From Gillisia sp. CAL575 (GTDB taxonomy: Bacteria > Bacteroidota > Bacteroidia > Flavobacteriales > Flavobacteriaceae), in NCBI RefSeq assembly GCF_000403785.1, contig NZ_APHJ01000021.1:186001-250000 (forward strand): 64,000 nt of DNA, given 5' to 3'. Each line of letters starts with the position of its first letter. The first letter of the stretch is position 1. The notes under the pieces were generated by a model. It made no database searches. It worked only from the letters and a program-made list of their open reading frames with translations, and was not told the DNA's origin. This document shows, in pieces, positions 1 to 64,000 of this stretch. The translations under genes were made by a program, and so were the position numbers.

Positions 1-91
1 TTTTTGTAAATACTTATTATTATCAATGCAAAATCATAAGATTTCTTCGAAAGTGGGTTATTAATTTCACTCATTGCTAATTGATATTAGT

Positions 92-649
92 TTATTGCTT
101 TTTGAGTTTACTCGGATTTTGCTTTACAAAGGAATCCCAACCCGTATAACTTTTACCCACTTCCACTCTACCGGAATTGTAAAAATGACAGACCGCTGCT
201 GCCAATCCATCTGTTGAATCTAAATTCTTAGGCAATTCTTTAAGACCCAACAAACTTTGCAGCATCTTAGCCACTTGTTCCTTACTGGCATTCCCATTGC
301 CTGTAATGGCCATTTTAATCTTTTTGGGCAAGTATTCTGTAATAGGAACTTCTCTGGATAATCCGGCAGCCATGGCTACCCCTTGTGCTCTCCCGAGTTT
401 TAGCATAGATTGCACATTTTTCCCAAAAAAGGGTGCTTCTATAGCGATCTCATCTGGATGAAAAGTATCAATTAACTCCACGGTACGCTCAAAAATTAGT
501 TTCAGTTTAATATAAGGATCGCTATATTTCTGAAGTAACAACTCATTAAGTTGTAAAAACTCCATTTTTTTGTTCACTACCTTGATTAAACCAAACCCCA
601 TAATGGTGGTTCCAGGGTCGATTCCTAAAATAATTCGTTCGTTTTTCAA
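92..649 (-). CDS. ruvC: Crossover junction endodeoxyribonuclease RuvC
   Basis: Holliday-junction resolvase that cuts four-way junctions made by recombination, working with RuvAB in the cytoplasm. The 185-residue protein has the family length and the RNase H-like acidic residues: Asp11 in GIDPGT, Glu71 in IEAPFFG, and Asp144/Asp147 in the DSTDGLAAAVCH segment. The LGRAQG and GNGNASKEQV segments are also typical. It is a single gene convergent with nothing nearby; the divergent glycosyltransferase starts about 115 nt away. Nothing is unusual, and the assignment rests on clear motif recognition. Confidence 0.97.
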   Translation of the reverse strand: MKNERIILGIDPGTTIMGFGLIKVVNKKMEFLQLNELLLQKYSDPYIKLKLIFERTVELIDTFHPDEIAIEAPFFGKNVQSMLKLGRAQGVAMAAGLSREVPITEYLPKKIKMAITGNGNASKEQVAKMLQSLLGLKELPKNLDSTDGLAAAVCHFYNSGRVEVGKSYTGWDSFVKQNPSKLKKQ

Positions 650-763
650 AAGCGGAAAGTCTTTAGCGGTTACCCATTCTTAATAGTTTGTTTACTTTTG
701 AATAGGCTTTACAAAGCTACATAATTCTACTTAGCAATTCTGTTAATCTGGCGATCTGTAAAC

Positions 764-1918
764 ATGCAATTATTTATAATTTTTATGATTGTGCTCACCC
801 TAAGTTATGCGGTTTTGATAATTGCACTCCTCCTTGGTTGGAAAAAGGTCGAAAAGTTTAAATTGAAGGGAGTTACACCGGCAAACAAATTTTCCATAAT
901 AATTCCTTTTAGAAATGAAGCCGAAAATTTACCAGCTCTGCTGTATTCACTATCCAACTTGGATTATCCAAGATCTTATTTTGAAATCATTCTGGTGAAT
1001 GATGATTCTGAAGACAATTCTCTGCAAGCCTGTTTTAATTTTAAACAATCTCACCCAAATCTCGTTTTTTCTATAATTAATAATAATAGAAAAACAAACT
1101 CTCCAAAAAAGGATGCCATAATAACAGCTATTGAAGCGTCCAGATTTGAAAACATCTTAACTACAGATGCAGATTGTATAGTTCCAAGCAAATGGCTGGA
1201 AGCATATAATGAAAGTGTTCTAGGAACCAAGGCTAACTTAATAGCTGGGCCTGTAAGTTTTCTAAATGGACCATCTAATAAAGAAAAGTTCTTAAACTAT
1301 CTGATTGCTTTTCAAGATTTGGATTTTATGAGTCTGCAAGCTGTCAGCATAGGAGCATTCGGATTAAAAAAACCTTTTATGTGTAATGCCGCCAATATGT
1401 GTTATAAGAAAGATGCCTTTTTAAATGCAGAAGGATATGTAGGGAATTCAAATATTTCTGGTGGAGATGATGTTTTTCTACTTCAGAAGTTTATCGAATT
1501 AAATTACCCGGTATCCTACTTAAAATCTGAAGTTGCTATTGTAAAAACGAAACCTCAGCCCTCCTTAGAATCACTGTTTTCACAACGAATTCGGTGGGCA
1601 GCAAAAGCGACAGCTTATAAAAGCACTTTTGCAAAGCTCGTTGGACTAATCGTTTTATTGGTAAATCTATTCTTGGTGATTGGACTTATTTTGACTCTCT
1701 TAAACAAAGTGAATTATGAACTAGTGCTCTTCAGTTTTCTTATAAAGTTTTTGGTGGATTTCATATTACTTTATCATTCAGCAATTTTCTTCAGAAAGCA
1801 ATTGATACTGAGTCATTACTTATGGTCTAGCCTTTTATATCCATTTTTCTCCACAACAGTAGCGATTGCATCTTTATTCAGTGGATTCCAATGGAAAGGA
1901 AGAAATTTTAGAAAATAG
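764..1918 (+). CDS. Family 2 glycosyltransferase, membrane-bound
   Basis: Probable processive or single-transfer GT-A glycosyltransferase acting at the inner membrane on nucleotide-sugar donors. An N-terminal membrane helix (about residues 2-24) precedes the catalytic domain. Visible motifs are FSIIIPFRNE at the domain start, VNDDSED, TTDADC (the DxD-like metal site) and QRIRWAAKA (QxxRW). Two or three hydrophobic segments follow at about residues 290-375. The architecture matches GT2 enzymes that make cell-surface polysaccharide or glycolipid. The acceptor cannot be told from sequence. It stands alone, with a short REP-like stretch after it. Confidence 0.9.
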   Translation: MQLFIIFMIVLTLSYAVLIIALLLGWKKVEKFKLKGVTPANKFSIIIPFRNEAENLPALLYSLSNLDYPRSYFEIILVNDDSEDNSLQACFNFKQSHPNLVFSIINNNRKTNSPKKDAIITAIEASRFENILTTDADCIVPSKWLEAYNESVLGTKANLIAGPVSFLNGPSNKEKFLNYLIAFQDLDFMSLQAVSIGAFGLKKPFMCNAANMCYKKDAFLNAEGYVGNSNISGGDDVFLLQKFIELNYPVSYLKSEVAIVKTKPQPSLESLFSQRIRWAAKATAYKSTFAKLVGLIVLLVNLFLVIGLILTLLNKVNYELVLFSFLIKFLVDFILLYHSAIFFRKQLILSHYLWSSLLYPFFSTTVAIASLFSGFQWKGRNFRK

Positions 1919-2016
1919 AAAAAGTCACTTCTCAACTATAACCTGTATTGAGCGAAGTCGAAATGACTTGTCGCTGCCAACTGCTAATTGTTTATTGATT
2001 ATTGATTATTGCAAAT
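1919..2016. repeat. Short intergenic REP-like sequence
   Basis: The spacer between the glycosyltransferase and the convergent lipoprotein gene contains a GAGCGAAGTCGAAATGAC-type segment near 1949-1966. This is the kind of short repeat often seen between genes in flavobacteria, with related sequence near 62570. Only one unit is present here, so the repeat call rests on recognising the family. Confidence 0.4.
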
Positions 2017-2493
2017 CTACTCTGCCTTAATAAGAATTGGCATTTTAAATACGCTGGAAACAGGAATTCCTCGTTTTATTGCGGGGTATATTTTCGGTAA
2101 GGAATCCACACTTTGCCTAACCCATAACTCCAATTCTGGTAGTTGATTAGTAATTATTGTATCTACTCTAACTGAGTCTACAATGGGCTTTCCAGATTTA
2201 GAGATCTCCAGATACAAGAATAAGGTATCGTCTATAGCTTGGGTTACGATTGGTTGCTGTTTGGTTAAATATGCGTAAATAGAATTGGCAACTGTCGTTT
2301 CAAAACAACTTCTTGCCTTGGCTAATTCTTTGACAGATTTACAATTTTCGAAAGCAGGATATTCATCTACTTCTTTCCAATTTAAAGATTGTGATTCTTG
2401 GGTAAGCACCTCTTCAGAAGAGATCTTCTTGGTTTCAAAATTATTACAACACACCAAAATTGGAAAAATAAGCAGAAGTAATGTTTTTCTCAT
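2017..2493 (-). CDS. Putative lipoprotein with TonB-C-like region
   Basis: A 158-residue exported protein. The N-terminus has a basic start, a hydrophobic core and a lipobox-like LVCC near residue 15, so it is probably lipid-anchored. The rest resembles the C-terminal energy-transduction fold repeated at the end of the neighbouring M56 protein: a YPAFENC start, a short Cys-containing helix, then a strand-rich region with SKSGKPIVDSVRVD. It lies downstream of the TPR and M56/BlaI genes on the same strand, with a 60-nt gap, and may be the last gene of that operon. Its biochemical function is unknown. Confidence 0.6.
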   Translation of the reverse strand: MRKTLLLLIFPILVCCNNFETKKISSEEVLTQESQSLNWKEVDEYPAFENCKSVKELAKARSCFETTVANSIYAYLTKQQPIVTQAIDDTLFLYLEISKSGKPIVDSVRVDTIITNQLPELELWVRQSVDSLPKIYPAIKRGIPVSSVFKMPILIKAE

Positions 2494-2554
2494 GCAGCTA
2501 ACTATCTAGTCTATGGAATTCCAAAAATAGTGAATTTAAGCAGCTTAGGAAAAA

Positions 2555-3697
2555 CTATTCTCCGTTTAGGTGCAATTCTTCCTTAATATCTTTAATTCTA
2601 ATTTGTGCTAGATGTATCAACTCAAAATTTCCTTTACTTGAATACTTATCAAGGTAGGCCTGATAATAGTTTAGAACTGACTTTTTATCTTTAAAATAAT
2701 TATCTGCCGCAATCGCTCGCTCGTATAAAGCCCTCTCATTATTTGGGTTTTCCTCTAATGCGCTATTGAAATATTGAAGTGCTTTTTTATAATCTTCTTG
2801 CAGCTTGTAAGTTAAAGCAAGACTAAGAAATTCGGCATCTACGGGCTGTTTTTTTATTAAAAGTGCCAGTAGCAGATGAGCCTCAGATTTCTTAAGATCT
2901 CCAGTTCTCGCATATAATTTGCCGAGATTGTAATGTGTGTCAGAGTTTCTGTCTTCATATCCAAGAGCCAAATTATATTGTGAAATTGCCTCTATATGAT
3001 AATGGAGACGATAATAACAATGCCCTAATTTAGAATGCACAAATTCGTTTCCTTGCCCTAATTCCAATAATTTCTCAAAAGGGGTTATTGCGAGGATAAA
3101 AGAATTTTCATTAAAATAAGTTTGAGCCAAAATAGAAAGTAGTGAAGCATTGGAAGGATTTGCTTCTAAACCTTGTAAACTGAGTTCTTCTGCCAAAGGA
3201 AAATTCCTTTTGCTCAATGCATCTTTGGCAAGTTTGTATAGAGCTTGTTGATGGTTGGGATCTATTTCAATAGTTCTTTCCAAAAAACCGATATAGGTGC
3301 TATCATTTTGTTTTTCCTTTATAATTCCACGCTGAAATTGAAAACTGGCAGTCTTGGGATATTTTGCTGATAGCAGGTCAAACAAACTATCTGCGGAATT
3401 TAATTCTCCAGCTTTTATAAGCACTTCTCCATAATCTATAGCAGAAAGCAACTTATTTGGATTTTGAAGTACTATTACTTTATAGGTTTTTATAGCAGAA
3501 TCAAGCTTTCCTGAGGCAACATAAGCTTTTGCTAACCGAAGCTGCACAGCATCTGAACTCTCCTTAAGATTTTCCAATTGCTGAATAGCTTCCGTATAAT
3601 TGCCAATTGCATATAAACTGTCTGCAATAGCTAAAGTTGGGGTTTGCGCCCCGACTTTAAAAACCATCAACATAATTAACAAGCTAATTTTACTCAT
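2555..3697 (-). CDS. TPR-repeat protein, exported
   Basis: A 380-residue protein with a signal peptide (hydrophobic to about residue 17, ending VGAQ) followed by roughly nine tetratricopeptide repeats. Examples are the helices around LAKAYVASGKLDSAIKTYK and ALQYFNSALEENPNNERALYERA. TPR arrays are protein-binding scaffolds, so it probably acts as a periplasmic or membrane-associated partner. Its start overlaps the end of the M56 gene by 8 nt, which indicates translational coupling and a joint role with the BlaI/M56 sensor. Confidence 0.85.
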   Translation of the reverse strand: MSKISLLIMLMVFKVGAQTPTLAIADSLYAIGNYTEAIQQLENLKESSDAVQLRLAKAYVASGKLDSAIKTYKVIVLQNPNKLLSAIDYGEVLIKAGELNSADSLFDLLSAKYPKTASFQFQRGIIKEKQNDSTYIGFLERTIEIDPNHQQALYKLAKDALSKRNFPLAEELSLQGLEANPSNASLLSILAQTYFNENSFILAITPFEKLLELGQGNEFVHSKLGHCYYRLHYHIEAISQYNLALGYEDRNSDTHYNLGKLYARTGDLKKSEAHLLLALLIKKQPVDAEFLSLALTYKLQEDYKKALQYFNSALEENPNNERALYERAIAADNYFKDKKSVLNYYQAYLDKYSSKGNFELIHLAQIRIKDIKEELHLNGE

Positions 3698-5144
3698 TTA
3701 CTTCAAATACTATAGGAAGTGAATACATTACACCAACTGTAGTTCCGTTTTGTTCTCCAGGAGTCATTTGTGGTAAAGAATTAATCACGCGTTTCCCTTC
3801 TTCTTCCAATTTCGGATGCGCAGCTCTAGATTTCACATCTACAATGTTCCCAGTTTTATCTATTTTAAATTGAACGATCACTCTGTTTACTCCTGTAAGT
3901 CCTACTTCTTTTCCTAAATTGGAATTGAAGTTTCCAATTACATGTTCTTGTATTTTTTGAGACATGCATTTCTTTTGCTCTTCGTTACTGGCTAAATTCT
4001 CACAACCTGGATAAAGTGGCACTTGATCTATTAATGCAAATGGTACATCTGTTCCTGGGAAACCATTCGATGAAGATTTATCTGGGTATTGAGCAGGAGG
4101 AGGAAGAGGTAAATCGTTCTCATCTTTAACTATCTGTTCCATAATGCTAAAAAACTGTTCTCTTTCAACTTCGGAAAGTTCCTTGCCTTCATCTAATGCC
4201 TGTTTAATTTCGACTAACTGCTTAGAAATTGAACTTTCCTTAGCCATTTCTTCAGGACCCTCCTGAGCACAGGAAACAATTGTCAGCATAATCAGCAGTA
4301 GCGGTAAGATTACCAAATACTTGAACTTTGCGATGGTTTTAGATTTTGATTTTTGTAACATAACTATTCGTTTTTTGATTAATGAATGATTAAAAAATTG
4401 ATTGATGAATGAAATATTTTGTGTGTTGAAAGCAGTGTTTAATAATTGTTCATAATAACTTCGCTTTTCTACTATTTTAACCACGTTGGAGTCTGCGATG
4501 AATTCGTGCAAAGCGGCTATTCTATTCTGGTAGATATAAATTAGCGGATTAAACCAGAAAATGATTTTTAATATTTCAAAAAACACAAGATCATAACTAT
4601 GCTTTTGCTCCACATGAATTAACTCGTGTGCTACAATTTGTTCCTTCTCGATTGCAGTTAATTCATCTCCTAAAAATATGGTTTTATTAAAAGTGCAGGC
4701 GACATTAGAGGAAGGAATTTCGACAATCTTAAATTGTTTTACTTCTGAAATAACATTAAACTTGAACAATTTGCGCAAGTTAAAAAGCTTTTTACCAACG
4801 ATCCCTAAACTTACAATGGCACCAATGCAATAAATAATTATCATCCAGTTAAAAGAATGGCTTTTTTCAGATAATACTATTTCAGGAAGTTGCTGTGTAT
4901 TTTGCGTAACACCTCCAATATTTACTTCCGGAAGCCAAAACCTTGAAATGGATGTCACAGATTCCTGTGGTACAAAGCCAGATAACATCTCAATATTAAT
5001 TATGGGTAATAAAAATGCTAATACAGGTGTAAGAAGTAAGTAAGCCCGATTATAGTTAAAAAATGTTTCCTTTTTCAGTAAGAATTCATACACCAACAGG
5101 AATACCAACTGAAATAATACGACTTGTATAATATAAGACTGCAT
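3690..5144 (-). CDS. M56 (BlaR1/MecR1-type) membrane metallopeptidase with TonB-C domain
   Basis: Membrane sensor-peptidase. Three or four hydrophobic segments lie in residues 1-115, and the zinc motif HELIHVEQ (H173, E174, H177) is followed by the DSNVV region that often carries the third ligand. Another hydrophobic helix ends in IVSCAQ near residue 293. The C-terminal 120 residues (about 365-484) look like a TonB-type energy-transduction domain (VNRVIVQFKIDKTGNIVDV). In characterised BlaR1/MecR1 systems the peptidase relieves repression by the BlaI protein; here the BlaI gene lies 1 nt upstream. The periplasmic penicillin-binding domain of BlaR1 is absent, so the inducer is probably not a beta-lactam. 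Confidence 0.88.
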   Translation of the reverse strand: MQSYIIQVVLFQLVFLLVYEFLLKKETFFNYNRAYLLLTPVLAFLLPIINIEMLSGFVPQESVTSISRFWLPEVNIGGVTQNTQQLPEIVLSEKSHSFNWMIIIYCIGAIVSLGIVGKKLFNLRKLFKFNVISEVKQFKIVEIPSSNVACTFNKTIFLGDELTAIEKEQIVAHELIHVEQKHSYDLVFFEILKIIFWFNPLIYIYQNRIAALHEFIADSNVVKIVEKRSYYEQLLNTAFNTQNISFINQFFNHSLIKKRIVMLQKSKSKTIAKFKYLVILPLLLIMLTIVSCAQEGPEEMAKESSISKQLVEIKQALDEGKELSEVEREQFFSIMEQIVKDENDLPLPPPAQYPDKSSSNGFPGTDVPFALIDQVPLYPGCENLASNEEQKKCMSQKIQEHVIGNFNSNLGKEVGLTGVNRVIVQFKIDKTGNIVDVKSRAAHPKLEEEGKRVINSLPQMTPGEQNGTTVGVMYSLPIVFEVNE

Positions 5145-5145
5145 A

Positions 5146-5505
5146 TTAATCCTCTTTATTAATTTCCTTTAAAATAGCTTCCAGTTCTTTAGTATCAAGA
5201 TCATTTTTCTTCATAAAAAATGAAACCATGCTTTTAAAAGAACCATTAAAATAATTATCCATGAGCTTATTCATACTTTGGTTGCTATAGGTTTCCCTTT
5301 CTACAATAGGAATATAGATATAGCCTTTCCCCTCTTTCCTATGGCCAACAAAATCTTTGGATTCCAAAATCCTTACGATAGTAGAGACCGTATTATACGC
5401 GGGTTTTGGATCGGGCATCTCTTCAATGATCCCCGCAACATTCCCTTCCTTAAGTTGCCATAAGATCTGCATGATCTCCTCTTCTGCTTTCGTTAGCTGT
5501 TTCAT
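5146..5505 (-). CDS. BlaI/MecI family transcriptional repressor
   Basis: A 119-residue winged-helix DNA-binding protein of the family length. It contains the usual LTKAEEEIMQILWQL start and the recognition-helix region YNTVSTIVRILESK. It is the first gene of an operon with the M56 peptidase, TPR protein and probably a lipoprotein. A 33-bp near-perfect palindrome centred 46 bp upstream of its start is the likely operator, implying autoregulation. In the known family the paired M56 peptidase causes loss of the repressor on induction. Confidence 0.92.
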   Translation of the reverse strand: MKQLTKAEEEIMQILWQLKEGNVAGIIEEMPDPKPAYNTVSTIVRILESKDFVGHRKEGKGYIYIPIVERETYSNQSMNKLMDNYFNGSFKSMVSFFMKKNDLDTKELEAILKEINKED

Positions 5506-5534
5506 TTCTAATAAATTTATTAAAGCTAATATAG

Positions 5535-5567
5535 AACTAAATTATTAGTTGAACTAACAATTTAGTT
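5535..5567. promoter_or_regulatory. Candidate BlaI operator palindrome
   Basis: A 33-bp palindrome centred at 5551. Its outer arms are AACTAAATT (5535-5543) and AATTTAGTT (5559-5567); its inner arms are TTAGTT (5545-5550) and AACTAA (5552-5557). Only the 5544/5558 pair does not match. It lies between the divergent BlaI and DUF456 genes, where a BlaI dimer could repress its own operon and perhaps DUF456 too. Confidence 0.7.
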
Positions 5568-5612
5568 TAAATATTTAATTAATTCGATATTTTAGCTGAA
5601 AACATTAGAGAT

Positions 5613-6110
5613 ATGGAGTTACTTTTAATAATTATTGGTGGCATTTTAATGATTGTTGGTTTATTTGGCAGTTTTTTGCCGGTGTTACCGGGAGTTCCAG
5701 TAAGCTGGATCGGGCTTTTAGTTTTATATCTTGCTCCTTCTATTCCAATGAACTATTGGCTGCTTGGTATCACCTTGGTTATTGCTATTCTTATATATGC
5801 TTTAAATCTAATTATCCCAGCGATGGGAACTAAACGTTTTGGTGGAAGTAAGGCAGGAATGATTGGAGCCACTATTGGTCTTGTTGTTGGATTAATCGCA
5901 CCAATCCCATTCGGAGTATTAATTGGACCCTTTATAGGGGCTTTTCTTGGTGAAATCATTAACAAAAGCAATTCTAAGTCGGCACTTAAGGCTGCTTTTG
6001 GATCATTTATTGGATTTTTAGCTTCCAGTTTTATGGAATTTATAATTGCTTTCGGATTTTTAATTCTTTACATCTATAAGGTCTGGGATTTTCGAGATTT
6101 ACTTTTCTAA
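5613..6110 (+). CDS. DUF456 domain membrane protein
   Basis: A 165-residue integral membrane protein that is almost wholly hydrophobic, with about four or five helices. It carries the DUF456 signature: the N-terminal GGILMIVGLFGSFLPVLPGVP segment and the glycine-rich, GxxxG-like GATIGLVVGLIAPIPFGVLIG middle, as seen in small-pore or lipid-bilayer-associated families. Function is unknown for the family. It is divergent from BlaI, sharing the palindrome-bearing intergenic region. Confidence 0.88.
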   Translation: MELLLIIIGGILMIVGLFGSFLPVLPGVPVSWIGLLVLYLAPSIPMNYWLLGITLVIAILIYALNLIIPAMGTKRFGGSKAGMIGATIGLVVGLIAPIPFGVLIGPFIGAFLGEIINKSNSKSALKAAFGSFIGFLASSFMEFIIAFGFLILYIYKVWDFRDLLF

Positions 6111-6193
6111 GTTTTTACTTTCAATTAAAAGTCCAACATTTACTAAAAATCATAGTTTTCAATTTAGAGAAATAATAAAATTCTTAATTTGAA

Positions 6194-7252
6194 ATGAGTT
6201 TAAAAGAATGCGTTATGAGAATAAAAGAAAATAAGTTCCGAAATATTATCTTATATATTGTTATTACAATAAGCTTCTTGCTCATACTCGCCAGCTTGCT
6301 ATCCTTATTATATAATATTCCAAAATGGTACTTGAAAATACTTGATTTTCCACGCCTTCAGCAATTTATTGCAAGCATTCTCATGCTAATTCTCTTTGTT
6401 ATTTTAAATAGAAAATGGAAACTCACATCAATAGCTCTTACTATAGGATTATTTGCAGCAATTTTTATTCATTTTAGCTTTATATCTACATATTTATTAG
6501 GAGAAAAAGCAGTCCCTTCAGTAGATTTTTCTGAAGTGAACACTGAAAAAACTGTAGGGATTCTATTGGCCAATGTACTTATCACCAATAAAAATTCTTC
6601 AAAATTCTTAGATATAATTAGCAGTTCAAATCCAGATTTAGTTTTGGTTATGGAAGTAGATTCATGGTGGGTAGAACAACTTCATTCTTTAAAACAAGAA
6701 TACCCATATTATATGGAGTATCCTTTAGATAATGCCTACGGAATGGCACTTTACTCTAAATTTCCTTTAATTGAAACAGAAATACAGTTTTTGAATCATT
6801 CTAAAGTCCCATCTTTTAATGCGGTGGTCACATTGCCTTCTGGTAACACATTCAAATTTCACGGAGTTCATCCTGTAGCACCATTTCCAAGCGATAAATA
6901 CCCAGAAAATATAGGAGAAAATGGAAAAGATCAGCAAAAAGAAGTGGCTCTGGAAAAAGTAGGTATGCTAGTCTCTAAAAATAAAAAGCCCACTATAGTA
7001 GCGGGAGATTTTAATGATGTGTCTTGGTCTAATACCTCTCGCCTTTTCGGGCAAAATGGAAATCTAAAAGATGTAAGAATTGGTAGAGGCTTATTTAATA
7101 CATTCGATGCTCAATCAATGATCATGAGGTGGCCTTTAGACCACTTTTTCGTTTCTGAAGAAATAGCAGTAGTAGAATTTAAACGGCTATCAAAATTCGG
7201 CTCAGATCATTTTCCGTTATTCGCGAAATTATCCATAGATCAAAAACTATAA
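6194..7252 (+). CDS. Endonuclease/exonuclease/phosphatase (EEP) family membrane protein
   Basis: A 352-residue protein with three N-terminal membrane helices (about residues 18-105) followed by an EEP catalytic domain facing the periplasm or outside. Catalytic motifs visible are VMEVDSWW (metal-binding Glu), VAGDFNDVSWS (GDFN with the catalytic Asp/Asn) and SDHFPLFAKL (the terminal SDH). Relatives act on phosphodiester or phosphomonoester bonds in nucleic acids, lipids or inositol phosphates; the substrate here is unknown. An alternative start at the internal Met8 (6215) is possible. Confidence 0.87.
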   Translation: MSLKECVMRIKENKFRNIILYIVITISFLLILASLLSLLYNIPKWYLKILDFPRLQQFIASILMLILFVILNRKWKLTSIALTIGLFAAIFIHFSFISTYLLGEKAVPSVDFSEVNTEKTVGILLANVLITNKNSSKFLDIISSSNPDLVLVMEVDSWWVEQLHSLKQEYPYYMEYPLDNAYGMALYSKFPLIETEIQFLNHSKVPSFNAVVTLPSGNTFKFHGVHPVAPFPSDKYPENIGENGKDQQKEVALEKVGMLVSKNKKPTIVAGDFNDVSWSNTSRLFGQNGNLKDVRIGRGLFNTFDAQSMIMRWPLDHFFVSEEIAVVEFKRLSKFGSDHFPLFAKLSIDQKL

Positions 7253-7428
7253 AAAGAAAAACCATTTTAGAAGGTAAAAAACTCTTTTTAATAATTCTAC
7301 TTAAACAAGGCTAGCTACCCCTTATTCGTTTAAATACAAGTTCAAAAATTTAACTTTTTGAACTAAAAAATAAAAAATTTCGGATCTGTTTTTATGATAT
7401 ATTTATTTGCTTTTCTAAACAACCGAAT

Positions 7429-8232
7429 ATGTCAAAAAAACTCATATTATTATGGTTACTAGTAGTTTGCTTTTCCTGTAGTCCAGATTCACAGAATGAA
7501 GAAGTTTCAGAGATAGAGAAAACATTTGATGTAAATTTCATAACTCCAAAAAGTCAAATTCTAGTGGATGTTCCATTTCAAATCCAAGTGGAATCTAATG
7601 ATCCTATTTATGAAATTAATAGAATCACGAACAATGGTAGTCAAGGAATTGTAGCTGCGATGCCAGGAACTGCTCTGGAAGATCAATTCTTAATTCTGAA
7701 TTTACAGTTCGCAACACTTGGAAACCAAGATGCGAAATTTGAATTTATTAGCACCAGCGGAAAAAAGGCTTATAAAACATTTAATTTTGAGGTAGTTCGT
7801 GGAAGCGCAGTGAAACTAATAGGCTTTAAGATTAATTCCTTTTATAATATAAATGGAACTTGGGATGCCGAATATGCAGAGGATGACCCTAACAGGTTAG
7901 CTGATATTATATTTTCTTTCCAAAAATTGAACACAGCTCACTTTTCAAACCCCAAACAAAGTTTGACACATTGGTATCTTTCACCCGTTTACCCAAATCA
8001 GCAACAATTAGAGTGGAACCTTTCTCAAGAAGAGCTTTATATTTCTGACCGCTCTATATTTGAGATTGGTATTGGAGATGATGATGGAGATGGAATTGGG
8101 GATGATTTAACGCGTAGTTTTCGAGGATTGAACATTAGATTAAACGACTATAGAGACTCTAAACCTTCAGATATTAATATTAGCAGTGAAGAATATGGTA
8201 TTGATGTGAGTGTTCAATTAGAATGGTTGTAA
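7429..8232 (+). CDS. Putative lipoprotein, unknown function
   Basis: A 267-residue exported protein. The N-terminus ends in VVCFSCSPDSQ, a lipobox with the lipid-modified Cys near residue 17. The mature part is strand-rich, and an Asp/Gly-rich GDDDGDGIGDD stretch near residues 217-227 looks like a calcium-binding loop. No family is recognised. It is the last chromosomal gene before the left boundary of the proposed island. A hairpin at about 8266-8295 may end its transcript. Confidence 0.7.
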   Translation: MSKKLILLWLLVVCFSCSPDSQNEEVSEIEKTFDVNFITPKSQILVDVPFQIQVESNDPIYEINRITNNGSQGIVAAMPGTALEDQFLILNLQFATLGNQDAKFEFISTSGKKAYKTFNFEVVRGSAVKLIGFKINSFYNINGTWDAEYAEDDPNRLADIIFSFQKLNTAHFSNPKQSLTHWYLSPVYPNQQQLEWNLSQEELYISDRSIFEIGIGDDDGDGIGDDLTRSFRGLNIRLNDYRDSKPSDINISSEEYGIDVSVQLEWL

Positions 8233-8427
8233 AATAAAGCAATACAAAACTCACTAAAAAGAAAAAAGCCCTTTTCCAATAGTATGGAAAAAAGCTTCTC
8301 ATTGGTAAATACTGGAAAAACAGTATCTTAACCACGTTGTCTCAACTTCTTGAGACACACAACACAACTTCATTATACTTGCCAAATAGAAGCTTCAATT
8401 TCTTGAAGTTTCTATTTGCAATCTTAT
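8233..8427. other. Hairpin-rich spacer outside the left island junction
   Basis: No gene is seen here. Four inverted repeats follow each other: TTTTCCA/TGGAAAA at about 8272-8291, ATACTG/CAGTAT at about 8310-8327, TGTCTCAA/TTGAGACA at 8338-8357, and a 16-bp stem with one mismatch (8383-8398 with 8403-8418). The last sits 10 nt before the tRNA-like repeat and could be the old downstream end of the tRNA-Asp transcript, but it lacks a T tract. The 65-codon open frame over this stretch is judged not to be a gene. Confidence 0.5.
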
Positions 8428-8447
8428 GGTTTGGACGAGACTCGAAC
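8428..8447 (-). repeat. tRNA-Asp 3'-end fragment, proposed left attachment site
   Basis: GGTTTGGACGAGACTCGAAC here matches the complement of the tRNA-Asp acceptor and T-arm 3' end (51176-51195) at 19 of 20 positions, in the same orientation. No tRNA can be folded around it. A 3' tRNA fragment at the far end of an element whose integrase abuts the intact tRNA is the usual product of tRNA-targeted integration. Confidence 0.72.
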
Positions 8448-8498
8448 CAACCACGTAATCCCTTTATTTATAGGCTTCTTCAAAGGCCTATTTTTCGA

Positions 8499-8510
8499 AC
8501 GCACCGAATT
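8499..8510 (+). repeat. ACGCACCGAATT, copy near left end
   Basis: This 12-nt sequence lies about 50 nt inside the left attachment repeat and is found again at 51054-51065, about 110 nt inside the right one. Matching short sequences near both ends of an element are expected for integrase arm-type binding sites. The surrounding sequence also holds an inverted repeat TAGGC/GCCTA (8471-8490). Confidence 0.5.
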
Positions 8511-8784
8511 TCGAACCTTTTAACGTATTTTTAACAGTTTCTGAAGAGTATATACTCAAAGAATACTATTTGAATACAAATGATGATATTCGGATGCTAT
8601 TTATTAAGAACAAACTCGATGTAAACCTAAGTTTTCAAAGAGGGCTGGCAAATATACAATTTCTTATTTCTACTATACAAATAAACTTTTCGCTTTATTT
8701 AGCTGATAAGGTTAAAGAATGCTATAATTCTAAGTCCGAAAATTATGAGCCGAATAATTCTTCTTAATCAAATCATTTATTATG

Positions 8785-8818
8785 TATATTTGAGCCGAAT
8801 AAGATTTATAATCGGCTC
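8785..8818 (+). promoter_or_regulatory. fic promoter overlapped by an operator-like palindrome
   Basis: TATATTTG at 8785-8792 fits the Bacteroidota -7 box TAnnTTTG. Directly after it GAGCCGA (8792-8798) pairs with TCGGCTC (8812-8818), the latter touching the fic ATG. The half site GAGCCGAATAA also occurs upstream at 8747-8757. A protein bound here would cover the transcription start, so repression, perhaps by the winged-helix Fic protein itself, is likely. Confidence 0.62.
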
Positions 8819-9922
8819 ATGAAATATAATTGGCAACAGGCAGATTGGCCACATTTTCGATATTCTACCGAAGAGGTGGAAGAATTGCTTTTCGATTATT
8901 CACAAAGAGCGGGAAAGATTAACGGTATCCTGGAAGGATTGCCGGAAGAGACAAAGAGTGAAGCCATTATAGAATTACTGGTTTCCGAAGCTATTAAAAC
9001 TTCAGAAATCGAAGGAGAATATCTTAGCAGGAAAGATGTGATGTCCTCTATTAAAAGGAATCTTGGTTTAAAAACTGCTGTTATTTCCAAAGATAAAACC
9101 GCAGAAGGTATCGCGGATTTAATGATAGATGCCCAAAATACTTTCAAAAAAGAAATTAATAATGAAAGTCTGCTGAACTGGCATAAGTTGTTAATGAAAG
9201 GGAACACCTCAATTCAGGCCGGGCAATGGCGCGCCCATGAGGAACCAATGCAGGTGATATCGGGAGCTATGGGGAAAGAAAAAATCCATTATGAAGCTCC
9301 TCCTTCCAAAATAGTTTCGAAAGAAATGAACCACTTTATCCAGTGGTTTAACCAAACCGGTCGTGGAGGAGAAAAAGAAATTAAAAAACCGATAATTCGT
9401 GCTGCTCTTGCTCACCTTTATTTTGAAACAATCCATCCTTTTGAAGATGGAAATGGGAGGATTGGAAGGGCCATTTCAGAAAAAGCCTTGTCCCAGTATA
9501 TGGGCAGGCCCATAATATTGAGTCTTTCTAAAGCAATGGAAGGGAAAAAGAAAGATTATTATGTTGCTTTGCAATTGGCCCAAAGATCAAACGAAATCAC
9601 TCCGTGGATCATTTACTTTGTAAAGACCACTATTTCTGCGCAGATAGATGCCGAATCCTTGATTGAATTTAGCCTTAAAAAAGCTAAATTTTTTGACCGA
9701 TATAAAAATCAGTTAAACCTAAGGCAGGAAAAAGCTATTCAACGTATGCTTAAATCTGGCTCAAAAGGTTTTGATGGTGGAATGAATACCAGAAAATATA
9801 TTTCCCTAAATAAAACTTCCAAACCAACTGCCACAAGAGACTTGCAAGATCTTTGCGAAAAAGGTGTTCTTACCCGGGAGGGTGGTGGACGAAGCACCTC
9901 TTACTTTTTGAATTTGATATAA
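8819..9922 (+). CDS. Fic family protein (AMP-transferase-type) with C-terminal winged helix
   Basis: Fic enzymes move AMP or related groups from nucleotides onto target hydroxyls. The core motif HPFEDGNGRIGR is intact at residues 206-217, with catalytic His206. The autoinhibitory motif (S/T)xxxE(G/N) is present near the N-terminus as TSEIEG (61-66), placing it in the class that inhibits itself intramolecularly. The C-terminal 90 residues (RNYISLNKTSKPTATRDLQ-like region near 330-355) look like a winged helix. The protein has full length (367 residues). A palindrome overlies its promoter. It is the first gene inside the island, and no antitoxin gene adjoins it. Confidence 0.9.
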   Translation: MKYNWQQADWPHFRYSTEEVEELLFDYSQRAGKINGILEGLPEETKSEAIIELLVSEAIKTSEIEGEYLSRKDVMSSIKRNLGLKTAVISKDKTAEGIADLMIDAQNTFKKEINNESLLNWHKLLMKGNTSIQAGQWRAHEEPMQVISGAMGKEKIHYEAPPSKIVSKEMNHFIQWFNQTGRGGEKEIKKPIIRAALAHLYFETIHPFEDGNGRIGRAISEKALSQYMGRPIILSLSKAMEGKKKDYYVALQLAQRSNEITPWIIYFVKTTISAQIDAESLIEFSLKKAKFFDRYKNQLNLRQEKAIQRMLKSGSKGFDGGMNTRKYISLNKTSKPTATRDLQDLCEKGVLTREGGGRSTSYFLNLI

Positions 9923-9993
9923 TCAGAATATTTTAAACACCTAAACATTCTGCTTTTCCTTATCTTTAATTAGCTAATAGTAAGAATAGTAGC

Positions 9994-10719
9994 ATGTTTT
10001 TGGAACGCATTGCAATTTTCACACTTCAACTAAAGGAAAAGCTGGAAACTTTTCTCAATTTTCTCATGCGGGAAACAAAAACGCAAATCGTCCCTCTCCT
10101 ATTTCTAGGCTGTTTTCTGTTTTTAACACTGACTTTATATTATGTATGGATATTTTCTGCATTGCTTTGGATCAAAGTTATTTTCAGCATTATTTACTTC
10201 TTATGTTTCTTAATCTGTGTTTCTGTAATTTATTTCCAGCTTAAACGAAAAAGAATCAGAAGGAATTCAAATTCATTTGAAGTTTATTATTTAACTGAAG
10301 ATGAATCGAAGAAATTTGATCATCTAAACCTTGTATCAATTCCTTTGACTGAAGTCCAAGCCTCTAAAATTTTTAAAGCTTTTTCAGAAAAATACTGGAA
10401 CGGAGATTTTCAAGCTTTTCAGTCATTAACTCAGCTAACACCAGTTGCACCAATTAAACGTTTGGTATGGAAAGATTCTTCTCCTAAATTACCCAAACAA
10501 GTTAACCGACAAACCCTGTTGGAATTTCTAAGTCAGCTTTTGACTGGATTTGAAAATTTAGAAAATCAGCAGATGATAGAACTTGCAAATTATTATTTCG
10601 TTCTAAAAAATTCAGATGGAATCGAGAAGACCATATCTACCAAAAACATTTCAGACTGGAAAAAGAACGACGCTTCCTATCTCGATAATATCTCCGATTT
10701 AATCAAGAAGAATCTATAG
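9994..10719 (+). CDS. Hypothetical membrane protein
   Basis: A 241-residue protein with two hydrophobic helices at about residues 31-83, separated by a short turn, then a basic RKRIRR stretch and a soluble C-terminal domain of about 150 residues. The topology suggests a hairpin membrane anchor with a cytoplasmic domain. No family is recognised. It sits alone between fic and the HTH gene. An inverted repeat over its stop codon (10716-10750) probably ends the transcript. Confidence 0.6.
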   Translation: MFLERIAIFTLQLKEKLETFLNFLMRETKTQIVPLLFLGCFLFLTLTLYYVWIFSALLWIKVIFSIIYFLCFLICVSVIYFQLKRKRIRRNSNSFEVYYLTEDESKKFDHLNLVSIPLTEVQASKIFKAFSEKYWNGDFQAFQSLTQLTPVAPIKRLVWKDSSPKLPKQVNRQTLLEFLSQLLTGFENLENQQMIELANYYFVLKNSDGIEKTISTKNISDWKKNDASYLDNISDLIKKNL

Positions 10720-10750
10720 GGTAATTACCACTAGATTACCTCTTACCCTA
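10716..10750 (+). terminator. Inverted repeat over the end of the membrane-protein gene
   Basis: TAGGGTAA near 10717 pairs with TTACCCTA near 10743, with an inner ATTACC repeat in the loop. It is not followed by a long T tract, so it could be a weak terminator or a binding site upstream of the HTH gene. Confidence 0.4.
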
Positions 10751-10832
10751 TTGATTTTTAAGGATTTTGGTTGGTCATTTGTTTCTATAATTAATAGACA
10801 ACAAGACGTGTTGACTTTAAAAAACAGCAATT

Positions 10833-11063
10833 ATGGAACATTTAGAATTTAAAGATCGATTGATTCGCATTGAGCAACTACTTCTAGCAAACAAAGAAGT
10901 ATTAACATTGGAAGAAGCTTGCCAGTATACTGGTATTTCAAGAAGCTATATGTACAAGCTTACTTCTTCTGAAAAAATTCCCTATTGCAAACCTCGAGGG
11001 AAGTTGATTTATTTCGAACGGGAAAAACTTAATTCCTGGCTATTAAATAAATTTAATCCTTAG
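10833..11063 (+). CDS. Small helix-turn-helix (excisionase-like) protein
   Basis: A 76-residue MerR/HTH_17-type DNA-binding protein. The core LTLEEACQYTGISRSYMYKLTSSEKIPYCKPRGKLIYFEREKL-type pattern spans residues 25-70: a helix-turn-helix, then a wing with the typical KPRGKLIYF strand. In Bacteroidota mobile elements such proteins act as excisionases or recombination directionality factors. The next gene starts 1 nt after its stop, so it is co-transcribed with the replication-like and DnaC-like genes. Confidence 0.8.
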   Translation: MEHLEFKDRLIRIEQLLLANKEVLTLEEACQYTGISRSYMYKLTSSEKIPYCKPRGKLIYFEREKLNSWLLNKFNP

Positions 11064-11064
11064 T

Positions 11065-11871
11065 GTGATGACTGGCTACGAATATTCTCGCACTTGGTTT
11101 GATTTTAGTTTCGCAAACACACATAAAATAAAACCCAATCATACCGCTATCTACTTTTTTGCCATAGAGCGCTGCAATCGGTTAGGGTGGAAAGAGGAAT
11201 TTGGATTTCCCACCGATTTAGCAATGGAAGCTTTGGGTATTAAAAATTATAAGTCCTATATCTGTGCGCTTCAAGATCTAGCCGATTGGGGTTTTATAAA
11301 ATGGATTCAGAAAAGCAAAAATCAGTACACTGCAAATATCATTGCTTTGGTAAAAAACAACAAACCAGTTCTAAAAGCATTAGACAAAGCAATGTTCAGC
11401 CATAATCCTAAGCAAGTCCATAGCTCTAGCCAAGGCATTGCTAGTATAGATAAACAAGAAAACTATAAAACTATAAACCTTAAAACTTTAGAAAAAAAGC
11501 TATTAATAGAAATTAAGGATTTCGAAGTTGACATAGATCAAAAACTTTCATTTAACTGGGCGATTAAGTTTCAGGAGCTTTTCCTGAACAATTTAAAATT
11601 AAAAGGCGCTCCCTTAAAAAAAATAAAAGAAGTGAACTTTGAGGATTTCGTTGAACCTATTCGAGAAATGCTAGAAAATGATGGGATTACTGAAACACAT
11701 TTACAATTGGCATATGAACAGCTTCAAACGGATGAATTTTGGAAAGGGATTATTCTAAATACTAATAAACTTCGGGAAAAAATAAGTCAGCTTATCGCCC
11801 AAGGTAAAAAAGCAGTCGAAATTAAAGATATGGACATGAGAGTTCAAAATAAAATTAAAAGCTATGATTAG
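11065..11871 (+). CDS. Replication-initiation-like wHTH protein
   Basis: A 268-residue protein; start is GTG at 11065 or the adjacent ATG at 11068. The first 100 residues (FSFANTHKIKPNHTAIYFFAIERCNRLGWKE, then LALQDLADWGFIKWIQKSKNQ-type text) resemble the winged-helix start of phage and element replisome-organiser proteins. The rest is helical and charged. It overlaps the following DnaC-like ATPase by 8 nt, the usual pairing of an origin-binding protein with a helicase loader. No origin was identified, so the role is inferred from position and fold resemblance. Confidence 0.6.
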   Translation: MMTGYEYSRTWFDFSFANTHKIKPNHTAIYFFAIERCNRLGWKEEFGFPTDLAMEALGIKNYKSYICALQDLADWGFIKWIQKSKNQYTANIIALVKNNKPVLKALDKAMFSHNPKQVHSSSQGIASIDKQENYKTINLKTLEKKLLIEIKDFEVDIDQKLSFNWAIKFQELFLNNLKLKGAPLKKIKEVNFEDFVEPIREMLENDGITETHLQLAYEQLQTDEFWKGIILNTNKLREKISQLIAQGKKAVEIKDMDMRVQNKIKSYD

Positions 11872-12529
11872 TACAAATTCAAAAATCGTATTATCTAGCA
11901 CCTCACCCGAGGTAGAGTCTGTTAGCAATATACAGCCGTTGATCACCAAACAACTTTTTTGGAAGTTATTCCGCTTGCAGGCACCTCATTTCATAATAAA
12001 ACCTGAAAACAAAGAAATAATTTACAGCATTTTCAGGTATTTTTTACAACTTCCGAATTTTAATGAATACGGAGTTATTAAGAATAAGGCAGATCTGGAA
12101 AAAGGCTTATTGGTATACGGGGATTACGGAGTTGGAAAATCCACACTCCTTAACGCCATTCATGAAGTGGGAAGAACAATCGTTTCTAAAACCCAAAATA
12201 CCCAATTATGGTTTCCGCGCATATCAACTGTACACATGCTTAGTCAGTATTACGAATCTCAAAAAAATCTAGGCAGCAACTTTAAATTGGAAAATTATTA
12301 TCAAGGAAAATTATATCTGGACGATTTGGGTAAAGAAGATAAGGCTTACAACAGAGAAGAACTCATTGGAAAATTACTCTTTGAAAGACATCACAGAAAA
12401 TTTAAAACTTTTGTAACTACTAATGACAACCCATCGGCAATAACTGCTAGGTATGGTAATCATATTGGAGACCGATTGCCAGAAATGTTCAATATCATTA
12501 AATGGGAAGGAAAAAGCTGGAGAGAATAA
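11864..12529 (+). CDS. DnaC/IstB-like AAA+ ATPase (putative helicase loader)
   Basis: A 221-residue AAA+ protein. Walker A is GDYGVGKST (86-94), Walker B is LYLDDLG (150-156), sensor 1 is FVTTND near residue 180, and an arginine-finger-like HIGDRLPEMFN lies near the C-terminus. The layout matches DnaC-type loaders that place DnaB helicase on an origin. It overlaps the preceding replication-like gene by 8 nt. This supports some autonomous replication or replicative transfer step for the island. IstB was considered, but no IS transposase is nearby. Confidence 0.8.
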   Translation: MISTNSKIVLSSTSPEVESVSNIQPLITKQLFWKLFRLQAPHFIIKPENKEIIYSIFRYFLQLPNFNEYGVIKNKADLEKGLLVYGDYGVGKSTLLNAIHEVGRTIVSKTQNTQLWFPRISTVHMLSQYYESQKNLGSNFKLENYYQGKLYLDDLGKEDKAYNREELIGKLLFERHHRKFKTFVTTNDNPSAITARYGNHIGDRLPEMFNIIKWEGKSWRE

Positions 12530-13115
12530 AGATCGATTCGTTTTATAAGTCCTCACCACATTTTTCACAATGTTTAAAAATAAAATCTTTGAAAAAAGAG
12601 GTTCGTCTGTAAAAATATTGAACACCAACCAAAACTGCAAATTAAAAGCAGATTTATAAATTAGAGAATTTCGAACTTTAAATCTATCCTCAAAATGTTT
12701 TGGTTGAAGTTCGCTGGCGTAATTCTGAAATATTTTATTAGATAATTATGAGCCAGTTGACTTTAAAAATTATTGGAAATAACATTGATTAAAGAGTCAA
12801 TTTATGTTTCAAATTTTCAAAAAACACTCTAAAAAAAGTCATTATTTAAATTGATTTATAAGATAAATTAAAGATAATAATCTCAAGAAAAGTACTCTTT
12901 TGATGAGCTGAAAGCGAAGGAAAATGAGTAGCAAGAGGATAACACGCTGCGCGATGTTAGGTTATTCTCATTTTCTCATAAATAATTGATTATTAGCATT
13001 TTATAAATTAATTCGAAAGTTTATAAAATTATTTCAAAATAGAATTTACCGCAATTGGTTGGCAAGCCTTATAAACAGTACAACTAATTATCCTAATCTT
13101 TAAAAAATAAGAACC
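12530..13115. other. Gene-free stretch before the mobilization gene
   Basis: Very AT-rich, with no convincing open frame. The main structure is a long imperfect hairpin at 12920-12975, listed separately. The strand is otherwise unremarkable. Confidence 0.5.
12920..12975. other. Long imperfect hairpin, candidate oriT
   Basis: Outer arms GAAAATGAG (12920-12928) and CTCATTTTC (12967-12975) enclose ATAAC/GTTAT and AACA/TGTT arms and a GC-rich tip near CGCTGCGCG. It is 140 nt upstream of a mobilization accessory gene, where transfer origins of Bacteroidota mobilizable elements are found. A nick site cannot be named from sequence alone. Confidence 0.4.
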
Positions 13116-13478
13116 ATGAGTAAGAATTTCTCCCGAATTAACTTTCATTCTGAAACGGTAGATCGATTTAAAAAATACGCAATAGAAAATGAGGTGAATT
13201 ATACTGAAACCTTAGAAGCAATGTTGGACTTTTTTGAGAAGAATTATATCTCTCCTTTTAAACCATTCCCTCTTACGAACTACAGATTACTACATATATT
13301 TAATAAAAGAATGGATGCCCTAGAAAGTCTATTACGTCAAATGGAAAAAGATACTTTAGAGCCTACACTCAAAATTCTGCTTGATATTATAAAATTAGCA
13401 GACCCTAAAAATAGGACGCGACATCTTGAAAAGAAGGCCTATGAAGAGGATGATACGCATCCCGATTTTTATAAATAA
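13116..13478 (+). CDS. BfmA/BtgA-like mobilization accessory protein
   Basis: A 120-residue protein with an N-terminal ribbon-helix-helix pattern (FSRINFHSETVDRFKKYAIE with NYTETLEAMLDFFEK, residues 4-43) and a C-terminal helix likely to coil (70-100). This matches the small DNA-binding partner of relaxases in Bacteroides mobilizable elements. In that family the protein binds oriT and assists the relaxase. No relaxase gene follows; the next gene is a hydrolase cargo gene after a 97-nt repeat. Thus the island either lost its relaxase or relies on one supplied in trans. Confidence 0.68.
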   Translation: MSKNFSRINFHSETVDRFKKYAIENEVNYTETLEAMLDFFEKNYISPFKPFPLTNYRLLHIFNKRMDALESLLRQMEKDTLEPTLKILLDIIKLADPKNRTRHLEKKAYEEDDTHPDFYK

Positions 13479-13838
13479 GATAAAGATTTTAAAAATGTAG
13501 TTTCAGTTCAAATAAGAACAATACAAATCAAAACTAGCAATGCGCCCTATGCTGTTTTTATTTAAGGCTTATCTTCCCGAACGCTATAAAAACAGCACAG
13601 GAACCACGCGCAGGTTAGTTCTGGTAGATTTGTGGGTTGTATAAGAAAAATATAATTCGGATTCTTGATTAATTTGTGATCTTTCAATAATTACTACTGC
13701 TCATATAACAGTTTTGAAATATGAATATTCAAAAAAAACTTAATTATTCATGCTATCTTAAGTGTTTAAATTTCAAAATCAAGGTGTAAATTCAGCAATA
13801 ATTAATCATATCTTGTTGATCAATAAATCGTTACCAAC
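13479..13838. other. Gene-free stretch with first 97-nt hairpin repeat
   Basis: Holds repeat copy 1 (13540-13636) and then AT-rich sequence leading to the dienelactone hydrolase gene. No open frame or RNA gene of known type is recognised. Confidence 0.5.
13540..13636. repeat. 97-nt hairpin repeat, copy 1
   Basis: Shares roughly 90% identity with 14987-15083. An inner stem of GCTGTTTTTAT (13551-13561) with ATAAAAACAGC (13586-13596) is enclosed by GCGC (13542-13545 with 13608-13611) and, just outside, AACTA/TAGTT (13532-13536 with 13616-13620). Differences between the copies fall mostly outside the inner stem. Confidence 0.75.
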
Positions 13839-14726
13839 ATGAAAAACCTTAAGAAAGAAGACATCAATCAAGAAGTATTTGACCTATATGATGATTATGC
13901 CCATAATAAACTAAATAGACGCCAGTTTGTTGAGAAACTCTCATTGTACGCTATTGGCGGTCTAACAGTAGGATCTCTTTTGAGTTTTATGTCACCGGAT
14001 TATATAACTACATTGTTGGTTAGTAAAGACGATCCACGACTGGATTCTGGATATATTCAGTATGATTCTCCCAAGGGTGGCGGAAGTATAAAAGCGCTGT
14101 TATCCACTCCAAAAGAAATGTCAGGAAAATTACCTGGAGTAATTGTCGTGCATGAGAACCGAGGATTGAATCCTTATATTGAAGATGTGGGCAGACAAAC
14201 AGCATTGGAAAGTTTTATTAGTATTGCACCCGATGCACTATCCCCGCTTGGCGGATATCCGGGAAACGATGATGCCGGGAGAGAATTGCAAAAACAACGC
14301 GATCGCAACGATATGCTTGAAGATTTTATAGCTGCTTTTGAATATCTGAAAAACCACAAGGATTGCAACGGTAACATAGGTGTAGTTGGTTTTTGTTTTG
14401 GTGGATGGATATCAAACATGATGGCGGTGCGAGTGCCTGAATTAAAAGCGGCAGTGCCATTTTATGGCGGACAGCCTACATCCGAAGAAACCGCAAAAAT
14501 TAAAGCTCCACTATTAATACAGTATGCCGAACTTGACACTCGGGTTAATGATGGATGGCCCGATTACGAAAAGGCACTTAAATTGAATAACGTTGATTAT
14601 ACTGTTCATTTTTATGAAGGAGTAAACCACGGATTTCATAACACAACCACCCCACGATATGATGAAGCTGCTGCGGAACTTGCTTGGCAACGTACTGTGG
14701 CATTTTTTAAGGAGCGACTGGTTTGA
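13839..14726 (+). CDS. Dienelactone hydrolase family protein with Tat-type signal
   Basis: Alpha/beta hydrolase of 295 residues, similar in layout to YghX-like proteins. The N-terminus carries a twin-arginine NRRQFVEKLSL (Arg27-28) and a hydrophobic stretch to about residue 50, so it is probably exported by the Tat route. The catalytic triad is visible as Cys186 in GFCFGGW, Asp233 (or Asp238) in ELDTRVND, and His264 in NHGF. The substrate is unknown; relatives hydrolyse lactones and esters. It sits between two copies of the 97-nt repeat and looks like a cargo insert next to the mobilization gene. Confidence 0.87.
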   Translation: MKNLKKEDINQEVFDLYDDYAHNKLNRRQFVEKLSLYAIGGLTVGSLLSFMSPDYITTLLVSKDDPRLDSGYIQYDSPKGGGSIKALLSTPKEMSGKLPGVIVVHENRGLNPYIEDVGRQTALESFISIAPDALSPLGGYPGNDDAGRELQKQRDRNDMLEDFIAAFEYLKNHKDCNGNIGVVGFCFGGWISNMMAVRVPELKAAVPFYGGQPTSEETAKIKAPLLIQYAELDTRVNDGWPDYEKALKLNNVDYTVHFYEGVNHGFHNTTTPRYDEAAAELAWQRTVAFFKERLV

Positions 14727-14801
14727 TTGTTTTGATTTAAATACTGATAAACGCTTTCAAAAATTATTTGAAAAGAAAACAATTTAATTTAATTTTAATG
14801 G

Positions 14802-14816
14802 CGACATATATTGTCG
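14802..14816. promoter_or_regulatory. Palindrome CGACA-N5-TGTCG, copy 1
   Basis: CGACATATATTGTCG matches CGACATATTTTGTCG at 20048-20062 except at the centre. Each copy lies upstream of a copy of the same small-esterase gene start, so it is a probable shared operator. Confidence 0.6.
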
Positions 14817-14878
14817 TTATCATTGTTTTAATTTTTCTTCCATATAACTTTAAAACATCTCTTTTTTAATAAGAAACT

Positions 14879-14927
14879 ATGAACATACTCTACCTATATG
14901 GTCTCAAAAGCAAATTAAAAGCTGATT
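14879..14927 (+). pseudogene. Truncated copy of YqiA-like esterase gene
   Basis: Reads MNILYLYGLKSKLKAD then a stop. The intact gene at 20329 begins MNILYLHGLKSKLKAE. The DNA match covers about 45 nt, beginning with the same AACTATGAACATACT, and the upstream palindrome is also shared. The rest of the gene is gone, and a 97-nt repeat follows 60 nt later. This is a duplication or insertion remnant. Confidence 0.78.
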
Positions 14928-14986
14928 AGAATAAGATACAGTATCTTTTTAATAAAGTTAAACTTCAATTTCAACTAATAGCATAT

Positions 14987-15083
14987 ATGCGCCCTCTGCT
15001 GTTTTTACTTAACGCTTATCTTCCCGAACGCTATAAAAACAGCACAGGAACCACGCGCAGATTAGTTATGGTAGATTTGGGGG
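14987..15083. repeat. 97-nt hairpin repeat, copy 2
   Basis: Second copy of the repeat at 13540-13636, in the same orientation. The inner stem GCTGTTTTTA/TAAAAACAGC and the GCGC and AACTAAT/ATTAGTT outer pairs are kept, the last extended by paired changes compared with copy 1. Confidence 0.75.
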
Positions 15084-15265
15084 CAAGTCAGAGTTGATAT
15101 ATTTATTAAAATCCGTCTACTTCCTCAGCTATAAAATAGAAATCTTTAATTATCGTTCAATCACGAGCTTTAACTAAGGTTTTAAGTAAATTTGAGATCA
15201 CGAAGGATTTTTAGTAGAGAATGTATATATTATAAATAATTTTTTAATGCTTTAAATTTTGATGT

Positions 15266-15871
15266 TTGATACAACAGCAAGACAATTATTATATTCTATT
15301 TAAAAATTGGAGTTTGGATCCAAACCAATGGTCTATGCTCATGGATGGCACCGCGGTAATATTGACTCTACTAGGATTTATAATCGCCTTCTGGCTTTAT
15401 CAAGTACAAAGAAAAGACAAGGCTACAGATGCTCAGAGGTTTTTTAAAGCTTCGCTTCCGGGATTAAGATCTTCCATACAATATGCAATCGCAGACCTTA
15501 GGGAATTTAAAGAATCATTAGATCTGGATAAAGTGGTAGACCCGGTATTATCTGTTTCCCTCAATGATAAGTTTCTTGAAAAAGTAAACTTGGTAGCACT
15601 TAATCGCTATTATGCAAAAAATGATAAATCCAGCCTGAAGCATTTTAATCGCCTACTGGTAGATTCAAATTTTTTTGGTGATTATAGGGATTATATTACC
15701 AATCAGATAAAGTATTTTAGAACCGTATACCTGGAAAGAGAAGAGACCAGATCCAGTAATATGCTTAGAATGAAGGAAAAAATCAGAATAGTTTTAGACA
15801 AAGACATTTCCAGATTTGAAGAAATTCTTGCTAATATTGATTTACTACTTCTCGAAAATCCTGGGAAATAG
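15266..15871 (+). CDS. Hypothetical single-pass membrane protein
   Basis: A 201-residue protein with one hydrophobic helix at about residues 27-46 followed by a charged, helical C-terminal domain of 150 residues. The start is TTG at 15266; a later Met24 (15335) is an alternative that would place the helix at the very N-terminus. No family is recognised. It stands upstream of the LytTR system with a 130-nt gap, so a shared role is unproven. Confidence 0.55.
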   Translation: MIQQQDNYYILFKNWSLDPNQWSMLMDGTAVILTLLGFIIAFWLYQVQRKDKATDAQRFFKASLPGLRSSIQYAIADLREFKESLDLDKVVDPVLSVSLNDKFLEKVNLVALNRYYAKNDKSSLKHFNRLLVDSNFFGDYRDYITNQIKYFRTVYLEREETRSSNMLRMKEKIRIVLDKDISRFEEILANIDLLLLENPGK

Positions 15872-15999
15872 TGCTAGTTGAGCCTCGCTATTTTTTTACT
15901 GAAAATTTAAAGTGTCATACATTAAATTCAGAGAATGGATAAACAGAAAAAGCTGTGTTTTCCTTTCGAATGCAATGCAATGTACTTAACAACTTAGCA

Positions 16000-16007
16000 T
16001 ATATTTG
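16000..16007 (+). promoter_or_regulatory. -7 box for a short-leader transcript of the response regulator
   Basis: TATATTTG fits TAnnTTTG exactly. The true gene start is the ATG at 16020, only 12 nt downstream, so the mRNA would have almost no leader. No good -33 element is seen. Confidence 0.5.
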
Positions 16008-16019
16008 TACTTTTACTTT

Positions 16020-16772
16020 ATGATTAAAGCGGTAATAATTGACGATGAAATAAATGCACAAGATTTATTGGAGAAAACCCTAAACAGGTATTTTCCAAAT
16101 AAATTTAATATTGTGGAAAAATGCGATTCAGTAGATTTAGGGGTGCGTGCAATTAAGGAATACGAACCTGAGTTGGTGTTTCTTGATATTCAAATGCCTG
16201 AAGAAAATGGCTTTGAGCTGTTTAAATATTTCGAGCTTATAAAATTTGAAGTCATCTTTACCACTGCATATAATCAATTTGCTATTAAAGCAATTAAGCG
16301 CAGTGCTTTAGACTACTTGTTGAAGCCCATTAATCATCTGGATCTAGCTGAAGCCATCAAAAGATTTGAAAACAGAAATAAAGGGAATTTCGCTCATAAA
16401 AAATTATCTTTATTACTCGAAAATCTGAATGTAAACGACCAAAACGTTAGTAAAATAGCCTTTCCAACCATTGAAGGCTTTGAATTAATTCATTCAAATC
16501 AAATATTATACTGCAAGGCAGAAAGCAACTATTGTTGTATTAAAAAAATTGAAGGCATTTCTAAAACGGTTACAAAAACATTAAAATATGTAGAAGAAAT
16601 ACTTCCAGCCACGTCCTTTATAAGAATTCATAAAACCTACGTTATTAATTTAAATTATATAGTTAGGTACAACAAGATTAATAAGGAAGTTGAATTAACT
16701 AATGGAGAGAAGCTTCCTGTTTCTTTTCGAAAAGAAGAAGAATTTATAAATGCCATCTTACAAAACAATTAA
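16020..16772 (+). CDS. LytTR-family response regulator
   Basis: Cytoplasmic regulator of a two-component pair. The receiver domain (about 1-120) has the acidic pair Asp8/Asp9 and the phospho-acceptor Asp56 in FLDIQMPEENG. The C-terminal LytTR DNA-binding domain (about 150-250) has IYCKAESNYCCIKK-type text and SFIRIHKTYVINLNYI. I start it at the ATG at 16020 because an upstream TTG in frame would lie inside the -7 promoter box. Its end overlaps the sensor gene by 23 nt, so the two are translated together. Confidence 0.93.
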   Translation: MIKAVIIDDEINAQDLLEKTLNRYFPNKFNIVEKCDSVDLGVRAIKEYEPELVFLDIQMPEENGFELFKYFELIKFEVIFTTAYNQFAIKAIKRSALDYLLKPINHLDLAEAIKRFENRNKGNFAHKKLSLLLENLNVNDQNVSKIAFPTIEGFELIHSNQILYCKAESNYCCIKKIEGISKTVTKTLKYVEEILPATSFIRIHKTYVINLNYIVRYNKINKEVELTNGEKLPVSFRKEEEFINAILQNN

Positions 16773-19734
16773 ACTTTTCCTTCTCTTTTTTTTGTGGGCT
16801 TCTATCGCCTTCACCCAAAATTATCCGAGTAAAAATTTCACTGCATCCAAGGATTTGCCAAACAATACCATTAGGTCTTTATTGGTAGACTCCAATAATA
16901 TTCTTTGGATAGGTACTGAAAATGGAGTTGTAAAGAAGGAAAATGACGTTTTTACAAACTTTTTTGAAGAGGATGGATTGGCATTAAACAGTTGCTGGGC
17001 CATTGCAGAAGATAAAAACAAAAAATTATGGTTTGGAAGCTACGGTGAAGGAGTTAGCATTTATAACGGCAACGATTTTGATGTGATTTCACAAGAACAG
17101 GGGTTGGTTCACAACGAAATAACTAAACTCTTTGCTAATGGAATTTATATGTATGTGGGAACCAGTGATGGGGTTTCTATTATAAATATCAATACCCTTG
17201 AGGTTCTTTCTTTAAATAATCATTTAGATAATGCACTATTTAGGGTTCAGGACTTTTTTGAATATAGGGATGAAATTTATGTGGTCACCTATAATACCGG
17301 AGTCTTCAAAATTGACCATAAGAAAGACCAACCCGCTTTGGTAAAAGTGAATGATTATACATACAATTATTCTGTTTTTGTGGATAATGACAGTATTTAC
17401 AGCAGTAATAAAGGCTTTTTTACAAAAAATAGTATTGTAGATTTTGTAAATGAAATAGATACCATACCCTCAAAAAAACTTGGAGTTTCTATTATCTGGG
17501 ATTATGTTAAAAGTAAGGACAATAAAATTTTTGCAGCAGCATGGGGAATTTACGATAGTAATGGAGGAATTTATGAAGTTGCAAATAATAAACTTATTTC
17601 CAGAGCATCAGATTTTAATATTGGCAGTAAAAAAGTAATTTCCTTAGCCTATGATGGCCGCTTTGAAAAATTATATATTGGAACCAAAGACGCCGGTCTG
17701 TTTGAAGTAAAACTGAATCCACAAATAAAATTCAACGAAATTCAAGGAAAGAATGTCCTTAGATTTGCTAGAACAAAGAACTCTTCTGCTGTATTATTAG
17801 ACGAAGGCATACTTTTAAAAGGCAATGAAAAGGAACAAACACTTAATTTACAACAACTTAAAAAATGGCAAGAAGAATATCTTTTAAACACCAAACTATC
17901 ATTGCCAAAACACCAGGATTCTTTTTATGAACTGGACTATAGCACGAAGGCAAGGGACATCAGTTTCTATGATATAAAAGTATCAAAAAACAGGTATTGG
18001 ATAAATACCAATATAGGTGTATTTGCTATAAAACCTTCAGGAACATTGGACAGGTATTTACCCCTGCATTCAGAAGAAATAAATTTTACGGAATCCGGGG
18101 ATCTAATTGAAACAAATCCTTATGGAGGACTAAGAATATATAGTGATCTGGACATTTTAAAATATACTCATTTTAAAAAAGAAGACCCCCAAACCCCCAC
18201 CATGGTGGTAAATAGCTTACGAAAGGATCTAAAAACCTATTTTTTATCTGTGTTTTCGGGACTATTTGTATTGGAGAATAATGAGTTTAAATCCTATTTA
18301 CATAATGGGATCTGGAAAGAAAAGAAGTTAAGACATATCACCACCTTAGGTGAAAATTACGCGATTTCCAGTGAGTTTGGGGATGTATTCATTCTAAATG
18401 ATGAAGCTTCCTTTAAACTTTTAAAGAAAATTCCTCGGGCTAAGATTCAAGGAAATACAATTTCATTCTTAAAGGAATATAAAGGCTACTTAATAATTGG
18501 AACAGAAAAAGGCTTAACACTTTATAAGAATAAGCGTTTTATCTTCATAGATGAAGAACAAGGACTTAAACAACCTTTATTAAGTGCAGAGGCAGTTGGG
18601 AACAACTTGTTAATTGGAAGTAAAAATGGCTATTATAGCATTAACCTTGATGCAATTAGCGATCCTGAGCTTTTAGTAAGTCAATTAAAACTCGAAGAGA
18701 TCTATATTAATAACAATAAATTTCTTTCTGAAAATATTGCGGACAAAGAGAAAATAAAGTTATCACACAATGAAAATACCGTACTGCTTAAATTTAGTAC
18801 GAACGCACATCCTAATCCGCATAAATTAAGTTATCAATACCGCTTAAATGCAAATAAAACATGGAGTCTCCCCTCTTCCAAACCCGAGATCTTCCTACCT
18901 TTTTTACCCACAGATAATTATAATGTAGCTATAAGAGTTATAGATGCCAGCACCGGTTTAAATTATACTCAAACATTGTTGAAATTTGCCATCCTTCCTC
19001 CTTTCTGGAAAACCTGGTGGTTTATATTGTTGATGATCGGATTAGTAGGTTTGGTGGTATATAGCATTATTAATTATCAAATAAGGCAAAACAGAAAGTT
19101 TGAAGAACAAAAAAGTTTGATACAGAAGCGTTTTGAAGAAACCAAAATGGAAGCATTACTTGCACAAATGAATCCGCATTTTATTTTTAACGCCATGAAT
19201 TCAATTCAAAACTATATTATGGACAGTGATGTAGATAATGCCAGCATTTTCTTAGGTGATTTTGCTAAATTAATTCGGCTAAACCTTGATCACTGCACAA
19301 AGCCAAGGATTTTATTAGTGGAGGAAATTGAATATTTAAGCTCTTATATTCGGGTTGAAAACACACGTTTTAGAAATAGAATTACGGTGCTAATAGAAAT
19401 AGATCCTTTAATAGATGTTTATGAGATGGAGATCCCCACGATGGTACTACAGACTTTTGTAGAGAATGTATTCGTACATGCCTTCCCTCCAAGTATCAGT
19501 AAGCCTACATTAACTGTCATTTTTATATTAGTGTCGGAGAATATCTTGCAATGCAAAATTGAAGACAATGGGATCGGGTTTTCACCTAATTCCACCAATT
19601 CGTTGCACGAGTCTAAAGGAGTTAATTTAGTGAAGGAACGATTGTCATTGCTTGGTCATAATATAGATCACGCAGTTCAAATAGTATCCACTAAGAATAA
19701 AGGTACTACTGTCACCATTAGCTTAGAGGTATAA
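16750..19734 (+). CDS. LytS-like sensor kinase with beta-propeller sensor (Reg_prop/Y_Y_Y)
   Basis: A 994-residue inner-membrane sensor. A signal peptide (to about residue 22, FTQ) is followed by a long periplasmic domain built of Reg_prop repeats such as ILWIGTENGV and KLWFGSYGEGV, then a Y_Y_Y-like segment (LSYQYRLNANKTW). One membrane helix lies at about residues 755-778. The cytoplasmic His-kinase domain begins with MNPHFIFNAMNSIQNYI, containing the phospho-acceptor His, and ends with GIGFSP and the ATP-lid glycines. The layout is that of sugar- or surface-polymer-responsive systems in Bacteroidota. It is paired with the upstream LytTR regulator by overlap. Confidence 0.92.
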   Translation: MPSYKTIKLFLLFFLWASIAFTQNYPSKNFTASKDLPNNTIRSLLVDSNNILWIGTENGVVKKENDVFTNFFEEDGLALNSCWAIAEDKNKKLWFGSYGEGVSIYNGNDFDVISQEQGLVHNEITKLFANGIYMYVGTSDGVSIININTLEVLSLNNHLDNALFRVQDFFEYRDEIYVVTYNTGVFKIDHKKDQPALVKVNDYTYNYSVFVDNDSIYSSNKGFFTKNSIVDFVNEIDTIPSKKLGVSIIWDYVKSKDNKIFAAAWGIYDSNGGIYEVANNKLISRASDFNIGSKKVISLAYDGRFEKLYIGTKDAGLFEVKLNPQIKFNEIQGKNVLRFARTKNSSAVLLDEGILLKGNEKEQTLNLQQLKKWQEEYLLNTKLSLPKHQDSFYELDYSTKARDISFYDIKVSKNRYWINTNIGVFAIKPSGTLDRYLPLHSEEINFTESGDLIETNPYGGLRIYSDLDILKYTHFKKEDPQTPTMVVNSLRKDLKTYFLSVFSGLFVLENNEFKSYLHNGIWKEKKLRHITTLGENYAISSEFGDVFILNDEASFKLLKKIPRAKIQGNTISFLKEYKGYLIIGTEKGLTLYKNKRFIFIDEEQGLKQPLLSAEAVGNNLLIGSKNGYYSINLDAISDPELLVSQLKLEEIYINNNKFLSENIADKEKIKLSHNENTVLLKFSTNAHPNPHKLSYQYRLNANKTWSLPSSKPEIFLPFLPTDNYNVAIRVIDASTGLNYTQTLLKFAILPPFWKTWWFILLMIGLVGLVVYSIINYQIRQNRKFEEQKSLIQKRFEETKMEALLAQMNPHFIFNAMNSIQNYIMDSDVDNASIFLGDFAKLIRLNLDHCTKPRILLVEEIEYLSSYIRVENTRFRNRITVLIEIDPLIDVYEMEIPTMVLQTFVENVFVHAFPPSISKPTLTVIFILVSENILQCKIEDNGIGFSPNSTNSLHESKGVNLVKERLSLLGHNIDHAVQIVSTKNKGTTVTISLEV

Positions 19735-19970
19735 CGATTACTTACAAATTCCATACGATTACTAAACGACCACTCATCGCTTTAACAAAAAATTTAGTTT
19801 TACTACAAATTAGGAGAGGTTGCGGTAGCTTTAATGGTTTATAGTTCCGGAAAATATTTTAGGTAGGGCTTTAATATTTTTGATGGGCTATAATAACTGT
19901 AATTTCTCCAAGGTTTGAAGCATTAACCGTTTTTATAAATCGGTTACTTGTTAAAATACAAAACCACTTT

Positions 19971-19998
19971 CGAACTTAGGTTTGATGGTGGTTTTTTT
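19971..19998 (+). terminator. Intrinsic terminator after the sensor kinase
   Basis: AAACCAC (19971-19977) pairs with GTGGTTT (19988-19994) and a T run follows. It separates the two-component pair from the esterase/WYL operon. Confidence 0.6.
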
Positions 19999-20047
19999 GT
20001 GTGATTATTACACATTACGACTTCAGAATATAAACCTAAAACAAAGA

Positions 20048-20062
20048 CGACATATTTTGTCG
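20048..20062. promoter_or_regulatory. Palindrome CGACA-N5-TGTCG, copy 2
   Basis: CGACATATTTTGTCG lies 37 nt before the first gene of the esterase/WYL operon, where a -33 box would be expected. It is the probable binding site of the operon's own WYL regulator or another local factor. Confidence 0.6.
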
Positions 20063-20098
20063 CTTACTTTTTGTTAATTTGTTCTTTGTGACCGAAAC

Positions 20099-20326
20099 AT
20101 GAGTAATTCTAAAAGAAAACTTCCAATACTTCCCAATTGCCTTTCAGTTTCCGAAAAAGCTGAAAAACAGTTAGCGAATCGTAAACTGAGAAGATTGGTA
20201 AAAGAAAGACTTTCGGATTCGAAATATGAATTACCCGATTTAAAGGAAGTTTCCAGCAACTGGAACTGGCCTAAAGACGGAAAATCTTATAGAAGTGATT
20301 TTACTAACAAACAACTAACTAAATAA
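20099..20326 (+). CDS. Small basic hypothetical protein
   Basis: A 75-residue protein, basic and rich in Lys/Arg in the middle (RKLRRLVKER) with a WNWPKDGKSYRSDF tail. No family is recognised. Its stop is 2 nt before the esterase start, so it is the first gene of a three-gene operon, under the CGACA palindrome. Small size and charge suggest nucleic-acid or protein binding, but nothing in the sequence proves it. Confidence 0.55.
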   Translation: MSNSKRKLPILPNCLSVSEKAEKQLANRKLRRLVKERLSDSKYELPDLKEVSSNWNWPKDGKSYRSDFTNKQLTK

Positions 20327-20328
20327 CT

Positions 20329-20820
20329 ATGAACATACTTTACCTACACGGACTTAAAAGCAAATTAAAGGCTGAAAAACGAGAAGTGCTCGAAAAATAT
20401 GGAAAAGTCTATGCCCCAGACATTGATTATAATTTAAAACATATTCAGCCAGAGCTTATTCTTGAATCGCTTAAAGGCATAGAGATCAATGTAATTATTG
20501 GAAGTAGTATGGGCGCATTAAATTCCTATATAATATCAGATAGTATTGGGAGACCTTGCTTGCTTTTTAATCCACCCCTAGCTAAACATATTGACAACAA
20601 TCAGATTCACGCGTACTATCTAAAAGGCAATTCCTTTAAACAGATCGTATTGGGAGGCATAGATGATGTTGTAGATCCCAGAGAGACTTTATCCTTTTTG
20701 GCGAATCACACTCAAAAAGAAAAAATAGATATCCATATCGATCCTAAATTGGGTCACAGAATTCCACTGGAGCTGTTTGAAGCTCAAACGAAACTCTTCT
20801 TTTCTAAACTTTGCTATTAA
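20329..20820 (+). CDS. YqiA/YcfP-like alpha/beta esterase
   Basis: A 163-residue small alpha/beta hydrolase. The expected motifs are present: the oxyanion segment LHGLKSKL, the nucleophile elbow IIGSSMGALNSY (Ser95), GGIDDVVDP with the acid, and LGHRIP with the catalytic His. Relatives have esterase activity with broad substrates. It lies between a small basic protein and a WYL regulator with gaps of 2 and 9 nt. A truncated copy of its first 16 codons survives at 14879-14927. Confidence 0.85.
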   Translation: MNILYLHGLKSKLKAEKREVLEKYGKVYAPDIDYNLKHIQPELILESLKGIEINVIIGSSMGALNSYIISDSIGRPCLLFNPPLAKHIDNNQIHAYYLKGNSFKQIVLGGIDDVVDPRETLSFLANHTQKEKIDIHIDPKLGHRIPLELFEAQTKLFFSKLCY

Positions 20821-20829
20821 TATAAAAAC

Positions 20830-21720
20830 ATGTCTGTACGCCAAACAATTAAACGCCACTATAAAATTATTTCTCTTTTAAGACTTAGAGCTATGAGTTA
20901 TGAAGAAGTTCAGGAAGAAATGAATATAGATCCAGATTCTATAGAAGAAAGTTTAATGACTTCTCAAAGAACATTTCAACGAGACATTCTTGACATTGCA
21001 TCTATTTATGGAATTGAAATTGTATCTGACCGAAGTAAGAGTAAATACTTTATTAAAGATGATCTGGAAGAAACTCATTCCCAAAGATTGCGGGAGAATT
21101 TTGAAATCTTAAATGCAATTCGATTGTCAAAAAGCTTAGGAAATAGTTTGGTTTTTGAAGAGCGTAGATCTCTAGGAACTCAAAATATGGCAGGACTTCT
21201 TCATGGTATTGAAAATAACATAAAAGTGAAATTTGATTATCATAAATTTTATGATGATACAGATAGCAAAAGGGAAGTCATGCCCATTGCTTTAAAGGAA
21301 GCAAGAAACAGATGGTATCTTATTGCGGAAGATGGAGATACTATAATAAAGAATTTTGCTTTGGACAGAATTGTGTCGCTTGTAATAACCGAAATCAAAT
21401 TCAAACCCATTTTATATAATGTACATCAAGAATTTAAAGACACTTTTGGAATTATTAATGGCACTGATGAAAAACCAGTGAACGTACTTTTATCATTTAC
21501 CCCAAGGGAAGGCAGATATGTAGAATCTCTTCCGCTACATAGGAGTCAGAAACTAATCTCAAAGGATGATAAAGAGTATCAGTTTACTTATTTCATTAGA
21601 CCTACCTATGATTTTAAAATGGAGCTTCTTTCCTATGGAGATCAGGTGAAAATAGTCGAACCAAGAAGTTTGCAGAATGAAATCAGAGAACAACTCCAAA
21701 GTGCCCTAAATTCTTATTAG
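20830..21720 (+). CDS. WYL-domain transcriptional regulator
   Basis: A 296-residue regulator. The N-terminal winged-helix part (RHYKIISLLRLRAMSYEEVQEE and SQRTFQRDILDI, residues 8-55) binds DNA. The WYL domain (about 130-200) has the signature NRWYLIAEDGD. A WCX-like C-terminal part ends the protein. WYL proteins commonly sense nucleic acids or nucleotides and repress defence or DNA-damage genes. Here it is the last gene of the esterase operon, probably autoregulating through the CGACA palindrome. It lies 0.8 kb upstream of the GTPase operon, which it could also control. Confidence 0.9.
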   Translation: MSVRQTIKRHYKIISLLRLRAMSYEEVQEEMNIDPDSIEESLMTSQRTFQRDILDIASIYGIEIVSDRSKSKYFIKDDLEETHSQRLRENFEILNAIRLSKSLGNSLVFEERRSLGTQNMAGLLHGIENNIKVKFDYHKFYDDTDSKREVMPIALKEARNRWYLIAEDGDTIIKNFALDRIVSLVITEIKFKPILYNVHQEFKDTFGIINGTDEKPVNVLLSFTPREGRYVESLPLHRSQKLISKDDKEYQFTYFIRPTYDFKMELLSYGDQVKIVEPRSLQNEIREQLQSALNSY

Positions 21721-21776
21721 AATTTAGAAAGAATATTAATAGACAATTGATTCTTGAGTAGTTTAACTCTCTTTAC

Positions 21777-22046
21777 TTAAGTAGATAAAGACCAATAAAA
21801 TCCTAGAGAAATCAAAATGGAAACTCCCCATCCAGAATAATAGGGAATTCCGTTATTTGCCGTTGCGACAATACCTATATCAGAATTAAATAAGCTTCCT
21901 ATCGATGAGAAAGGTAAGATTAAGCCATGCCACATACCTGAAAAGAAACCATATTCTTGTTCAGTTACTCCTGTAGGGGCACATGATGTAACGCTAAGAA
22001 ATAGAAAGAGTATTAAAACTATTTTAATTATTTTTTTTAACTTCAT
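21777..22046 (-). CDS. Small lipoprotein with hydrophobic tail
   Basis: An 89-residue protein with a signal peptide and lipobox (LSVTSCAP, Cys22), the motif EYGFFSGMWHGLILPFSSIGSLF and a C-terminal hydrophobic segment. I recognise the GFxxGxWHG layout from small conserved envelope proteins of unknown function. It is on the minus strand, alone between the WYL and glycosylase-like genes. Confidence 0.6.
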   Translation of the reverse strand: MKLKKIIKIVLILFLFLSVTSCAPTGVTEQEYGFFSGMWHGLILPFSSIGSLFNSDIGIVATANNGIPYYSGWGVSILISLGFYWSLST

Positions 22047-22506
22047 AAAAGGGTTTTATCTAAATAAATATTGACTTTTAATTAATTTGAATCATCTATT
22101 AATTATATATCATTTGTAATGCATGATCAACTAATTAAAAATCAATGTTAGAACTTGATAGCGACAAGTCACGTCATTTAAAAATAAATCCATAAACGTC
22201 ATCTCCTGACGTTAGTAACGCATTAATTTGAAAATTGAAACATAAAAAATCCTAAAACACCGCTTTATGTAAATGACTGATTAATAATGGTAGGGCATTA
22301 ATAATTAAAATATCATAAAGTGGTTTCTAAAAAATCCCGGCAGTTGTGGATATCCTTTGGAAACATAAAAATAAAAACGATAACATTCAATTTCAACACG
22401 TTTACTAAATGGTCAAACATCGCTTTAACTTAAAATTTAGATTTACAGATGTTGGTTAAATATAAGTCCCTTATAAAAACAGCATCTTAAGCATTCTAAC
22501 CTACTT
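22047..22506. other. Gene-free stretch before the GTPase operon
   Basis: Contains a perfect AACGTCA/TGACGTT hairpin near 22195-22213 and a degenerate repeat (22403-22446) that resembles 19760-19803. Promoters for the downstream operon must lie here, but I find no clean TTTG/TAnnTTTG pair. Confidence 0.45.
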
Positions 22507-23166
22507 ATGATAAAAATTGTATCAGATTACTCTGCAATCACAGAAAAAATCAAAAAATATCACTCCTTGATTCTCAAGGAATGCCAAAATAATCCTCGTA
22601 TTAATGAAATTTATAAAGGATGTCAAGTCCTTTTCAGTCCATTGTTTGAAAAGCCGGAATTCCTATTGATCGGTTTTAACCCTGGAGGAGGCTACCATAA
22701 ATGGCATGGGAAAATTGTTGAACAATTTGACCCCATGCCTGAATTAGAATATTATCTCAATAAACATAGTTTAGGAGAACAAACTAAAAGCCTTTTTGCA
22801 CTGGCAGGTAAAGAGAATGATTTAGAAAACTCCACTGTAAAAATAAACTTCTATCCCTGGGCAACTGATAATGTAGCGGACTTTAATGAACTCATGAGTT
22901 TATTGCCAAAGGACTTAAGTTCTCAAATCTTTGAATGTGGAAGAGTTTGGACTAAGAAGATCATTGAAATACTAGAGCCTACTACGATAGTCTGTGAAGG
23001 CTTCAAGGCTTTTGATGAAGTACAGATTTTATTTCCGGAAAAATACAAGCAAGAAAAATCAGATTTTCACAGATCATTCCTGATAGGACAAAACACAATG
23101 GTTCTTGGATATAAAAGAAATCAAGGGAGCATAATAAATAAGGAAATTCTCGCAAAACAAATCTAG
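22507..23166 (+). CDS. Uracil-DNA-glycosylase-fold-like protein, unassigned
   Basis: A 219-residue protein. Near residues 54-63 LLIGFNPGGGY resembles motif 1 (the GxxPG and NPG loops) of the uracil-DNA glycosylase superfamily, including SMUG1-like members. Around 135-140 FECGRVWTKKIIEILEP is a helix in the position usual for the fold. The second motif (an HPS-type loop) is not clear, so the enzyme may have another activity or substrate. It lies 75 nt upstream of three tandem GTPases on the same strand and is probably part of their operon. Confidence 0.5.
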   Translation: MIKIVSDYSAITEKIKKYHSLILKECQNNPRINEIYKGCQVLFSPLFEKPEFLLIGFNPGGGYHKWHGKIVEQFDPMPELEYYLNKHSLGEQTKSLFALAGKENDLENSTVKINFYPWATDNVADFNELMSLLPKDLSSQIFECGRVWTKKIIEILEPTTIVCEGFKAFDEVQILFPEKYKQEKSDFHRSFLIGQNTMVLGYKRNQGSIINKEILAKQI

Positions 23167-23241
23167 CTAACTTCTTTACAGTAGGAGAATTTAAATAATC
23201 TACAAACAATAAGCAGTACATACCTAAAATCTAAATTAAAA

Positions 23242-25032
23242 ATGAAAGACCAATTGATATCTATCGCTGAAGCGAATAACGCAAAATCTATTGCTGAGAA
23301 ATTAAAGAATTTAAATAAAGAAGAATACAAAACATCTGTAGCATTCTTAGGAGAATTTTCTTCAGGAAAAACCACGTTAGTTAATGCTCTTTTGAGAAAA
23401 CAGTTTCTACCAAGTTTTGATAAGCCTACAACAGCTATTATTACCGAAATTACTAAAGGTGAAAAAAACCACTTTTACGTATTAGAATCAGTCAATGGCA
23501 CTATAACTAAGAAAGATATTGAAGTTAGTGAACTGGCTGAGGAGGTTCAAAAAGAAGGAAATAATAGAATTCTGAAAATAGAAGTTCAGGATTCCGACTT
23601 ACTTGATGACAACACTATTTTAATTGATACTCCAGGAGTTTCATCTATAAACGAAATGCACTCTAAGGTAACTTATGGTTATCTACCTTACATGGATGTG
23701 GTATTTATGGTAGTGAACATAAATATGGGTAGCATTTCTAAGAGCTTACAATCATTTATTGAAGGATGCCCAGAAAATGTAAAGGAAAAACTACATTTTG
23801 TGTTAAACTTTAAGGATACCAAATCACCTAGTCAAATTGAGAAATTAGTATCAGAGTTTAAACAATCCTTAGAAGAATTCATTTCTAACGCTAATATAAT
23901 TGTTGTTTCCTCTAAAGTTGCTATAAAAGCAAACACTTCAAATGATAGAGAGTTGTTTGAAAAAAGTGGCGTTGGTAAAATAGAAGAAGTTATTAAGTTT
24001 GAAATACCAAAAACGCATAAAATAATCGCTGAAGCGAGGTATGTAGAAGCTATTGAAAAACAAAGAGAAGATCTAAAATTTTTCCTGCAGGAAAAAGAGA
24101 AAAATCTAAAATTGGATAAGAGTGATTTTTTGAAAAAAATTGAAGAATTAAAATTAGAAAAACAAGAGCTAAAAAAAGAAAGCGATAAGATTTTTAGAGA
24201 TTTTGATGAGCTGAAAGAAAAGACTATTAATGCAGCTGAAGTTCTAAATAAGAATTATGTTTCATCTTTTATAAATGGTTTAAATAACGATAGCTTAGAA
24301 CCAGTTACAGCAGAGTATACTAGTGAATTAACGACTGTCTTACAAAGACACATAGATTCTGTTGAAAATTATAATTTACCTCCCTATATTCTTGACAAGC
24401 TGGCCAATTCCACAGTAAATAGCATTAATAATAAAGTAGGTATGACATTTCAAATAGCTAATAAACTACCTAGTTTAATTAATGCAGCTGCAATTGCTGC
24501 ATCCACTGGAGGCACTAGTTTAATTGCAAATGTTGCTGAAACGATAGTAGTTCAAGCAGGAGGAAAAGTATTAGAATTAGCGGAAAAACACATAGAAGAT
24601 AATCAAACAAAAGAAGAAGTTTCTAGATTAATTAATGATAGCAAAGAATTAGCAATTAATACGTTACCCGAAAAACAGATCAATGGTAATCCTGTATCTA
24701 GGAAAAGAGCTGTGGCTACGACAATCCTTACTGTTTTAGACCAATTGAATGTTACAGAATTTGCTAAAAATAAAATAACTGAAGCTACACAGAAAAGCAA
24801 CGTTTATAAAGCGTTAAAAGAAAATTCAAATAATATTATTAATGATATTTTCTCTGGAATTAATATAATTATTGTTCAAAAGATTGATGCCGAAATAAAT
24901 AATCCTATTAGAATTAAAGAGGCTGCTATTGAGGAAGTTAAAGCAGAACTTTCCAATTCGTCTGAGCAATTAAAAACAGCTAAAAATAAGATTTCTGACG
25001 ATTTGGTAACCCTATATAAAATAGCAAACTAA
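23242..25032 (+). CDS. Dynamin-like GTPase 1
   Basis: A 596-residue large GTPase of the bacterial dynamin type. P-loop GEFSSGKT at 37-44, switch Thr in PTTAIITEI (61-70), G3 motif DTPG at 129-132 and G4-like NFKD at 189-192. A charged coiled-coil stretch lies at about 275-320 and an amphipathic or hydrophobic segment (ANKLPSLINAAAIAASTGG) at about 400-430, which could insert in membrane. The end of the gene overlaps the next by 1 nt (TAATG). Bacterial dynamins remodel or tether membranes; some tandem sets are antiphage. The exact role here is unknown. Confidence 0.88.
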   Translation: MKDQLISIAEANNAKSIAEKLKNLNKEEYKTSVAFLGEFSSGKTTLVNALLRKQFLPSFDKPTTAIITEITKGEKNHFYVLESVNGTITKKDIEVSELAEEVQKEGNNRILKIEVQDSDLLDDNTILIDTPGVSSINEMHSKVTYGYLPYMDVVFMVVNINMGSISKSLQSFIEGCPENVKEKLHFVLNFKDTKSPSQIEKLVSEFKQSLEEFISNANIIVVSSKVAIKANTSNDRELFEKSGVGKIEEVIKFEIPKTHKIIAEARYVEAIEKQREDLKFFLQEKEKNLKLDKSDFLKKIEELKLEKQELKKESDKIFRDFDELKEKTINAAEVLNKNYVSSFINGLNNDSLEPVTAEYTSELTTVLQRHIDSVENYNLPPYILDKLANSTVNSINNKVGMTFQIANKLPSLINAAAIAASTGGTSLIANVAETIVVQAGGKVLELAEKHIEDNQTKEEVSRLINDSKELAINTLPEKQINGNPVSRKRAVATTILTVLDQLNVTEFAKNKITEATQKSNVYKALKENSNNIINDIFSGINIIIVQKIDAEINNPIRIKEAAIEEVKAELSNSSEQLKTAKNKISDDLVTLYKIAN

Positions 25033-26831
25033 TGGATTCAAAACATGACATAATTTTTCAGGATTTTGAAGCGATTCTCAAAAAAATGCTTGAACATTTT
25101 CAAGAACAGGAACATAATGAGAAAGCTGAAGAAATATTTAAAAACATTGGTGGCTTTCAGGAAATAAAAAATGAGATCGAGGATTACCAAAACACTATAA
25201 AGTCTCATTCCAAACCTTTAAGAGTAGGTTTTGTTGGTGGCTTCAGTACAGGGAAATCATCTATGATAAATAGCTTATTAGGAGAAGAAATCTTAGGAGT
25301 AAAATTAGAGCCCGCTACATCTCAAATTACAGAATTAAGCTATGGAGACAAATTTGAAGTTTTAGAAGTCACTAAAAATAAGGACTCCTATCTTTCGTAT
25401 AATGAAATTTCCTTATCAGAATATAAAAAGAAAAGCACAGATAGAAATAACAAAACAGAAAATTTATTGCGTTACAACATTAAATATCCCTCTAAAAATC
25501 TATCTCGTTTTACAATAACAGATACTCCGGGATTTTCCTCTACTTCAAAGGAAGATGATGAGCTAACAAAAAACTGTATCAAAACGCTAGATCTACTTAT
25601 TTGGATTTTCGACGCTAATAAAGTAGGCGATAAAAAGGAGTACGATAAAATTAAAGATTTACTCAGCAACACGAAGGTTATTGGGGTAATAAACAAAATT
25701 GACACTAAGTCTCCTGGAGTACGAGATAAAATTAGGACGGAAATTTTAAATGAAAAATTACTGGATGATGTATACTTTTATTCATCAAAAAAGGTATTAG
25801 ATGAGTTTATAAACCTCAGTTCCTTTAATGAAATTTTGGAGGATATCAATACTGAAATTAAGAATGGAGTAAATAATTTTGAGGAATTTGAAATCAAGAA
25901 ATCTGGCTCAGAAATTAGTTTTAAGACCGATACTAAAATAAAACCTTTTGTTTTGGTTCCTATTAAAAAAACAAACTATACCGAGTACTATGATACGCTT
26001 ATCGATAAAATGGATAGCGTCAGAGGAAATGACATTAATTTATTACTAAATCAAAACTTAGTAAATCAATACAATGGATTTAGACATTTAATAAATAGTG
26101 AATTACTCATTTATAAAGATGTTTTAAAAAAGGATATTAAAAATTATGAAAAAATAATTCAAAAAAATAATGATTTAATTGAGAAATCTGATTCCATATA
26201 TGAAAATCTAAAGGATGATTTTGTAAATAAGATAAATTCTAGTTTTAAAGTTTTTTACACTGCTTTCTTTGATGAGCTTGGAAGCTTCTTATTTGTTAAA
26301 TATGTTGACTCGGGAGTATTTTCTGATGATGTGCATATACGTATGAAAAATTTGAATGATGAAAATTTCAAAGAATCCTTGTATACATTTATTTCTGAAG
26401 AGTTTCATTCATATTTAGAAGAAAGTATTGACATATATCACAAAATAATAAAGAATTCTATTTTCAACGTGTACTCCAAAATTCAAGAAATTCGCGAAGA
26501 AGAGCATCATCTAATTAGGGCATTGGTAAATGGTTTAGCTAAAAGTAGTGTGGAAGCGATTACTGGTTATCATAGAAATTTCGAACCAGATAAAAAAATA
26601 GACTCCTACATAGACGCTCTGGAATTTCATAAAACCAATATAGATCTAGTAGTTCCAGATGAATTATTGGAAAATTCGATTAGCAATTTATTAATATATG
26701 ATTTAATTCATGCTGAAACAATTTACTATTTACCAAAGTTAGAGTCAAAAGTTAATGTTGCGAAATCCCTAAAGTCCAGCACCTCTGAAATTATAAATAT
26801 GATCGACAAACTACTGCTAAAATTAAATTAA
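25032..26831 (+). CDS. Dynamin-like GTPase 2
   Basis: A 599-residue large GTPase. P-loop GGFSTGKS at 69-76, PATSQITEL as switch I, G3 DTPG at 164-167 and a standard G4 NKID at 221-224. The remainder is helical, with a charged middle region. It lacks a strong predicted membrane span but has a hydrophobic patch near IWIFD. Its start overlaps the stop of GTPase 1, and GTPase 3 begins 1 nt after its stop. Similarity to GTPase 1 is confined to the G motifs, so these are old paralogues or unrelated family members rather than a recent duplication. Confidence 0.88.
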   Translation: MDSKHDIIFQDFEAILKKMLEHFQEQEHNEKAEEIFKNIGGFQEIKNEIEDYQNTIKSHSKPLRVGFVGGFSTGKSSMINSLLGEEILGVKLEPATSQITELSYGDKFEVLEVTKNKDSYLSYNEISLSEYKKKSTDRNNKTENLLRYNIKYPSKNLSRFTITDTPGFSSTSKEDDELTKNCIKTLDLLIWIFDANKVGDKKEYDKIKDLLSNTKVIGVINKIDTKSPGVRDKIRTEILNEKLLDDVYFYSSKKVLDEFINLSSFNEILEDINTEIKNGVNNFEEFEIKKSGSEISFKTDTKIKPFVLVPIKKTNYTEYYDTLIDKMDSVRGNDINLLLNQNLVNQYNGFRHLINSELLIYKDVLKKDIKNYEKIIQKNNDLIEKSDSIYENLKDDFVNKINSSFKVFYTAFFDELGSFLFVKYVDSGVFSDDVHIRMKNLNDENFKESLYTFISEEFHSYLEESIDIYHKIIKNSIFNVYSKIQEIREEEHHLIRALVNGLAKSSVEAITGYHRNFEPDKKIDSYIDALEFHKTNIDLVVPDELLENSISNLLIYDLIHAETIYYLPKLESKVNVAKSLKSSTSEIINMIDKLLLKLN

Positions 26832-26832
26832 G

Positions 26833-28824
26833 TTGAAAAAAAACATATTAAAAGAATATACTGCCAAGGTTAAGCAATTAAAAAATGCATTTCAAGATCT
26901 TGAGACAAATAACCTTGTACCCATAACTCACGGAGAAAAATCCTTTACCAAAGAAAATATTAAAGAGGTTCAGGATAATTTAAATAACCAAGAATTTACT
27001 ATTAGTGTTTGCGGACAAATAAATGCTGGTAAATCTTCATTTCTAAATTATTTACTTTTCAACGAAAAGGAAGTACTACCTGCAGATGACACTCCATGGA
27101 CTGCAAAATTAACTACAGTAAGGTATGGAGAAGAAAACCAAGCTACCGTAACATATTATAGCCAAAAGGAATGGGAACTCTTAAAAAGTCAGCAGATTAT
27201 TGATGATGAAGGAGTTGCAAAAACCTATTATGATGAATTTTTAAAGCAAGATGTGAATAATGCCGCTCTGGCAGGGTTACAAGTGGAGAATTACATCAAT
27301 ACCGATAATAAGATAGTATCTGGTGTAGCCCTAAATGACCTTAAAGATTACGTTACTAAAGGTGGGCACAAGACTCCTTTCGTTAAACAGGTAGATATTA
27401 AAGTGAATAACGAATTGGCTAGAGGTGTTGTCTTTGTAGATACTCCAGGTATCAATGACAGAAATGAGCTTCGATCTAAAGTAACTGAAGACTGGATAAA
27501 AAAGTCTTGTGCGGTAATCTATTTGTTCTATGCGGGGCAAGCACTTAGTACAGCAGATTATGAATTTATAGATCAACATCTCAGTTCTGTACCAACAGAC
27601 AAAATTCTTTTCGCACTAACAAAAGCTGATATTAGTGAAGATTATGAGGGTGCAAAAGCTTTTGTAGAAAGAACCTTAAAAGAAGATATAGAACTTAAAA
27701 AACGGAAATTTATTACTTCAAATAAAAGTGTCTATCCTATTTCTACACTATCTGCATTAATAAATTATAAACAAGAAAATAATTTAGAACTTAATGAGGA
27801 CGAAGAATTTCATTTAGAAAGAATCACAGAGGTAAGTCCTTCTTTCATTAAAAATAATGGCTTTATAGAAGAGTTTACAGATGGTCTTAAAAGTCATTTA
27901 ATGACTCAAACAGGAAAAGCCATTATAGATAAAGCAACTGCATTTTTATTTGACATCTACAAAACTAATGAAACATCGCTGCAATCTGACCTTAACACAA
28001 AAAAAGAGAAATTAAATGATCTTGAATTGTCTGATGATGAGCTTAAGCAAAAAAAAGCTTACTTAGATAAGACGCTTGACAACATAGAAAATTTTAAAAA
28101 ACAATTTAAAAGAAATACTCAGGACGAATTTGTTGCCAGATTAAAATCCAACCTTAAGAGAGAATTAAAGAAATTTAGAGAACGTGGATATAAAAATTTA
28201 GAAAAGAATCTAGAGGATGCTTCAGACGATTCCATTAAAGCTTTGAGAAATCTAGCAACACATTTAACGAAACAACATTTAGAAGACGCCTGTGATGAGA
28301 TTCATAATTCATTATTAAATAATTTATCGATTAAGGAAGAAATTAATGAACTTTTAGCAACATTTTCGAATAAATTTCAATTAATTATTCAGAATGTAAA
28401 AATTTATGATGACTCTCTTTCTTGTTTTGTAGAAAACCCCAACGGCATTATAGAAAGCATTTCTTTTGACCAATTAGCGGTAGAGGATTTAAAAAAAGTT
28501 TGTGGCTCCAATTGGGGAATAAATAAAGGGGATGTAAAAACACAAATTTTCGCAAAGATTAAAGAGGTATTCGAAAGTAATATAGATGAAATTATAAAGA
28601 AAGTATTGGCAAATGTTGGTAATGTAATTGAAAATAATATTAATGAGGTTTATAATAATGTCAATACCGAGGTGAAAAAGATCCAAAACAATGCTAACTC
28701 ATTGTTAGAAAGTAGTAAAAATTATGAGGAGGAAAAGGTCACCCTTCAATCAGGAATAGTTGAAACACAGGAAAGATTAAATTTTGTAAAGTCTCATTTT
28801 AAAACGTTACAGGAATGTATATAG
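26833..28824 (+). CDS. Dynamin-like GTPase 3
   Basis: A 663-residue GTPase; start is TTG at 26833, 1 nt after GTPase 2. P-loop GQINAGKS at 61-68, switch PWTAKLTTV, G3 DTPG at 203-206, and G4 TKAD at 263-266. Long coiled coils occupy about 370-470 and the C-terminal 100 residues. Its insertion between switch I and G3 is longer than in the other two. It overlaps the membrane protein gene by 10 nt. Of the three it is the one with most coiled coil, as expected of a stalk-forming partner. Confidence 0.86.
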   Translation: MKKNILKEYTAKVKQLKNAFQDLETNNLVPITHGEKSFTKENIKEVQDNLNNQEFTISVCGQINAGKSSFLNYLLFNEKEVLPADDTPWTAKLTTVRYGEENQATVTYYSQKEWELLKSQQIIDDEGVAKTYYDEFLKQDVNNAALAGLQVENYINTDNKIVSGVALNDLKDYVTKGGHKTPFVKQVDIKVNNELARGVVFVDTPGINDRNELRSKVTEDWIKKSCAVIYLFYAGQALSTADYEFIDQHLSSVPTDKILFALTKADISEDYEGAKAFVERTLKEDIELKKRKFITSNKSVYPISTLSALINYKQENNLELNEDEEFHLERITEVSPSFIKNNGFIEEFTDGLKSHLMTQTGKAIIDKATAFLFDIYKTNETSLQSDLNTKKEKLNDLELSDDELKQKKAYLDKTLDNIENFKKQFKRNTQDEFVARLKSNLKRELKKFRERGYKNLEKNLEDASDDSIKALRNLATHLTKQHLEDACDEIHNSLLNNLSIKEEINELLATFSNKFQLIIQNVKIYDDSLSCFVENPNGIIESISFDQLAVEDLKKVCGSNWGINKGDVKTQIFAKIKEVFESNIDEIIKKVLANVGNVIENNINEVYNNVNTEVKKIQNNANSLLESSKNYEEEKVTLQSGIVETQERLNFVKSHFKTLQECI

Positions 28825-29351
28825 AAAAGGAATTAGGAATTGGAGTAGGAATTGGTGTAGCCGTTGTATTCATTGGATATCTCCTATATAAAAAATCATC
28901 TGAAACTTCCTCAAACCACGAGGAGATAGAAAATCGTGGCGAAATTGAGAAAGCTATTAATTCATTTATTGAAGGCATAATTATAGATTTTTATAATGAA
29001 TATAGGATCAATTATCTTGGGGTTAGATATAATATAAAGGATCTAGCAACAGAAAACACCTATGTTTTTGAAACAAAGAGAGTAAGTTCTCTTAGTAGCA
29101 TTATTAATTACAATCAGATTCTTACTGGAGAAAAATATGTAAGCAAAGTAATTTGTAAAAAGTATAAAATTGAAGTTCCAGTTAGTGACCAGTTAGAGTT
29201 TATTACTGAAATCTCAAGAATTGAAGGTAAGATGAGAGCTGTTGATAGTGTTAAAAATCTTATCCCTGAAGAAGATTCTAACAGACTGAAGAAAGAGTTG
29301 CAGGAAGACTTATTGCATTATAAAACAAAGTATTCTTCTAATGCACTGTAG
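28815..29351 (+). CDS. Small membrane protein in the GTPase operon
   Basis: A 178-residue protein with one N-terminal membrane helix (about 5-26, GIGVGIGVAVVFIGYLLY) and a soluble domain outside or inside the cell. No family is recognised. It overlaps GTPase 3 by 10 nt, so is translationally coupled and likely a partner, perhaps a membrane anchor. A strong terminator follows. Confidence 0.7.
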   Translation: MYIEKELGIGVGIGVAVVFIGYLLYKKSSETSSNHEEIENRGEIEKAINSFIEGIIIDFYNEYRINYLGVRYNIKDLATENTYVFETKRVSSLSSIINYNQILTGEKYVSKVICKKYKIEVPVSDQLEFITEISRIEGKMRAVDSVKNLIPEEDSNRLKKELQEDLLHYKTKYSSNAL

Positions 29352-29374
29352 TAAATTGCGCTATCAATTTTCCT

Positions 29375-29418
29375 AAAAAAAAGGGTCATATTTTCAAAAA
29401 TATGACCCTTTTTTTTAT
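29375..29418. terminator. Bidirectional intrinsic terminator
   Basis: A long stem with AAGGGTCATATTT on one side and AAATATGACCCTT on the other, A-rich before and T-rich after. It works for both the GTPase operon (+) and the convergent restriction operon (-). Confidence 0.88.
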
Positions 29419-29438
29419 TTAGAAGTTTTGAAGATGGT

Positions 29439-29648
29439 TTAGGCCTTTTTAAACTCTAAAAACCCTGTATTTAAGTATCCTTCAGTTTTTAGATCCAGAC
29501 CATGTACTCTCATAAATGCATTGTGAACTTTTTCTTTTTCATCCAAGGGATTTGCAAACATTGAACTTATTTGAACGGAAAGTCCACCGTCTATAAATTC
29601 ACCTTGTACATTCATTGAATGTTTAGTTTTGATTTCAAATGTTGCCAT
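29439..29648 (-). CDS. Small conserved hypothetical protein
   Basis: A 69-residue protein beginning MATFEIKTKHSMNVQGEF, strand-rich, no signal. It is the last gene before the terminator on the minus strand, 131 nt downstream of the YgjP-like peptidase. The function is not known. It may belong to the restriction operon or have its own promoter. Confidence 0.55.
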   Translation of the reverse strand: MATFEIKTKHSMNVQGEFIDGGLSVQISSMFANPLDEKEKVHNAFMRVHGLDLKTEGYLNTGFLEFKKA

Positions 29649-29779
29649 ATTATAAGTTGTCTAATAATTTTTATAAGTGTAAATATTTTCCAGCATTGTT
29701 TAGTAATCTATAGTACAGGTAAATATCTAGAATTGTCTTCGAGCATTCCGCCTTGTTGAAAAGTTATTTCTAAGCCCAT

Positions 29780-30493
29780 TTAATATTTCCAATCTATATG
29801 ACTAAACGGTATCCTATTTAACTCTTCTCTATACATTCTCCACTTAGGCATAAATTCGTTCATATAACTTACAAATTTATCATTGTGACTTCTTTCTAAT
29901 AAGTGAACCAGTTCATGTACTATTATAAATTCGATACATTCTACCGGTTTTTTCGCCAATTCTAAATTAAGCCATATTCTTTTCGCTTCAGTATTGCATG
30001 TGCCCCACTTGGTTCTCATTTTCTTTATACCAAATTCGTTAGATTGTACACCAATAACTTTTTCCCATTTACTTATTAGTTTAGGGAGCATAGATTTCAA
30101 TTCAGAACGATACCATTCATCAATAATTTCTTTTCTTTTTGCTGTTGTAGTACCTGGTCTTACAAATAATACAATTTCACTATGGTTTAGAATAATATGT
30201 GGTGGTTGATCATGCTCCACTACTTTTAAAAGATACCGTTTACCTAAAAAATAGTGACTTTCTTTAGTTAAGTAATCTCTTGGTGTTTCTCTATCGTGAT
30301 TTTTAAAGGTTTCTTGCTGTTTTTTTATCCAACTTAACTTATTCAATGCAAACACACGAATATTGTCTAAATCCACTCTATTGGGAGCTGAAATACGAAC
30401 AACACCATTTGGCGGATAAACACTCAAATGAATATTTTTTATATCCTTGTGTTCCACCTCAATATTTATATTTCCTAACTGTATTTGCTGCAT
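29780..30493 (-). CDS. YgjP/WLM-type zinc metallopeptidase (restriction-associated)
   Basis: A 237-residue M48-like peptidase. The zinc motif is HELVH at residues 193-197 with LLERSHNDKF behind it, and RTKWGTCN at 160-167 is characteristic of the YgjP family. Such proteins are often encoded beside Type I restriction genes, but their role there is not settled. Its ATG overlaps the hsdR stop (TAATG), so it is translated with hsdR. Confidence 0.87.
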   Translation of the reverse strand: MQQIQLGNINIEVEHKDIKNIHLSVYPPNGVVRISAPNRVDLDNIRVFALNKLSWIKKQQETFKNHDRETPRDYLTKESHYFLGKRYLLKVVEHDQPPHIILNHSEIVLFVRPGTTTAKRKEIIDEWYRSELKSMLPKLISKWEKVIGVQSNEFGIKKMRTKWGTCNTEAKRIWLNLELAKKPVECIEFIIVHELVHLLERSHNDKFVSYMNEFMPKWRMYREELNRIPFSHIDWKY

Positions 30494-33400
30494 TAGTACT
30501 CTTCTTGCTCTCTAATTAGGTTAAAAATAACTTCTACCTTATTTTCAATTCCGTATGGTTGTGGTGGTTCATTCGCTATGTCTATACCTGTATCTACAGC
30601 ATACTTGGAGAGCTGCTTATATATCTCAGCTTTAACTTCTCTTTCTTTAGCTAGATTACCCCGCCAACCATCACGTTTTACTTCTTTCACGGATTGATCA
30701 AGTTGCATGGCTAAGTCTTCGTTACTATTCAAGTTGTTATATAGAGCTCTTTGTGCTGCGGTAATTAAACCTTCCGGAGTTTCTTCACTTTTTCCTTCGG
30801 TTACTTTTTTGACTAATTCGGCAATTTTATCTAAATATGCCTCATAACTAATAGCATTCGCTTTGCGCTCTTTTATTATTTCAGCTAATAGTTTGGACAT
30901 TTCCTCAAAAAATGCTGGGTCAATTAAGTGTTCTTTGATAATTTTCTTCCGAACATTATTTTCAATAGTTTCTGCTATGGCACCTCGATCAGATTTAATA
31001 CCTCCAGATAATGAATTTATAGCATCTGCCATTCCGGATTTTACTACAATATCTAACAAGGACATATCTGCAAAGGGGGAGATTGTTTCGGGTTCATCAG
31101 CCTGAATATAAGTATCTATTAAATGACGCATATCCGCCTCAAACTCTTTGACATCTAGTTTTTCACCACTTGCTTGTTTAATCTCTTCTCTTAATTTAAT
31201 ATAAAAATCTACTTCCCTGTCTATGTTTTCTTGCTCCTTTATGGAATAACCAGCCTCTTCCATGTCTTCCTGCAAGTTGGCATAAGCCCTAATTAGCGAA
31301 ACAGTTTTCTTATAAAGCGTATTTCTCTGTGGCTCGGTAGCTTTCAATTCTGTTTCCAGTTCTGTATTGCCACAAAAATAATGCTGATATTCTAAGGAAG
31401 TTCTAGGTAAAGAAACAGCCTCACATAAAATGTGAAGTTCTTCCAAAGCGGTATCAAGACGTTCCTTTCCCTTTATTAACCTGTCCTGAAGCATAACTTC
31501 AATGTCTTTAGCTTCAAATTCATCATAATCTAATTCTGATGTATAAACTTGCAATGCCCCAGTTCCATCATCATTAACTAAATTTTTAAACAAGTCTTTA
31601 TAATCTACTATATATCCAAATTGTTTATCGGCAGAATCTAAACGATTAACCCTACAAATAGCCTGAAACAAACCATGGTCTTGCATATTTTTATCAATAT
31701 ACAAGTAGGTACAACTTGGAGCATCAAAACCGGTAAGCAGTTTAGAAACTACAATAAGAAGTTTCATATTGGCTGGCTCATCTTTAAATTTGGCCTTTGC
31801 CCAATCTTCGTATTGCTCTGTTGATTTTGTGCCTAGTGTATCCTGATACAAATTATACATAAACTGTTTTTCGGTCTCAGTACCTGCACCAGTATCTTCT
31901 GTAGTTATATCACTTGTTTGAGGACTATAAGAAGTAATCAAACCTACTTTGCCTTTAAGCTCTGAATTGGTATTATTGAATAAATCAAAATAACGACACG
32001 CCTCATATATAGAGCTGGCAACTAAAATGGCATTACCTCGATTATCATTGAGTCTTGGTCTTTTTTTGAAATCGTAAATAATATCGCTAATTATTTTTTC
32101 CATTCTGGAGCGACTGCTTAACACTTTTTGCATCGTTCCCCATTTCTTTTTGAGTTCCGATTTTTGGAAATCATTTAAGTTTTTCGTAGAAATATTAAAG
32201 TATTCATCAATTCGTTTCTGAGAGGTAATCCGCTGGTCTATATCTCGAGCTTCATATACTAAATCTAGAATAACACCATCTTCTACCCCTTCATTAAATT
32301 TATATGTATGTATGTACTTGCCAAATACTTCTAAACTTGTTTGTCTATCCTTTTTCAATAATGGAGTCCCTGTAAAACCTACAAAAACCGCATTAGGCAA
32401 TATGGCTTTCATAGTGCGATGTAATCGACCACTTTGGGTACGATGACACTCATCTACAAATACAAATAACTCCCCTACCGTCTGCGAAGGCTGGCTTTCT
32501 AATTCTTTGATATATCGATTAAAATTATCTGTATCTCTTTTTCCAAATTTATGAACTAAAGAGCATAACAATCTTGGAGTAGGACTGCTTAATTTTTGCA
32601 TTAAATCTTTACCACTCTTTGTACGGTAAATTTTTTCATTGGCACCCTTAAATACACTTTCTATTTGCTTATCCAGCTCGTCTCTATCAGTTAGGATAAC
32701 CACTCTGGAATTTGGGTTTGTCTCCAAAATCCATTTGGCTAAATACACCATAGTAATACTTTTACCACTTCCTTGTGTGTGCCAAATAATACCCCCTTCA
32801 TATCTATTAATATGCTTTTGGGCTTCTTTAACACCAAAATATTGATGGACTCTTGCCAACTTTTTTACACCACCATCAAAGACTATGAAATTGTAAATGA
32901 TCTCTAAAAATCGATCCTTACTGCACATCTTTAAGATGTATTTATCGGAAAGTAATCTGCTGTTATCTTGTATATCTTCTTTCCATTTTAAATACCACTT
33001 TTGTGGAGTTCCTATGGTTCCATACGCCAAGCCCTCCGTATCATTTGCCGAAAAGATATATTGTACCGTAGCGAAGAAGTTCTGAATAAAACCACCCTGT
33101 TGGTTAACATTACTTTGTCTGGTAGCTTCACCTATTGGAATGGTGCTCCTTTTTAACTCTAAAACGCCTAATGCTATCCCATTTACATAAATAACAATAT
33201 CTGGCCTTTTGGTTTTGCTGTTTGTTATGGTGACTTCTTCAGCAATGGCAAAATCATTTTGATCCCAATGTTTCCAATCTATAAAATGTACTTTTTCGGT
33301 ATTTTTGCCAACCTCTGTTTTTATGTCTGCACCATAACGCAATAATTCATAAACGTTCTTGTTGGTGGTATATAGACTATCACTAAAATTGTTCGCAGTT

Positions 33401-33603
33401 GTTTTTAGCTCGTAAATAGCTTTGGTAATTTGAGCCGAATTATAACCTTTCCGCTGTAAACAACCGGTTAGCAAGGCTTCTTCTATATTGCTATTATCTT
33501 CACGTTCTTCCCAATTACCTAAATAGCTATAGTCTAATTCTTCCTGAAATAATTTTACTATTCTATTTTGCGTAATACGTTCTATACTACCTACATTAGT
33601 CAT
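30493..33603 (-). CDS. hsdR: Type I restriction enzyme R subunit
   Basis: Motor and nuclease subunit of the Type I complex, 1036 residues, of full length. The N-terminal PD-(D/E)xK nuclease has Asp135, Glu149 and Lys151 in RPDIVIYVN and GVLELKRS. The SF2 translocase has Walker A HTQGSGKS (275-282), DECH at 384-387 and FTGTPL near 410. A long helical C-terminus contacts the methylase. It follows two DUF262 genes and overlaps the metallopeptidase gene. No frameshift is seen. Confidence 0.95.
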   Translation of the reverse strand: MTNVGSIERITQNRIVKLFQEELDYSYLGNWEEREDNSNIEEALLTGCLQRKGYNSAQITKAIYELKTTANNFSDSLYTTNKNVYELLRYGADIKTEVGKNTEKVHFIDWKHWDQNDFAIAEEVTITNSKTKRPDIVIYVNGIALGVLELKRSTIPIGEATRQSNVNQQGGFIQNFFATVQYIFSANDTEGLAYGTIGTPQKWYLKWKEDIQDNSRLLSDKYILKMCSKDRFLEIIYNFIVFDGGVKKLARVHQYFGVKEAQKHINRYEGGIIWHTQGSGKSITMVYLAKWILETNPNSRVVILTDRDELDKQIESVFKGANEKIYRTKSGKDLMQKLSSPTPRLLCSLVHKFGKRDTDNFNRYIKELESQPSQTVGELFVFVDECHRTQSGRLHRTMKAILPNAVFVGFTGTPLLKKDRQTSLEVFGKYIHTYKFNEGVEDGVILDLVYEARDIDQRITSQKRIDEYFNISTKNLNDFQKSELKKKWGTMQKVLSSRSRMEKIISDIIYDFKKRPRLNDNRGNAILVASSIYEACRYFDLFNNTNSELKGKVGLITSYSPQTSDITTEDTGAGTETEKQFMYNLYQDTLGTKSTEQYEDWAKAKFKDEPANMKLLIVVSKLLTGFDAPSCTYLYIDKNMQDHGLFQAICRVNRLDSADKQFGYIVDYKDLFKNLVNDDGTGALQVYTSELDYDEFEAKDIEVMLQDRLIKGKERLDTALEELHILCEAVSLPRTSLEYQHYFCGNTELETELKATEPQRNTLYKKTVSLIRAYANLQEDMEEAGYSIKEQENIDREVDFYIKLREEIKQASGEKLDVKEFEADMRHLIDTYIQADEPETISPFADMSLLDIVVKSGMADAINSLSGGIKSDRGAIAETIENNVRKKIIKEHLIDPAFFEEMSKLLAEIIKERKANAISYEAYLDKIAELVKKVTEGKSEETPEGLITAAQRALYNNLNSNEDLAMQLDQSVKEVKRDGWRGNLAKEREVKAEIYKQLSKYAVDTGIDIANEPPQPYGIENKVEVIFNLIREQEEY

Positions 33604-33610
33604 ATTTCTC

Positions 33611-35716
33611 TTAATTTTGGGATGCCCAATCTTTTATTAAATCAAAAGGATTTCTTTTCTTATTTCCACCAACAATCTCAATATTCAGTGTGTTATTTTT
33701 ATTTAGCCCTAGATTGTATCTAAATTGTTGATTATAAACCTGAAAAATGGGATTATTTGATGGGAAATACTGACAATCTTCTATCCCTTCTGAAAATAAA
33801 GATCTATACCCTGTTTCTTTTACAAGCCAACCAAAATTGAAGTTATGATTTTTGAAAAATTGCTCAAAAGACAATTTGTAAATCCTTTCGGTAATAATGT
33901 AGTAAAGATAGAGTTGGTCTTCCACTAGCCTGATATCTGAAAAGTCTTCATATTTGCTTTCTAGATTCAAAATATACTCCTTTTGAATTTTTAGAAGATA
34001 ATTGGTTAAATCCAATTTAGACTCAGCAAACTTTTTAGCGAAAATTAGTATCGCAGGATGCTTTCTATATGAGTGCGAAAAAACAAAACGAGATTCATAA
34101 GTTTTAGTATATAGATCTGTGATTAGCATATTACCCCAAATAATATTGAAGTCGCTCTTCGAAATTTCTCTATAGCCTCTAAATATTTCTTTTAGTAAAT
34201 CAAAATTTGGAATATCATATTTGAAAGACTCAAGTTCCTTTCCCTCAAACTGGCTTGCCGAATTGGAGAATGGAGCTAAGAGTATATTTCTAATATTCCC
34301 TTTGAATTTTTTATGATCTTCTATTTTACCAACTAACTTTTTATATTGATTAAACTCTAATATTAATTTGGCTTTAAATATTTCTTCTTTTCTCTGTTCT
34401 ACATTTAACCCAATTAACTTATTACCATCCTTTAATTCATTTAACACCTTATAAACATTATCATTTGAAATAAGGTTTTGTAGTGAAGATATTAATCTTG
34501 GCCATTCACGTCTAGAATTATCAAGAGTATTTTCGATTAAATTTCTAATTACTCTGATGAAATCACTTAAGTTCGCTTCAGGCTTTTCTTTAAAACTATA
34601 TAAAAGTGTTAAAAAGAAAACATACAATTGATTGATATCCCGCCTGCCTGATAAAATATCTTTTAAGATACTATGTAAGGTTTCACCATCCCACAATATA
34701 ATTTCATTGTGATTTTTTACATCCTTTATAAAATCAAATGAAAATATTAGAAATTTTAAGTTTTCCTCCTTAGCGTAAACCTCTTTCAAGACTCTAAAAT
34801 CTAAGAAATCATTTTCGTAAGATTTTGCTCTAAACTCCGCATCCTTAAAATAAAGCATCTCAGTTATAAATCTCAAGTATTCCATAAATGGACTATCAAT
34901 TATATAAGAATCTTCATCCCTATAGTCCCAAAGATTATCTACCCATTCGTATTCAATTTTGTCCTTTACCTTTTCTAGTAATGAATGATTATACCTAATT
35001 ATCTTTGAAAATTCAGATTTAAAATTCTCGAATTCCGTGAGCATCTTTCCTCTTGCATTCATTCTTATATAGAGATTCTCAGTCAATCCAAATTCATCTA
35101 GATCTGTAAAATAGAAGGTTACTAAATTGCTCTTATCCCCAATAAGTTTATCAAGTAATTCATCCGGTGCATTAATCAAGTTCTCATTACTTGATAAGGT
35201 TTTGAGCATATTCAACATACCTGAAACGGTTGGATCGTTCTTCCATTCTTCATTGAACCAGACAGAATCTTCAATTTCCGATTTTATATTAGATAATTTT
35301 CCCACGGATTCCACTTCTAGAAGCAATTTGCAAAAATCATGAGCGGAGGGACGTGTCTCATATGAAAATCTTTGAAGAACATCTTTTATCTCATGGAGCC
35401 TATTTTCCTTTATAGCAATAAAAAAGTGCAGTAAAAAAAGTGTTGTTAGTCTTTGCTGACCATCTAATGGAATAAATATTTTTTGTTTTTCATCGCCTTT
35501 TAATTCAGGTAAAATAGAACCATACACAAAATCAAGCTCTATTGGATCATCTTTAAGAATTGAGGCAATCAAATAATCATCAACAAACTTTTCTCTTAGT
35601 CGCTGAACTTCAGGCGTACTCCGGCCCTGAGCATAATCCCTTTGAATGATAGGAACTTCAATTTTATGATAAGCATTGCATAGTTCCCAGAAAGTATATT
35701 TTTTATTCATTTTCAA
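33611..35716 (-). CDS. DUF262 (ParB/GmrSD-like) protein A
   Basis: A 701-residue protein of the DUF262 family. The key nucleotide-binding/nuclease-associated motifs are IIQRDYAQG (23-31) and LDGQQRLTTLFL (84-95), typical of the GmrS-like domain. The C-terminus is long and helical, without the HNH motif seen in the neighbour. It overlaps the second DUF262 gene by 14 nt, so the two probably act as a pair. Families of this sort restrict modified or foreign DNA or sense nucleotides; they are frequent inside Type I loci. Confidence 0.85.
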   Translation of the reverse strand: MKMNKKYTFWELCNAYHKIEVPIIQRDYAQGRSTPEVQRLREKFVDDYLIASILKDDPIELDFVYGSILPELKGDEKQKIFIPLDGQQRLTTLFLLHFFIAIKENRLHEIKDVLQRFSYETRPSAHDFCKLLLEVESVGKLSNIKSEIEDSVWFNEEWKNDPTVSGMLNMLKTLSSNENLINAPDELLDKLIGDKSNLVTFYFTDLDEFGLTENLYIRMNARGKMLTEFENFKSEFSKIIRYNHSLLEKVKDKIEYEWVDNLWDYRDEDSYIIDSPFMEYLRFITEMLYFKDAEFRAKSYENDFLDFRVLKEVYAKEENLKFLIFSFDFIKDVKNHNEIILWDGETLHSILKDILSGRRDINQLYVFFLTLLYSFKEKPEANLSDFIRVIRNLIENTLDNSRREWPRLISSLQNLISNDNVYKVLNELKDGNKLIGLNVEQRKEEIFKAKLILEFNQYKKLVGKIEDHKKFKGNIRNILLAPFSNSASQFEGKELESFKYDIPNFDLLKEIFRGYREISKSDFNIIWGNMLITDLYTKTYESRFVFSHSYRKHPAILIFAKKFAESKLDLTNYLLKIQKEYILNLESKYEDFSDIRLVEDQLYLYYIITERIYKLSFEQFFKNHNFNFGWLVKETGYRSLFSEGIEDCQYFPSNNPIFQVYNQQFRYNLGLNKNNTLNIEIVGGNKKRNPFDLIKDWASQN

Positions 35717-37523
35717 CGGTCTCTTTGATTAAATATGGTTCAAGTTTTTCCTCTATATCTCTATAATAATTTTCTTTATCTACCTTGCTCCAATAATAAG
35801 GCTGTAAATCTGAGGAGGTGTAATATTTCAAAAAAACATTTTTAGTAGTAATAGGTATATACATCCCTTCTTTCTCTAACTGAAGTATCTTCTTTCGTTT
35901 AACAGGGAAAATGGCATTATTTAGAGAAGAATTCTGTTTTTTTGATAAAAGTGCTAGATTATCTAATATATGTACTGATTCAGAATCGAAGGTTTGAATT
36001 AATTCGTTCTTTAATTGATTAAACTCTTCCTCAACAATTCTTTCTTGACCTAGCAAATTAGAGATTCTCTCTTTATAATCTTCATTGATCGAAATTGAAG
36101 CTGAATCGTCTACAGGATCTCTAGCTTCCATATCTATTTGTTTAATGTCCTTAATTGCATCATACGTATCCTCTAACCATTTTCTGATACTGTTTTGTTC
36201 TTTCATCTCTTTAGATTGCTGAGCGTGAATATGTTCAATACTCCAACCTCCATCCTTCTCCATTTTTTTGTAAAGATTAAAAGGAAATCTGTTTTTCTGC
36301 GCTTTTTGGTTAATAGCAGAGGTGGCTATGTTATGTAACAGAAATATTTTTTTTAATCCTTTGGTATCGTTTTTATAATTTATGTCAATTAGATCAACAT
36401 CTGAAACTTTCGTTTTTACCTCTTGAAGAGCCCATTCCTTAAATTTCGATTTATTACAGTTCGAATTTTCAATCATATTACGGATCGATTTTATGGAACT
36501 ATCGTCTATGGCAAGAATAAATCCTAAATGATGGTATAAATAATCATTTTCATACCAATACTTCAGTTTACCAAAATATTCTTTAGTACGGGCCCATAAC
36601 TTTAAGGCATTTTCCTTCTCCACTTCAGGGTCTTCAGATTTCACCTGCTTCTCAAACCATAAATAGGTTGAATATTTTTTATCGTTGTTCTCTGCAATCA
36701 GTTTAAAAATAAATTCAATGGTTGATGAAGTTTCATCTAAGCCTTTGCTATTAAGAAAATACCAAAACTCTTCCTGTCGAAGTTCCATTTCTATACGGTG
36801 CCATTCATTTGAAATTTCCGCTTGCCTTAAAATAGCTTCACGTTCACTTAATCCGTGTTTTATTTTTGAAAGCAATAATGCTCTAATTAGCTCTGCATCG
36901 GTCAAGGGTATTTTTCCAATATTTAAGCGATTGAAAATATCTATTTTTCGGCTTTCAATTTCATCAAGGTCTTTTAATCCCTTTAACTCTTCTATTTGAT
37001 ACCAGATAATTTCAACCTTCTTGGTTAGTGTCGAATTGAATTCATCTATATAACCTACATCATTTTTTGTTTTCTCATCAAACCAATCTTTAACAATATT
37101 AAAAGCCTGACTCATAAAATGGAAATCTGGACTTTCATCATTAAAGGTTTCAGGAGAAAGATTTTCCAAAAACTGAGTGCTTTTAGCTCTTTTTTCGAAT
37201 AATATAGAATATCTAGGTCTATTAAGGTAATTGAATATGATATGCATCGTAATCAACCGTTGTTGCCCATCAATTACCTCCCAAGTATTTAGTCCATCAG
37301 CATCTATTGCAGGTACAACTACAATAGGTTGCAGACAATACTTTTTCTCATCTGTGAGCATAAAATTGTGAAGGTCTTCCAACAAGGCAGAAACGTGTTC
37401 TTCGCCCCATCTATAACCCCTTTGGTAATATGGAATTAAATAGTGCTCAAATCTTGGATCTCTATCAGGAGTATTTTCATTTAAAATAATTTTACCTACA
37501 GGTTTTAATTCTATTATATTCAT
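35703..37523 (-). CDS. DUF262-DUF1524 (GmrSD-like) protein B
   Basis: A 606-residue protein. The N-terminal DUF262 domain has PYYQRGYRWG (31-40) and VIDGQQRLITM (83-93). The C-terminus carries a His-rich HNH-type (DUF1524) motif, SIEHIHAQQ near 427-435, as in the GmrD part of Mrr-like systems. This could be the nuclease of the pair, with protein A as partner. It sits just after hsdS, with a 24-nt gap. Confidence 0.88.
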   Translation of the reverse strand: MNIIELKPVGKIILNENTPDRDPRFEHYLIPYYQRGYRWGEEHVSALLEDLHNFMLTDEKKYCLQPIVVVPAIDADGLNTWEVIDGQQRLITMHIIFNYLNRPRYSILFEKRAKSTQFLENLSPETFNDESPDFHFMSQAFNIVKDWFDEKTKNDVGYIDEFNSTLTKKVEIIWYQIEELKGLKDLDEIESRKIDIFNRLNIGKIPLTDAELIRALLLSKIKHGLSEREAILRQAEISNEWHRIEMELRQEEFWYFLNSKGLDETSSTIEFIFKLIAENNDKKYSTYLWFEKQVKSEDPEVEKENALKLWARTKEYFGKLKYWYENDYLYHHLGFILAIDDSSIKSIRNMIENSNCNKSKFKEWALQEVKTKVSDVDLIDINYKNDTKGLKKIFLLHNIATSAINQKAQKNRFPFNLYKKMEKDGGWSIEHIHAQQSKEMKEQNSIRKWLEDTYDAIKDIKQIDMEARDPVDDSASISINEDYKERISNLLGQERIVEEEFNQLKNELIQTFDSESVHILDNLALLSKKQNSSLNNAIFPVKRKKILQLEKEGMYIPITTKNVFLKYYTSSDLQPYYWSKVDKENYYRDIEEKLEPYLIKETVENE

Positions 37524-37547
37524 TTTAAAAACTTAAGTTTAATTAAT

Positions 37548-38744
37548 TTACACCAACCTTATTTTACCCGTTAACAGGTTTTGCATTAAGCCTTGTTTTA
37601 GCAATTTATATTTAGAAAGCTTTTGCTCTAATTGTGCTATTTCTGCATCCATATCGGAAAGTATGGTGGCAATTTGGCTTTGCTCTTCAGCAGATTTTGG
37701 AATTGAAATTTCACACTTTTCAATGTGATGATTTAAGATATGTGTTTGTGTTACCCCATCATCCAATTTTAAAAAATATTTGTTTCTATTTAATAGATAA
37801 AATAAAAACAGTGGGATTGCACTTTTACTTCTCCAAATACAAATTCGTTGATTAACTGCATACTTTTTATCTTCAGAAACGTAAAAACATTTGGCGAGTG
37901 CCTTTCCATTTGGTAAATCGCTTAAAACTGTTAAAACATCACCTTTCCTTGCCTTGCAAAAATTGTGATTACTTCTTTTAGATACTTTACCTTCTGTAGA
38001 AATAAATTTTGAATTCACAGCTATGTATTTGCCATCTTCTACAATATGATTTTCGTGAGCTTTTCCATGTATATAATTAACTACTTCTGTTAACTTTTTA
38101 ACCTCCCAATCATCTTTAGGAGTCAACAATTGTTGCATAGCGCCTTGTTTAATGGCTCTTTTTTTTGCGAGTTTTTGTTCTATGGCTTGTAATAATTTAT
38201 CCGTATCGTCTAATACTTGAGCAATGGCATTTTGTTCTGCGAGTGGTGGTAATACAATTTGAAGATTCTTAATGTGATTTAAGAACAAATTTGGTTGAGC
38301 ACCTTGATTCATGCTCGTAAAAATTTGTTTTTGACCTAATGAAGATTGCAGGAAATATTGAAGGTATAGACTTACTGTCTTAAAATTTTCAGGTTTTATA
38401 AGAGCAGCACTACGAACCATAACACATTCAAAATTTTCAGGAACAATAGCTATCCGTCCAATTGAACCAGAACAAGAAATCAATACATCCCCAAATTCGG
38501 GATTACAACGTTTTCTTATTCGCGTATATTCCTCTTTACCAACATAATCGACATCTGAAGTATCAACTCTTCCATTTAGGATATTCCTAGCTGAAAGTAA
38601 ATAATATCCACTTTCAGTTCTTACTGGTGTCAAGTGTTCACCATCTGTGATTTTTATAGCGCATTCCGAAATCATACTTATATTCCAATCCTCTGGAATC
38701 AGACCAAGTTCAGTTTGATTATAGTTAGTTTTAGTTAATTCCAT
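37548..38744 (-). CDS. hsdS: Type I restriction specificity subunit S
   Basis: A 398-residue DNA-recognition subunit. Two target-recognition domains are each followed by a conserved helix: PPLAEQNAIAQVLDDTDKLL near 164-183 and AEEQSQIATILSDMDAEI near 354-371. This is the regular two-half-site layout, recognising a bipartite sequence that cannot be deduced. Its start overlaps the end of hsdM by 10 nt, so it is coupled to it. No frameshift or inverted repeats for shuffling are apparent. Confidence 0.95.
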   Translation of the reverse strand: MELTKTNYNQTELGLIPEDWNISMISECAIKITDGEHLTPVRTESGYYLLSARNILNGRVDTSDVDYVGKEEYTRIRKRCNPEFGDVLISCSGSIGRIAIVPENFECVMVRSAALIKPENFKTVSLYLQYFLQSSLGQKQIFTSMNQGAQPNLFLNHIKNLQIVLPPLAEQNAIAQVLDDTDKLLQAIEQKLAKKRAIKQGAMQQLLTPKDDWEVKKLTEVVNYIHGKAHENHIVEDGKYIAVNSKFISTEGKVSKRSNHNFCKARKGDVLTVLSDLPNGKALAKCFYVSEDKKYAVNQRICIWRSKSAIPLFLFYLLNRNKYFLKLDDGVTQTHILNHHIEKCEISIPKSAEEQSQIATILSDMDAEIAQLEQKLSKYKLLKQGLMQNLLTGKIRLV

Positions 38745-41143
38745 ACAAATCCCATTTTTTGTAGATGAGTATTTACTTTAGTTTCTAAACTTTCTACCCT
38801 TGTATCAATAACAGGCAAAGGGTTTTCGTAACGTTCTGCCAGCTCTTTTACACGATTGGTTAAGTGTTGACTAATATGGTCTATTTCGTCTTTTATAGTT
38901 CTTTCTAATGTAAGCATCCATTTATCCTTAACAACCAATTGCTTTATTTCGTCCTCATTTAGGGCTGGGTATTTCGCATAGAGTTTTGCGTCTAAATCAG
39001 CTTCGGCTTCTTTTATTTTTCTATTGGTTGCAGTTTGTTTGTCTGATAAAGAAATGTATTGTTTGAGTACTTTTAGCTCATCAGCACTATCTATTTCACC
39101 CTTCAATTCCTTAATTCGAGCAGTAATAGTGGCTTTGTTTACTTTTTCCATTTCAGCAAAACAACCATCTTCGCTACTGTGTTCTTCTTCTAATTCGGTT
39201 AGCTCACTGACAGTGGTTTCTTTTTCAGCTTGGAAGGCTTCTAAGATTTCTTTTTCGGTTATAAAATAGCGGTTAATCACCAAGTCTTTTGGTACAAGAT
39301 CACACGTCCAACCTTTATCTACCAACTTTTTCGCTTTGTTTTCTACAACAATGCGATAGGTTTCCGCTTTCCAACCATCCTGGGTTATGAGGTAGCTATC
39401 ATCTTGCATTACCTCAAACCAGTATGACATTAAATGTTGGTACATATCGTATGGATCTATTAAGGCTTTATTTTGGTATTGCATCAGTAGATCTTCAGAT
39501 AAGCTATGTATGAGTTCTTTGGGATTAAATCCTTTATTTATATCTTTTAAAGATGTTGTGCTTTTGGTTTTCCAATTTTCAAAAAGGGTGTCCATTTGTG
39601 TGCTGAATGTCACAAACTCCGGGTGCTGGAAAATGGTATTTTTGATTTCTTCTTTATTTACCTTCAAAGCCGAATATTTTTGACGGTTGCTTTGGGTAAA
39701 TATTTCCTTTTTAAGATTAGGATAGACCTCCCAAAAGCTTTGTAAAGCTTCAATATCTACATTAGGAATATCCCCTAATAAATGTGCTTCAATATCTTGA
39801 ATGTCTTCTGTTTCCTGACTTTCAATATATCTGGGAATATTTAGGTTAAACTCATTGGCTTCAATATCGGTTAATGATACCATTTTACTAAAACCGGGTA
39901 TATTTTCTTGGTTGTTAAAAACATCTGCAACTCTATGAATGTCTTGCTCTCTTAAACGGTTTTTATTCCCATCTTTTATAAAACCTTTACCGGCATCTAC
40001 CATGAAAATACCTTTTCTATTCTGGGCATTTTCTTTATCAATTAAAATAATACAAGCAGGAATACCTGTACCATAAAACAAGTTGGCAGGTAAACCAATA
40101 ATCCCTTTTATATAACCTTTTCTAATTAAGTTTTCACGTATTTCTGCCTCGGCATTTCCTCTAAACAATACTCCGTGAGGTAAGATAACAGCTCCTTTTC
40201 CGTTACGCTTCAAAGAGCGTACAATATGAAGTAAAAAGGCATAGTCACCATTCTTTTCGGGAGGAATTCCGTAGTCTTGGAAACGGTTATAAGGATTATC
40301 CTCTGGCAAGTTTAATCCGTTGCTCCAACGTTTATCACTAAATGGAGGATTGGCAACCACATAGTCAAAGGTTTTAAGGCTTTCGTCTTTATTCTCGAAC
40401 AACGGATTCGCTAAGGTATTTCCTTGTTTTATGAGAGCGGTTGGTTCATTATGCAAAATCATATTCATACGAGCCAAACCAGAGGTGGCTGCATCTTTTT
40501 CTTGCCCATATAAAGTGACCTTACCCTTGGCTGCATCGCTAATTTTCAATAATAAAGAACCCGAACCACATGCAGGATCATAAACAGTAGTTTCGGCAGT
40601 GGTTGCTTCTTTATCTATACCAATAATTTTAGCCAATATTCGGCTTACTTCGGCAGGAGTATAAAATTGGCCTTTACTTTTACCGCTTTCAGTAGCAAAG
40701 TGACGCATCAAATATTCGTAGGCATCTCCTAAAATATCATCACCTTCGGCTAAGTTCTTACTAAAGTCAAGTTTTGGATCTTCAAAAATGGAAATTAGAT
40801 TGGTTAAGCGATCTACCATTTCTTTTCCGCTTCCTAATTTGGAAACATCATTAAAATCTGGCATATCTGCCAACTGATTCGCTTCTGCAATAGGAGAAAT
40901 AATCTTTTTATTGATTTGGTCACCTATATCGGTAGAACCTTTTAAGGCAACCATATCTTTAAAACTTGCCCCTTCAGGAATCGTTATAGGTGCATAGGCT
41001 TGTCCAGCCCATTTATCGCTTATGTATTTTAGGAAGAGCATAACCAATACATAATCTTTGTATTGACTTGCGTCCATTCCTCCACGTAATTCGTCACAAC
41101 TCGCCCATAGGGAGCTGTATAATTCAGATTTTTTTATTGCCAT
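38735..41143 (-). CDS. hsdM: Type I restriction methylase subunit M
   Basis: Adenine-N6 methyltransferase subunit, 802 residues. The N-terminal HsdM helical domain (DELRGGMDASQYKDYVLVML) is followed by the catalytic domain with SAM motif DPACGSGS (189-196) and catalytic NPPF (265-268). Most HsdM proteins have about 500-530 residues; this one has a further C-terminal part of about 300 residues, rich in coiled coil, in a form common in Bacteroidota. It is the first gene of the operon, with a 160-nt AT-rich leader region. Confidence 0.95.
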   Translation of the reverse strand: MAIKKSELYSSLWASCDELRGGMDASQYKDYVLVMLFLKYISDKWAGQAYAPITIPEGASFKDMVALKGSTDIGDQINKKIISPIAEANQLADMPDFNDVSKLGSGKEMVDRLTNLISIFEDPKLDFSKNLAEGDDILGDAYEYLMRHFATESGKSKGQFYTPAEVSRILAKIIGIDKEATTAETTVYDPACGSGSLLLKISDAAKGKVTLYGQEKDAATSGLARMNMILHNEPTALIKQGNTLANPLFENKDESLKTFDYVVANPPFSDKRWSNGLNLPEDNPYNRFQDYGIPPEKNGDYAFLLHIVRSLKRNGKGAVILPHGVLFRGNAEAEIRENLIRKGYIKGIIGLPANLFYGTGIPACIILIDKENAQNRKGIFMVDAGKGFIKDGNKNRLREQDIHRVADVFNNQENIPGFSKMVSLTDIEANEFNLNIPRYIESQETEDIQDIEAHLLGDIPNVDIEALQSFWEVYPNLKKEIFTQSNRQKYSALKVNKEEIKNTIFQHPEFVTFSTQMDTLFENWKTKSTTSLKDINKGFNPKELIHSLSEDLLMQYQNKALIDPYDMYQHLMSYWFEVMQDDSYLITQDGWKAETYRIVVENKAKKLVDKGWTCDLVPKDLVINRYFITEKEILEAFQAEKETTVSELTELEEEHSSEDGCFAEMEKVNKATITARIKELKGEIDSADELKVLKQYISLSDKQTATNRKIKEAEADLDAKLYAKYPALNEDEIKQLVVKDKWMLTLERTIKDEIDHISQHLTNRVKELAERYENPLPVIDTRVESLETKVNTHLQKMGFVWN

Positions 41144-41279
41144 TTATAGGATGTGATTTTGTAGTAATATTATTAACTGCGAAGTAGGGTAAAAATGCAG
41201 GTTTAGTCTTGTCGTAAATCTAAATGTTTTCTTAAAACTTTGAAAGTTTAAAATGCAAAATAATGAAATGTTATAAACC

Positions 41280-41303
41280 ATAATTATGGGTTTCCATAAT
41301 TAT
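41280..41303. terminator. Terminator-like hairpin after the two small genes
   Basis: Perfect 10-bp stem: ATAATTATGG (41280-41289) and CCATAATTAT (41294-41303), touching the stop of the 141-residue gene. Transcribed on the minus strand, it may separate that operon from hsdM. Confidence 0.55.
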
Positions 41304-41728
41304 TAAAGGTTTGGATAATCAAAAAGAATCTTTAAAAAACTCAAGAATAAATTTCTACTGGGAATATCTCTTTTCTTAGCGCCTGCAATAATATCGGGCA
41401 CCCCTAAATTATAATAATTTTTAGGCATAGCTACCTTTACACCCTGCTCTATTAGAATTACAATAGTATTGAGATGTTTGATCTGTTTTACTGCTTTATT
41501 TATTTCTAACAGTACCATCTTATTATTTTCAACTAATACAAAAACTAAATGTTCTGAATTGTAATAGGTTATACATTTCTCTTCATGATTTTCAACTACA
41601 AAAGACTGAGGTTCAAAATCGTCCAGAACACAGGCTAAAACACTTTCCTTAACAGTAAATAAAGATAATCGGGCAAAAGCACCTGTTTTATTAAGTCCTC
41701 TAAAAAAGGCTATATCCTTTAGTCCCAT
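41303..41728 (-). CDS. Hypothetical protein, 141 residues
   Basis: No recognised family. The sequence looks globular, mostly strand and helix, without signal or membrane segment. Its start overlaps the stop of the preceding 74-residue gene (TAATG), so the two form an operon. That tight pairing beside a restriction locus is also seen in antitoxin/toxin or immunity pairs, but no such domain can be named. Confidence 0.6.
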   Translation of the reverse strand: MGLKDIAFFRGLNKTGAFARLSLFTVKESVLACVLDDFEPQSFVVENHEEKCITYYNSEHLVFVLVENNKMVLLEINKAVKQIKHLNTIVILIEQGVKVAMPKNYYNLGVPDIIAGAKKRDIPSRNLFLSFLKILFDYPNL

Positions 41729-41952
41729 TAGCCTCGCACTTTTTTAAACTCCCACTCCACTTCTCCCAGATTTATGGTATTGATCATTTTCATTTCTAGG
41801 GTAGCAGGAAAGACGTCAGGACTGCCCACATGCAAGCATAACTCATAACCTCCAAAGGTTTCTTCTGCAAGATTGGTACGGTTGCCATAACTACGTTCTT
41901 CTATAAAATGTTGATATTGTTCCTCGGTAAGGATGATCTCTAATTTTCTCAT
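41728..41952 (-). CDS. Hypothetical protein, about 74 residues
   Basis: Starts best at the internal Met at 41952, where MRKLEIILTEEQYQHF begins and AGAAAG precedes it as a plausible ribosome site. A longer frame to 41994 adds a low-quality extension. The body has a strand-turn pattern (NTINLGEVEWEFKKV) but no known domain. It is the upstream partner of the 141-residue gene. Confidence 0.55.
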   Translation of the reverse strand: MRKLEIILTEEQYQHFIEERSYGNRTNLAEETFGGYELCLHVGSPDVFPATLEMKMINTINLGEVEWEFKKVRG

Positions 41953-41994
41953 CTTTCTAATTTGATGACCAAAGGTCAAAATCAAAGTGGACAA

Positions 41995-42308
41995 GAGGTG
42001 TCGCTTAAAATATTAGACGCACCTAATTACCGCATTTCTTCACTAGATTGAGCCTCGATAAATATTTAGGTGTTAAATATGAAGTTTTTCCTTCTTCATG
42101 ATATTTCGAAACGTACACAATGCTTAGAATAATGTCTTTTTAATTTTAAGGGAATTGCCCCATAGGCGCGTCCTGTAGAATTGCTTAATTTCTATTCTTA
42201 ATAATATCATTTTTTTTGATCTCCCTCTCCCTGTATTGCACCCTACAAATAGTTACACAAAACACACCTTGGAAGTAATAATTACTTTATTAACCAAATA
42301 ATAACAGT
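41995..42308. other. Gene-free stretch
   Basis: AT-rich. It contains AGACGCACCTAATT near 42014-42027, close to the GACGCACC element seen near the right island end. No other structure is seen. Confidence 0.45.
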
Positions 42309-43874
42309 ATGAAAACAAATACACGTTATCTAGCTTTTATGATTCTATTATCACCACTATTTACAAGTTGTAGTAAGGAGGAAGAAGAAGTCGCTGTAAA
42401 TAATGACTCCTACACACAAAGCATTTCGCTAGAGCTTGGCGCATTGCTCAATGATCTATCCAACAAAGTGATCAGTAAAGAAAATTTTAATCAGATACCC
42501 AATTGTAATGATGATGCAGCCCCAGCAGTGGCAAGGCTCAGCATTAGCTTTAACGGGGAAACTAAAACCGTGGTTGTAGACATCCTTACTAATGGAACTA
42601 ATTATTATACCGATTATTCTAACGACCTGAAAATTCCTGTAGTAGTTAGTGATGATGGTGATAATGAGAATGATTACACTACGGTGACCCTTTCAGAATT
42701 TTTGATCTATGATGGTGATCCAGATGGAGCCGGAAATTTAATTTGGGTAGCTCCCACTGGAGATGGGGACTTTCTAGGCTATGTAGATAAGTTACTACCT
42801 TTGGATATCATTGTCCGCCCCGGCACCAAAAAATATGAGGCAATAGAGGTGTTTTGCTTTGACCAGCAAATGGTTAATGAATATGGATATTCGTTCTTAG
42901 AGCTGATCCCGCAAAAACTTTTTAAGCTTTGTTTCTTCGCAAACTATTGTCATTCCGATGGCAGGCACTATCCAGGTAATTATAGTTTAGATCTCTTTGT
43001 ACAGGATGCTAATGGTGTCCGTATTCAATTATACAATAATGGGGATACCAATGCCAAGCCAATAACTGGTCAATATGAAAATGGTGAATATTTTTCCCAA
43101 CCACTTTGTTTGGTAATTCCCGGCCCACCAGAAGGGATAGAAAATGATCAAAATTATCTATTCTATACCATTTCCCCTGAAAATTCAGATGCTTATGGAG
43201 ATATAGACAACACAGCACTAGCAGAAGAAGGCTTAAGTTGGAATGATATAAATGTCTTGTTCAATGATGATAAAAATACTATGGAATACATACATGTTTT
43301 TATTAATTGTGATACCTCCCCGGACTGTGGTGAGTTTGAAGCCATTCCCGAATCATCCTTTTATAATGAAATTATCCCGAAAGACCCTGTAGATTATTTC
43401 GAAATTGTGAATTATTTGGATGGGATTTTATTTAGTTTTTCCCAAGGAGAATTGTGTGCGGATGCTTTAGATATGGTAACCTGCATCAACGAATTCAATA
43501 ATCTTATTGCTGAAGATGGATTTTATATTAGTTGTCTTCCTGCAGGTTGCTATACATTCATTAGACACCAAACAGATGGTGTAAATCAGTTGGTTTCTAC
43601 CGATGAAGAACTACTGGAATTTTTAGGAAGCATAGATTCCAAAGGCGATGCTTTGTTATTAGCATTGTCGAAAGATTACTATTGGAGTACAAACAATATT
43701 GAAAATGGAGCCATAAAAGAGACCTGCACTGGTTACGAGTTAATTGTGAATAAAATAGTAAGTTATTGCACGCCTTTACAGATAGACAGATTTCATTTAA
43801 GGATCACCCCATCTGGGGAGATCATAATTATAGATCAAGAAGTGATCGAATTTGAGGAAAACCTATGTATATAA
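42309..43874 (+). CDS. Large lipoprotein, unknown function
   Basis: A 521-residue exported protein. A lipobox (FTSCSKEE, Cys near 21) follows a standard signal peptide. The mature part is acidic, with many Asp/Asn/Gly-rich loops such as DDGDNENDYT and DGDPDGAG, which suggests calcium binding or an extracellular matrix role. No catalytic motif is seen. A good terminator follows at 43972-44002. Confidence 0.72.
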   Translation: MKTNTRYLAFMILLSPLFTSCSKEEEEVAVNNDSYTQSISLELGALLNDLSNKVISKENFNQIPNCNDDAAPAVARLSISFNGETKTVVVDILTNGTNYYTDYSNDLKIPVVVSDDGDNENDYTTVTLSEFLIYDGDPDGAGNLIWVAPTGDGDFLGYVDKLLPLDIIVRPGTKKYEAIEVFCFDQQMVNEYGYSFLELIPQKLFKLCFFANYCHSDGRHYPGNYSLDLFVQDANGVRIQLYNNGDTNAKPITGQYENGEYFSQPLCLVIPGPPEGIENDQNYLFYTISPENSDAYGDIDNTALAEEGLSWNDINVLFNDDKNTMEYIHVFINCDTSPDCGEFEAIPESSFYNEIIPKDPVDYFEIVNYLDGILFSFSQGELCADALDMVTCINEFNNLIAEDGFYISCLPAGCYTFIRHQTDGVNQLVSTDEELLEFLGSIDSKGDALLLALSKDYYWSTNNIENGAIKETCTGYELIVNKIVSYCTPLQIDRFHLRITPSGEIIIIDQEVIEFEENLCI

Positions 43875-43971
43875 ATATATGTTGAATGCTGCAAATATCA
43901 TAGGATTTGCAATTATTTAAAGGAATAGGTTATCTATAAATATGAGTTTATTAAAAAAGCTGTAGCGGTAG

Positions 43972-44002
43972 AAAATATCGGGTTTTCAATCCCCGATATT
44001 TT
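43972..44002 (+). terminator. Intrinsic terminator
   Basis: AAAATATCGGG (43972-43982) and CCCGATATTTT (43992-44002) form an 11-bp stem and a T-rich tail follows. Confidence 0.85.
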
Positions 44003-44101
44003 TTATTTTTTTAATTAAATAATTCCCAATATTGAAAAATTAAAATTTGTTTGAGGCAGTGTTTTTAAAAAGAATATAATTTTGAAAAAGAACTCTCAGG
44101 G

Positions 44102-44390
44102 TTTTGAAATTCACTCGAACTGACGGGGATGGGTACCTCAGGTTTAATTGATATTTTTTCTCTTTTAATTCTTAGCCGTCAATTCATGTAATTTTCTGAA
44201 GCTAACATTCCAATAAGCCGTAAGTGCGAGTATGCCCGTCTGATAGGCGAGTGTTTTTTACCGAGGCGAAAGCTGAGGAAAAAAATGTATCGAGAACAGA
44301 GGCGAACACGTTTCTCCCCTACGGTTCTCGATAAAAATTTATTCTCCCTGACGGTCGAAATAAATTCATTCAAACTGACGGGGGTGCCGG
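44102..44390. repeat. REP-like palindromic repeat, copy A
   Basis: TTTTGAAATTCACTCGAACT plus GACGGG at 44102-44127 is identical to 45161-45186. A second part (GATAGGCGAGTG..., ATGTATCGAGAAC) between about 44240 and 44305 matches the 45105-45157 copy less exactly. This is a type of repeat I know from flavobacterial intergenic regions. Confidence 0.65.
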
Positions 44391-44463
44391 TATTTTGAAT
44401 GCGAATATATACTACATTTGGTCTATTAAATTTTAAGTTTTTTACCTTCAACAGCTATCACCT

Positions 44464-45009
44464 TTGAAAAAACAATTCCTTCTACTGTGTGCCCTTTTTC
44501 TTATGAATGTTCTAAGCCATGCCCAGGAACGGGAATATATTGTAACCAAATCCAAGGATACTATCTATGGGAGTGTTACCCGGGGTACCAAAATTTTTAA
44601 TCCGGCAGAAGTGAAGCTGAAGTTTAAAGATGAGGCAGGAAATGAAAGCGTCATAGACCCGGCCGAGGTAAAAACCATACGATCTCTCAACGGGGTGGAT
44701 GGAGACAGTTTTATTTCTACCATCCACGACCAGTGGTTTGTAAAAAGGATTGTTGACGGCAGGATTAAGATTTACAAATTTATGGACGTGGCGTTGCTGT
44801 TTATCTCCAAGGATGATTCTGAAATCACCAGCGCCGAGTTCGGCGGATTTTCTCCACGTTCTAAAGGTCACGCACAAATAAAGGAACTTATAAAAGATAA
44901 TCCTGAAATTTCCATGGAGTTTGATACGATGAAGGGAAGCGAAAAAAACATCCTTTATATCATCAATAAATACAATGAGGTAGAAAAGATCCTGCCGCCA
45001 GTTAATTAA
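44464..45009 (+). CDS. Hypothetical exported protein
   Basis: A 181-residue protein; the start is TTG at 44464 (KKQFLLLCALFLM). A signal peptide ends at about residue 20 (SHAQ). The mature protein begins EREYIVTKSKDTIYGSV, a pattern seen in short strand-rich envelope proteins of unknown function. REP-like palindromes lie on both sides. Confidence 0.65.
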   Translation: MKKQFLLLCALFLMNVLSHAQEREYIVTKSKDTIYGSVTRGTKIFNPAEVKLKFKDEAGNESVIDPAEVKTIRSLNGVDGDSFISTIHDQWFVKRIVDGRIKIYKFMDVALLFISKDDSEITSAEFGGFSPRSKGHAQIKELIKDNPEISMEFDTMKGSEKNILYIINKYNEVEKILPPVN

Positions 45010-45318
45010 GCATCCCGGTTCCTGTGTAGATCCTTCGATTTTTTCCCATAGCTGTGGAGGGATCTTATAAGTATAACTAACGTCAGTTCGAGCTTGCCTG
45101 TCTGGTAGGCGGGTGTTTTTCTCAATGCGGAAACATTGTGAAAAATGTATCGAGAACCGGTTTTGAAATTCACTCGAACTGACGGGAGGAACTCAATTTT
45201 AATTTAATTCTTTTTCTCTCATATTTCAATTTCACCAAACCTGCCGGAAGCCGATGCAGAATTCTGAAGCTCTTTATTAATGATTTTTAGAGCATTGAAT
45301 ATGATTGAGAAAACAGTT
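45010..45318. repeat. REP-like palindromic repeat, copy B
   Basis: A complete unit: CGTCAGTTCGAG (45080-45091) pairs with CTCGAACTGACG (45172-45183), with TTGCCTGTCTGGTAGGCGGG and ATGTATCGAGAACCGG inside. The end shares 26 nt with copy A at 44102. The remaining 130 nt show no feature. Confidence 0.7.
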
Positions 45319-46434
45319 TTAAAATGATTTCTTTACCATTCCTTCTTTATGAGGTTCAGAAGTGTTTTTAATCACAAAATCCACAACACCAAGTACCAGT
45401 TCCTCTTCTGTAATTACATCAACTTTCCATTGGCCTTCTTTAAGGTTGTTCTTATAAGTATATCCACGAAAACCTCGATTACGCCCACCGGCAACTTCAA
45501 AGCCAAGGTCATCAGTTACTTCCCATTTCCCAGTTTCGGAATTATACCGTTTCCACCTATGAAAAATGGCCTTTTTTAAATCTGTAGGTGCAAAAACAGA
45601 AGTGAATACATAAACTCTTTGATCTGCTTGACGATGAAAATTGATGCTATGTTTACGCCAAAATACATACCATTGATCCTTCTCGTAAGTAACGATGTAT
45701 TCGTTATTTGTTTTTCGCACATCATGAGCCACCAACCCGGTATCCAGAGCTAGCGGCACTGGTGGAATAAGATTGAAATAGTAAAAAACATTAATTGTTA
45801 TATAAATAGAAAGGATAATACCCATCAGTTTTTTTAGACTTATCTCAGCTCTTGTACCTGGGCTTGACTTGAAAATAAACCTGATGAGTACCAGGGTAGA
45901 CCACAAACTTACAAGTCCCGAAATGATAAAAATAAAGGTATTCATTTTCCTGATCAGCGTGGGAATCATAAAGGCGAAAAAAGTAAAACTTATAAAAAAA
46001 TAAACACTAAACTGAAGGTATTTATTGGAGATTTTCTTTCTAAGAAACTCGTTTGCAAATAAGAGTAGAACCAGCAGTATGAAAAAAACCATGGTTTTTG
46101 ACATGGACACACTTCTGAAAAAATAGATGACAAAAGCGCTTGAAAGTGCGCCAAAGAAGAACTGTATAGCAAGCGGCAAATATTCGGAATGACGACTGAT
46201 AAAAGTACCCTCCCACTTATCATCATTCACTGTATTATATAAATAAAGCGTTATAGAAAGTAAGGTCATATGTGAGCAAAGTACCACCGTATCATAAACA
46301 CGATCTATTCGCCCTAAGGTCAACGTGTCAAAAATAAAACCACCAATAAAAAAAAGAATGGGAGCGTACTTTTGATTGCGAATAATATACCTTCCAAAAG
46401 GACTTTTTCTATATCTTACTAAAGCTCTTTTCAT
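45319..46434 (-). CDS. DUF2914 domain membrane protein
   Basis: A 371-residue protein. About seven hydrophobic helices in residues 20-225 are followed by a soluble C-terminal domain. That domain has WYVFWRKHSINFHR, RVYVFTSVFAP and EGQWKVDVITEE, the strand pattern of DUF2914. The function is not known for this family. The gene stands alone on its strand. Confidence 0.8.
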   Translation of the reverse strand: MKRALVRYRKSPFGRYIIRNQKYAPILFFIGGFIFDTLTLGRIDRVYDTVVLCSHMTLLSITLYLYNTVNDDKWEGTFISRHSEYLPLAIQFFFGALSSAFVIYFFRSVSMSKTMVFFILLVLLLFANEFLRKKISNKYLQFSVYFFISFTFFAFMIPTLIRKMNTFIFIISGLVSLWSTLVLIRFIFKSSPGTRAEISLKKLMGIILSIYITINVFYYFNLIPPVPLALDTGLVAHDVRKTNNEYIVTYEKDQWYVFWRKHSINFHRQADQRVYVFTSVFAPTDLKKAIFHRWKRYNSETGKWEVTDDLGFEVAGGRNRGFRGYTYKNNLKEGQWKVDVITEEELVLGVVDFVIKNTSEPHKEGMVKKSF

Positions 46435-46973
46435 AATGCATTGAGTAGCGCCAAATGTAGCATAAAAACTTCATCCGGATATTTGCTTTGACTTTAATGC
46501 CAGAGAGCTAATGAAAAAAAGCGGAAGGGAATTAATTGTTTATTGTTTATTATTCCTTGTTATTCGGTGCTTCAGGAAAAAGGTATTGATACACAGATTA
46601 TTTTTTAGCTATTAGCTGTTGGCCTTAATCAAGTGGGATTTAGAATTAGGAAAGTAAAAGGAAAGATGAGTTCCTTCGCCTGTGGATTAATAACAACTCT
46701 TATTCACCACCTATTGGCGCGTAAATGGTCCTTTAATGAATAGCACTCCTTCTTATAACGCATTTAATGTAAAACAAGACGATAATATGTTTTTACCAAA
46801 AGAGGATAGAATAACGATTTGGTAGAGGAATTTAAAGATAAATTTTACAAACAATTGATTATTGAAACCCGCCAAAATGGTGGGTTTATTGTTTATATAT
46901 ATAATGGTTTGAGATTTGAGAGCCAATTATTCTATACCTAATAAGCCTCGCTTTTTTTATCTATTTTCGTTTC
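46435..46973. other. Gene-free stretch with a terminator-like hairpin
   Basis: Only one clear structure: AAACCC-CC/GG-GGGTTT at 46865-46887 with a T-rich tail. A short open tail of about 40 codons before it (VEEFKDKFYKQL...) has no start or family and may be a gene remnant. Confidence 0.5.
46865..46887 (+). terminator. Terminator-like hairpin
   Basis: AAACCCGCC pairs with GGTGGGTTT around an AAAAT loop, one mispair; the following bases are T-rich. Confidence 0.55.
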
Positions 46974-48896
46974 ATGAAATTATCCCCAATTAAATTTCTT
47001 TTCATTCTAGCATGCCTGAATTTCGCAGCTTGTAAAAAGGAAAGCAAAACAGTAAGTAAAGAAATAACACCAGGAATAGGAGAAGTATTTTTCCAAAAAG
47101 GAATTAAAGAGAAAGATCCAACCCAAATGCTTTTCACTTTTGAAGAAGGATTGGAAAGAGTGAATCTTAAAAAAGATAGTATAAGTCTTTACTTATTGGA
47201 TGGGATCATTTATGTCCAAAAACGGCAAAATAATTACGAATCTGCACTCAATTATACCGACAGTCTCATCAAAACTGCAGTATTACAAAAGGATACTTAC
47301 TTTGTTGCTTTAGGCTATTATAGAAAGGCTGCTGTGTTTCAAGCACTCAACAATTCAGAAGAAGCGTATGAAAATTATTATAAATCTAGAGATCTGTTTT
47401 TACAAATAGGTGATAGCTCGCAAGCGGGACAACGATCTGTGGAAATGGCAAATGCGCAAAGCAGGATGGCCGACTATAATGGTAGCCAAGAGAATGCCAC
47501 ATCGGCTTTAAAACTTCTTATAAAAGCAAAAGATTCATCTTATATAAATAGTGCGTACAATACAATTGCCATATCCTACCGGGAAAGAGGTTTCTATAAG
47601 GATGCCATAAAAGAATATAGAAATGCGCTTCGATATTCAATTTCTACAAAAGATAGTCTAAGTTTTTTAAATAATATTGCTTTGGCATATAGGGATAATG
47701 GAAATTATCATCGTGCACTCTCTACCTTTAAAGGAGTTTTGGATAAAATTGAATATGCCGATGAAGATTCCAGAGCTCGTTTTATAGACAATTATGCATA
47801 CACCAAATGGATGCTAGATTCTTCCTCTCCAGTCTTGGATGAACTTACTCAGGCTATCGAACTTCGGCTTAAGTCAAAAGATTTAGATGGTTTGACCGCC
47901 AGTTATGAACATTTTTCCAATTACTACGAAAAGGAAAAACCTACATTGGCGCTGGACTATGCATTTAAGTGGTTAGAAACGGCAAAAAAGAATTCCAGCC
48001 AGCATTCAGAACTAAATGCGCTAAAAAGAATTATAAGGATTTCTCCGGGAGAAAGTTCCAAAATCTATACAAATAGGTTTATTACGCTTAATGACAGTCT
48101 TCAAAATGTACAATTAAAAGCCGAGAACACTTTTGCTAAAATTAAATTTGATGAGGAACAAAAACAGCAAGAAATAAATAATCTTGAAGCAGAAACAGTT
48201 AGTCAGCAACTAGAAACTGAACAATTAGAAAATCAAATGATCATTCTTTCTCTTGGAAGTCTTTTAGTTTTAAGTTTTGGTGGTTTTATTCTATACTATT
48301 TCAAGCAGAGACATAAAAAAGAGAAACTACAGGAAGTTTATAATACCGAAACTCGTATTTCTAAAACGATACATGATGAATTAGCCAATGATATTTATAA
48401 CATGATGGGGCGTCTAGAGCCTATCGCCACCCCAGATGTTCTGGATAATTTGGCGAGTATTTATTCCCGAACCAGAGATATTTCCAGAGCTAATAGCGAA
48501 ATAGATATTGGAGAAAATTACATAAATCACCTTTTAAGTATGCTATCTAATGCTGCTCCTGCAAATACGAAACTAATTATTAAGGGTGAAAATGCTATAA
48601 ACTGGAAAGGTTTTTCTGCAGAAAAGAAAATTTTAATCTATCGCCTACTTCAGGAATTAATGGTGAATATGAAAAAACACAGCACTGCAAGTATTGTAGC
48701 AATTATCTTTAGCAGAACCGAAAATTATTTGAATATAGATTATTCTGATAATGGCAAGGGTACGGAGTTGTCTTCAATAAAATCTGGAAATGGACTTAAG
48801 AATGTGGAAAACCGTATTTTTTCAGTAAAGGGAAAGATTAACTTTGAAACTGAAATAGGAAAAGGATTCAAAACGAATCTCCAAATTCCATTATAG
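46974..48896 (+). CDS. TPR-domain sensor histidine kinase
   Basis: A 640-residue kinase. The start has a lipoprotein-like signal (NFAACKK, Cys21). Tetratricopeptide repeats fill about 60-360 on the outer side; a coiled coil (EEQKQQEINNLEAETVSQQ) precedes the membrane helix at about 423-442. The kinase domain starts with TRISKTIHDELANDIYN (phospho-acceptor His in IHDELAND), and the ATPase part has NGKGTE and GNGLKNVENR. This is a NarX/DesK-like kinase. The response regulator gene follows 7 nt later. Confidence 0.9.
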   Translation: MKLSPIKFLFILACLNFAACKKESKTVSKEITPGIGEVFFQKGIKEKDPTQMLFTFEEGLERVNLKKDSISLYLLDGIIYVQKRQNNYESALNYTDSLIKTAVLQKDTYFVALGYYRKAAVFQALNNSEEAYENYYKSRDLFLQIGDSSQAGQRSVEMANAQSRMADYNGSQENATSALKLLIKAKDSSYINSAYNTIAISYRERGFYKDAIKEYRNALRYSISTKDSLSFLNNIALAYRDNGNYHRALSTFKGVLDKIEYADEDSRARFIDNYAYTKWMLDSSSPVLDELTQAIELRLKSKDLDGLTASYEHFSNYYEKEKPTLALDYAFKWLETAKKNSSQHSELNALKRIIRISPGESSKIYTNRFITLNDSLQNVQLKAENTFAKIKFDEEQKQQEINNLEAETVSQQLETEQLENQMIILSLGSLLVLSFGGFILYYFKQRHKKEKLQEVYNTETRISKTIHDELANDIYNMMGRLEPIATPDVLDNLASIYSRTRDISRANSEIDIGENYINHLLSMLSNAAPANTKLIIKGENAINWKGFSAEKKILIYRLLQELMVNMKKHSTASIVAIIFSRTENYLNIDYSDNGKGTELSSIKSGNGLKNVENRIFSVKGKINFETEIGKGFKTNLQIPL

Positions 48897-48903
48897 TTTT
48901 AGC

Positions 48904-49569
48904 ATGTTTAAAAAAGTTTTAGTTGCAGAAGATATGGATAGCATTAACCACGCTGTGGCTGCTATTTTAAAAGATTTGGAAATAGTTCAAGTAACTCATG
49001 CCCAATACTGTGATAAAGCCTGGTTAATCGCAAAAAAGGCACTTCAGGAAGGCCATCCCTTCGATCTTCTTATTTGTGACCTCAGCTTTAAACCCGATCA
49101 TCGAGAAGAAAAATTAAGATCAGGACAGGAATTAATAGCAAGCCTTAAACAAGAAGATCCAAACTTAAAAATAATCGTAAACTCTATAGAAGACCACCCA
49201 CAAACGGTTAAAAACATTTGGGAAACAGGAAATATACATGGCTACGTTTGCAAGGATCGAAACGGATTGAAAGAACTAAAAGAAGCAATTTTTCAAGTAG
49301 ATAAAGGAGAAAATTATAATTCGCCAGCTATAGAAAATGCCTTAAAACAAAGCAACCTATTAGTATTAAATGATTTCGAGATCCATATTGTGAAACACCT
49401 TGCCAATGGTTTAACCCAAGATGAAATTCAGCAGAAATTACAAAAAAACAATATAAAACCCAGCAGTAAAAGCGCTATTGAGAAGCGTTTAAAAGAACTT
49501 AGGGAAGAATTTAATGCCAATACAAATCCGCATCTTATAGGGATTATGAAAGATCTAAAACTCATATAA
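48904..49569 (+). CDS. Response regulator with C-terminal HTH
   Basis: A 221-residue regulator. The receiver domain has AEDMDS near the start and phospho-acceptor Asp59 in LLICDLSFKP. The C-terminal part (about 150-221) has LNDFEIHIVKHLANGLTQDEI, a LuxR-like start, but the rest deviates from the usual recognition helix (SSKSAIEKRLKELREEF). It is paired with the TPR kinase 7 nt upstream. Confidence 0.88.
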   Translation: MFKKVLVAEDMDSINHAVAAILKDLEIVQVTHAQYCDKAWLIAKKALQEGHPFDLLICDLSFKPDHREEKLRSGQELIASLKQEDPNLKIIVNSIEDHPQTVKNIWETGNIHGYVCKDRNGLKELKEAIFQVDKGENYNSPAIENALKQSNLLVLNDFEIHIVKHLANGLTQDEIQQKLQKNNIKPSSKSAIEKRLKELREEFNANTNPHLIGIMKDLKLI

Positions 49570-49697
49570 GATCCTCTAATCTAAGAATTCAAACAGACGA
49601 ATAAATAGCAGTCTTATCTAAAATTAATGGAGTAGGGTCTATTAATTATTTGAGGCTGTTATTTTTAATTTAAAGAGTTGGTGAATTCTAAATTAAT

Positions 49698-50945
49698 CTA
49701 TTTTTTTTGAAGTTTCATTTTCTGCTCCAAAGCTTCCATATCATTACCCACCTTCTCATCCAGCACCCTCGCGTAGATTTGTGTTGACTTTAATGATTTA
49801 TGTCCAAGCATCTTCCCAACAGATTCAATAGGAACGCCTTTAGAAAGTGTTACTGTAGTCGCAAAGGTGTGTCGGGCTAAATGTGTGGTTAAATTCTTTT
49901 TGATGCCACACACGTCGGCTATTTCCTTTAAATAAGAATTGGATTTTTGATTTGTCAAAGCCGGCAATACTATTGTTCCCTTTTTTACTTTTGGATGATC
50001 GCTGTATTTTTCAAGTATAGCTTGTGGAACTTCTAAAATTGGAATACTGCTCAAGGATTTTGTTTTTTGACGTTTGGTTTTTATCCATTTCTTTCCGTTC
50101 ATTCCGATGATAATATCATTCTCTGAGAGCTTTTTCACATCTGCAAAGGCTAGTCCGGTGTAGCAACAGAACAAGAAAATGTCCCTTACAAGTTCTAATC
50201 GGGGAATGTCAAATTCCGCTTCTTCCATTTTCTGAAGTTCCTTGTCAGTTAAATATTCCCTATCAGAAGACTTCCAAGTTCCTTTCCAGTGAAAAAATGG
50301 ATCCCGATTTATCCACTGATTCGCATAGGCAATTCGGATGATCTTTTTAAAATTGACGATATACTTTAGAGAGGTGTTATGTGCACAGTCTTTCTGGGAT
50401 TTTAAATAATGATCGAATCCAGTAATGAATTTATGATCTACATCCTTAACCGGAATATCTTTCTTCTTATAAGAAAATAGCAAGTAGTTCTCAATATGAT
50501 TTCTACAAGCGTCATAGCGCTGCATTGTTCCTTTTGTGAAGCCTTTCCCTATCAACTTTTTCATTTGATCATTATGCTCCTGAAAAATTTCCATCAGCAT
50601 CCGCTCTTCTTCCCCTTTTCCGAAATAAATATCACGAATGATTTTAGAAGATATTGACTGATTATCTCTTGATAATCGGTCATATATATCATATAATTTG
50701 GTTTTGATGGAATCCAGATACCTGTTAATTGATTTGGACTCTTCTGAATTACCCTTCGCATTACCGCTTCCAGAACTCCATTTTCTTAACTCAATTTGTC
50801 TGCCAGTGCTGAATTCAGAACGCTTCCCGTTAATAGTAATCCGAGTGTAAATTATTGAAATGTCATTTGGTGTTGATCTTCCCCTTTTAGGGTAAAAAAG
50901 AATGTTTAGTAAAGTAGCCATAGGTGCGTCTTTTAAAATACTCAC
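49698..50945 (-). CDS. Tyrosine recombinase/integrase of the island
   Basis: A 415-residue site-specific integrase. An N-terminal arm-binding and SAM-like core-binding part is followed by the catalytic domain. The conserved residues are HLARH (His355, Arg358), GH (His382) and Tyr391 in STQIYARV. The first catalytic Arg region reads YTGLAFADV, so Arg is replaced by Ala as in many Bacteroidota element integrases. It lies 230 nt from tRNA-Asp, transcribed away from it, and is the natural enzyme for the tRNA insertion. Confidence 0.93.
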   Translation of the reverse strand: MSILKDAPMATLLNILFYPKRGRSTPNDISIIYTRITINGKRSEFSTGRQIELRKWSSGSGNAKGNSEESKSINRYLDSIKTKLYDIYDRLSRDNQSISSKIIRDIYFGKGEEERMLMEIFQEHNDQMKKLIGKGFTKGTMQRYDACRNHIENYLLFSYKKKDIPVKDVDHKFITGFDHYLKSQKDCAHNTSLKYIVNFKKIIRIAYANQWINRDPFFHWKGTWKSSDREYLTDKELQKMEEAEFDIPRLELVRDIFLFCCYTGLAFADVKKLSENDIIIGMNGKKWIKTKRQKTKSLSSIPILEVPQAILEKYSDHPKVKKGTIVLPALTNQKSNSYLKEIADVCGIKKNLTTHLARHTFATTVTLSKGVPIESVGKMLGHKSLKSTQIYARVLDEKVGNDMEALEQKMKLQKK

Positions 50946-51027
50946 CAGAAAGGTACAACATGAAGGGATGCAAAAGTGTTAAAGAAAGCCCGCAACCTGT
51001 TTATTAACAGTATGTTAGGAGCTTCGC

Positions 51028-51062
51028 GGTGCGTCTTTTTAAAGTGAAAAAAGACGCACCGA
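51028..51062. repeat. Inverted GGTGCGTC elements near the right end
   Basis: CGGTGCGTCTTTTT at about 51027 pairs with AAAAAAGACGCACCG ending at 51061. A further direct copy GGTGCGTCTTTT lies at 50926 in the integrase start region. Together with ACGCACCGAATT (51054-51065, repeated at 8499) these are likely integrase or excisionase binding sites. Confidence 0.55.
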
Positions 51063-51117
51063 ATTGAGCACCAATTAGTTATGTTTATATGTGTTTAAAT
51101 GAGTATAATTAAAATTA

Positions 51118-51150
51118 AAAAGCCTCTAAATCGTTGATTTAGAGGCTTTT
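51118..51150 (-). terminator. Intrinsic terminator of tRNA-Asp
   Basis: Perfect 15-bp stem: AAAAGCCTCTAAATC (51118-51132) with GATTTAGAGGCTTTT (51136-51150), loop of 3. Read on the minus strand it follows the tRNA by 25 nt and ends in a T tract. Confidence 0.85.
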
Positions 51151-51174
51151 AGTGTTATTTTGAAGTGTAATAAG

Positions 51175-51248
51175 CGGTCTGGACGAGACTCGAACTCGCG
51201 ACCTCCTGCGTGACAGGCAGGCATTCTAACCAACTGAACTACCAGACC
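51175..51248 (-). tRNA. tRNA-Asp (anticodon GTC)
   Basis: A 74-nt tRNA on the minus strand. Acceptor arms GGTCTGG and CCAGACC pair at seven positions, the anticodon loop is CTGTCAC (GTC), and the T arm GTTCGAGTC is regular. The CCA end is not encoded. The 3' end (51176-51195) is repeated at 8428-8447, and an integrase gene lies 230 nt downstream. Confidence 0.96.
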
Positions 51249-51266
51249 GTTGCTTTATTGCGATGG

Positions 51267-51297
51267 CAAATATACATCTGTTTTTAGATTCCACAAA
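51267..51297 (-). promoter_or_regulatory. tRNA-Asp promoter
   Basis: Read on the minus strand, TTTG (51297-51294) is followed by a 19-nt spacer and TATATTTG (51274-51267). This is an exact fit to the Bacteroidota sigma-A consensus TTTG-N19-TAnnTTTG, and places the start about 12 nt before the tRNA. Confidence 0.82.
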
Positions 51298-51331
51298 CGT
51301 TTTTTAAAATAATTTTTGATTAATTTTTTCG

Positions 51332-52261
51332 CTAGCCCGCAAATTTTTGTCTCTCAACTAGATAGGTGGTTAAAATTTTTTCAAAATTTTCTTCAACATC
51401 TGCTTGCACATACTTAATTCGGTATTTTGCACATTGTAATTTCAGTAAATTGAAGTATTTCGTGACCGATTCTTGATAAGATTCCTTGAAATTCTCTGCA
51501 TAAAGATCCAAATGCACACCAGTTTCTACATCTGTAAATCGTTTTGGAGCATTATCAAAGTCGAAATTGAGCTCTTTTTTCTTATCTAGAACATGGAAAA
51601 GTACCACTTCGTGCTTATTATATTTAAGATGTTTTAAAGCTTCAAATAGCTCCTCCTCCTTTTTATCCTCCTGAAACATATCTGTAAAAAGGAAAACTAA
51701 TGATCTTCTCTGTAATTTTTCGGCGATCTGATGTAGATACGTGTAACTATCTGTTGTTTTATTTTTCACTGGATTTGCAACTATTCTATCCAATTCATTT
51801 AACAACATATGATGATGACGCTCACTTCCCTTCTCGGGTGCGTAAAAATCATATTTATCACTATACACACTTAAACCAACAGCGTCTCTCTGCCGCTTTA
51901 GAATTTGCATTAGCGAAGCCGCCGCTAGAACAGAAAAAGCGATTTTGTTTAATGAGTCTCTATTGAAGGTTTTTATAATTGGGAAATGCATAGAAGAAGA
52001 GTTGTCTATAATTAAATGACAACGCAAGTTGGTTTCTTCCTCGTAGCGCTTTGTATATAACTTATCGGTTTTTGCAAAAAGCTTCCAGTCTATATGCTTT
52101 GTGCTTTCACCATTATTATAAATTTTATGTTCGGCAAATTCCGCGGAAAATCCATGAAACGGACTTTTATGGATCCCAGAAATAAAACCTTCTACTACCT
52201 GTCTGGCTAATAAATCTAAATTGATGAAACCTCCAGATCTATGCACTTCCTGTTCTAACAT
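51332..52261 (-). CDS. DUF58 domain protein
   Basis: A 309-residue cytoplasmic protein of the DUF58 family, whose members occur beside MoxR ATPases. The central DUF58 motif HIDWKLFAKTDKLYTKRYEEE is present, followed by a vWA-like DNSSSMHFP (MIDAS-type DxSxS) and the later LFTDMFQE. It was probably linked to a MoxR/BatA gene set elsewhere; none is next to it in this window. It is the first chromosomal gene beyond the tRNA. Confidence 0.88.
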   Translation of the reverse strand: MLEQEVHRSGGFINLDLLARQVVEGFISGIHKSPFHGFSAEFAEHKIYNNGESTKHIDWKLFAKTDKLYTKRYEEETNLRCHLIIDNSSSMHFPIIKTFNRDSLNKIAFSVLAAASLMQILKRQRDAVGLSVYSDKYDFYAPEKGSERHHHMLLNELDRIVANPVKNKTTDSYTYLHQIAEKLQRRSLVFLFTDMFQEDKKEEELFEALKHLKYNKHEVVLFHVLDKKKELNFDFDNAPKRFTDVETGVHLDLYAENFKESYQESVTKYFNLLKLQCAKYRIKYVQADVEENFEKILTTYLVERQKFAG

Positions 52262-52423
52262 TTTTGTATTGTTTTCAGATAAGAAAGTTAGGAAATATAT
52301 TTTCTTGGTGTCAAATCGCTCAGGGTAAATATTAAAAGCAGAAATCTCGATAATTATTACAATTGCTAAACAATATGATAGCTTTGAGCAGCCTTAAATT
52401 ATACCAGATATAAGGCATAAAAA

Positions 52424-52455
52424 AAGCCTCGCTAGAGTTAATTTTAGCGAGGCTT
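52424..52455 (-). terminator. Intrinsic terminator of trxA
   Basis: AAGCCTCGCTA (52424-52434) pairs with TAGCGAGGCTT (52445-52455), with an A/T-rich flank on the minus-strand 3' side. Confidence 0.85.
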
Positions 52456-52477
52456 ATATTTTGAGTTTTGAAGTTCT

Positions 52478-52795
52478 CTATAAAAGAGCGTCTAATGCTT
52501 CAGCGTAAGTGGTTTTTGGAGCAACTCCAACCTGACGTCCTACTACTTCTCCGTTTTGGAAAATAAGTACTGTTGGAATGTTTCTTACACCATATTTAGC
52601 AGCGAATTCTTGGTTAGCATCAACATCTAGCTTTCCTACAACAGCTTTACCGTCGTAATCTTTACTGATATCTTCTATGATAGGTCCAACCATTCTACAT
52701 GGTCCACACCAAGCCGCCCAGAAATCAACCATTACTGGTTTATCACTTTTTAATACTGTTTCTTCAAAATTAGCATCTGTTATCTCTAAAGCCAT
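52478..52795 (-). CDS. trxA: Thioredoxin
   Basis: A 105-residue thioredoxin of standard length. The redox-active WCGPC (Cys30, Cys33) follows VDFWAA, and the cis-Pro is in RNIPTVLIF. It reduces protein disulfides in the cytoplasm, fed by thioredoxin reductase. The gene is single, with a terminator close behind and dnaE upstream on the same strand. Confidence 0.98.
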   Translation of the reverse strand: MALEITDANFEETVLKSDKPVMVDFWAAWCGPCRMVGPIIEDISKDYDGKAVVGKLDVDANQEFAAKYGVRNIPTVLIFQNGEVVGRQVGVAPKTTYAEALDALL

Positions 52796-52989
52796 AATTT
52801 TTTTTATTTCAATTAATATGTAAAAATAGTCAATTATTTCAGCAAAACTTACAGCGCTAGTATTGGATTTGGCTATTCAAATATCAGATGGTCTTATATA
52901 TCTTCGTTTTACCTATGGTTATCATAAGATTTTTATAAAGTTCTCTCCTTTGAGGAGGATTTAGGAGGAAATGAAAAAAGGCAAAGCTT

Positions 52990-55900
52990 TTAATTCAATT
53001 TATATTTCACATGTTCTTCGTCTAAAGCATTTAATAATTCCTGTGAGATCTTCACTTTTTGCTTTCTGCTTGTCAAATTCAGTTTTATAAGCTCTTTCAT
53101 TTCATATATTATGAAATGTAAATTATGATCCCCTTTATGAGTTCTAAATATATCTTTTAAAGAGTCTATATTTTCTTCTTTCAATTCATTTATATCCAGC
53201 TGAATAGTAAGCTTTCTGGCATAAATATCCATAATATCATGCAGTAATTGAAAGTTATTAAATTGAATTCTAGGCTCTCCTTTACTCCCTGTATCCTTAT
53301 TGGTCCAGCCTTCTTTGATAAAAGCCTTGATAAACACAAAGGCATTTGGAACCAAGAAATGCTGATACTTTAAATATTCTTCGCCAAATATTCTGAATTC
53401 ATACGAATCCCAGTAATCTTCTACTGAAAATGCTGCCCAACCTTTCCCCATTTTTGAGGTTCTATGTTGAACTTCAGAGATCACTCCTCCAAATGACAGC
53501 TCACTATTCACATATTTCTCCTGCTCCTTAAAGTCTGAAACTTTAGAATTACAGAAATAATGAATTTCAGCTTTAAAATCGTCCAATGGATGACCCGAAA
53601 TATAGATCCCTACAACTTCTTTCTCTCTCTTTAACTTCCCTATACCTCCCCATTCTTCACAAGGTGGCACTACAGGTTCGGGAATCTGCACATCACTGGC
53701 TTCTCCAAATAGACTTACTTGTGAAGAGTTTTCATTCTCCTGAAATTTCACCGCATACTTTATCACTTTTTCCAAAAAGGTAATGCCATCTCCTTCATTA
53801 TGAAAATATTGTGCTCTATGATTTCCGAAGCCATCAAATCCGCCCGCTAAAGCAAGGTTTTCCAAAGCTTTTTTATTTGCAGCCCGAAGATCTAAACGTT
53901 TAGCCATATCGAAAATGGACTTATAAGGTCCTTTCTCGGTTTTCCGATTTTCTACAATACTAGCCACTGCTCCAGAGCCTACTCCTTTAACAGCACCCAT
54001 CCCAAATCTTACGGCATTTTCCTTATTTACAGAGAATTTGTAAAAAGATTCATTTACATCGGGTCCAAGCACATTAAGCTTCATTCGTTTACATTCCTCC
54101 ATAAAGAAAGTAACTTGTTTTATATCGCTCATATTGTTGGAAAGCACCGCTGCCATATACTCCGCAGGATAATGTGCCTTTAGGTAAGCCGTTTGATAAG
54201 CGATCCACGCATAACAGGTAGAGTGAGATTTGTTGAAGGCATACGCTGCAAATGCTTCCCAATCCTTCCAAACTTTTTCTAAAATTTCCCTAGGATGGCC
54301 TTTTGCCTCTCCTCCGTCAAGGAATTTTGGTTTTAATTGTTCCAGTAGCGCGAAGATTTTTTTACCCATCGCTTTCCTCAAAACATCGGCTTCTCCTTTA
54401 GTAAATCCTGCAAGTTTTTGAGAAAGTAACATCACCTGCTCTTGATAAACTGTAATCCCGTAAGTTTCCTTAAGGTATTCGTCCATTCCAGGAAGATCAT
54501 AGGCTATTTCTTCATCTCCATGCTTACGTGCAATGAAACTCGGGATATATTCCATTGGCCCTGGCCTATATAATGCATTCATCGCAATAAGATCTCCAAA
54601 TACCGTTGGCTTAAGATCTTTCATGTGTTTCTGCATTCCGGGAGATTCATATTGAAAAATCCCTACTGTTTCTCCACCTTGGAATAATTCATATGTCTTT
54701 TCATCATCTAAAGGAAAAGTATCTGGATCCAACAAGATATCATGTCGCTCCTTTACTATCTTAACTGTATCTTTTATCAAGGTTAGGGTCTTCAACCCCA
54801 AGAAGTCCATTTTTAGTAGACCAGCACTTTCCACTACTGAGTTATCAAACTGAGTAACATATAAGTCTGAATCTTTTGCCAGTGCTACCGGAACAAAGTT
54901 GGTGATATCACTTGGAGTAATAATCACCCCACAGGCGTGAATCCCTGTATTTCTTACCGAACCTTCTAAAATTCGGGCCTGATTCAGCGTTTGAGCCTGC
55001 AGATCGTCTCCATCGGCTATGTTTAGAAGTTCATTTACTTTATCCAGATCCTCACTTCGGAACATTTTCTTAAGTTCCTTGGCATCCTTCCCGAAGATTT
55101 TCCCCAATTTAGACATGGTAGGTATAAGCTTGGCTATCCTATCTGATTCATGAAGTGGCAGATCCAAAACTCTGGCTGTATCCCGAATGGAGGATTTAGC
55201 TGCCATGGAACCATAAGTGATGATCTGAGCCACCTGATTGGAACCGTATTTCTTGATTACATAATCCATTACCCTACTTCGACCTTCATCATCAAAATCA
55301 ATATCAATATCGGGCATACTTACACGATCTGGGTTTAAGAATCTCTCAAAAAGCAAATCGTACTTAATAGGATCTATATTAGTAATCTTTAAACAATAGG
55401 CAACAGCACTTCCCGCAGCGGAACCCCTACCTGGCCCAACAGATACATCCATTGCCCGAGCTGCTCGTATAAAATCTTCAGTGATCAGGAAATAACCGGG
55501 ATATCCAGTATTTTCAATAACCGAAAGTTCAAAATCTAATCTAGTTTTAATGTCTTCTGAAAGATCTCCATAACGCTCCTTAGCTCCAACATATGTCAGA
55601 TGCTTTAAATAGGTATTTTCACCACGCTTCCCTCCATCTGCAACATCTTCCTCATTCAAAAATTCTTCCGGAATATCAAAGGCGGGTAAGAGTACATCTC
55701 TGGCAAGTTCATAAGGCTCGATCTTATCTACTACTTCTTGAATATTAGAAATAGCTTCAGGAAGATCCTTAAATAAGCTCTTCATCTCTGAATCGGATTT
55801 GAAATAGAACTCGTTATTTGGCAATCCATATCTATAGCCTCTTCCTCTTCCAATTGGCGTGGCTTGCTTTTCTCCTTCTTTTACACACAACAAAATATCG

Positions 55901-57378
55901 TGTGCATTTGCATCTTCTTTTGCGCAGTAATAAGTATTATTGGAAGCAATTGTTTTTATCTGATGCTTTTTTGCGAATTTTACTAATACATCATTTACCC
56001 GATTTTCCTCCTCGAGATCATGTCGCATTAACTCTATATAAAGATCTTCTCCAAAAGTCTCCTTCCACCAAAGCAAAGCTTCTTCTGCCTGATTTTCTCC
56101 CACATTTAGGATTTTCCCGGGAACTTCCCCATACAGGTTTCCGGTTAATACAATAAGGTCTTCTTTGTATTGTTCAATGACTTTTCTATCTATTCTTGGC
56201 AAATAGTAAAACCCATTTACATAGGCGATAGAAGCCATTTTTACCAGATTATGATATCCCTTTTTATTCTTGGCAAGAATTACTATTTGATATCCATTAT
56301 CCTTTCTTGTTTTATCTAAATGATCTTCGCATACAAAGAATTCACAACCAATAATGGCTTTTAGTTCTTTTCCAGTTGCCGGCTCTCCTTTCTCTAAGGA
56401 AGCTGCATTTAAAGATCTAATTGACTTGTTATAGTTCCCAACCTCTTTTACAAAATGGAAAGCTCCCATCATGTTCCCATGATCTGTTAATGCTACCGCT
56501 GGCATATTTTCCTTGGTAGCAGATTCTATTAGATTCGGGATACTTATAGTAGATTGTAATATTGAAAATTGTGAGTGATTATGAAGGTGTGAAAACCGCA
56601 CTTCATCAAGTTTTTCAAGATTCTCTTCTATTTCTTCTGTACTAACCTCATCTACTTTTTCAAGCTTCTGAAGCTCTTCCCTTATTTTAGCCGAAGCCTT
56701 TTTAAGGTTGATATGTTTTAACCCTATAAGCTTAAATGGCTCTGGATTTTCTTCTTTATAATTTTCGAAATAGTCTTCAGGAACCTGAAGCTGTTCTTTC
56801 GTGAAATTCTCTCTTCTAATTAATTCCAAGAAACAACGCGTAGTGGCTTCCACATCGGCAGTAGCATTATGCGCTTCAGAAAAAGGCTGATCAAACAGTT
56901 CCTGATGCAACTCTGTAAGTGTTGGAAGTTTGAATCTTCCATATCTACCTCCTGGAAGTTTACATAATTCAGCTGTTTTTTCTGTACAAGTATCCAATAC
57001 AGGAAAGCTTTCCATAGGGTTATCCCATCCCTCTCTTAAAAACTCAGCGCCCATTATATTAAGATCAAATCCAACATTTTGACCTACAACAAATTTTGAA
57101 CGCTCTAAGGCTGCTTGAAATTTCTCTAATACTTGCTGAAGCGGCAATCCTTCTTGCTGAGCTAATTCAGTAGATATTCCATGTATTTTTTCTGCATCAA
57201 AAGGAATATTGAAACCTCCTGGCTGCACCAAGTAATCCTGATGTTCCACCAAGTTACCCATTTCGTCGTGTATTTGCCAAGCTATCTGAATACAGCGAGG
57301 CCAATTGTCGAAATCTGTTAATGGTGCATCCCACCTTTTTGGTAATCCCGTAGTTTCGGTATCAAAAATTAAGTACAT
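52990..57378 (-). CDS. dnaE: DNA polymerase III alpha subunit with N-terminal proofreading domain
   Basis: Replicative polymerase, about 1462 residues. I start at the Met at 57378, as family members begin MYLIFDTETTG. The first 190 residues are a DnaQ-like 3'-5' exonuclease (DTETTGL, with HNATADVEAT). Next come the PHP domain (HLHNHSQFS near 265), the polymerase core with GRGSAAGSAVAY and PDIDIDFDD near 690, the helix-hairpin-helix and an OB domain. The fused exonuclease is a known feature in Bacteroidota. The gene is intact. Confidence 0.97.
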   Translation of the reverse strand: MYLIFDTETTGLPKRWDAPLTDFDNWPRCIQIAWQIHDEMGNLVEHQDYLVQPGGFNIPFDAEKIHGISTELAQQEGLPLQQVLEKFQAALERSKFVVGQNVGFDLNIMGAEFLREGWDNPMESFPVLDTCTEKTAELCKLPGGRYGRFKLPTLTELHQELFDQPFSEAHNATADVEATTRCFLELIRRENFTKEQLQVPEDYFENYKEENPEPFKLIGLKHINLKKASAKIREELQKLEKVDEVSTEEIEENLEKLDEVRFSHLHNHSQFSILQSTISIPNLIESATKENMPAVALTDHGNMMGAFHFVKEVGNYNKSIRSLNAASLEKGEPATGKELKAIIGCEFFVCEDHLDKTRKDNGYQIVILAKNKKGYHNLVKMASIAYVNGFYYLPRIDRKVIEQYKEDLIVLTGNLYGEVPGKILNVGENQAEEALLWWKETFGEDLYIELMRHDLEEENRVNDVLVKFAKKHQIKTIASNNTYYCAKEDANAHDILLCVKEGEKQATPIGRGRGYRYGLPNNEFYFKSDSEMKSLFKDLPEAISNIQEVVDKIEPYELARDVLLPAFDIPEEFLNEEDVADGGKRGENTYLKHLTYVGAKERYGDLSEDIKTRLDFELSVIENTGYPGYFLITEDFIRAARAMDVSVGPGRGSAAGSAVAYCLKITNIDPIKYDLLFERFLNPDRVSMPDIDIDFDDEGRSRVMDYVIKKYGSNQVAQIITYGSMAAKSSIRDTARVLDLPLHESDRIAKLIPTMSKLGKIFGKDAKELKKMFRSEDLDKVNELLNIADGDDLQAQTLNQARILEGSVRNTGIHACGVIITPSDITNFVPVALAKDSDLYVTQFDNSVVESAGLLKMDFLGLKTLTLIKDTVKIVKERHDILLDPDTFPLDDEKTYELFQGGETVGIFQYESPGMQKHMKDLKPTVFGDLIAMNALYRPGPMEYIPSFIARKHGDEEIAYDLPGMDEYLKETYGITVYQEQVMLLSQKLAGFTKGEADVLRKAMGKKIFALLEQLKPKFLDGGEAKGHPREILEKVWKDWEAFAAYAFNKSHSTCYAWIAYQTAYLKAHYPAEYMAAVLSNNMSDIKQVTFFMEECKRMKLNVLGPDVNESFYKFSVNKENAVRFGMGAVKGVGSGAVASIVENRKTEKGPYKSIFDMAKRLDLRAANKKALENLALAGGFDGFGNHRAQYFHNEGDGITFLEKVIKYAVKFQENENSSQVSLFGEASDVQIPEPVVPPCEEWGGIGKLKREKEVVGIYISGHPLDDFKAEIHYFCNSKVSDFKEQEKYVNSELSFGGVISEVQHRTSKMGKGWAAFSVEDYWDSYEFRIFGEEYLKYQHFLVPNAFVFIKAFIKEGWTNKDTGSKGEPRIQFNNFQLLHDIMDIYARKLTIQLDINELKEENIDSLKDIFRTHKGDHNLHFIIYEMKELIKLNLTSRKQKVKISQELLNALDEEHVKYKLN

Positions 57379-57599
57379 GTTCTTGTTTTCTCGAAATTTC
57401 ACTTAGGGTGAAATCTCATTAATAAATTCACAAACTAATCCTTGGGAAAATGGACTCCCAAAAAGTTATAAAAAACTGTAAATAAGGGAGGTATAAATAA
57501 ATATGTGAATTAAATTTTCGATTTAAAAATAGGAAATTTTAATTCGAATTTAAATAGAAGCCAAAACTAATTATCAACCAATTTTTCATGTAAAAAAAA

Positions 57600-57638
57600 T
57601 CCTCCCGGAATATGCTTTAAAGCATACCCCGGGAGGAA
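57600..57638 (-). terminator. Intrinsic terminator
   Basis: CCTCCCGG and CCGGGAGG with inner ATATGC/GCATA arms form a very strong stem, followed on the minus strand by a T tract. It ends the four-helix-bundle gene. Confidence 0.85.
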
Positions 57639-57669
57639 AAATTTTCAATAGTATTTACCTATAAGTCAA

Positions 57670-58116
57670 CTACCACTTATTCTCCATAGACTTCACTTTA
57701 TTTAAAGATGAAGTAATAGAATCTCTTTGTTTAGTTAAAATATTTCCTGTAGATGCAGGAAGATTTGTATCCTTTAAAACTTCATTATATTCCTCTACAG
57801 CAGCTTTTTCACCTCTAACAGCTTCTTCCAAAACGGCTTCTTCTTTATCTGAAGAAAAGCTGGTTTTAAGATTCATCCAAGTACGATGAACATCACCTGC
57901 TAAACTAGTTCCCTTTTCTGGAGCTTCTCCAAAATTTCTAATTTCAGACTTTAATTCGTGACCAAAATCATAACGCTCTTTTGCTCTTTCGTTAAAAAAT
58001 GATTGCAGTTGAGGATTTTTCACTTTCTCTGCAGCGAATTTATAACCCTTTTCTGCGTCATAATTTTTTTCTAACAATTCGTTCAATTTATTTGCAACAT
58101 CTTCAGAATACTTCAT
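57670..58116 (-). CDS. DUF2383 (PA2169-type) four-helix-bundle protein
   Basis: A 148-residue helical protein without signal or membrane segment. It has the PA2169-type start (LNELLEKNYDAEKGYKFAAEKV) and the E-rich pattern of ferritin-like bundles (AVRGEKAAVEEYNEVL). Related proteins appear in stress responses. It is single, with a strong terminator. Confidence 0.85.
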   Translation of the reverse strand: MKYSEDVANKLNELLEKNYDAEKGYKFAAEKVKNPQLQSFFNERAKERYDFGHELKSEIRNFGEAPEKGTSLAGDVHRTWMNLKTSFSSDKEEAVLEEAVRGEKAAVEEYNEVLKDTNLPASTGNILTKQRDSITSSLNKVKSMENKW

Positions 58117-58432
58117 TTTTATATTTTTTTGATTAGTAATTTATTTTCAACAGTGTAAAAATAGAAGATAATGAAGCTCGCAACAACCTATTTAACAGGC
58201 TTTAGCAAAGTTTAACTGCTTTTAACAAGCCTTGATATATAATAGATATTTATTCATAAATAATAACTAACAACACATACTAAATCATCTTTAATGAAAT
58301 GATTTTAAACTAGATAAACCCAATATCTATTAAAATATTAGGTTGACAATTTATGTTCAGAAAAACAAATAATATAGTATCTTTGCAGACTTATTAATAA
58401 TAGAGGTCGTGAACCTCACTAATTAATTTATT
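58117..58432. other. Intergenic region with rpsP promoter
   Basis: A divergent region. It holds a clear -7 box TATCTTTG at 58378-58385 for rpsP. Upstream sequence is AT-rich and shows no other feature. Confidence 0.6.
58378..58385 (+). promoter_or_regulatory. rpsP -7 promoter box
   Basis: TATCTTTG fits TAnnTTTG, 48 nt before the ATG. A TTGACA near 58343 is 32 nt away, too far for the usual 19-nt spacer, so the -33 element is weak. Confidence 0.6.
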
Positions 58433-58972
58433 ATGCCTGTAAAAATTAGATTACAAAGACACGGTAAAAAAGGAAAACCTTTTTACTGGATTATTGCTGC
58501 GGATACCCGCGCAAAAAGAGATGGAAAATACCTTGAGAAAATTGGTATCTACAATCCAAATACTAACCCTGCAACTATTGAATTAGATGTAGATGGTGCT
58601 GTAAAATGGTTACAAAATGGTGCACAACCAACAGATACGGCTCGTGCAATCCTTTCTTACAAAGGTGCCCTTCTTAAAAATCACCTTGCAGGTGGAGTTA
58701 GAAAAGGAGCATTAACTGAAGACCAAGCTGAAGAGAAATTCAAAACTTGGTTAGAAGAAAAAGAAGGAACTGTTTCTTCTAAGGAAGAGTCTTTAACTAA
58801 AGCACAACAAGATGCTAAGAATAAAGCTCTAGATGCAGAAAAAGAAGTGAACGCTAAACGTATGGCAGCATCAGCAGAAGCTGAAACTGCAGCCGCTGAC
58901 GCTGAAGCTGCGACTGAAGAAACTGAAGTTGAAGCTACTGAAGCCTCATCTGAAGAGAATAAAGAAGCTTAA
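58433..58972 (+). CDS. rpsP: 30S ribosomal protein S16
   Basis: Binds 16S rRNA in the body of the small subunit. The first 80 residues are standard S16 ([40 protein letters not shown]). The protein has 179 residues, longer than the usual 80-90; the C-terminal tail is Ala/Glu-rich and probably disordered, as often in this phylum. It is followed by rimM 15 nt later, the conserved order. Confidence 0.97.
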
Positions 58973-58987
58973 TTTAAATTTCTAGCG

Positions 58988-59515
58988 ATGCTTAAAGAAG
59001 AATGTTTCTATTTAGGAAAGATCGTTAGTAAGTTTAGTTTTAAAGGGGAGGTATTAATTAAACTTGATACCGATGAACCTGAAGAATACACAGGAATGGA
59101 ATCGGTTTTCGTTGAATACAACGAAAACTTGGTTCCATTTTTTATTGAAAGAAGCGGGCTTCACCGAAGCACCTTACTACGAGTAAAATTTGAAGATGTA
59201 GATACAGAAGAGGATGCAGAAGACATCATGAAATGTGCTGTATACCTTCCTCTTAATCAACTTCCAGAATTAGATGGTGACAAATTCTACTTTCACGAGA
59301 TAATTGGTTTCACTGTAGAAGATGTGAATTATGGTACCGTTGGAAAGATCACCGCTATAAATGATAGTACCTCACAATCTTTGTTTGAAATAGACAAGAA
59401 TGGGAAACAGGTTCTTATCCCTTTGAACGATGAGTTCATAGAAAAACTAGACAAGAAGAATAAGATTATTTTTGTTAAAACTCCAGAAGGTCTTATAGAT
59501 CTTTACTTAGACTAA
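58988..59515 (+). CDS. rimM: Ribosome maturation factor RimM
   Basis: Assists 30S maturation and binds ribosomal protein S19. The N-terminal part (YLGKIVSKFSFKGEVLIKLDTDEP) and the PRC-barrel C-terminal part (GFTVEDVNYGTVGKITAINDSTSQ and LIPLNDEFI) are both present at family length (175 residues). It is between rpsP and a methyltransferase gene. Confidence 0.96.
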   Translation: MLKEECFYLGKIVSKFSFKGEVLIKLDTDEPEEYTGMESVFVEYNENLVPFFIERSGLHRSTLLRVKFEDVDTEEDAEDIMKCAVYLPLNQLPELDGDKFYFHEIIGFTVEDVNYGTVGKITAINDSTSQSLFEIDKNGKQVLIPLNDEFIEKLDKKNKIIFVKTPEGLIDLYLD

Positions 59516-59521
59516 TCCATT

Positions 59522-60241
59522 TTGGAAACCCCTTTTCGATTTAAAGAATTTAGTATTTCTCAAGACAAATGCGCCATGAAAATTGGTACAGATGCTGTCT
59601 TAATTGGTGCTTGGACTCCTATTTCTTCTGAAGTTAATTCTATTCTTGATATTGGAACAGGAACCGGGATTATTGCATTAATGCTCGCACAACGTAGCTT
59701 TGCCGAAACCATAGATGCTCTGGAGATCGATGAAGACGCTTATGAGCAAGCTGTAGATAATTTTGAAAATAGTCCATGGGGAGATCGATTGTTCTGTTAT
59801 CACGCGGCCTTCGACGAGTTTGTTGAAGAAATGCAGGAAGAAAAATATGATCTTATAGTAAGTAATCCACCTTTCTTTACCAATAACTCAGCTTCAGAAA
59901 TTACAACTTCCAGAGAAACTGCCAGATTGCAGGCATCACTTCCATTTGAAGAACTATTACATGGCGTGTCACAATTACTTTCAGAAAATGGAATTTTGAG
60001 CATTGTGATCCCAAAAGAAGAAGAAACTACTGTGGTAGAAATTGCTGCTGCAAACAATCTATACCCAAACAAGATCACTGAAGTAAAAGGGACTAAAACT
60101 GCAAAAGTAAAACGCAGCTTGATTACTTTTCAATTCCTTCAGAAGGAAATAGAAAAAGATTTGTTGATCCTAGAAGAAAGCAGACACAACTACACTCCGG
60201 AATACAAAAAAATGGTAGCTCCGTTTTACCTTAAATTATAA
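59522..60241 (+). CDS. tRNA1(Val) adenine-37 N6-methyltransferase-like (YfiC/TrmN6)
   Basis: SAM-dependent methyltransferase, 239 residues. The start is TTG at 59522 (LETPFRFKEFSISQDKCAMKI), 6 nt after rimM. The SAM motif ILDIGTGTGIIALMLAQ and the catalytic VSNPPFF are clear; the KCAMKIGTDAVLIGAW region is characteristic of the YfiC group, which methylates A37 of tRNA-Val1. It is co-transcribed with rpsP-rimM. Confidence 0.9.
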   Translation: METPFRFKEFSISQDKCAMKIGTDAVLIGAWTPISSEVNSILDIGTGTGIIALMLAQRSFAETIDALEIDEDAYEQAVDNFENSPWGDRLFCYHAAFDEFVEEMQEEKYDLIVSNPPFFTNNSASEITTSRETARLQASLPFEELLHGVSQLLSENGILSIVIPKEEETTVVEIAAANNLYPNKITEVKGTKTAKVKRSLITFQFLQKEIEKDLLILEESRHNYTPEYKKMVAPFYLKL

Positions 60242-60300
60242 GCTTTTTAAATTGCTTGCTAATAGCGGGTTGGTTATTTTTGTTTACAAAATCATAACCA

Positions 60301-61479
60301 ATGAAACCAGATTTATTCCAAGCTCCAGATTATTACAATCTAGACGATCTTTTAACCGAAGAACATAAAATGGTACGTGACGCTGCTCGTGAATGGGTAA
60401 AGCGAGATGTATCTCCTATTATAGAAGAAGCAGCACAAGACGCTAAATTTCCTAAATCTATTATTAAAGGTCTTGCTGAAATTGGTGCTTTTGGACCTTA
60501 TATCCCTGAAGAATACGGGGGAGCTGGTCTTGACCAGATCGCCTACGGACTTATTATGCAGGAAATTGAGCGTGGAGACAGTGGAGTTAGATCTACAGCA
60601 TCTGTTCAGTCTTCCTTAGTTATGTATCCAATTTACAAATATGGAAGCGAAGAGCAACGCAAGAAATATTTGCCAAAATTAGCTTCAGGAGAATTCATGG
60701 GTTGTTTTGGACTTACCGAACCAGATCACGGATCTAATCCAAGTGGAATGGTAACAAATTTTAAAGATAAAGGAGATCATTATTTATTGAATGGAGCCAA
60801 ACTTTGGATCTCCAACTCTCCTTTCGCAGATATCGCTGTGGTTTGGGCTAAAAATGAAGAAGGTAGAATCCACGGGCTTATCGTTGAACGCGGAATGGAA
60901 GGCTTCTCTACGCCAGAGACACATAATAAATGGTCTCTTCGTGCAAGTGCTACGGGAGAATTGATATTTGATAACGTGAAAATCCCTAAGGAAAACTTAC
61001 TTCCAAATAAATCTGGATTAGGAGCACCGCTTGGTTGCTTAGATTCTGCAAGATTTGGAATTGCATGGGGAGCAATTGGAGCAGCGATGGATTGCTACGA
61101 TACTGCTCTTAGATATTCTAAGGAGCGCGTTCAATTTGGAAAACCAATTGCCAGTTTCCAATTGCAACAAAAGAAACTAGCCGAAATGATCACCGAGATC
61201 ACCAAAGCACAGTTATTAGCATGGAGGTTGGGAGTTCTAAGAAATGAAGGAAAAGCAACCTCAGCTCAAATTTCGATGGCTAAAAGGAATAATGTAGATA
61301 TGGCCCTAAAAGTCGCCAGAGAAGCTAGACAAGTATTAGGTGCTATGGGAATTACAGGTGATTATAGCATCATGCGACATATGATGAATCTTGAAAGTGT
61401 AATCACCTACGAGGGAACTCATGATATTCATTTATTAATTACCGGAATGGATATTACTGGAATTCCAGCTTTTAACTAA
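60301..61479 (+). CDS. Acyl-CoA dehydrogenase, glutaryl-CoA dehydrogenase type
   Basis: FAD enzyme of 392 residues that oxidises acyl-CoA esters. The acyl-CoA dehydrogenase signatures are present: the FAD loop FGLTEPDHGSNPSGM, LNGAKLWISNSPFADIAVVWA, RFGIAWGAIGAAMDCYDTALRY, and the C-terminal QVLGAMGI. Near 375 TYEGTHDIH carries the catalytic Glu in the position used by glutaryl-CoA dehydrogenases. It probably acts in lysine/tryptophan breakdown. Its own terminator lies at 61507-61530. Confidence 0.9.
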   Translation: MKPDLFQAPDYYNLDDLLTEEHKMVRDAAREWVKRDVSPIIEEAAQDAKFPKSIIKGLAEIGAFGPYIPEEYGGAGLDQIAYGLIMQEIERGDSGVRSTASVQSSLVMYPIYKYGSEEQRKKYLPKLASGEFMGCFGLTEPDHGSNPSGMVTNFKDKGDHYLLNGAKLWISNSPFADIAVVWAKNEEGRIHGLIVERGMEGFSTPETHNKWSLRASATGELIFDNVKIPKENLLPNKSGLGAPLGCLDSARFGIAWGAIGAAMDCYDTALRYSKERVQFGKPIASFQLQQKKLAEMITEITKAQLLAWRLGVLRNEGKATSAQISMAKRNNVDMALKVAREARQVLGAMGITGDYSIMRHMMNLESVITYEGTHDIHLLITGMDITGIPAFN

Positions 61480-61506
61480 AAAAATATAATAAAGATCATA
61501 ATATAT

Positions 61507-61536
61507 GGGTGGCTATTATATTAGTCACCCTTTTTT
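61507..61536 (+). terminator. Intrinsic terminator
   Basis: GGGTGGCT pairs with AGTCACCC (one mispair) and is followed by TTTTTT. Confidence 0.7.
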
Positions 61537-61655
61537 AGTACAAAAAATTGAAATTGAAGTTAAAATTTAGTAGTATGTTAAAATAAGACAAAACCGAGGC
61601 AATCGCTTTATAAATCCTGATTTGCTGAGTAGTTTTGCAAAATGAAAGAAAGCAC

Positions 61656-62432
61656 ATGATACAAGAGCTAAATAAAACCTTAGAACCTTATACAAATCAA
61701 TTATTAAATCATCCCTTATACAGTAAGATAACAAGACCAGAACATTTGCGATGTTTCATGGAGCATCATGTATTTGCCGTGTGGGATTTTATGTCGCTGT
61801 TAAAATATTTACAGAACAATCTAACAAAAACGACCACTCCATGGATGCCTGTTGGAAATCCCGAAATAAGATATCTTATTAATGAAATAGTACTGGCAGA
61901 GGAAACCGACCTTAATATTCAAGGAAAACGACAGAGTCACTTTGAAATGTATCTGGAAGCAATGAGAGGCAGCGGTGCCGATCTAAAGAAAATGGAAGAT
62001 TTTCTGCTTCATGTAGCTCATGGTACAGATATTTTTTTAGTGATCGCGGTAAGTGACTTACCAGCAAGCATTAAACATTTTTTACTGTTTACTTTTGGAA
62101 CCATTTCACAAGGAGATCTTCATAAAGTTGCAGCAGCATTTACATTTGGTCGTGAAGGATTAATTCCAAATATGTTCACTTCTATAATTAATAATATTCA
62201 ACAGCAATTCCCTGAAGAAGATCTTAAACTATTTAAATATTATTTTGACCGACATATAGAGCTAGATGCAGATGAGCATGGTCCAATGGCTTTTAAAATG
62301 GTGGAGGAATTATGTGAAAATGACCCAATAAAAATAAACGAGGTAAAAGAGGTTGCTGAAAATGCTCTTAAGAGTAGAATAACTTTATGGGATGGGATTT
62401 TAAAGGAAATAGAATCCGAAGTTCTGGCTTAA
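61656..62432 (+). CDS. DUF3050 protein (heme-oxygenase-like fold)
   Basis: A 258-residue protein; I start at ATG 61656 (MIQELNKTLEPYTNQLLNHPLY), not at an in-frame TTG 21 nt earlier. The DUF3050 pattern is visible: LMEHHVFAVWDFMSLLKYLQ, LPASIKHFLLFTFGT and DRHIELDADEHGPMA. The His and Glu residues in the first and last segments resemble the metal site of di-iron heme-oxygenase-like proteins. The substrate is unknown. Confidence 0.85.
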   Translation: MIQELNKTLEPYTNQLLNHPLYSKITRPEHLRCFMEHHVFAVWDFMSLLKYLQNNLTKTTTPWMPVGNPEIRYLINEIVLAEETDLNIQGKRQSHFEMYLEAMRGSGADLKKMEDFLLHVAHGTDIFLVIAVSDLPASIKHFLLFTFGTISQGDLHKVAAAFTFGREGLIPNMFTSIINNIQQQFPEEDLKLFKYYFDRHIELDADEHGPMAFKMVEELCENDPIKINEVKEVAENALKSRITLWDGILKEIESEVLA

Positions 62433-62731
62433 ACTGAATGATCTTCGCTTTTGTGCCAATAATTACGTAACCAGCTATATTCAGTTTCGTAATCATATTG
62501 AGCTTTTTAAAAAAATATTCTTGAATTCCTGGTGATAAAAAGTATCTCAAGTAAGATCCGATTTCACTGAGATCCTTCGACAGGCTCAGGATGACAATGG
62601 AACACTCACACCATCAAGAACTAGTTTCAGCTTCCATTAGATGCGACCCTGGAACAAGTTCAGGGTGACGAGATGGTATTATCTTCTACAAAAAAACCTG
62701 AATAAGCATGACGTATAATATTTTAAAGATT
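62433..62731. repeat. Intergenic stretch with REP-like units
   Basis: Contains CCTTCGACAGGCTCAGGATG at 62574-62593 and a similar AACAAGTTCAGGGTGAC near 62650-62670. Such units are frequent between flavobacterial genes. No gene is seen. Confidence 0.6.
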
Positions 62732-64000
62732 CTAATTACCACCTATAACATCACTCTTTTCTGAAATCCCATTTTCATTAAAGGCTTCTACCTGAAAAAA
62801 GTATTCTGTAGCTACATTTAAAGCTTTTAGTTCGTAGTTATTTTTATCATAAATCAGCACAGAATTATTAAGCCTGTCTGGTTTAATACCCCAATACAGC
62901 ACATAGCCTTGAGTATTGTCTATGCTCTCCCAATTTAAAGTGGCATTTCTTCTATCACTCTCTCTTTTCACTGCAAAGTTTTCTGGCTTAGATGGTTTTT
63001 TACCTGAACCTATTCCAAAAACCCTGAATTCTGAAATTGCTAAATATTTATTGGAACAAAACACATGTTTATATCTAACATACCTTGCTTCTATTTCTTT
63101 CTCAAATTGAATAAAAGCATGAGGTTGATCTCTTTGATTTTTGGAATAATCGGCTGCAATTTTCCAATTTTTCTTATCTGTTGAAGCTTCAATTATAAAC
63201 TGATGTTTCAAATTATCCGGACGGCCAAATACCTCAGCATTTACGTCGTGAAAATTGATTTGAGTGGCTTTTAAAGTCATTTTACTTCCCAGATCTACTG
63301 TGAAATAAATGGAATCATTATTCTGTTCAGAAACCCAAAAAGATCGGATATTTTCATCGGTAAGCTTGGAAATATCATAATTCTCCTCCAGCTTTTCGGG
63401 CGTATATCCTTGTTCAGTCTCTTCGATTGTTTTAGCATGAAGCGTTGCTAAAGGAGCATTAGTTTCAACAGACTTGTTATATGATAATAACATCCATCCT
63501 GTAAAGCGATTTTTGTGATTATCTACTTTTGCATCTGGTAAATAATGCGGGTAATCTCCATAAGCTGTATTTACGTACATCTGCCCATCCTCTTCGAATC
63601 CTGCAGGGTACATGCCAATTCGGCGTTCAAATTTATAGTTTACAGAGATTGGCATCGTTGCATAATGCCAATAATTTCCATTAAAATCTTGAACCGTACT
63701 TCCATGACCGGCGCCGTTTAAAAATCCTCCCGGTTTGTAGGAGATAGGATTGTATTCAGCATAAGTAAACGGTCCCAAAGGACTATCCCCTACATATACC
63801 CCATCTGCATAAACATTCCACTGTGTTCCGGGAGCCGCGTATTGCAAATAATATTTACCGTTATGCTTCGTCATCCAAGGTCCTTCAATAAATGGTTTTA
63901 CATCTGAATCGTGGTTATTTCCAAAACGTTCCCAACCATGTTCATCTGGGTGTAATGTTATTAGATCTACCGGTTCTCCAATTGGCACGTAGTTGTTATT
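62732..64000 (-). CDS. Family-43-like glycosidase with discoidin-like and Fn3 domains, 5' end missing
   Basis: The gene runs off the window; at least 422 residues are present and the frame stays open to base 64000. The N-terminal part (KPFIEGPWMTKHNGKYYLQYAAPGT and GFLNGAGHGSTVQDFNGNYWHY) is beta-propeller sequence of the GH43/GH117 kind. A discoidin-like domain (F5/8 type C; FTVDLGSKMTLKATQINFHD to ARYVRYKHVF) spans about 230-325, and a fibronectin-type-III-like domain ends the protein. It probably works outside the cell on a plant or algal polysaccharide. Confidence 0.85.
   Translation of the reverse strand, partial: NNNYVPIGEPVDLITLHPDEHGWERFGNNHDSDVKPFIEGPWMTKHNGKYYLQYAAPGTQWNVYADGVYVGDSPLGPFTYAEYNPISYKPGGFLNGAGHGSTVQDFNGNYWHYATMPISVNYKFERRIGMYPAGFEEDGQMYVNTAYGDYPHYLPDAKVDNHKNRFTGWMLLSYNKSVETNAPLATLHAKTIEETEQGYTPEKLEENYDISKLTDENIRSFWVSEQNNDSIYFTVDLGSKMTLKATQINFHDVNAEVFGRPDNLKHQFIIEASTDKKNWKIAADYSKNQRDQPHAFIQFEKEIEARYVRYKHVFCSNKYLAISEFRVFGIGSGKKPSKPENFAVKRESDRRNATLNWESIDNTQGYVLYWGIKPDRLNNSVLIYDKNNYELKALNVATEYFFQVEAFNENGISEKSDVIGGN

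Follow-up and report, generated by a model that had tools for sequence, protein, structure and literature searches.

To our knowledge, the dynamins known from bacterial defence are single or fused proteins, such as DynA, or pairs, such as Eleos, which consists of two dynamin-like protein (DLP) components. In Bacillus subtilis, DynA delays phage lysis, an effect that a double mutation of the P-loop lysines abolishes (PMC8844932). The leo genes of ETEC, which lie on a pathogenicity island, affect vesicle release (PMC4159319). The initial annotation of the locus studied here had considered Leo as usually two genes, one of them fused; this needs amendment for ETEC, where three genes are described, of which LeoB and LeoC together correspond to a single split DLP (PMC4159319). 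In Campylobacter, the adjacent genes of Cj-DLP1 and Cj-DLP2 encode proteins forming heterotypic tetramers, and a role in membrane repair has been speculated for the pair (PMC6104087). Elsewhere, dynamins and Eleos are treated as one defence type (PMC11811056), the predicted dynamin genes of one island were inactive against the phages tested (PMC12595487), and an island of Helicobacter that carries three DLPs is called a pathogenicity island (PMC8935386). In the open-access literature, covered by titles, by the beginnings of abstracts and by some passages, with preprints and subscription papers largely outside, we found neither a description of a three-lineage DLP operon nor a phage test of the unit presented below or of any triple of the same lineages.

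The five-gene unit and its flanks

We analyzed a window of 64,000 nucleotides from Gillisia sp. CAL575. The unit of interest spans positions 22507-29351, with all its genes on the + strand. Its features and those of its flanks are:

20830..21720, + strand: WYL-domain regulator (296 aa; Pfam WYL and WCX), probable regulator of the dynamin unit
22195..22213, no strand: perfect inverted repeat AACGTCA-N5-TGACGTT, noticed by eye, possible operator
22507..23166, + strand: UDG-superfamily-like protein (219 aa; open reading frame) with the motif IGFNPGGG, first gene of the unit
23242..25032, + strand: D1, dynamin-like GTPase (596 aa), LeoA-like, possibly of lineage A (Dynamin_N, PADLOC LeoA, profile comparison, tree)
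25032..26831, + strand: D2, dynamin-like GTPase (599 aa) of lineage B (Dynamin_N; clade with E2)
26833..28824, + strand: D3, dynamin-like GTPase (663 aa, TTG start) of lineage C, LeoBC-like (Dynamin_N, PADLOC LeoBC, PDB 5owv, clade)
28815..29351, + strand: M, small protein (178 aa) with a single N-terminal membrane helix (hydropathy)
29374..29417, + strand: intrinsic terminator with a 20-bp stem, a 4-nt loop and a T-run (hairpin folding)

The translational linkage and the overlapping membrane protein noted initially agree with the coordinates of the reading frames: D1 and D2 overlap by 1 nt, D2 and D3 are separated by 1 nt, and D3 and M overlap by 10 nt. The hairpin behind M (-24.2 kcal/mol, z -6.7) closes the unit. 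The inverted repeat sits 294 bp upstream of the UDG-like gene and is a weak candidate for an operator, since it was chosen by eye after the sequence had been read. Promoter scans gave nothing above chance, either for sigma-70-like sites (57 vs 48.1 by chance, sd 6.9) or for TANNTTTG (75 sites vs 95.0).

D1, D2 and D3 belong to the dynamin superfamily by their Dynamin_N domain, G1 and G3. The Pfam Dynamin_N matches are all far above the cut-off (E 2.3e-23, 1.9e-26 and 1.7e-23, respectively), the G1 motifs read GEFSSGKT, GGFSTGKS and GQINAGKS, and the G3 motif DTPG is common to the three. G4 is canonical in D2 (NKID) and D3 (TKAD) and degenerate in D1 (NFKD). Both Pfam and motifs are thus in line with the three tandem full-length GTPases, with intact G1 and G3 and with G4 in two of them, that had been proposed. 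These are the strong Dynamin_N genes of the genome, the other matches being two, both weak. They were also said to be non-duplicates, and this holds: D1 is 27% identical to D2 and 24% to D3, and D2 and D3 fall into separate lineages, so that the three are not recent duplicates. D3 further matches PDB 5owv (E 9.3e-26), which we take to be a Campylobacter DLP structure.

Three DLP lineages and their recurrence

Three DLP lineages, A, B and C, were defined in this analysis; E1-E3 designate the GTPases of an Elusimicrobiales contig (L078). In a tree of 44 rows with 8 proteins per lineage, from which L029 and L080 were left out, the C clade includes D3 and E3 (support 100/99) and the B clade D2 and E2 (98/94). 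D2 and D3 are members of lineages B and C, which stand side by side in the window. D1 groups with E1 (95/93), and a clade of A, D1 and E1 was not rejected (p-AU 0.43). In profile-profile comparisons with eight outside groups, the best score was with A for D1/E1 (231.9, next 212.1), with B for D2/E2 (197.2, next 180.9) and with C for D3/E3 (307.5, next 197.2). Scored singly, D1 favoured the single-DLP model over the A model (110.3 vs 77.3 bits); D2 likewise scored higher with the single model (75.5 vs 61.7), as did E1 by a small margin (77.4 vs 74.0). D1 is possibly an A-type subunit, which agrees with gene order and profile comparison, although the best tree places it outside lineage A. An earlier tree had left out loci below 6.9 kb, L069 (a cluster resembling that of L120, with broken frames), L057, L059, L083 and reading frames with short GTPase matches; the split first DLP of L082, which falls under the last rule, was never placed. 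L141 was added after that tree, and its lineage was assigned by profile score and then in the 44-row tree.

A scan of genome contigs gave at least 13 relatives. The lineages A, B and C recur together in several phyla. At least three DLPs are present at 14 of the 16 loci carrying a C-lineage DLP, L079 and L080 having only two each. The initial annotation had named rare co-occurrence as the observation that would speak against it; for the three GTPases, the opposite was found. The three-GTPase arrangement is not peculiar to this locus, triple-DLP clusters being found in many places. Three further loci (L030, L119 and L072) carry three DLPs each outside A, B and C, and L073, counted among the 16, has four, two of them within the C clade.

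The gene order of L078 matches that of the window: an unplaced first gene, the counterparts of D1, D2 and D3, and a membrane protein whose gene overlaps that of the D3 counterpart. The GTPases of the two loci are 25-29% identical. Because a second phylum thus shows the same GTPase order with a short membrane protein behind it, selection seems to have maintained the three DLPs and their partners as a unit, and this distant recurrence suggests that they may form a shared membrane machine. A hydrophobic stalk segment scoring at least 1.7 was found in 4/4 A-lineage proteins tested (L071, L050, L077 and L120) and in E1; in L122, the segment of the A-lineage protein scores 1.36. D1 has no hydropathy peak above the threshold, so that its membrane contact is a guess.

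Among 199 genomes of the window's family, D2 found a match in the window's own genome only; wider, partly overlapping genome samples gave remote matches, G1173 excepted. Given this patchy distribution, the dynamin unit is not housekeeping in its group. Viral contigs searched with D3, D2, the UDG-like protein, M and four alignments yielded no confirmed close relative, and tblastn found none for the UDG-like protein in plasmids or for D1 in phages.

Partner genes and neighbourhood

One could assume that the three GTPases alone make up the system, and that the UDG-like gene, M and the WYL gene have come to lie beside them by chance within a defence island. We consider this a serious possibility, though one we would not expect to hold, and the evidence differs from one partner to the next.

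A DNA-glycosylase-like gene had been proposed to precede the GTPases. Its position stands, whereas its identity is weak: the protein has no Pfam match, its profile matches nothing in the PDB, and its C-terminal motif differs from what we take to be the UDG consensus. Its homologues in two other genomes, G785 (39% identity) and G752 (31%), reach 20.7 and 20.5 bits with Pfam UDG (E 4.6e-4 and 5.4e-4), below the cut-off of 24.3. Single-sequence AlphaFold models of this protein and of the first gene product of L078 were too poor to use (pLDDT 39.5 and 33.5). When the profiles of the two first-gene families were compared, only 21 columns matched collinearly (probability 6.4%, E 0.0058), so that a relationship between them is not demonstrated. 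Of the 16 C-lineage loci, 4 have a recognisable UDG-like gene (window, L078, L122, L141), in no case with a score exceeding a curated cut-off. At all four it adjoins or precedes the triple, which argues against a chance neighbour. On the other hand, motif and profile scans, whose sensitivity is limited, recognised none at the other 12, and the window's own family also occurs at DLP-free loci in G785 and G752. The motif scan found 3/19 DLP-cluster loci (window, L078, L122) vs 1/19 controls, that control (L076) having been taken for its UDG-like gene; its sensitivity is poor, since it missed L141 and L075. The UDG-like gene is a variable partner of the GTPases.

In M, a single strongly hydrophobic segment near the N-terminus (residues 7-25) reaches a hydropathy peak of 2.19. 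The protein has no convincing family match and no recognisable homologue, as would be expected if it were a chance neighbour, and no detectable similarity to its L078 counterpart (z -0.2). Against chance, its gene overlaps D3 and stands before the terminator, and a short membrane protein passing the hydropathy threshold lies in or touches the DLP run at 3/16 C-lineage loci (window, L078, L122) and 0/12 controls. The membrane-protein gene, too, is a variable partner. L141 has a 135-aa reading frame where L122 has its own; its hydrophobic-looking start is below the threshold and was not counted.

The WYL regulator (Pfam WYL E 9.3e-12, WCX E 5.8e-12) is the only PF13280 match found in the 3.64-Mb genome. 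Its gene comes 9 nt after the end of an esterase-like gene, so that its link to the dynamins is one of proximity and recurrence only. Recurrence speaks against chance: of the 14 C-lineage loci counted, 6 have a WYL gene within 5 kb, where about 0.135 are expected (Poisson P about 7e-9), and 0/12 control genomes, 3 of which have no WYL at all, show one within 10 kb. No WYL is near the other 8 loci. This count left out the record of L073 and the genome of L141, whose 19.3-kb locus has no WYL-profile match. According to PMC9122601, 48% of BrxR-family WYL genes accompany known defence systems.

The restriction locus said to lie beside the unit is present downstream as a type I HsdR/S/M cluster, with two GmrSD-like genes adjoining. 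Elsewhere, HsdR adjoins L078, and an EH-signature gene and a helicase adjoin L071. Comparison with one same-genus genome (G111) gave no clean empty site for the island boundary: two short matches on one contig are about 5.8 kb apart vs 25.4 kb in the window, and the genes between them look transporter-like by eye.

Possible role and relation to known dynamin systems

Altogether, we lean towards the view that the unit belongs, as a divergent member, to a widespread operon family with three DLPs (A, B and C), forming a membrane machine under WYL control with a probable antiviral role. As judged from neighbourhood and distribution, this role is probable, and the unit is probably a divergent three-GTPase variant of bacterial immune dynamins. 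The WYL protein would hold expression low until infection or DNA or envelope stress. On the cytoplasmic membrane, D1, D2 and D3 could then assemble into a heteromeric complex driven by GTP, in which the A-type subunit would contact lipid and M would serve as an anchor. By remodelling or coating the membrane, the complex might cause the infected cell to release few or late phages, through delayed lysis as in DynA or through membrane-level abortive infection. The UDG-like protein may be an optional DNA-directed sensor or a second effector.

A bolder and rather doubtful hypothesis would be an undescribed immune machine, in which an obligate A+B+C dynamin complex on the membrane is controlled by WYL and, in one branch (window, L078, L122, L141), coupled both to a protein of the UDG superfamily and to a small membrane anchor, linking recognition of foreign or modified DNA to a membrane response. 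Mx proteins are antiviral dynamins of animals; if the unit is antiviral, it would extend the parallel with them, and the UDG link would join DNA recognition to membrane remodelling.

It is unlikely that the unit is merely a diverged Eleos or 'dynamins' system (LeoA plus LeoBC) with one LeoA-like gene duplicated and a third GTPase that adds nothing new. Supporting this idea, PADLOC LeoA matches D1 (E 2.1e-12) and D2 (E 1e-14) and LeoBC matches D3 (E 3.8e-11); at L071 and L050, the C-lineage proteins match LeoBC and the A-lineage proteins match LeoA best; and dynamins and Eleos count as one type in PMC11811056. However, these matches of D1-D3 are weak (40.8-52.5 bits, models shown without cut-offs), the low identity of D1 and D2 argues against a recent duplication, and in trees that included no Leo locus, A, B and C form distinct lineages, which co-occur in different phyla. 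A related but different system, as first suggested, is in keeping with the weak Leo matches and the defence-like neighbours, though its kind is not peculiar to this locus.

It is equally improbable that the unit is accessory DNA for membrane maintenance, vesicle release or envelope stress without a specific antiviral role, as the ETEC leo genes (PMC4159319) and the Campylobacter pair (PMC6104087) might suggest, in view of its patchy distribution and its WYL and restriction-modification neighbours. That DLPs also act in vesicle release and envelope repair counts against the antiviral reading, as does the inactivity of the predicted dynamin genes in PMC12595487.

Returning to the three-DLP operon family, the adjacency of three lineages across several phyla would imply a membrane machine dependent on three different dynamin subunits, in contrast to the solved heterotypic pair (PMC6104087), and offers a clear gene set to test. 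Like the window, Cj-DLP1 and Cj-DLP2 are encoded side by side, and D3 matches 5owv; they are two GTPases, however, whose operon is mentioned with a beta-lactamase-like gene (PMC6104087). DynA is also a DLP, but a single fused two-DLP protein; with the NCBIfam DynA model (cut-off 1600), D1, D2 and D3 score 52.5, 38.8 and 59.3 bits. Brig1, an anti-phage DNA glycosylase of the UDG superfamily found in defence islands, conferred immunity with one gene alone (PMC11078745); what the window's UDG-like protein would share with it is the putative superfamily. CapW and BrxR resemble the WYL regulator, known here from its sequence, in standing next to defence genes (PMC9122588, PMC9122601). With LeoABC, Eleos and the PADLOC 'dynamins', the window shares tandem dynamin-like genes, D1 and D2 resembling LeoA and D3 LeoBC; instead of a two-DLP composition, it has three separate full-length GTPases together with UDG-like, membrane-protein and WYL partners.

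Architecture and rarity of the unit

Three dynamin-like proteins (DLPs), named D1, D2 and D3, are encoded between a gene resembling those of the uracil-DNA glycosylase (UDG) superfamily and a gene for a small membrane protein, M. The features are as follows:

22507-29351, + strand: unit of five ORFs, all in one direction
29374-29417: terminator hairpin closing the unit, 20 bp plus T-run (z -6.7)

The initial annotation had claimed three full-length GTPases, two with an intact G4 motif, and this is borne out by Pfam Dynamin_N (E 2.3e-23 for D1, 1.9e-26 for D2 and 1.7e-23 for D3) and by motif reading: each protein keeps an intact G1 and G3, and a canonical G4 is present in D2 and D3, that of D1 being degenerate. 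The spacings that it reported (a 1-nt overlap, a 1-nt gap and a 10-nt overlap of M with D3) agree to the base with the ORF coordinates. D3 starts with TTG, and when aligned with its homologue from locus L078 the two proteins begin together. Hydropathy gives M a single strong membrane helix close to the N terminus. The GC content is 0.29-0.30 across 22001-30000, the other 2-kb windows being mostly at 0.31-0.39, with 34001-36000 also at 0.30.

A D2 search of the family matched 1 of 199 genomes, the window's own. In wider samples, where phylum, class and order overlap partly and the query differs from sample to sample, matches were obtained, own genome counted, in 18/395 phylum genomes (D2), 14/395 class genomes (D1 profile), 20/256 order genomes (D3 profile) and 25/296 genomes of a wider sample (D3). 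Beyond the own genome these are remote and partial, except in genome G1173 (E 6e-41, D3 profile, order sample). Because of the single match in the family and the remote, partial nature of nearly all wider ones, the dynamin set is accessory in this group and not housekeeping.

Counterparts and DLP lineages

Alignment based on D3 against named genomes returned at least 13 loci. In L078, from an uncultured member of the Elusimicrobiales, the first gene (246 aa) is followed by E1, E2 and E3, orthologues of D1, D2 and D3 arranged as in the window, and by a 177-aa membrane protein overlapping the third. Pairwise scores were far over shuffles for D1/E1 (z 49), D2/E2 (z 20), D3/E3 (z 35) and the WYL proteins of the two loci (z 12); those of the first genes (z 1.6) and of the M pair (z -0.2) were not. 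L122, from a second genome of the same phylum, comprises three DLPs, the first two separated by a short membrane protein, together with a WYL gene and, on the opposite strand, a first gene 51% identical to that of L078. L141, from the window's own order, carries in one direction a gene resembling the UDG superfamily (24.2 bits, just short of the 24.3-bit cut-off, E 3.8e-5), Hen1, Pnkp, a DLP, a 135-aa ORF and two further DLPs; at 8069-19304 of this locus the Hen1-Pnkp RNA-repair cassette separates the UDG-superfamily-like gene from an A-B-C dynamin triple.

These letters denote three DLP lineages, which a first tree recovered at 98/91 (A), 96/81 (B) and 96/98 (C), leaving D2 and E2 unplaced and joining D1 weakly to E1 alone (84/1). 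A second tree, of 44 rows and longer segments, put D3 and E3 inside C (100/99) and D2 and E2, both long branches flagged by the program, inside B (98/94). D1 and E1 (95/93) fell outside A, their union with A not being rejected (p-AU 0.43). Profile comparison ranked A first for D1/E1, B for D2/E2 and C for D3/E3. Simple profile scores were less favourable: D1, E1 and D2 scored best with a single-DLP model, E2 with B, and D3 and E3 with C. The D1-D2-D3 order equals A-B-C of L050, L070, L077, L122 and L141; A-C-B is found in L029, L071, L081, L120 and L121.

The C-lineage set comprises 16 loci, 15 in the C clade of the first tree plus L141. At least three DLPs occur at 14 of these, a non-random count since the loci were found via D2- or D3-like similarity; the 14 include L073, with four DLPs, and L082, whose first DLP is split into two frames. 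The other two (L079, L080) have two DLPs. Triple-DLP clusters lie on plasmids of Moraxella, E. coli, Photobacterium, Pseudomonas aeruginosa and Calditerrivibrio, and also occur in Burkholderia, Brachyspira, Synergistaceae and a genome of the window's phylum (G489). Counting L073, six of the 16 loci in the C-lineage set are plasmid-borne, which gives no frequency estimate because a plasmid collection was deliberately searched. L030, L119 and L072 have three DLPs each, outside A, B and C.

Several of these loci have peculiarities of their own. L030 and L119 belong to the same Lysinibacillus capsici strain (FN9), where they lie on separate plasmids and differ in their three-dynamin clusters. L073 (2892-11257, Ruegeria plasmid) has two of its four dynamin-like genes in the C clade. 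In L050 (G489), a TerB-domain/beta-helix protein gene lies between B and C (10273-11457), and in L077 (Synergistaceae contig), C is followed by two genes, one for HerA/DUF87 and one whose HNH match falls barely below cut-off (12121-15881).

Partner genes and neighbourhood

A short ORF encoding a hydrophobic segment, on the same strand and within or touching the DLP run, was seen at 3/16 C-lineage loci (window, L078, L122) and at 0/12 controls. The short membrane protein is a partner of the window's branch, not of the whole DLP family.

As to the DNA-glycosylase-like reading of the first gene, the window protein had no match in the family-profile search, and its homologues in G785 (39% identity) and G752 (31%) match the UDG superfamily under the cut-off. 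No dynamins were found at these two loci; in the 18-kb G785 locus (L075, 8520-16369), the UDG-like gene adjoins genes that look like type I HsdM and HsdR. L078 and L122 share another first-gene family, which has no significant database match and may be related to UDG, judging by the look of its motifs and by one short collinear stretch. A UDG-like partner was recognised at 4/16 C-lineage loci, none above the curated cut-off, that of L141 being nearest to it. Structure models of the first-gene proteins were too poor for use.

WYL genes were searched (PF13280) in 26 genomes or records, 14 of them with C-lineage loci. Six of these 14 (window, L078, L122, L071, L081, L077) have one within 5 kb, against 0.135 expected (P about 7e-9, under a model of uniform placement with 18 kb of target in each genome); in eight no WYL gene is near. 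In the 12 controls, genomes whose DLP loci are of other kinds, no WYL gene lies within 10 kb of those loci, and three of these genomes have none at all. In the window's genome (3.64 Mb) the sole WYL match is the one beside the unit. Upstream of the UDG-like gene, the gap contains a perfect inverted repeat of 7+7 (AACGTCA-N5-TGACGTT, 22195-22213), a possible WYL operator. A 71-bp direct repeat, 79% identical (19733-19803 and 22376-22446), brackets the esterase-like and WYL genes and is perhaps a shared regulatory stretch or an insertion trace.

Convergent to the unit lie genes for a YgjP-like metallopeptidase, HsdR, two GmrSD-like proteins, HsdS and HsdM. The GmrSD-like pair (33611-37523) sits within the type I restriction cluster, with HsdR on one side and HsdS on the other. 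HsdR and WYL genes directly precede the L078 unit, and an annotated abortive-infection gene is close to L072. L071 is adjoined by an EH-signature gene (Pfam E 4.9e-17) and a helicase, presumably Zorya-like.

Possible function and relation to known systems

CBASS genes are described as repressed by CapW in uninfected cells (PMC9122588), and many defence systems as having BrxR-like WYL genes alongside (PMC9122601). By analogy, the WYL protein could control expression of the unit. For the steps downstream of expression, we infer that the GTPases could form a heteromeric, GTP-driven membrane complex, that M would anchor it and that the complex may limit phage release. Cj-DLP1/2 is reported to be a heterotypic tetramer tethering membranes (PMC6104087), and B. 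subtilis DynA to slow phage lysis, an effect gone in the double P-loop mutant (PMC8844932). Counting against a phage-limiting mechanism, predicted dynamins in one island are described as inactive against the phages tested (PMC12595487).

The PADLOC models LeoA and LeoBC match the window GTPases weakly (40.8-52.5 bits). The known ETEC Leo locus has three genes, with LeoB and LeoC read in its description as one split DLP (PMC4159319), whereas the window unit has three full GTPases. On these two grounds, and in line with the initial suggestion of a system related to but different from Leo/Eleos, we call the unit a putative new form of immune dynamins, distinct from Eleos proper.
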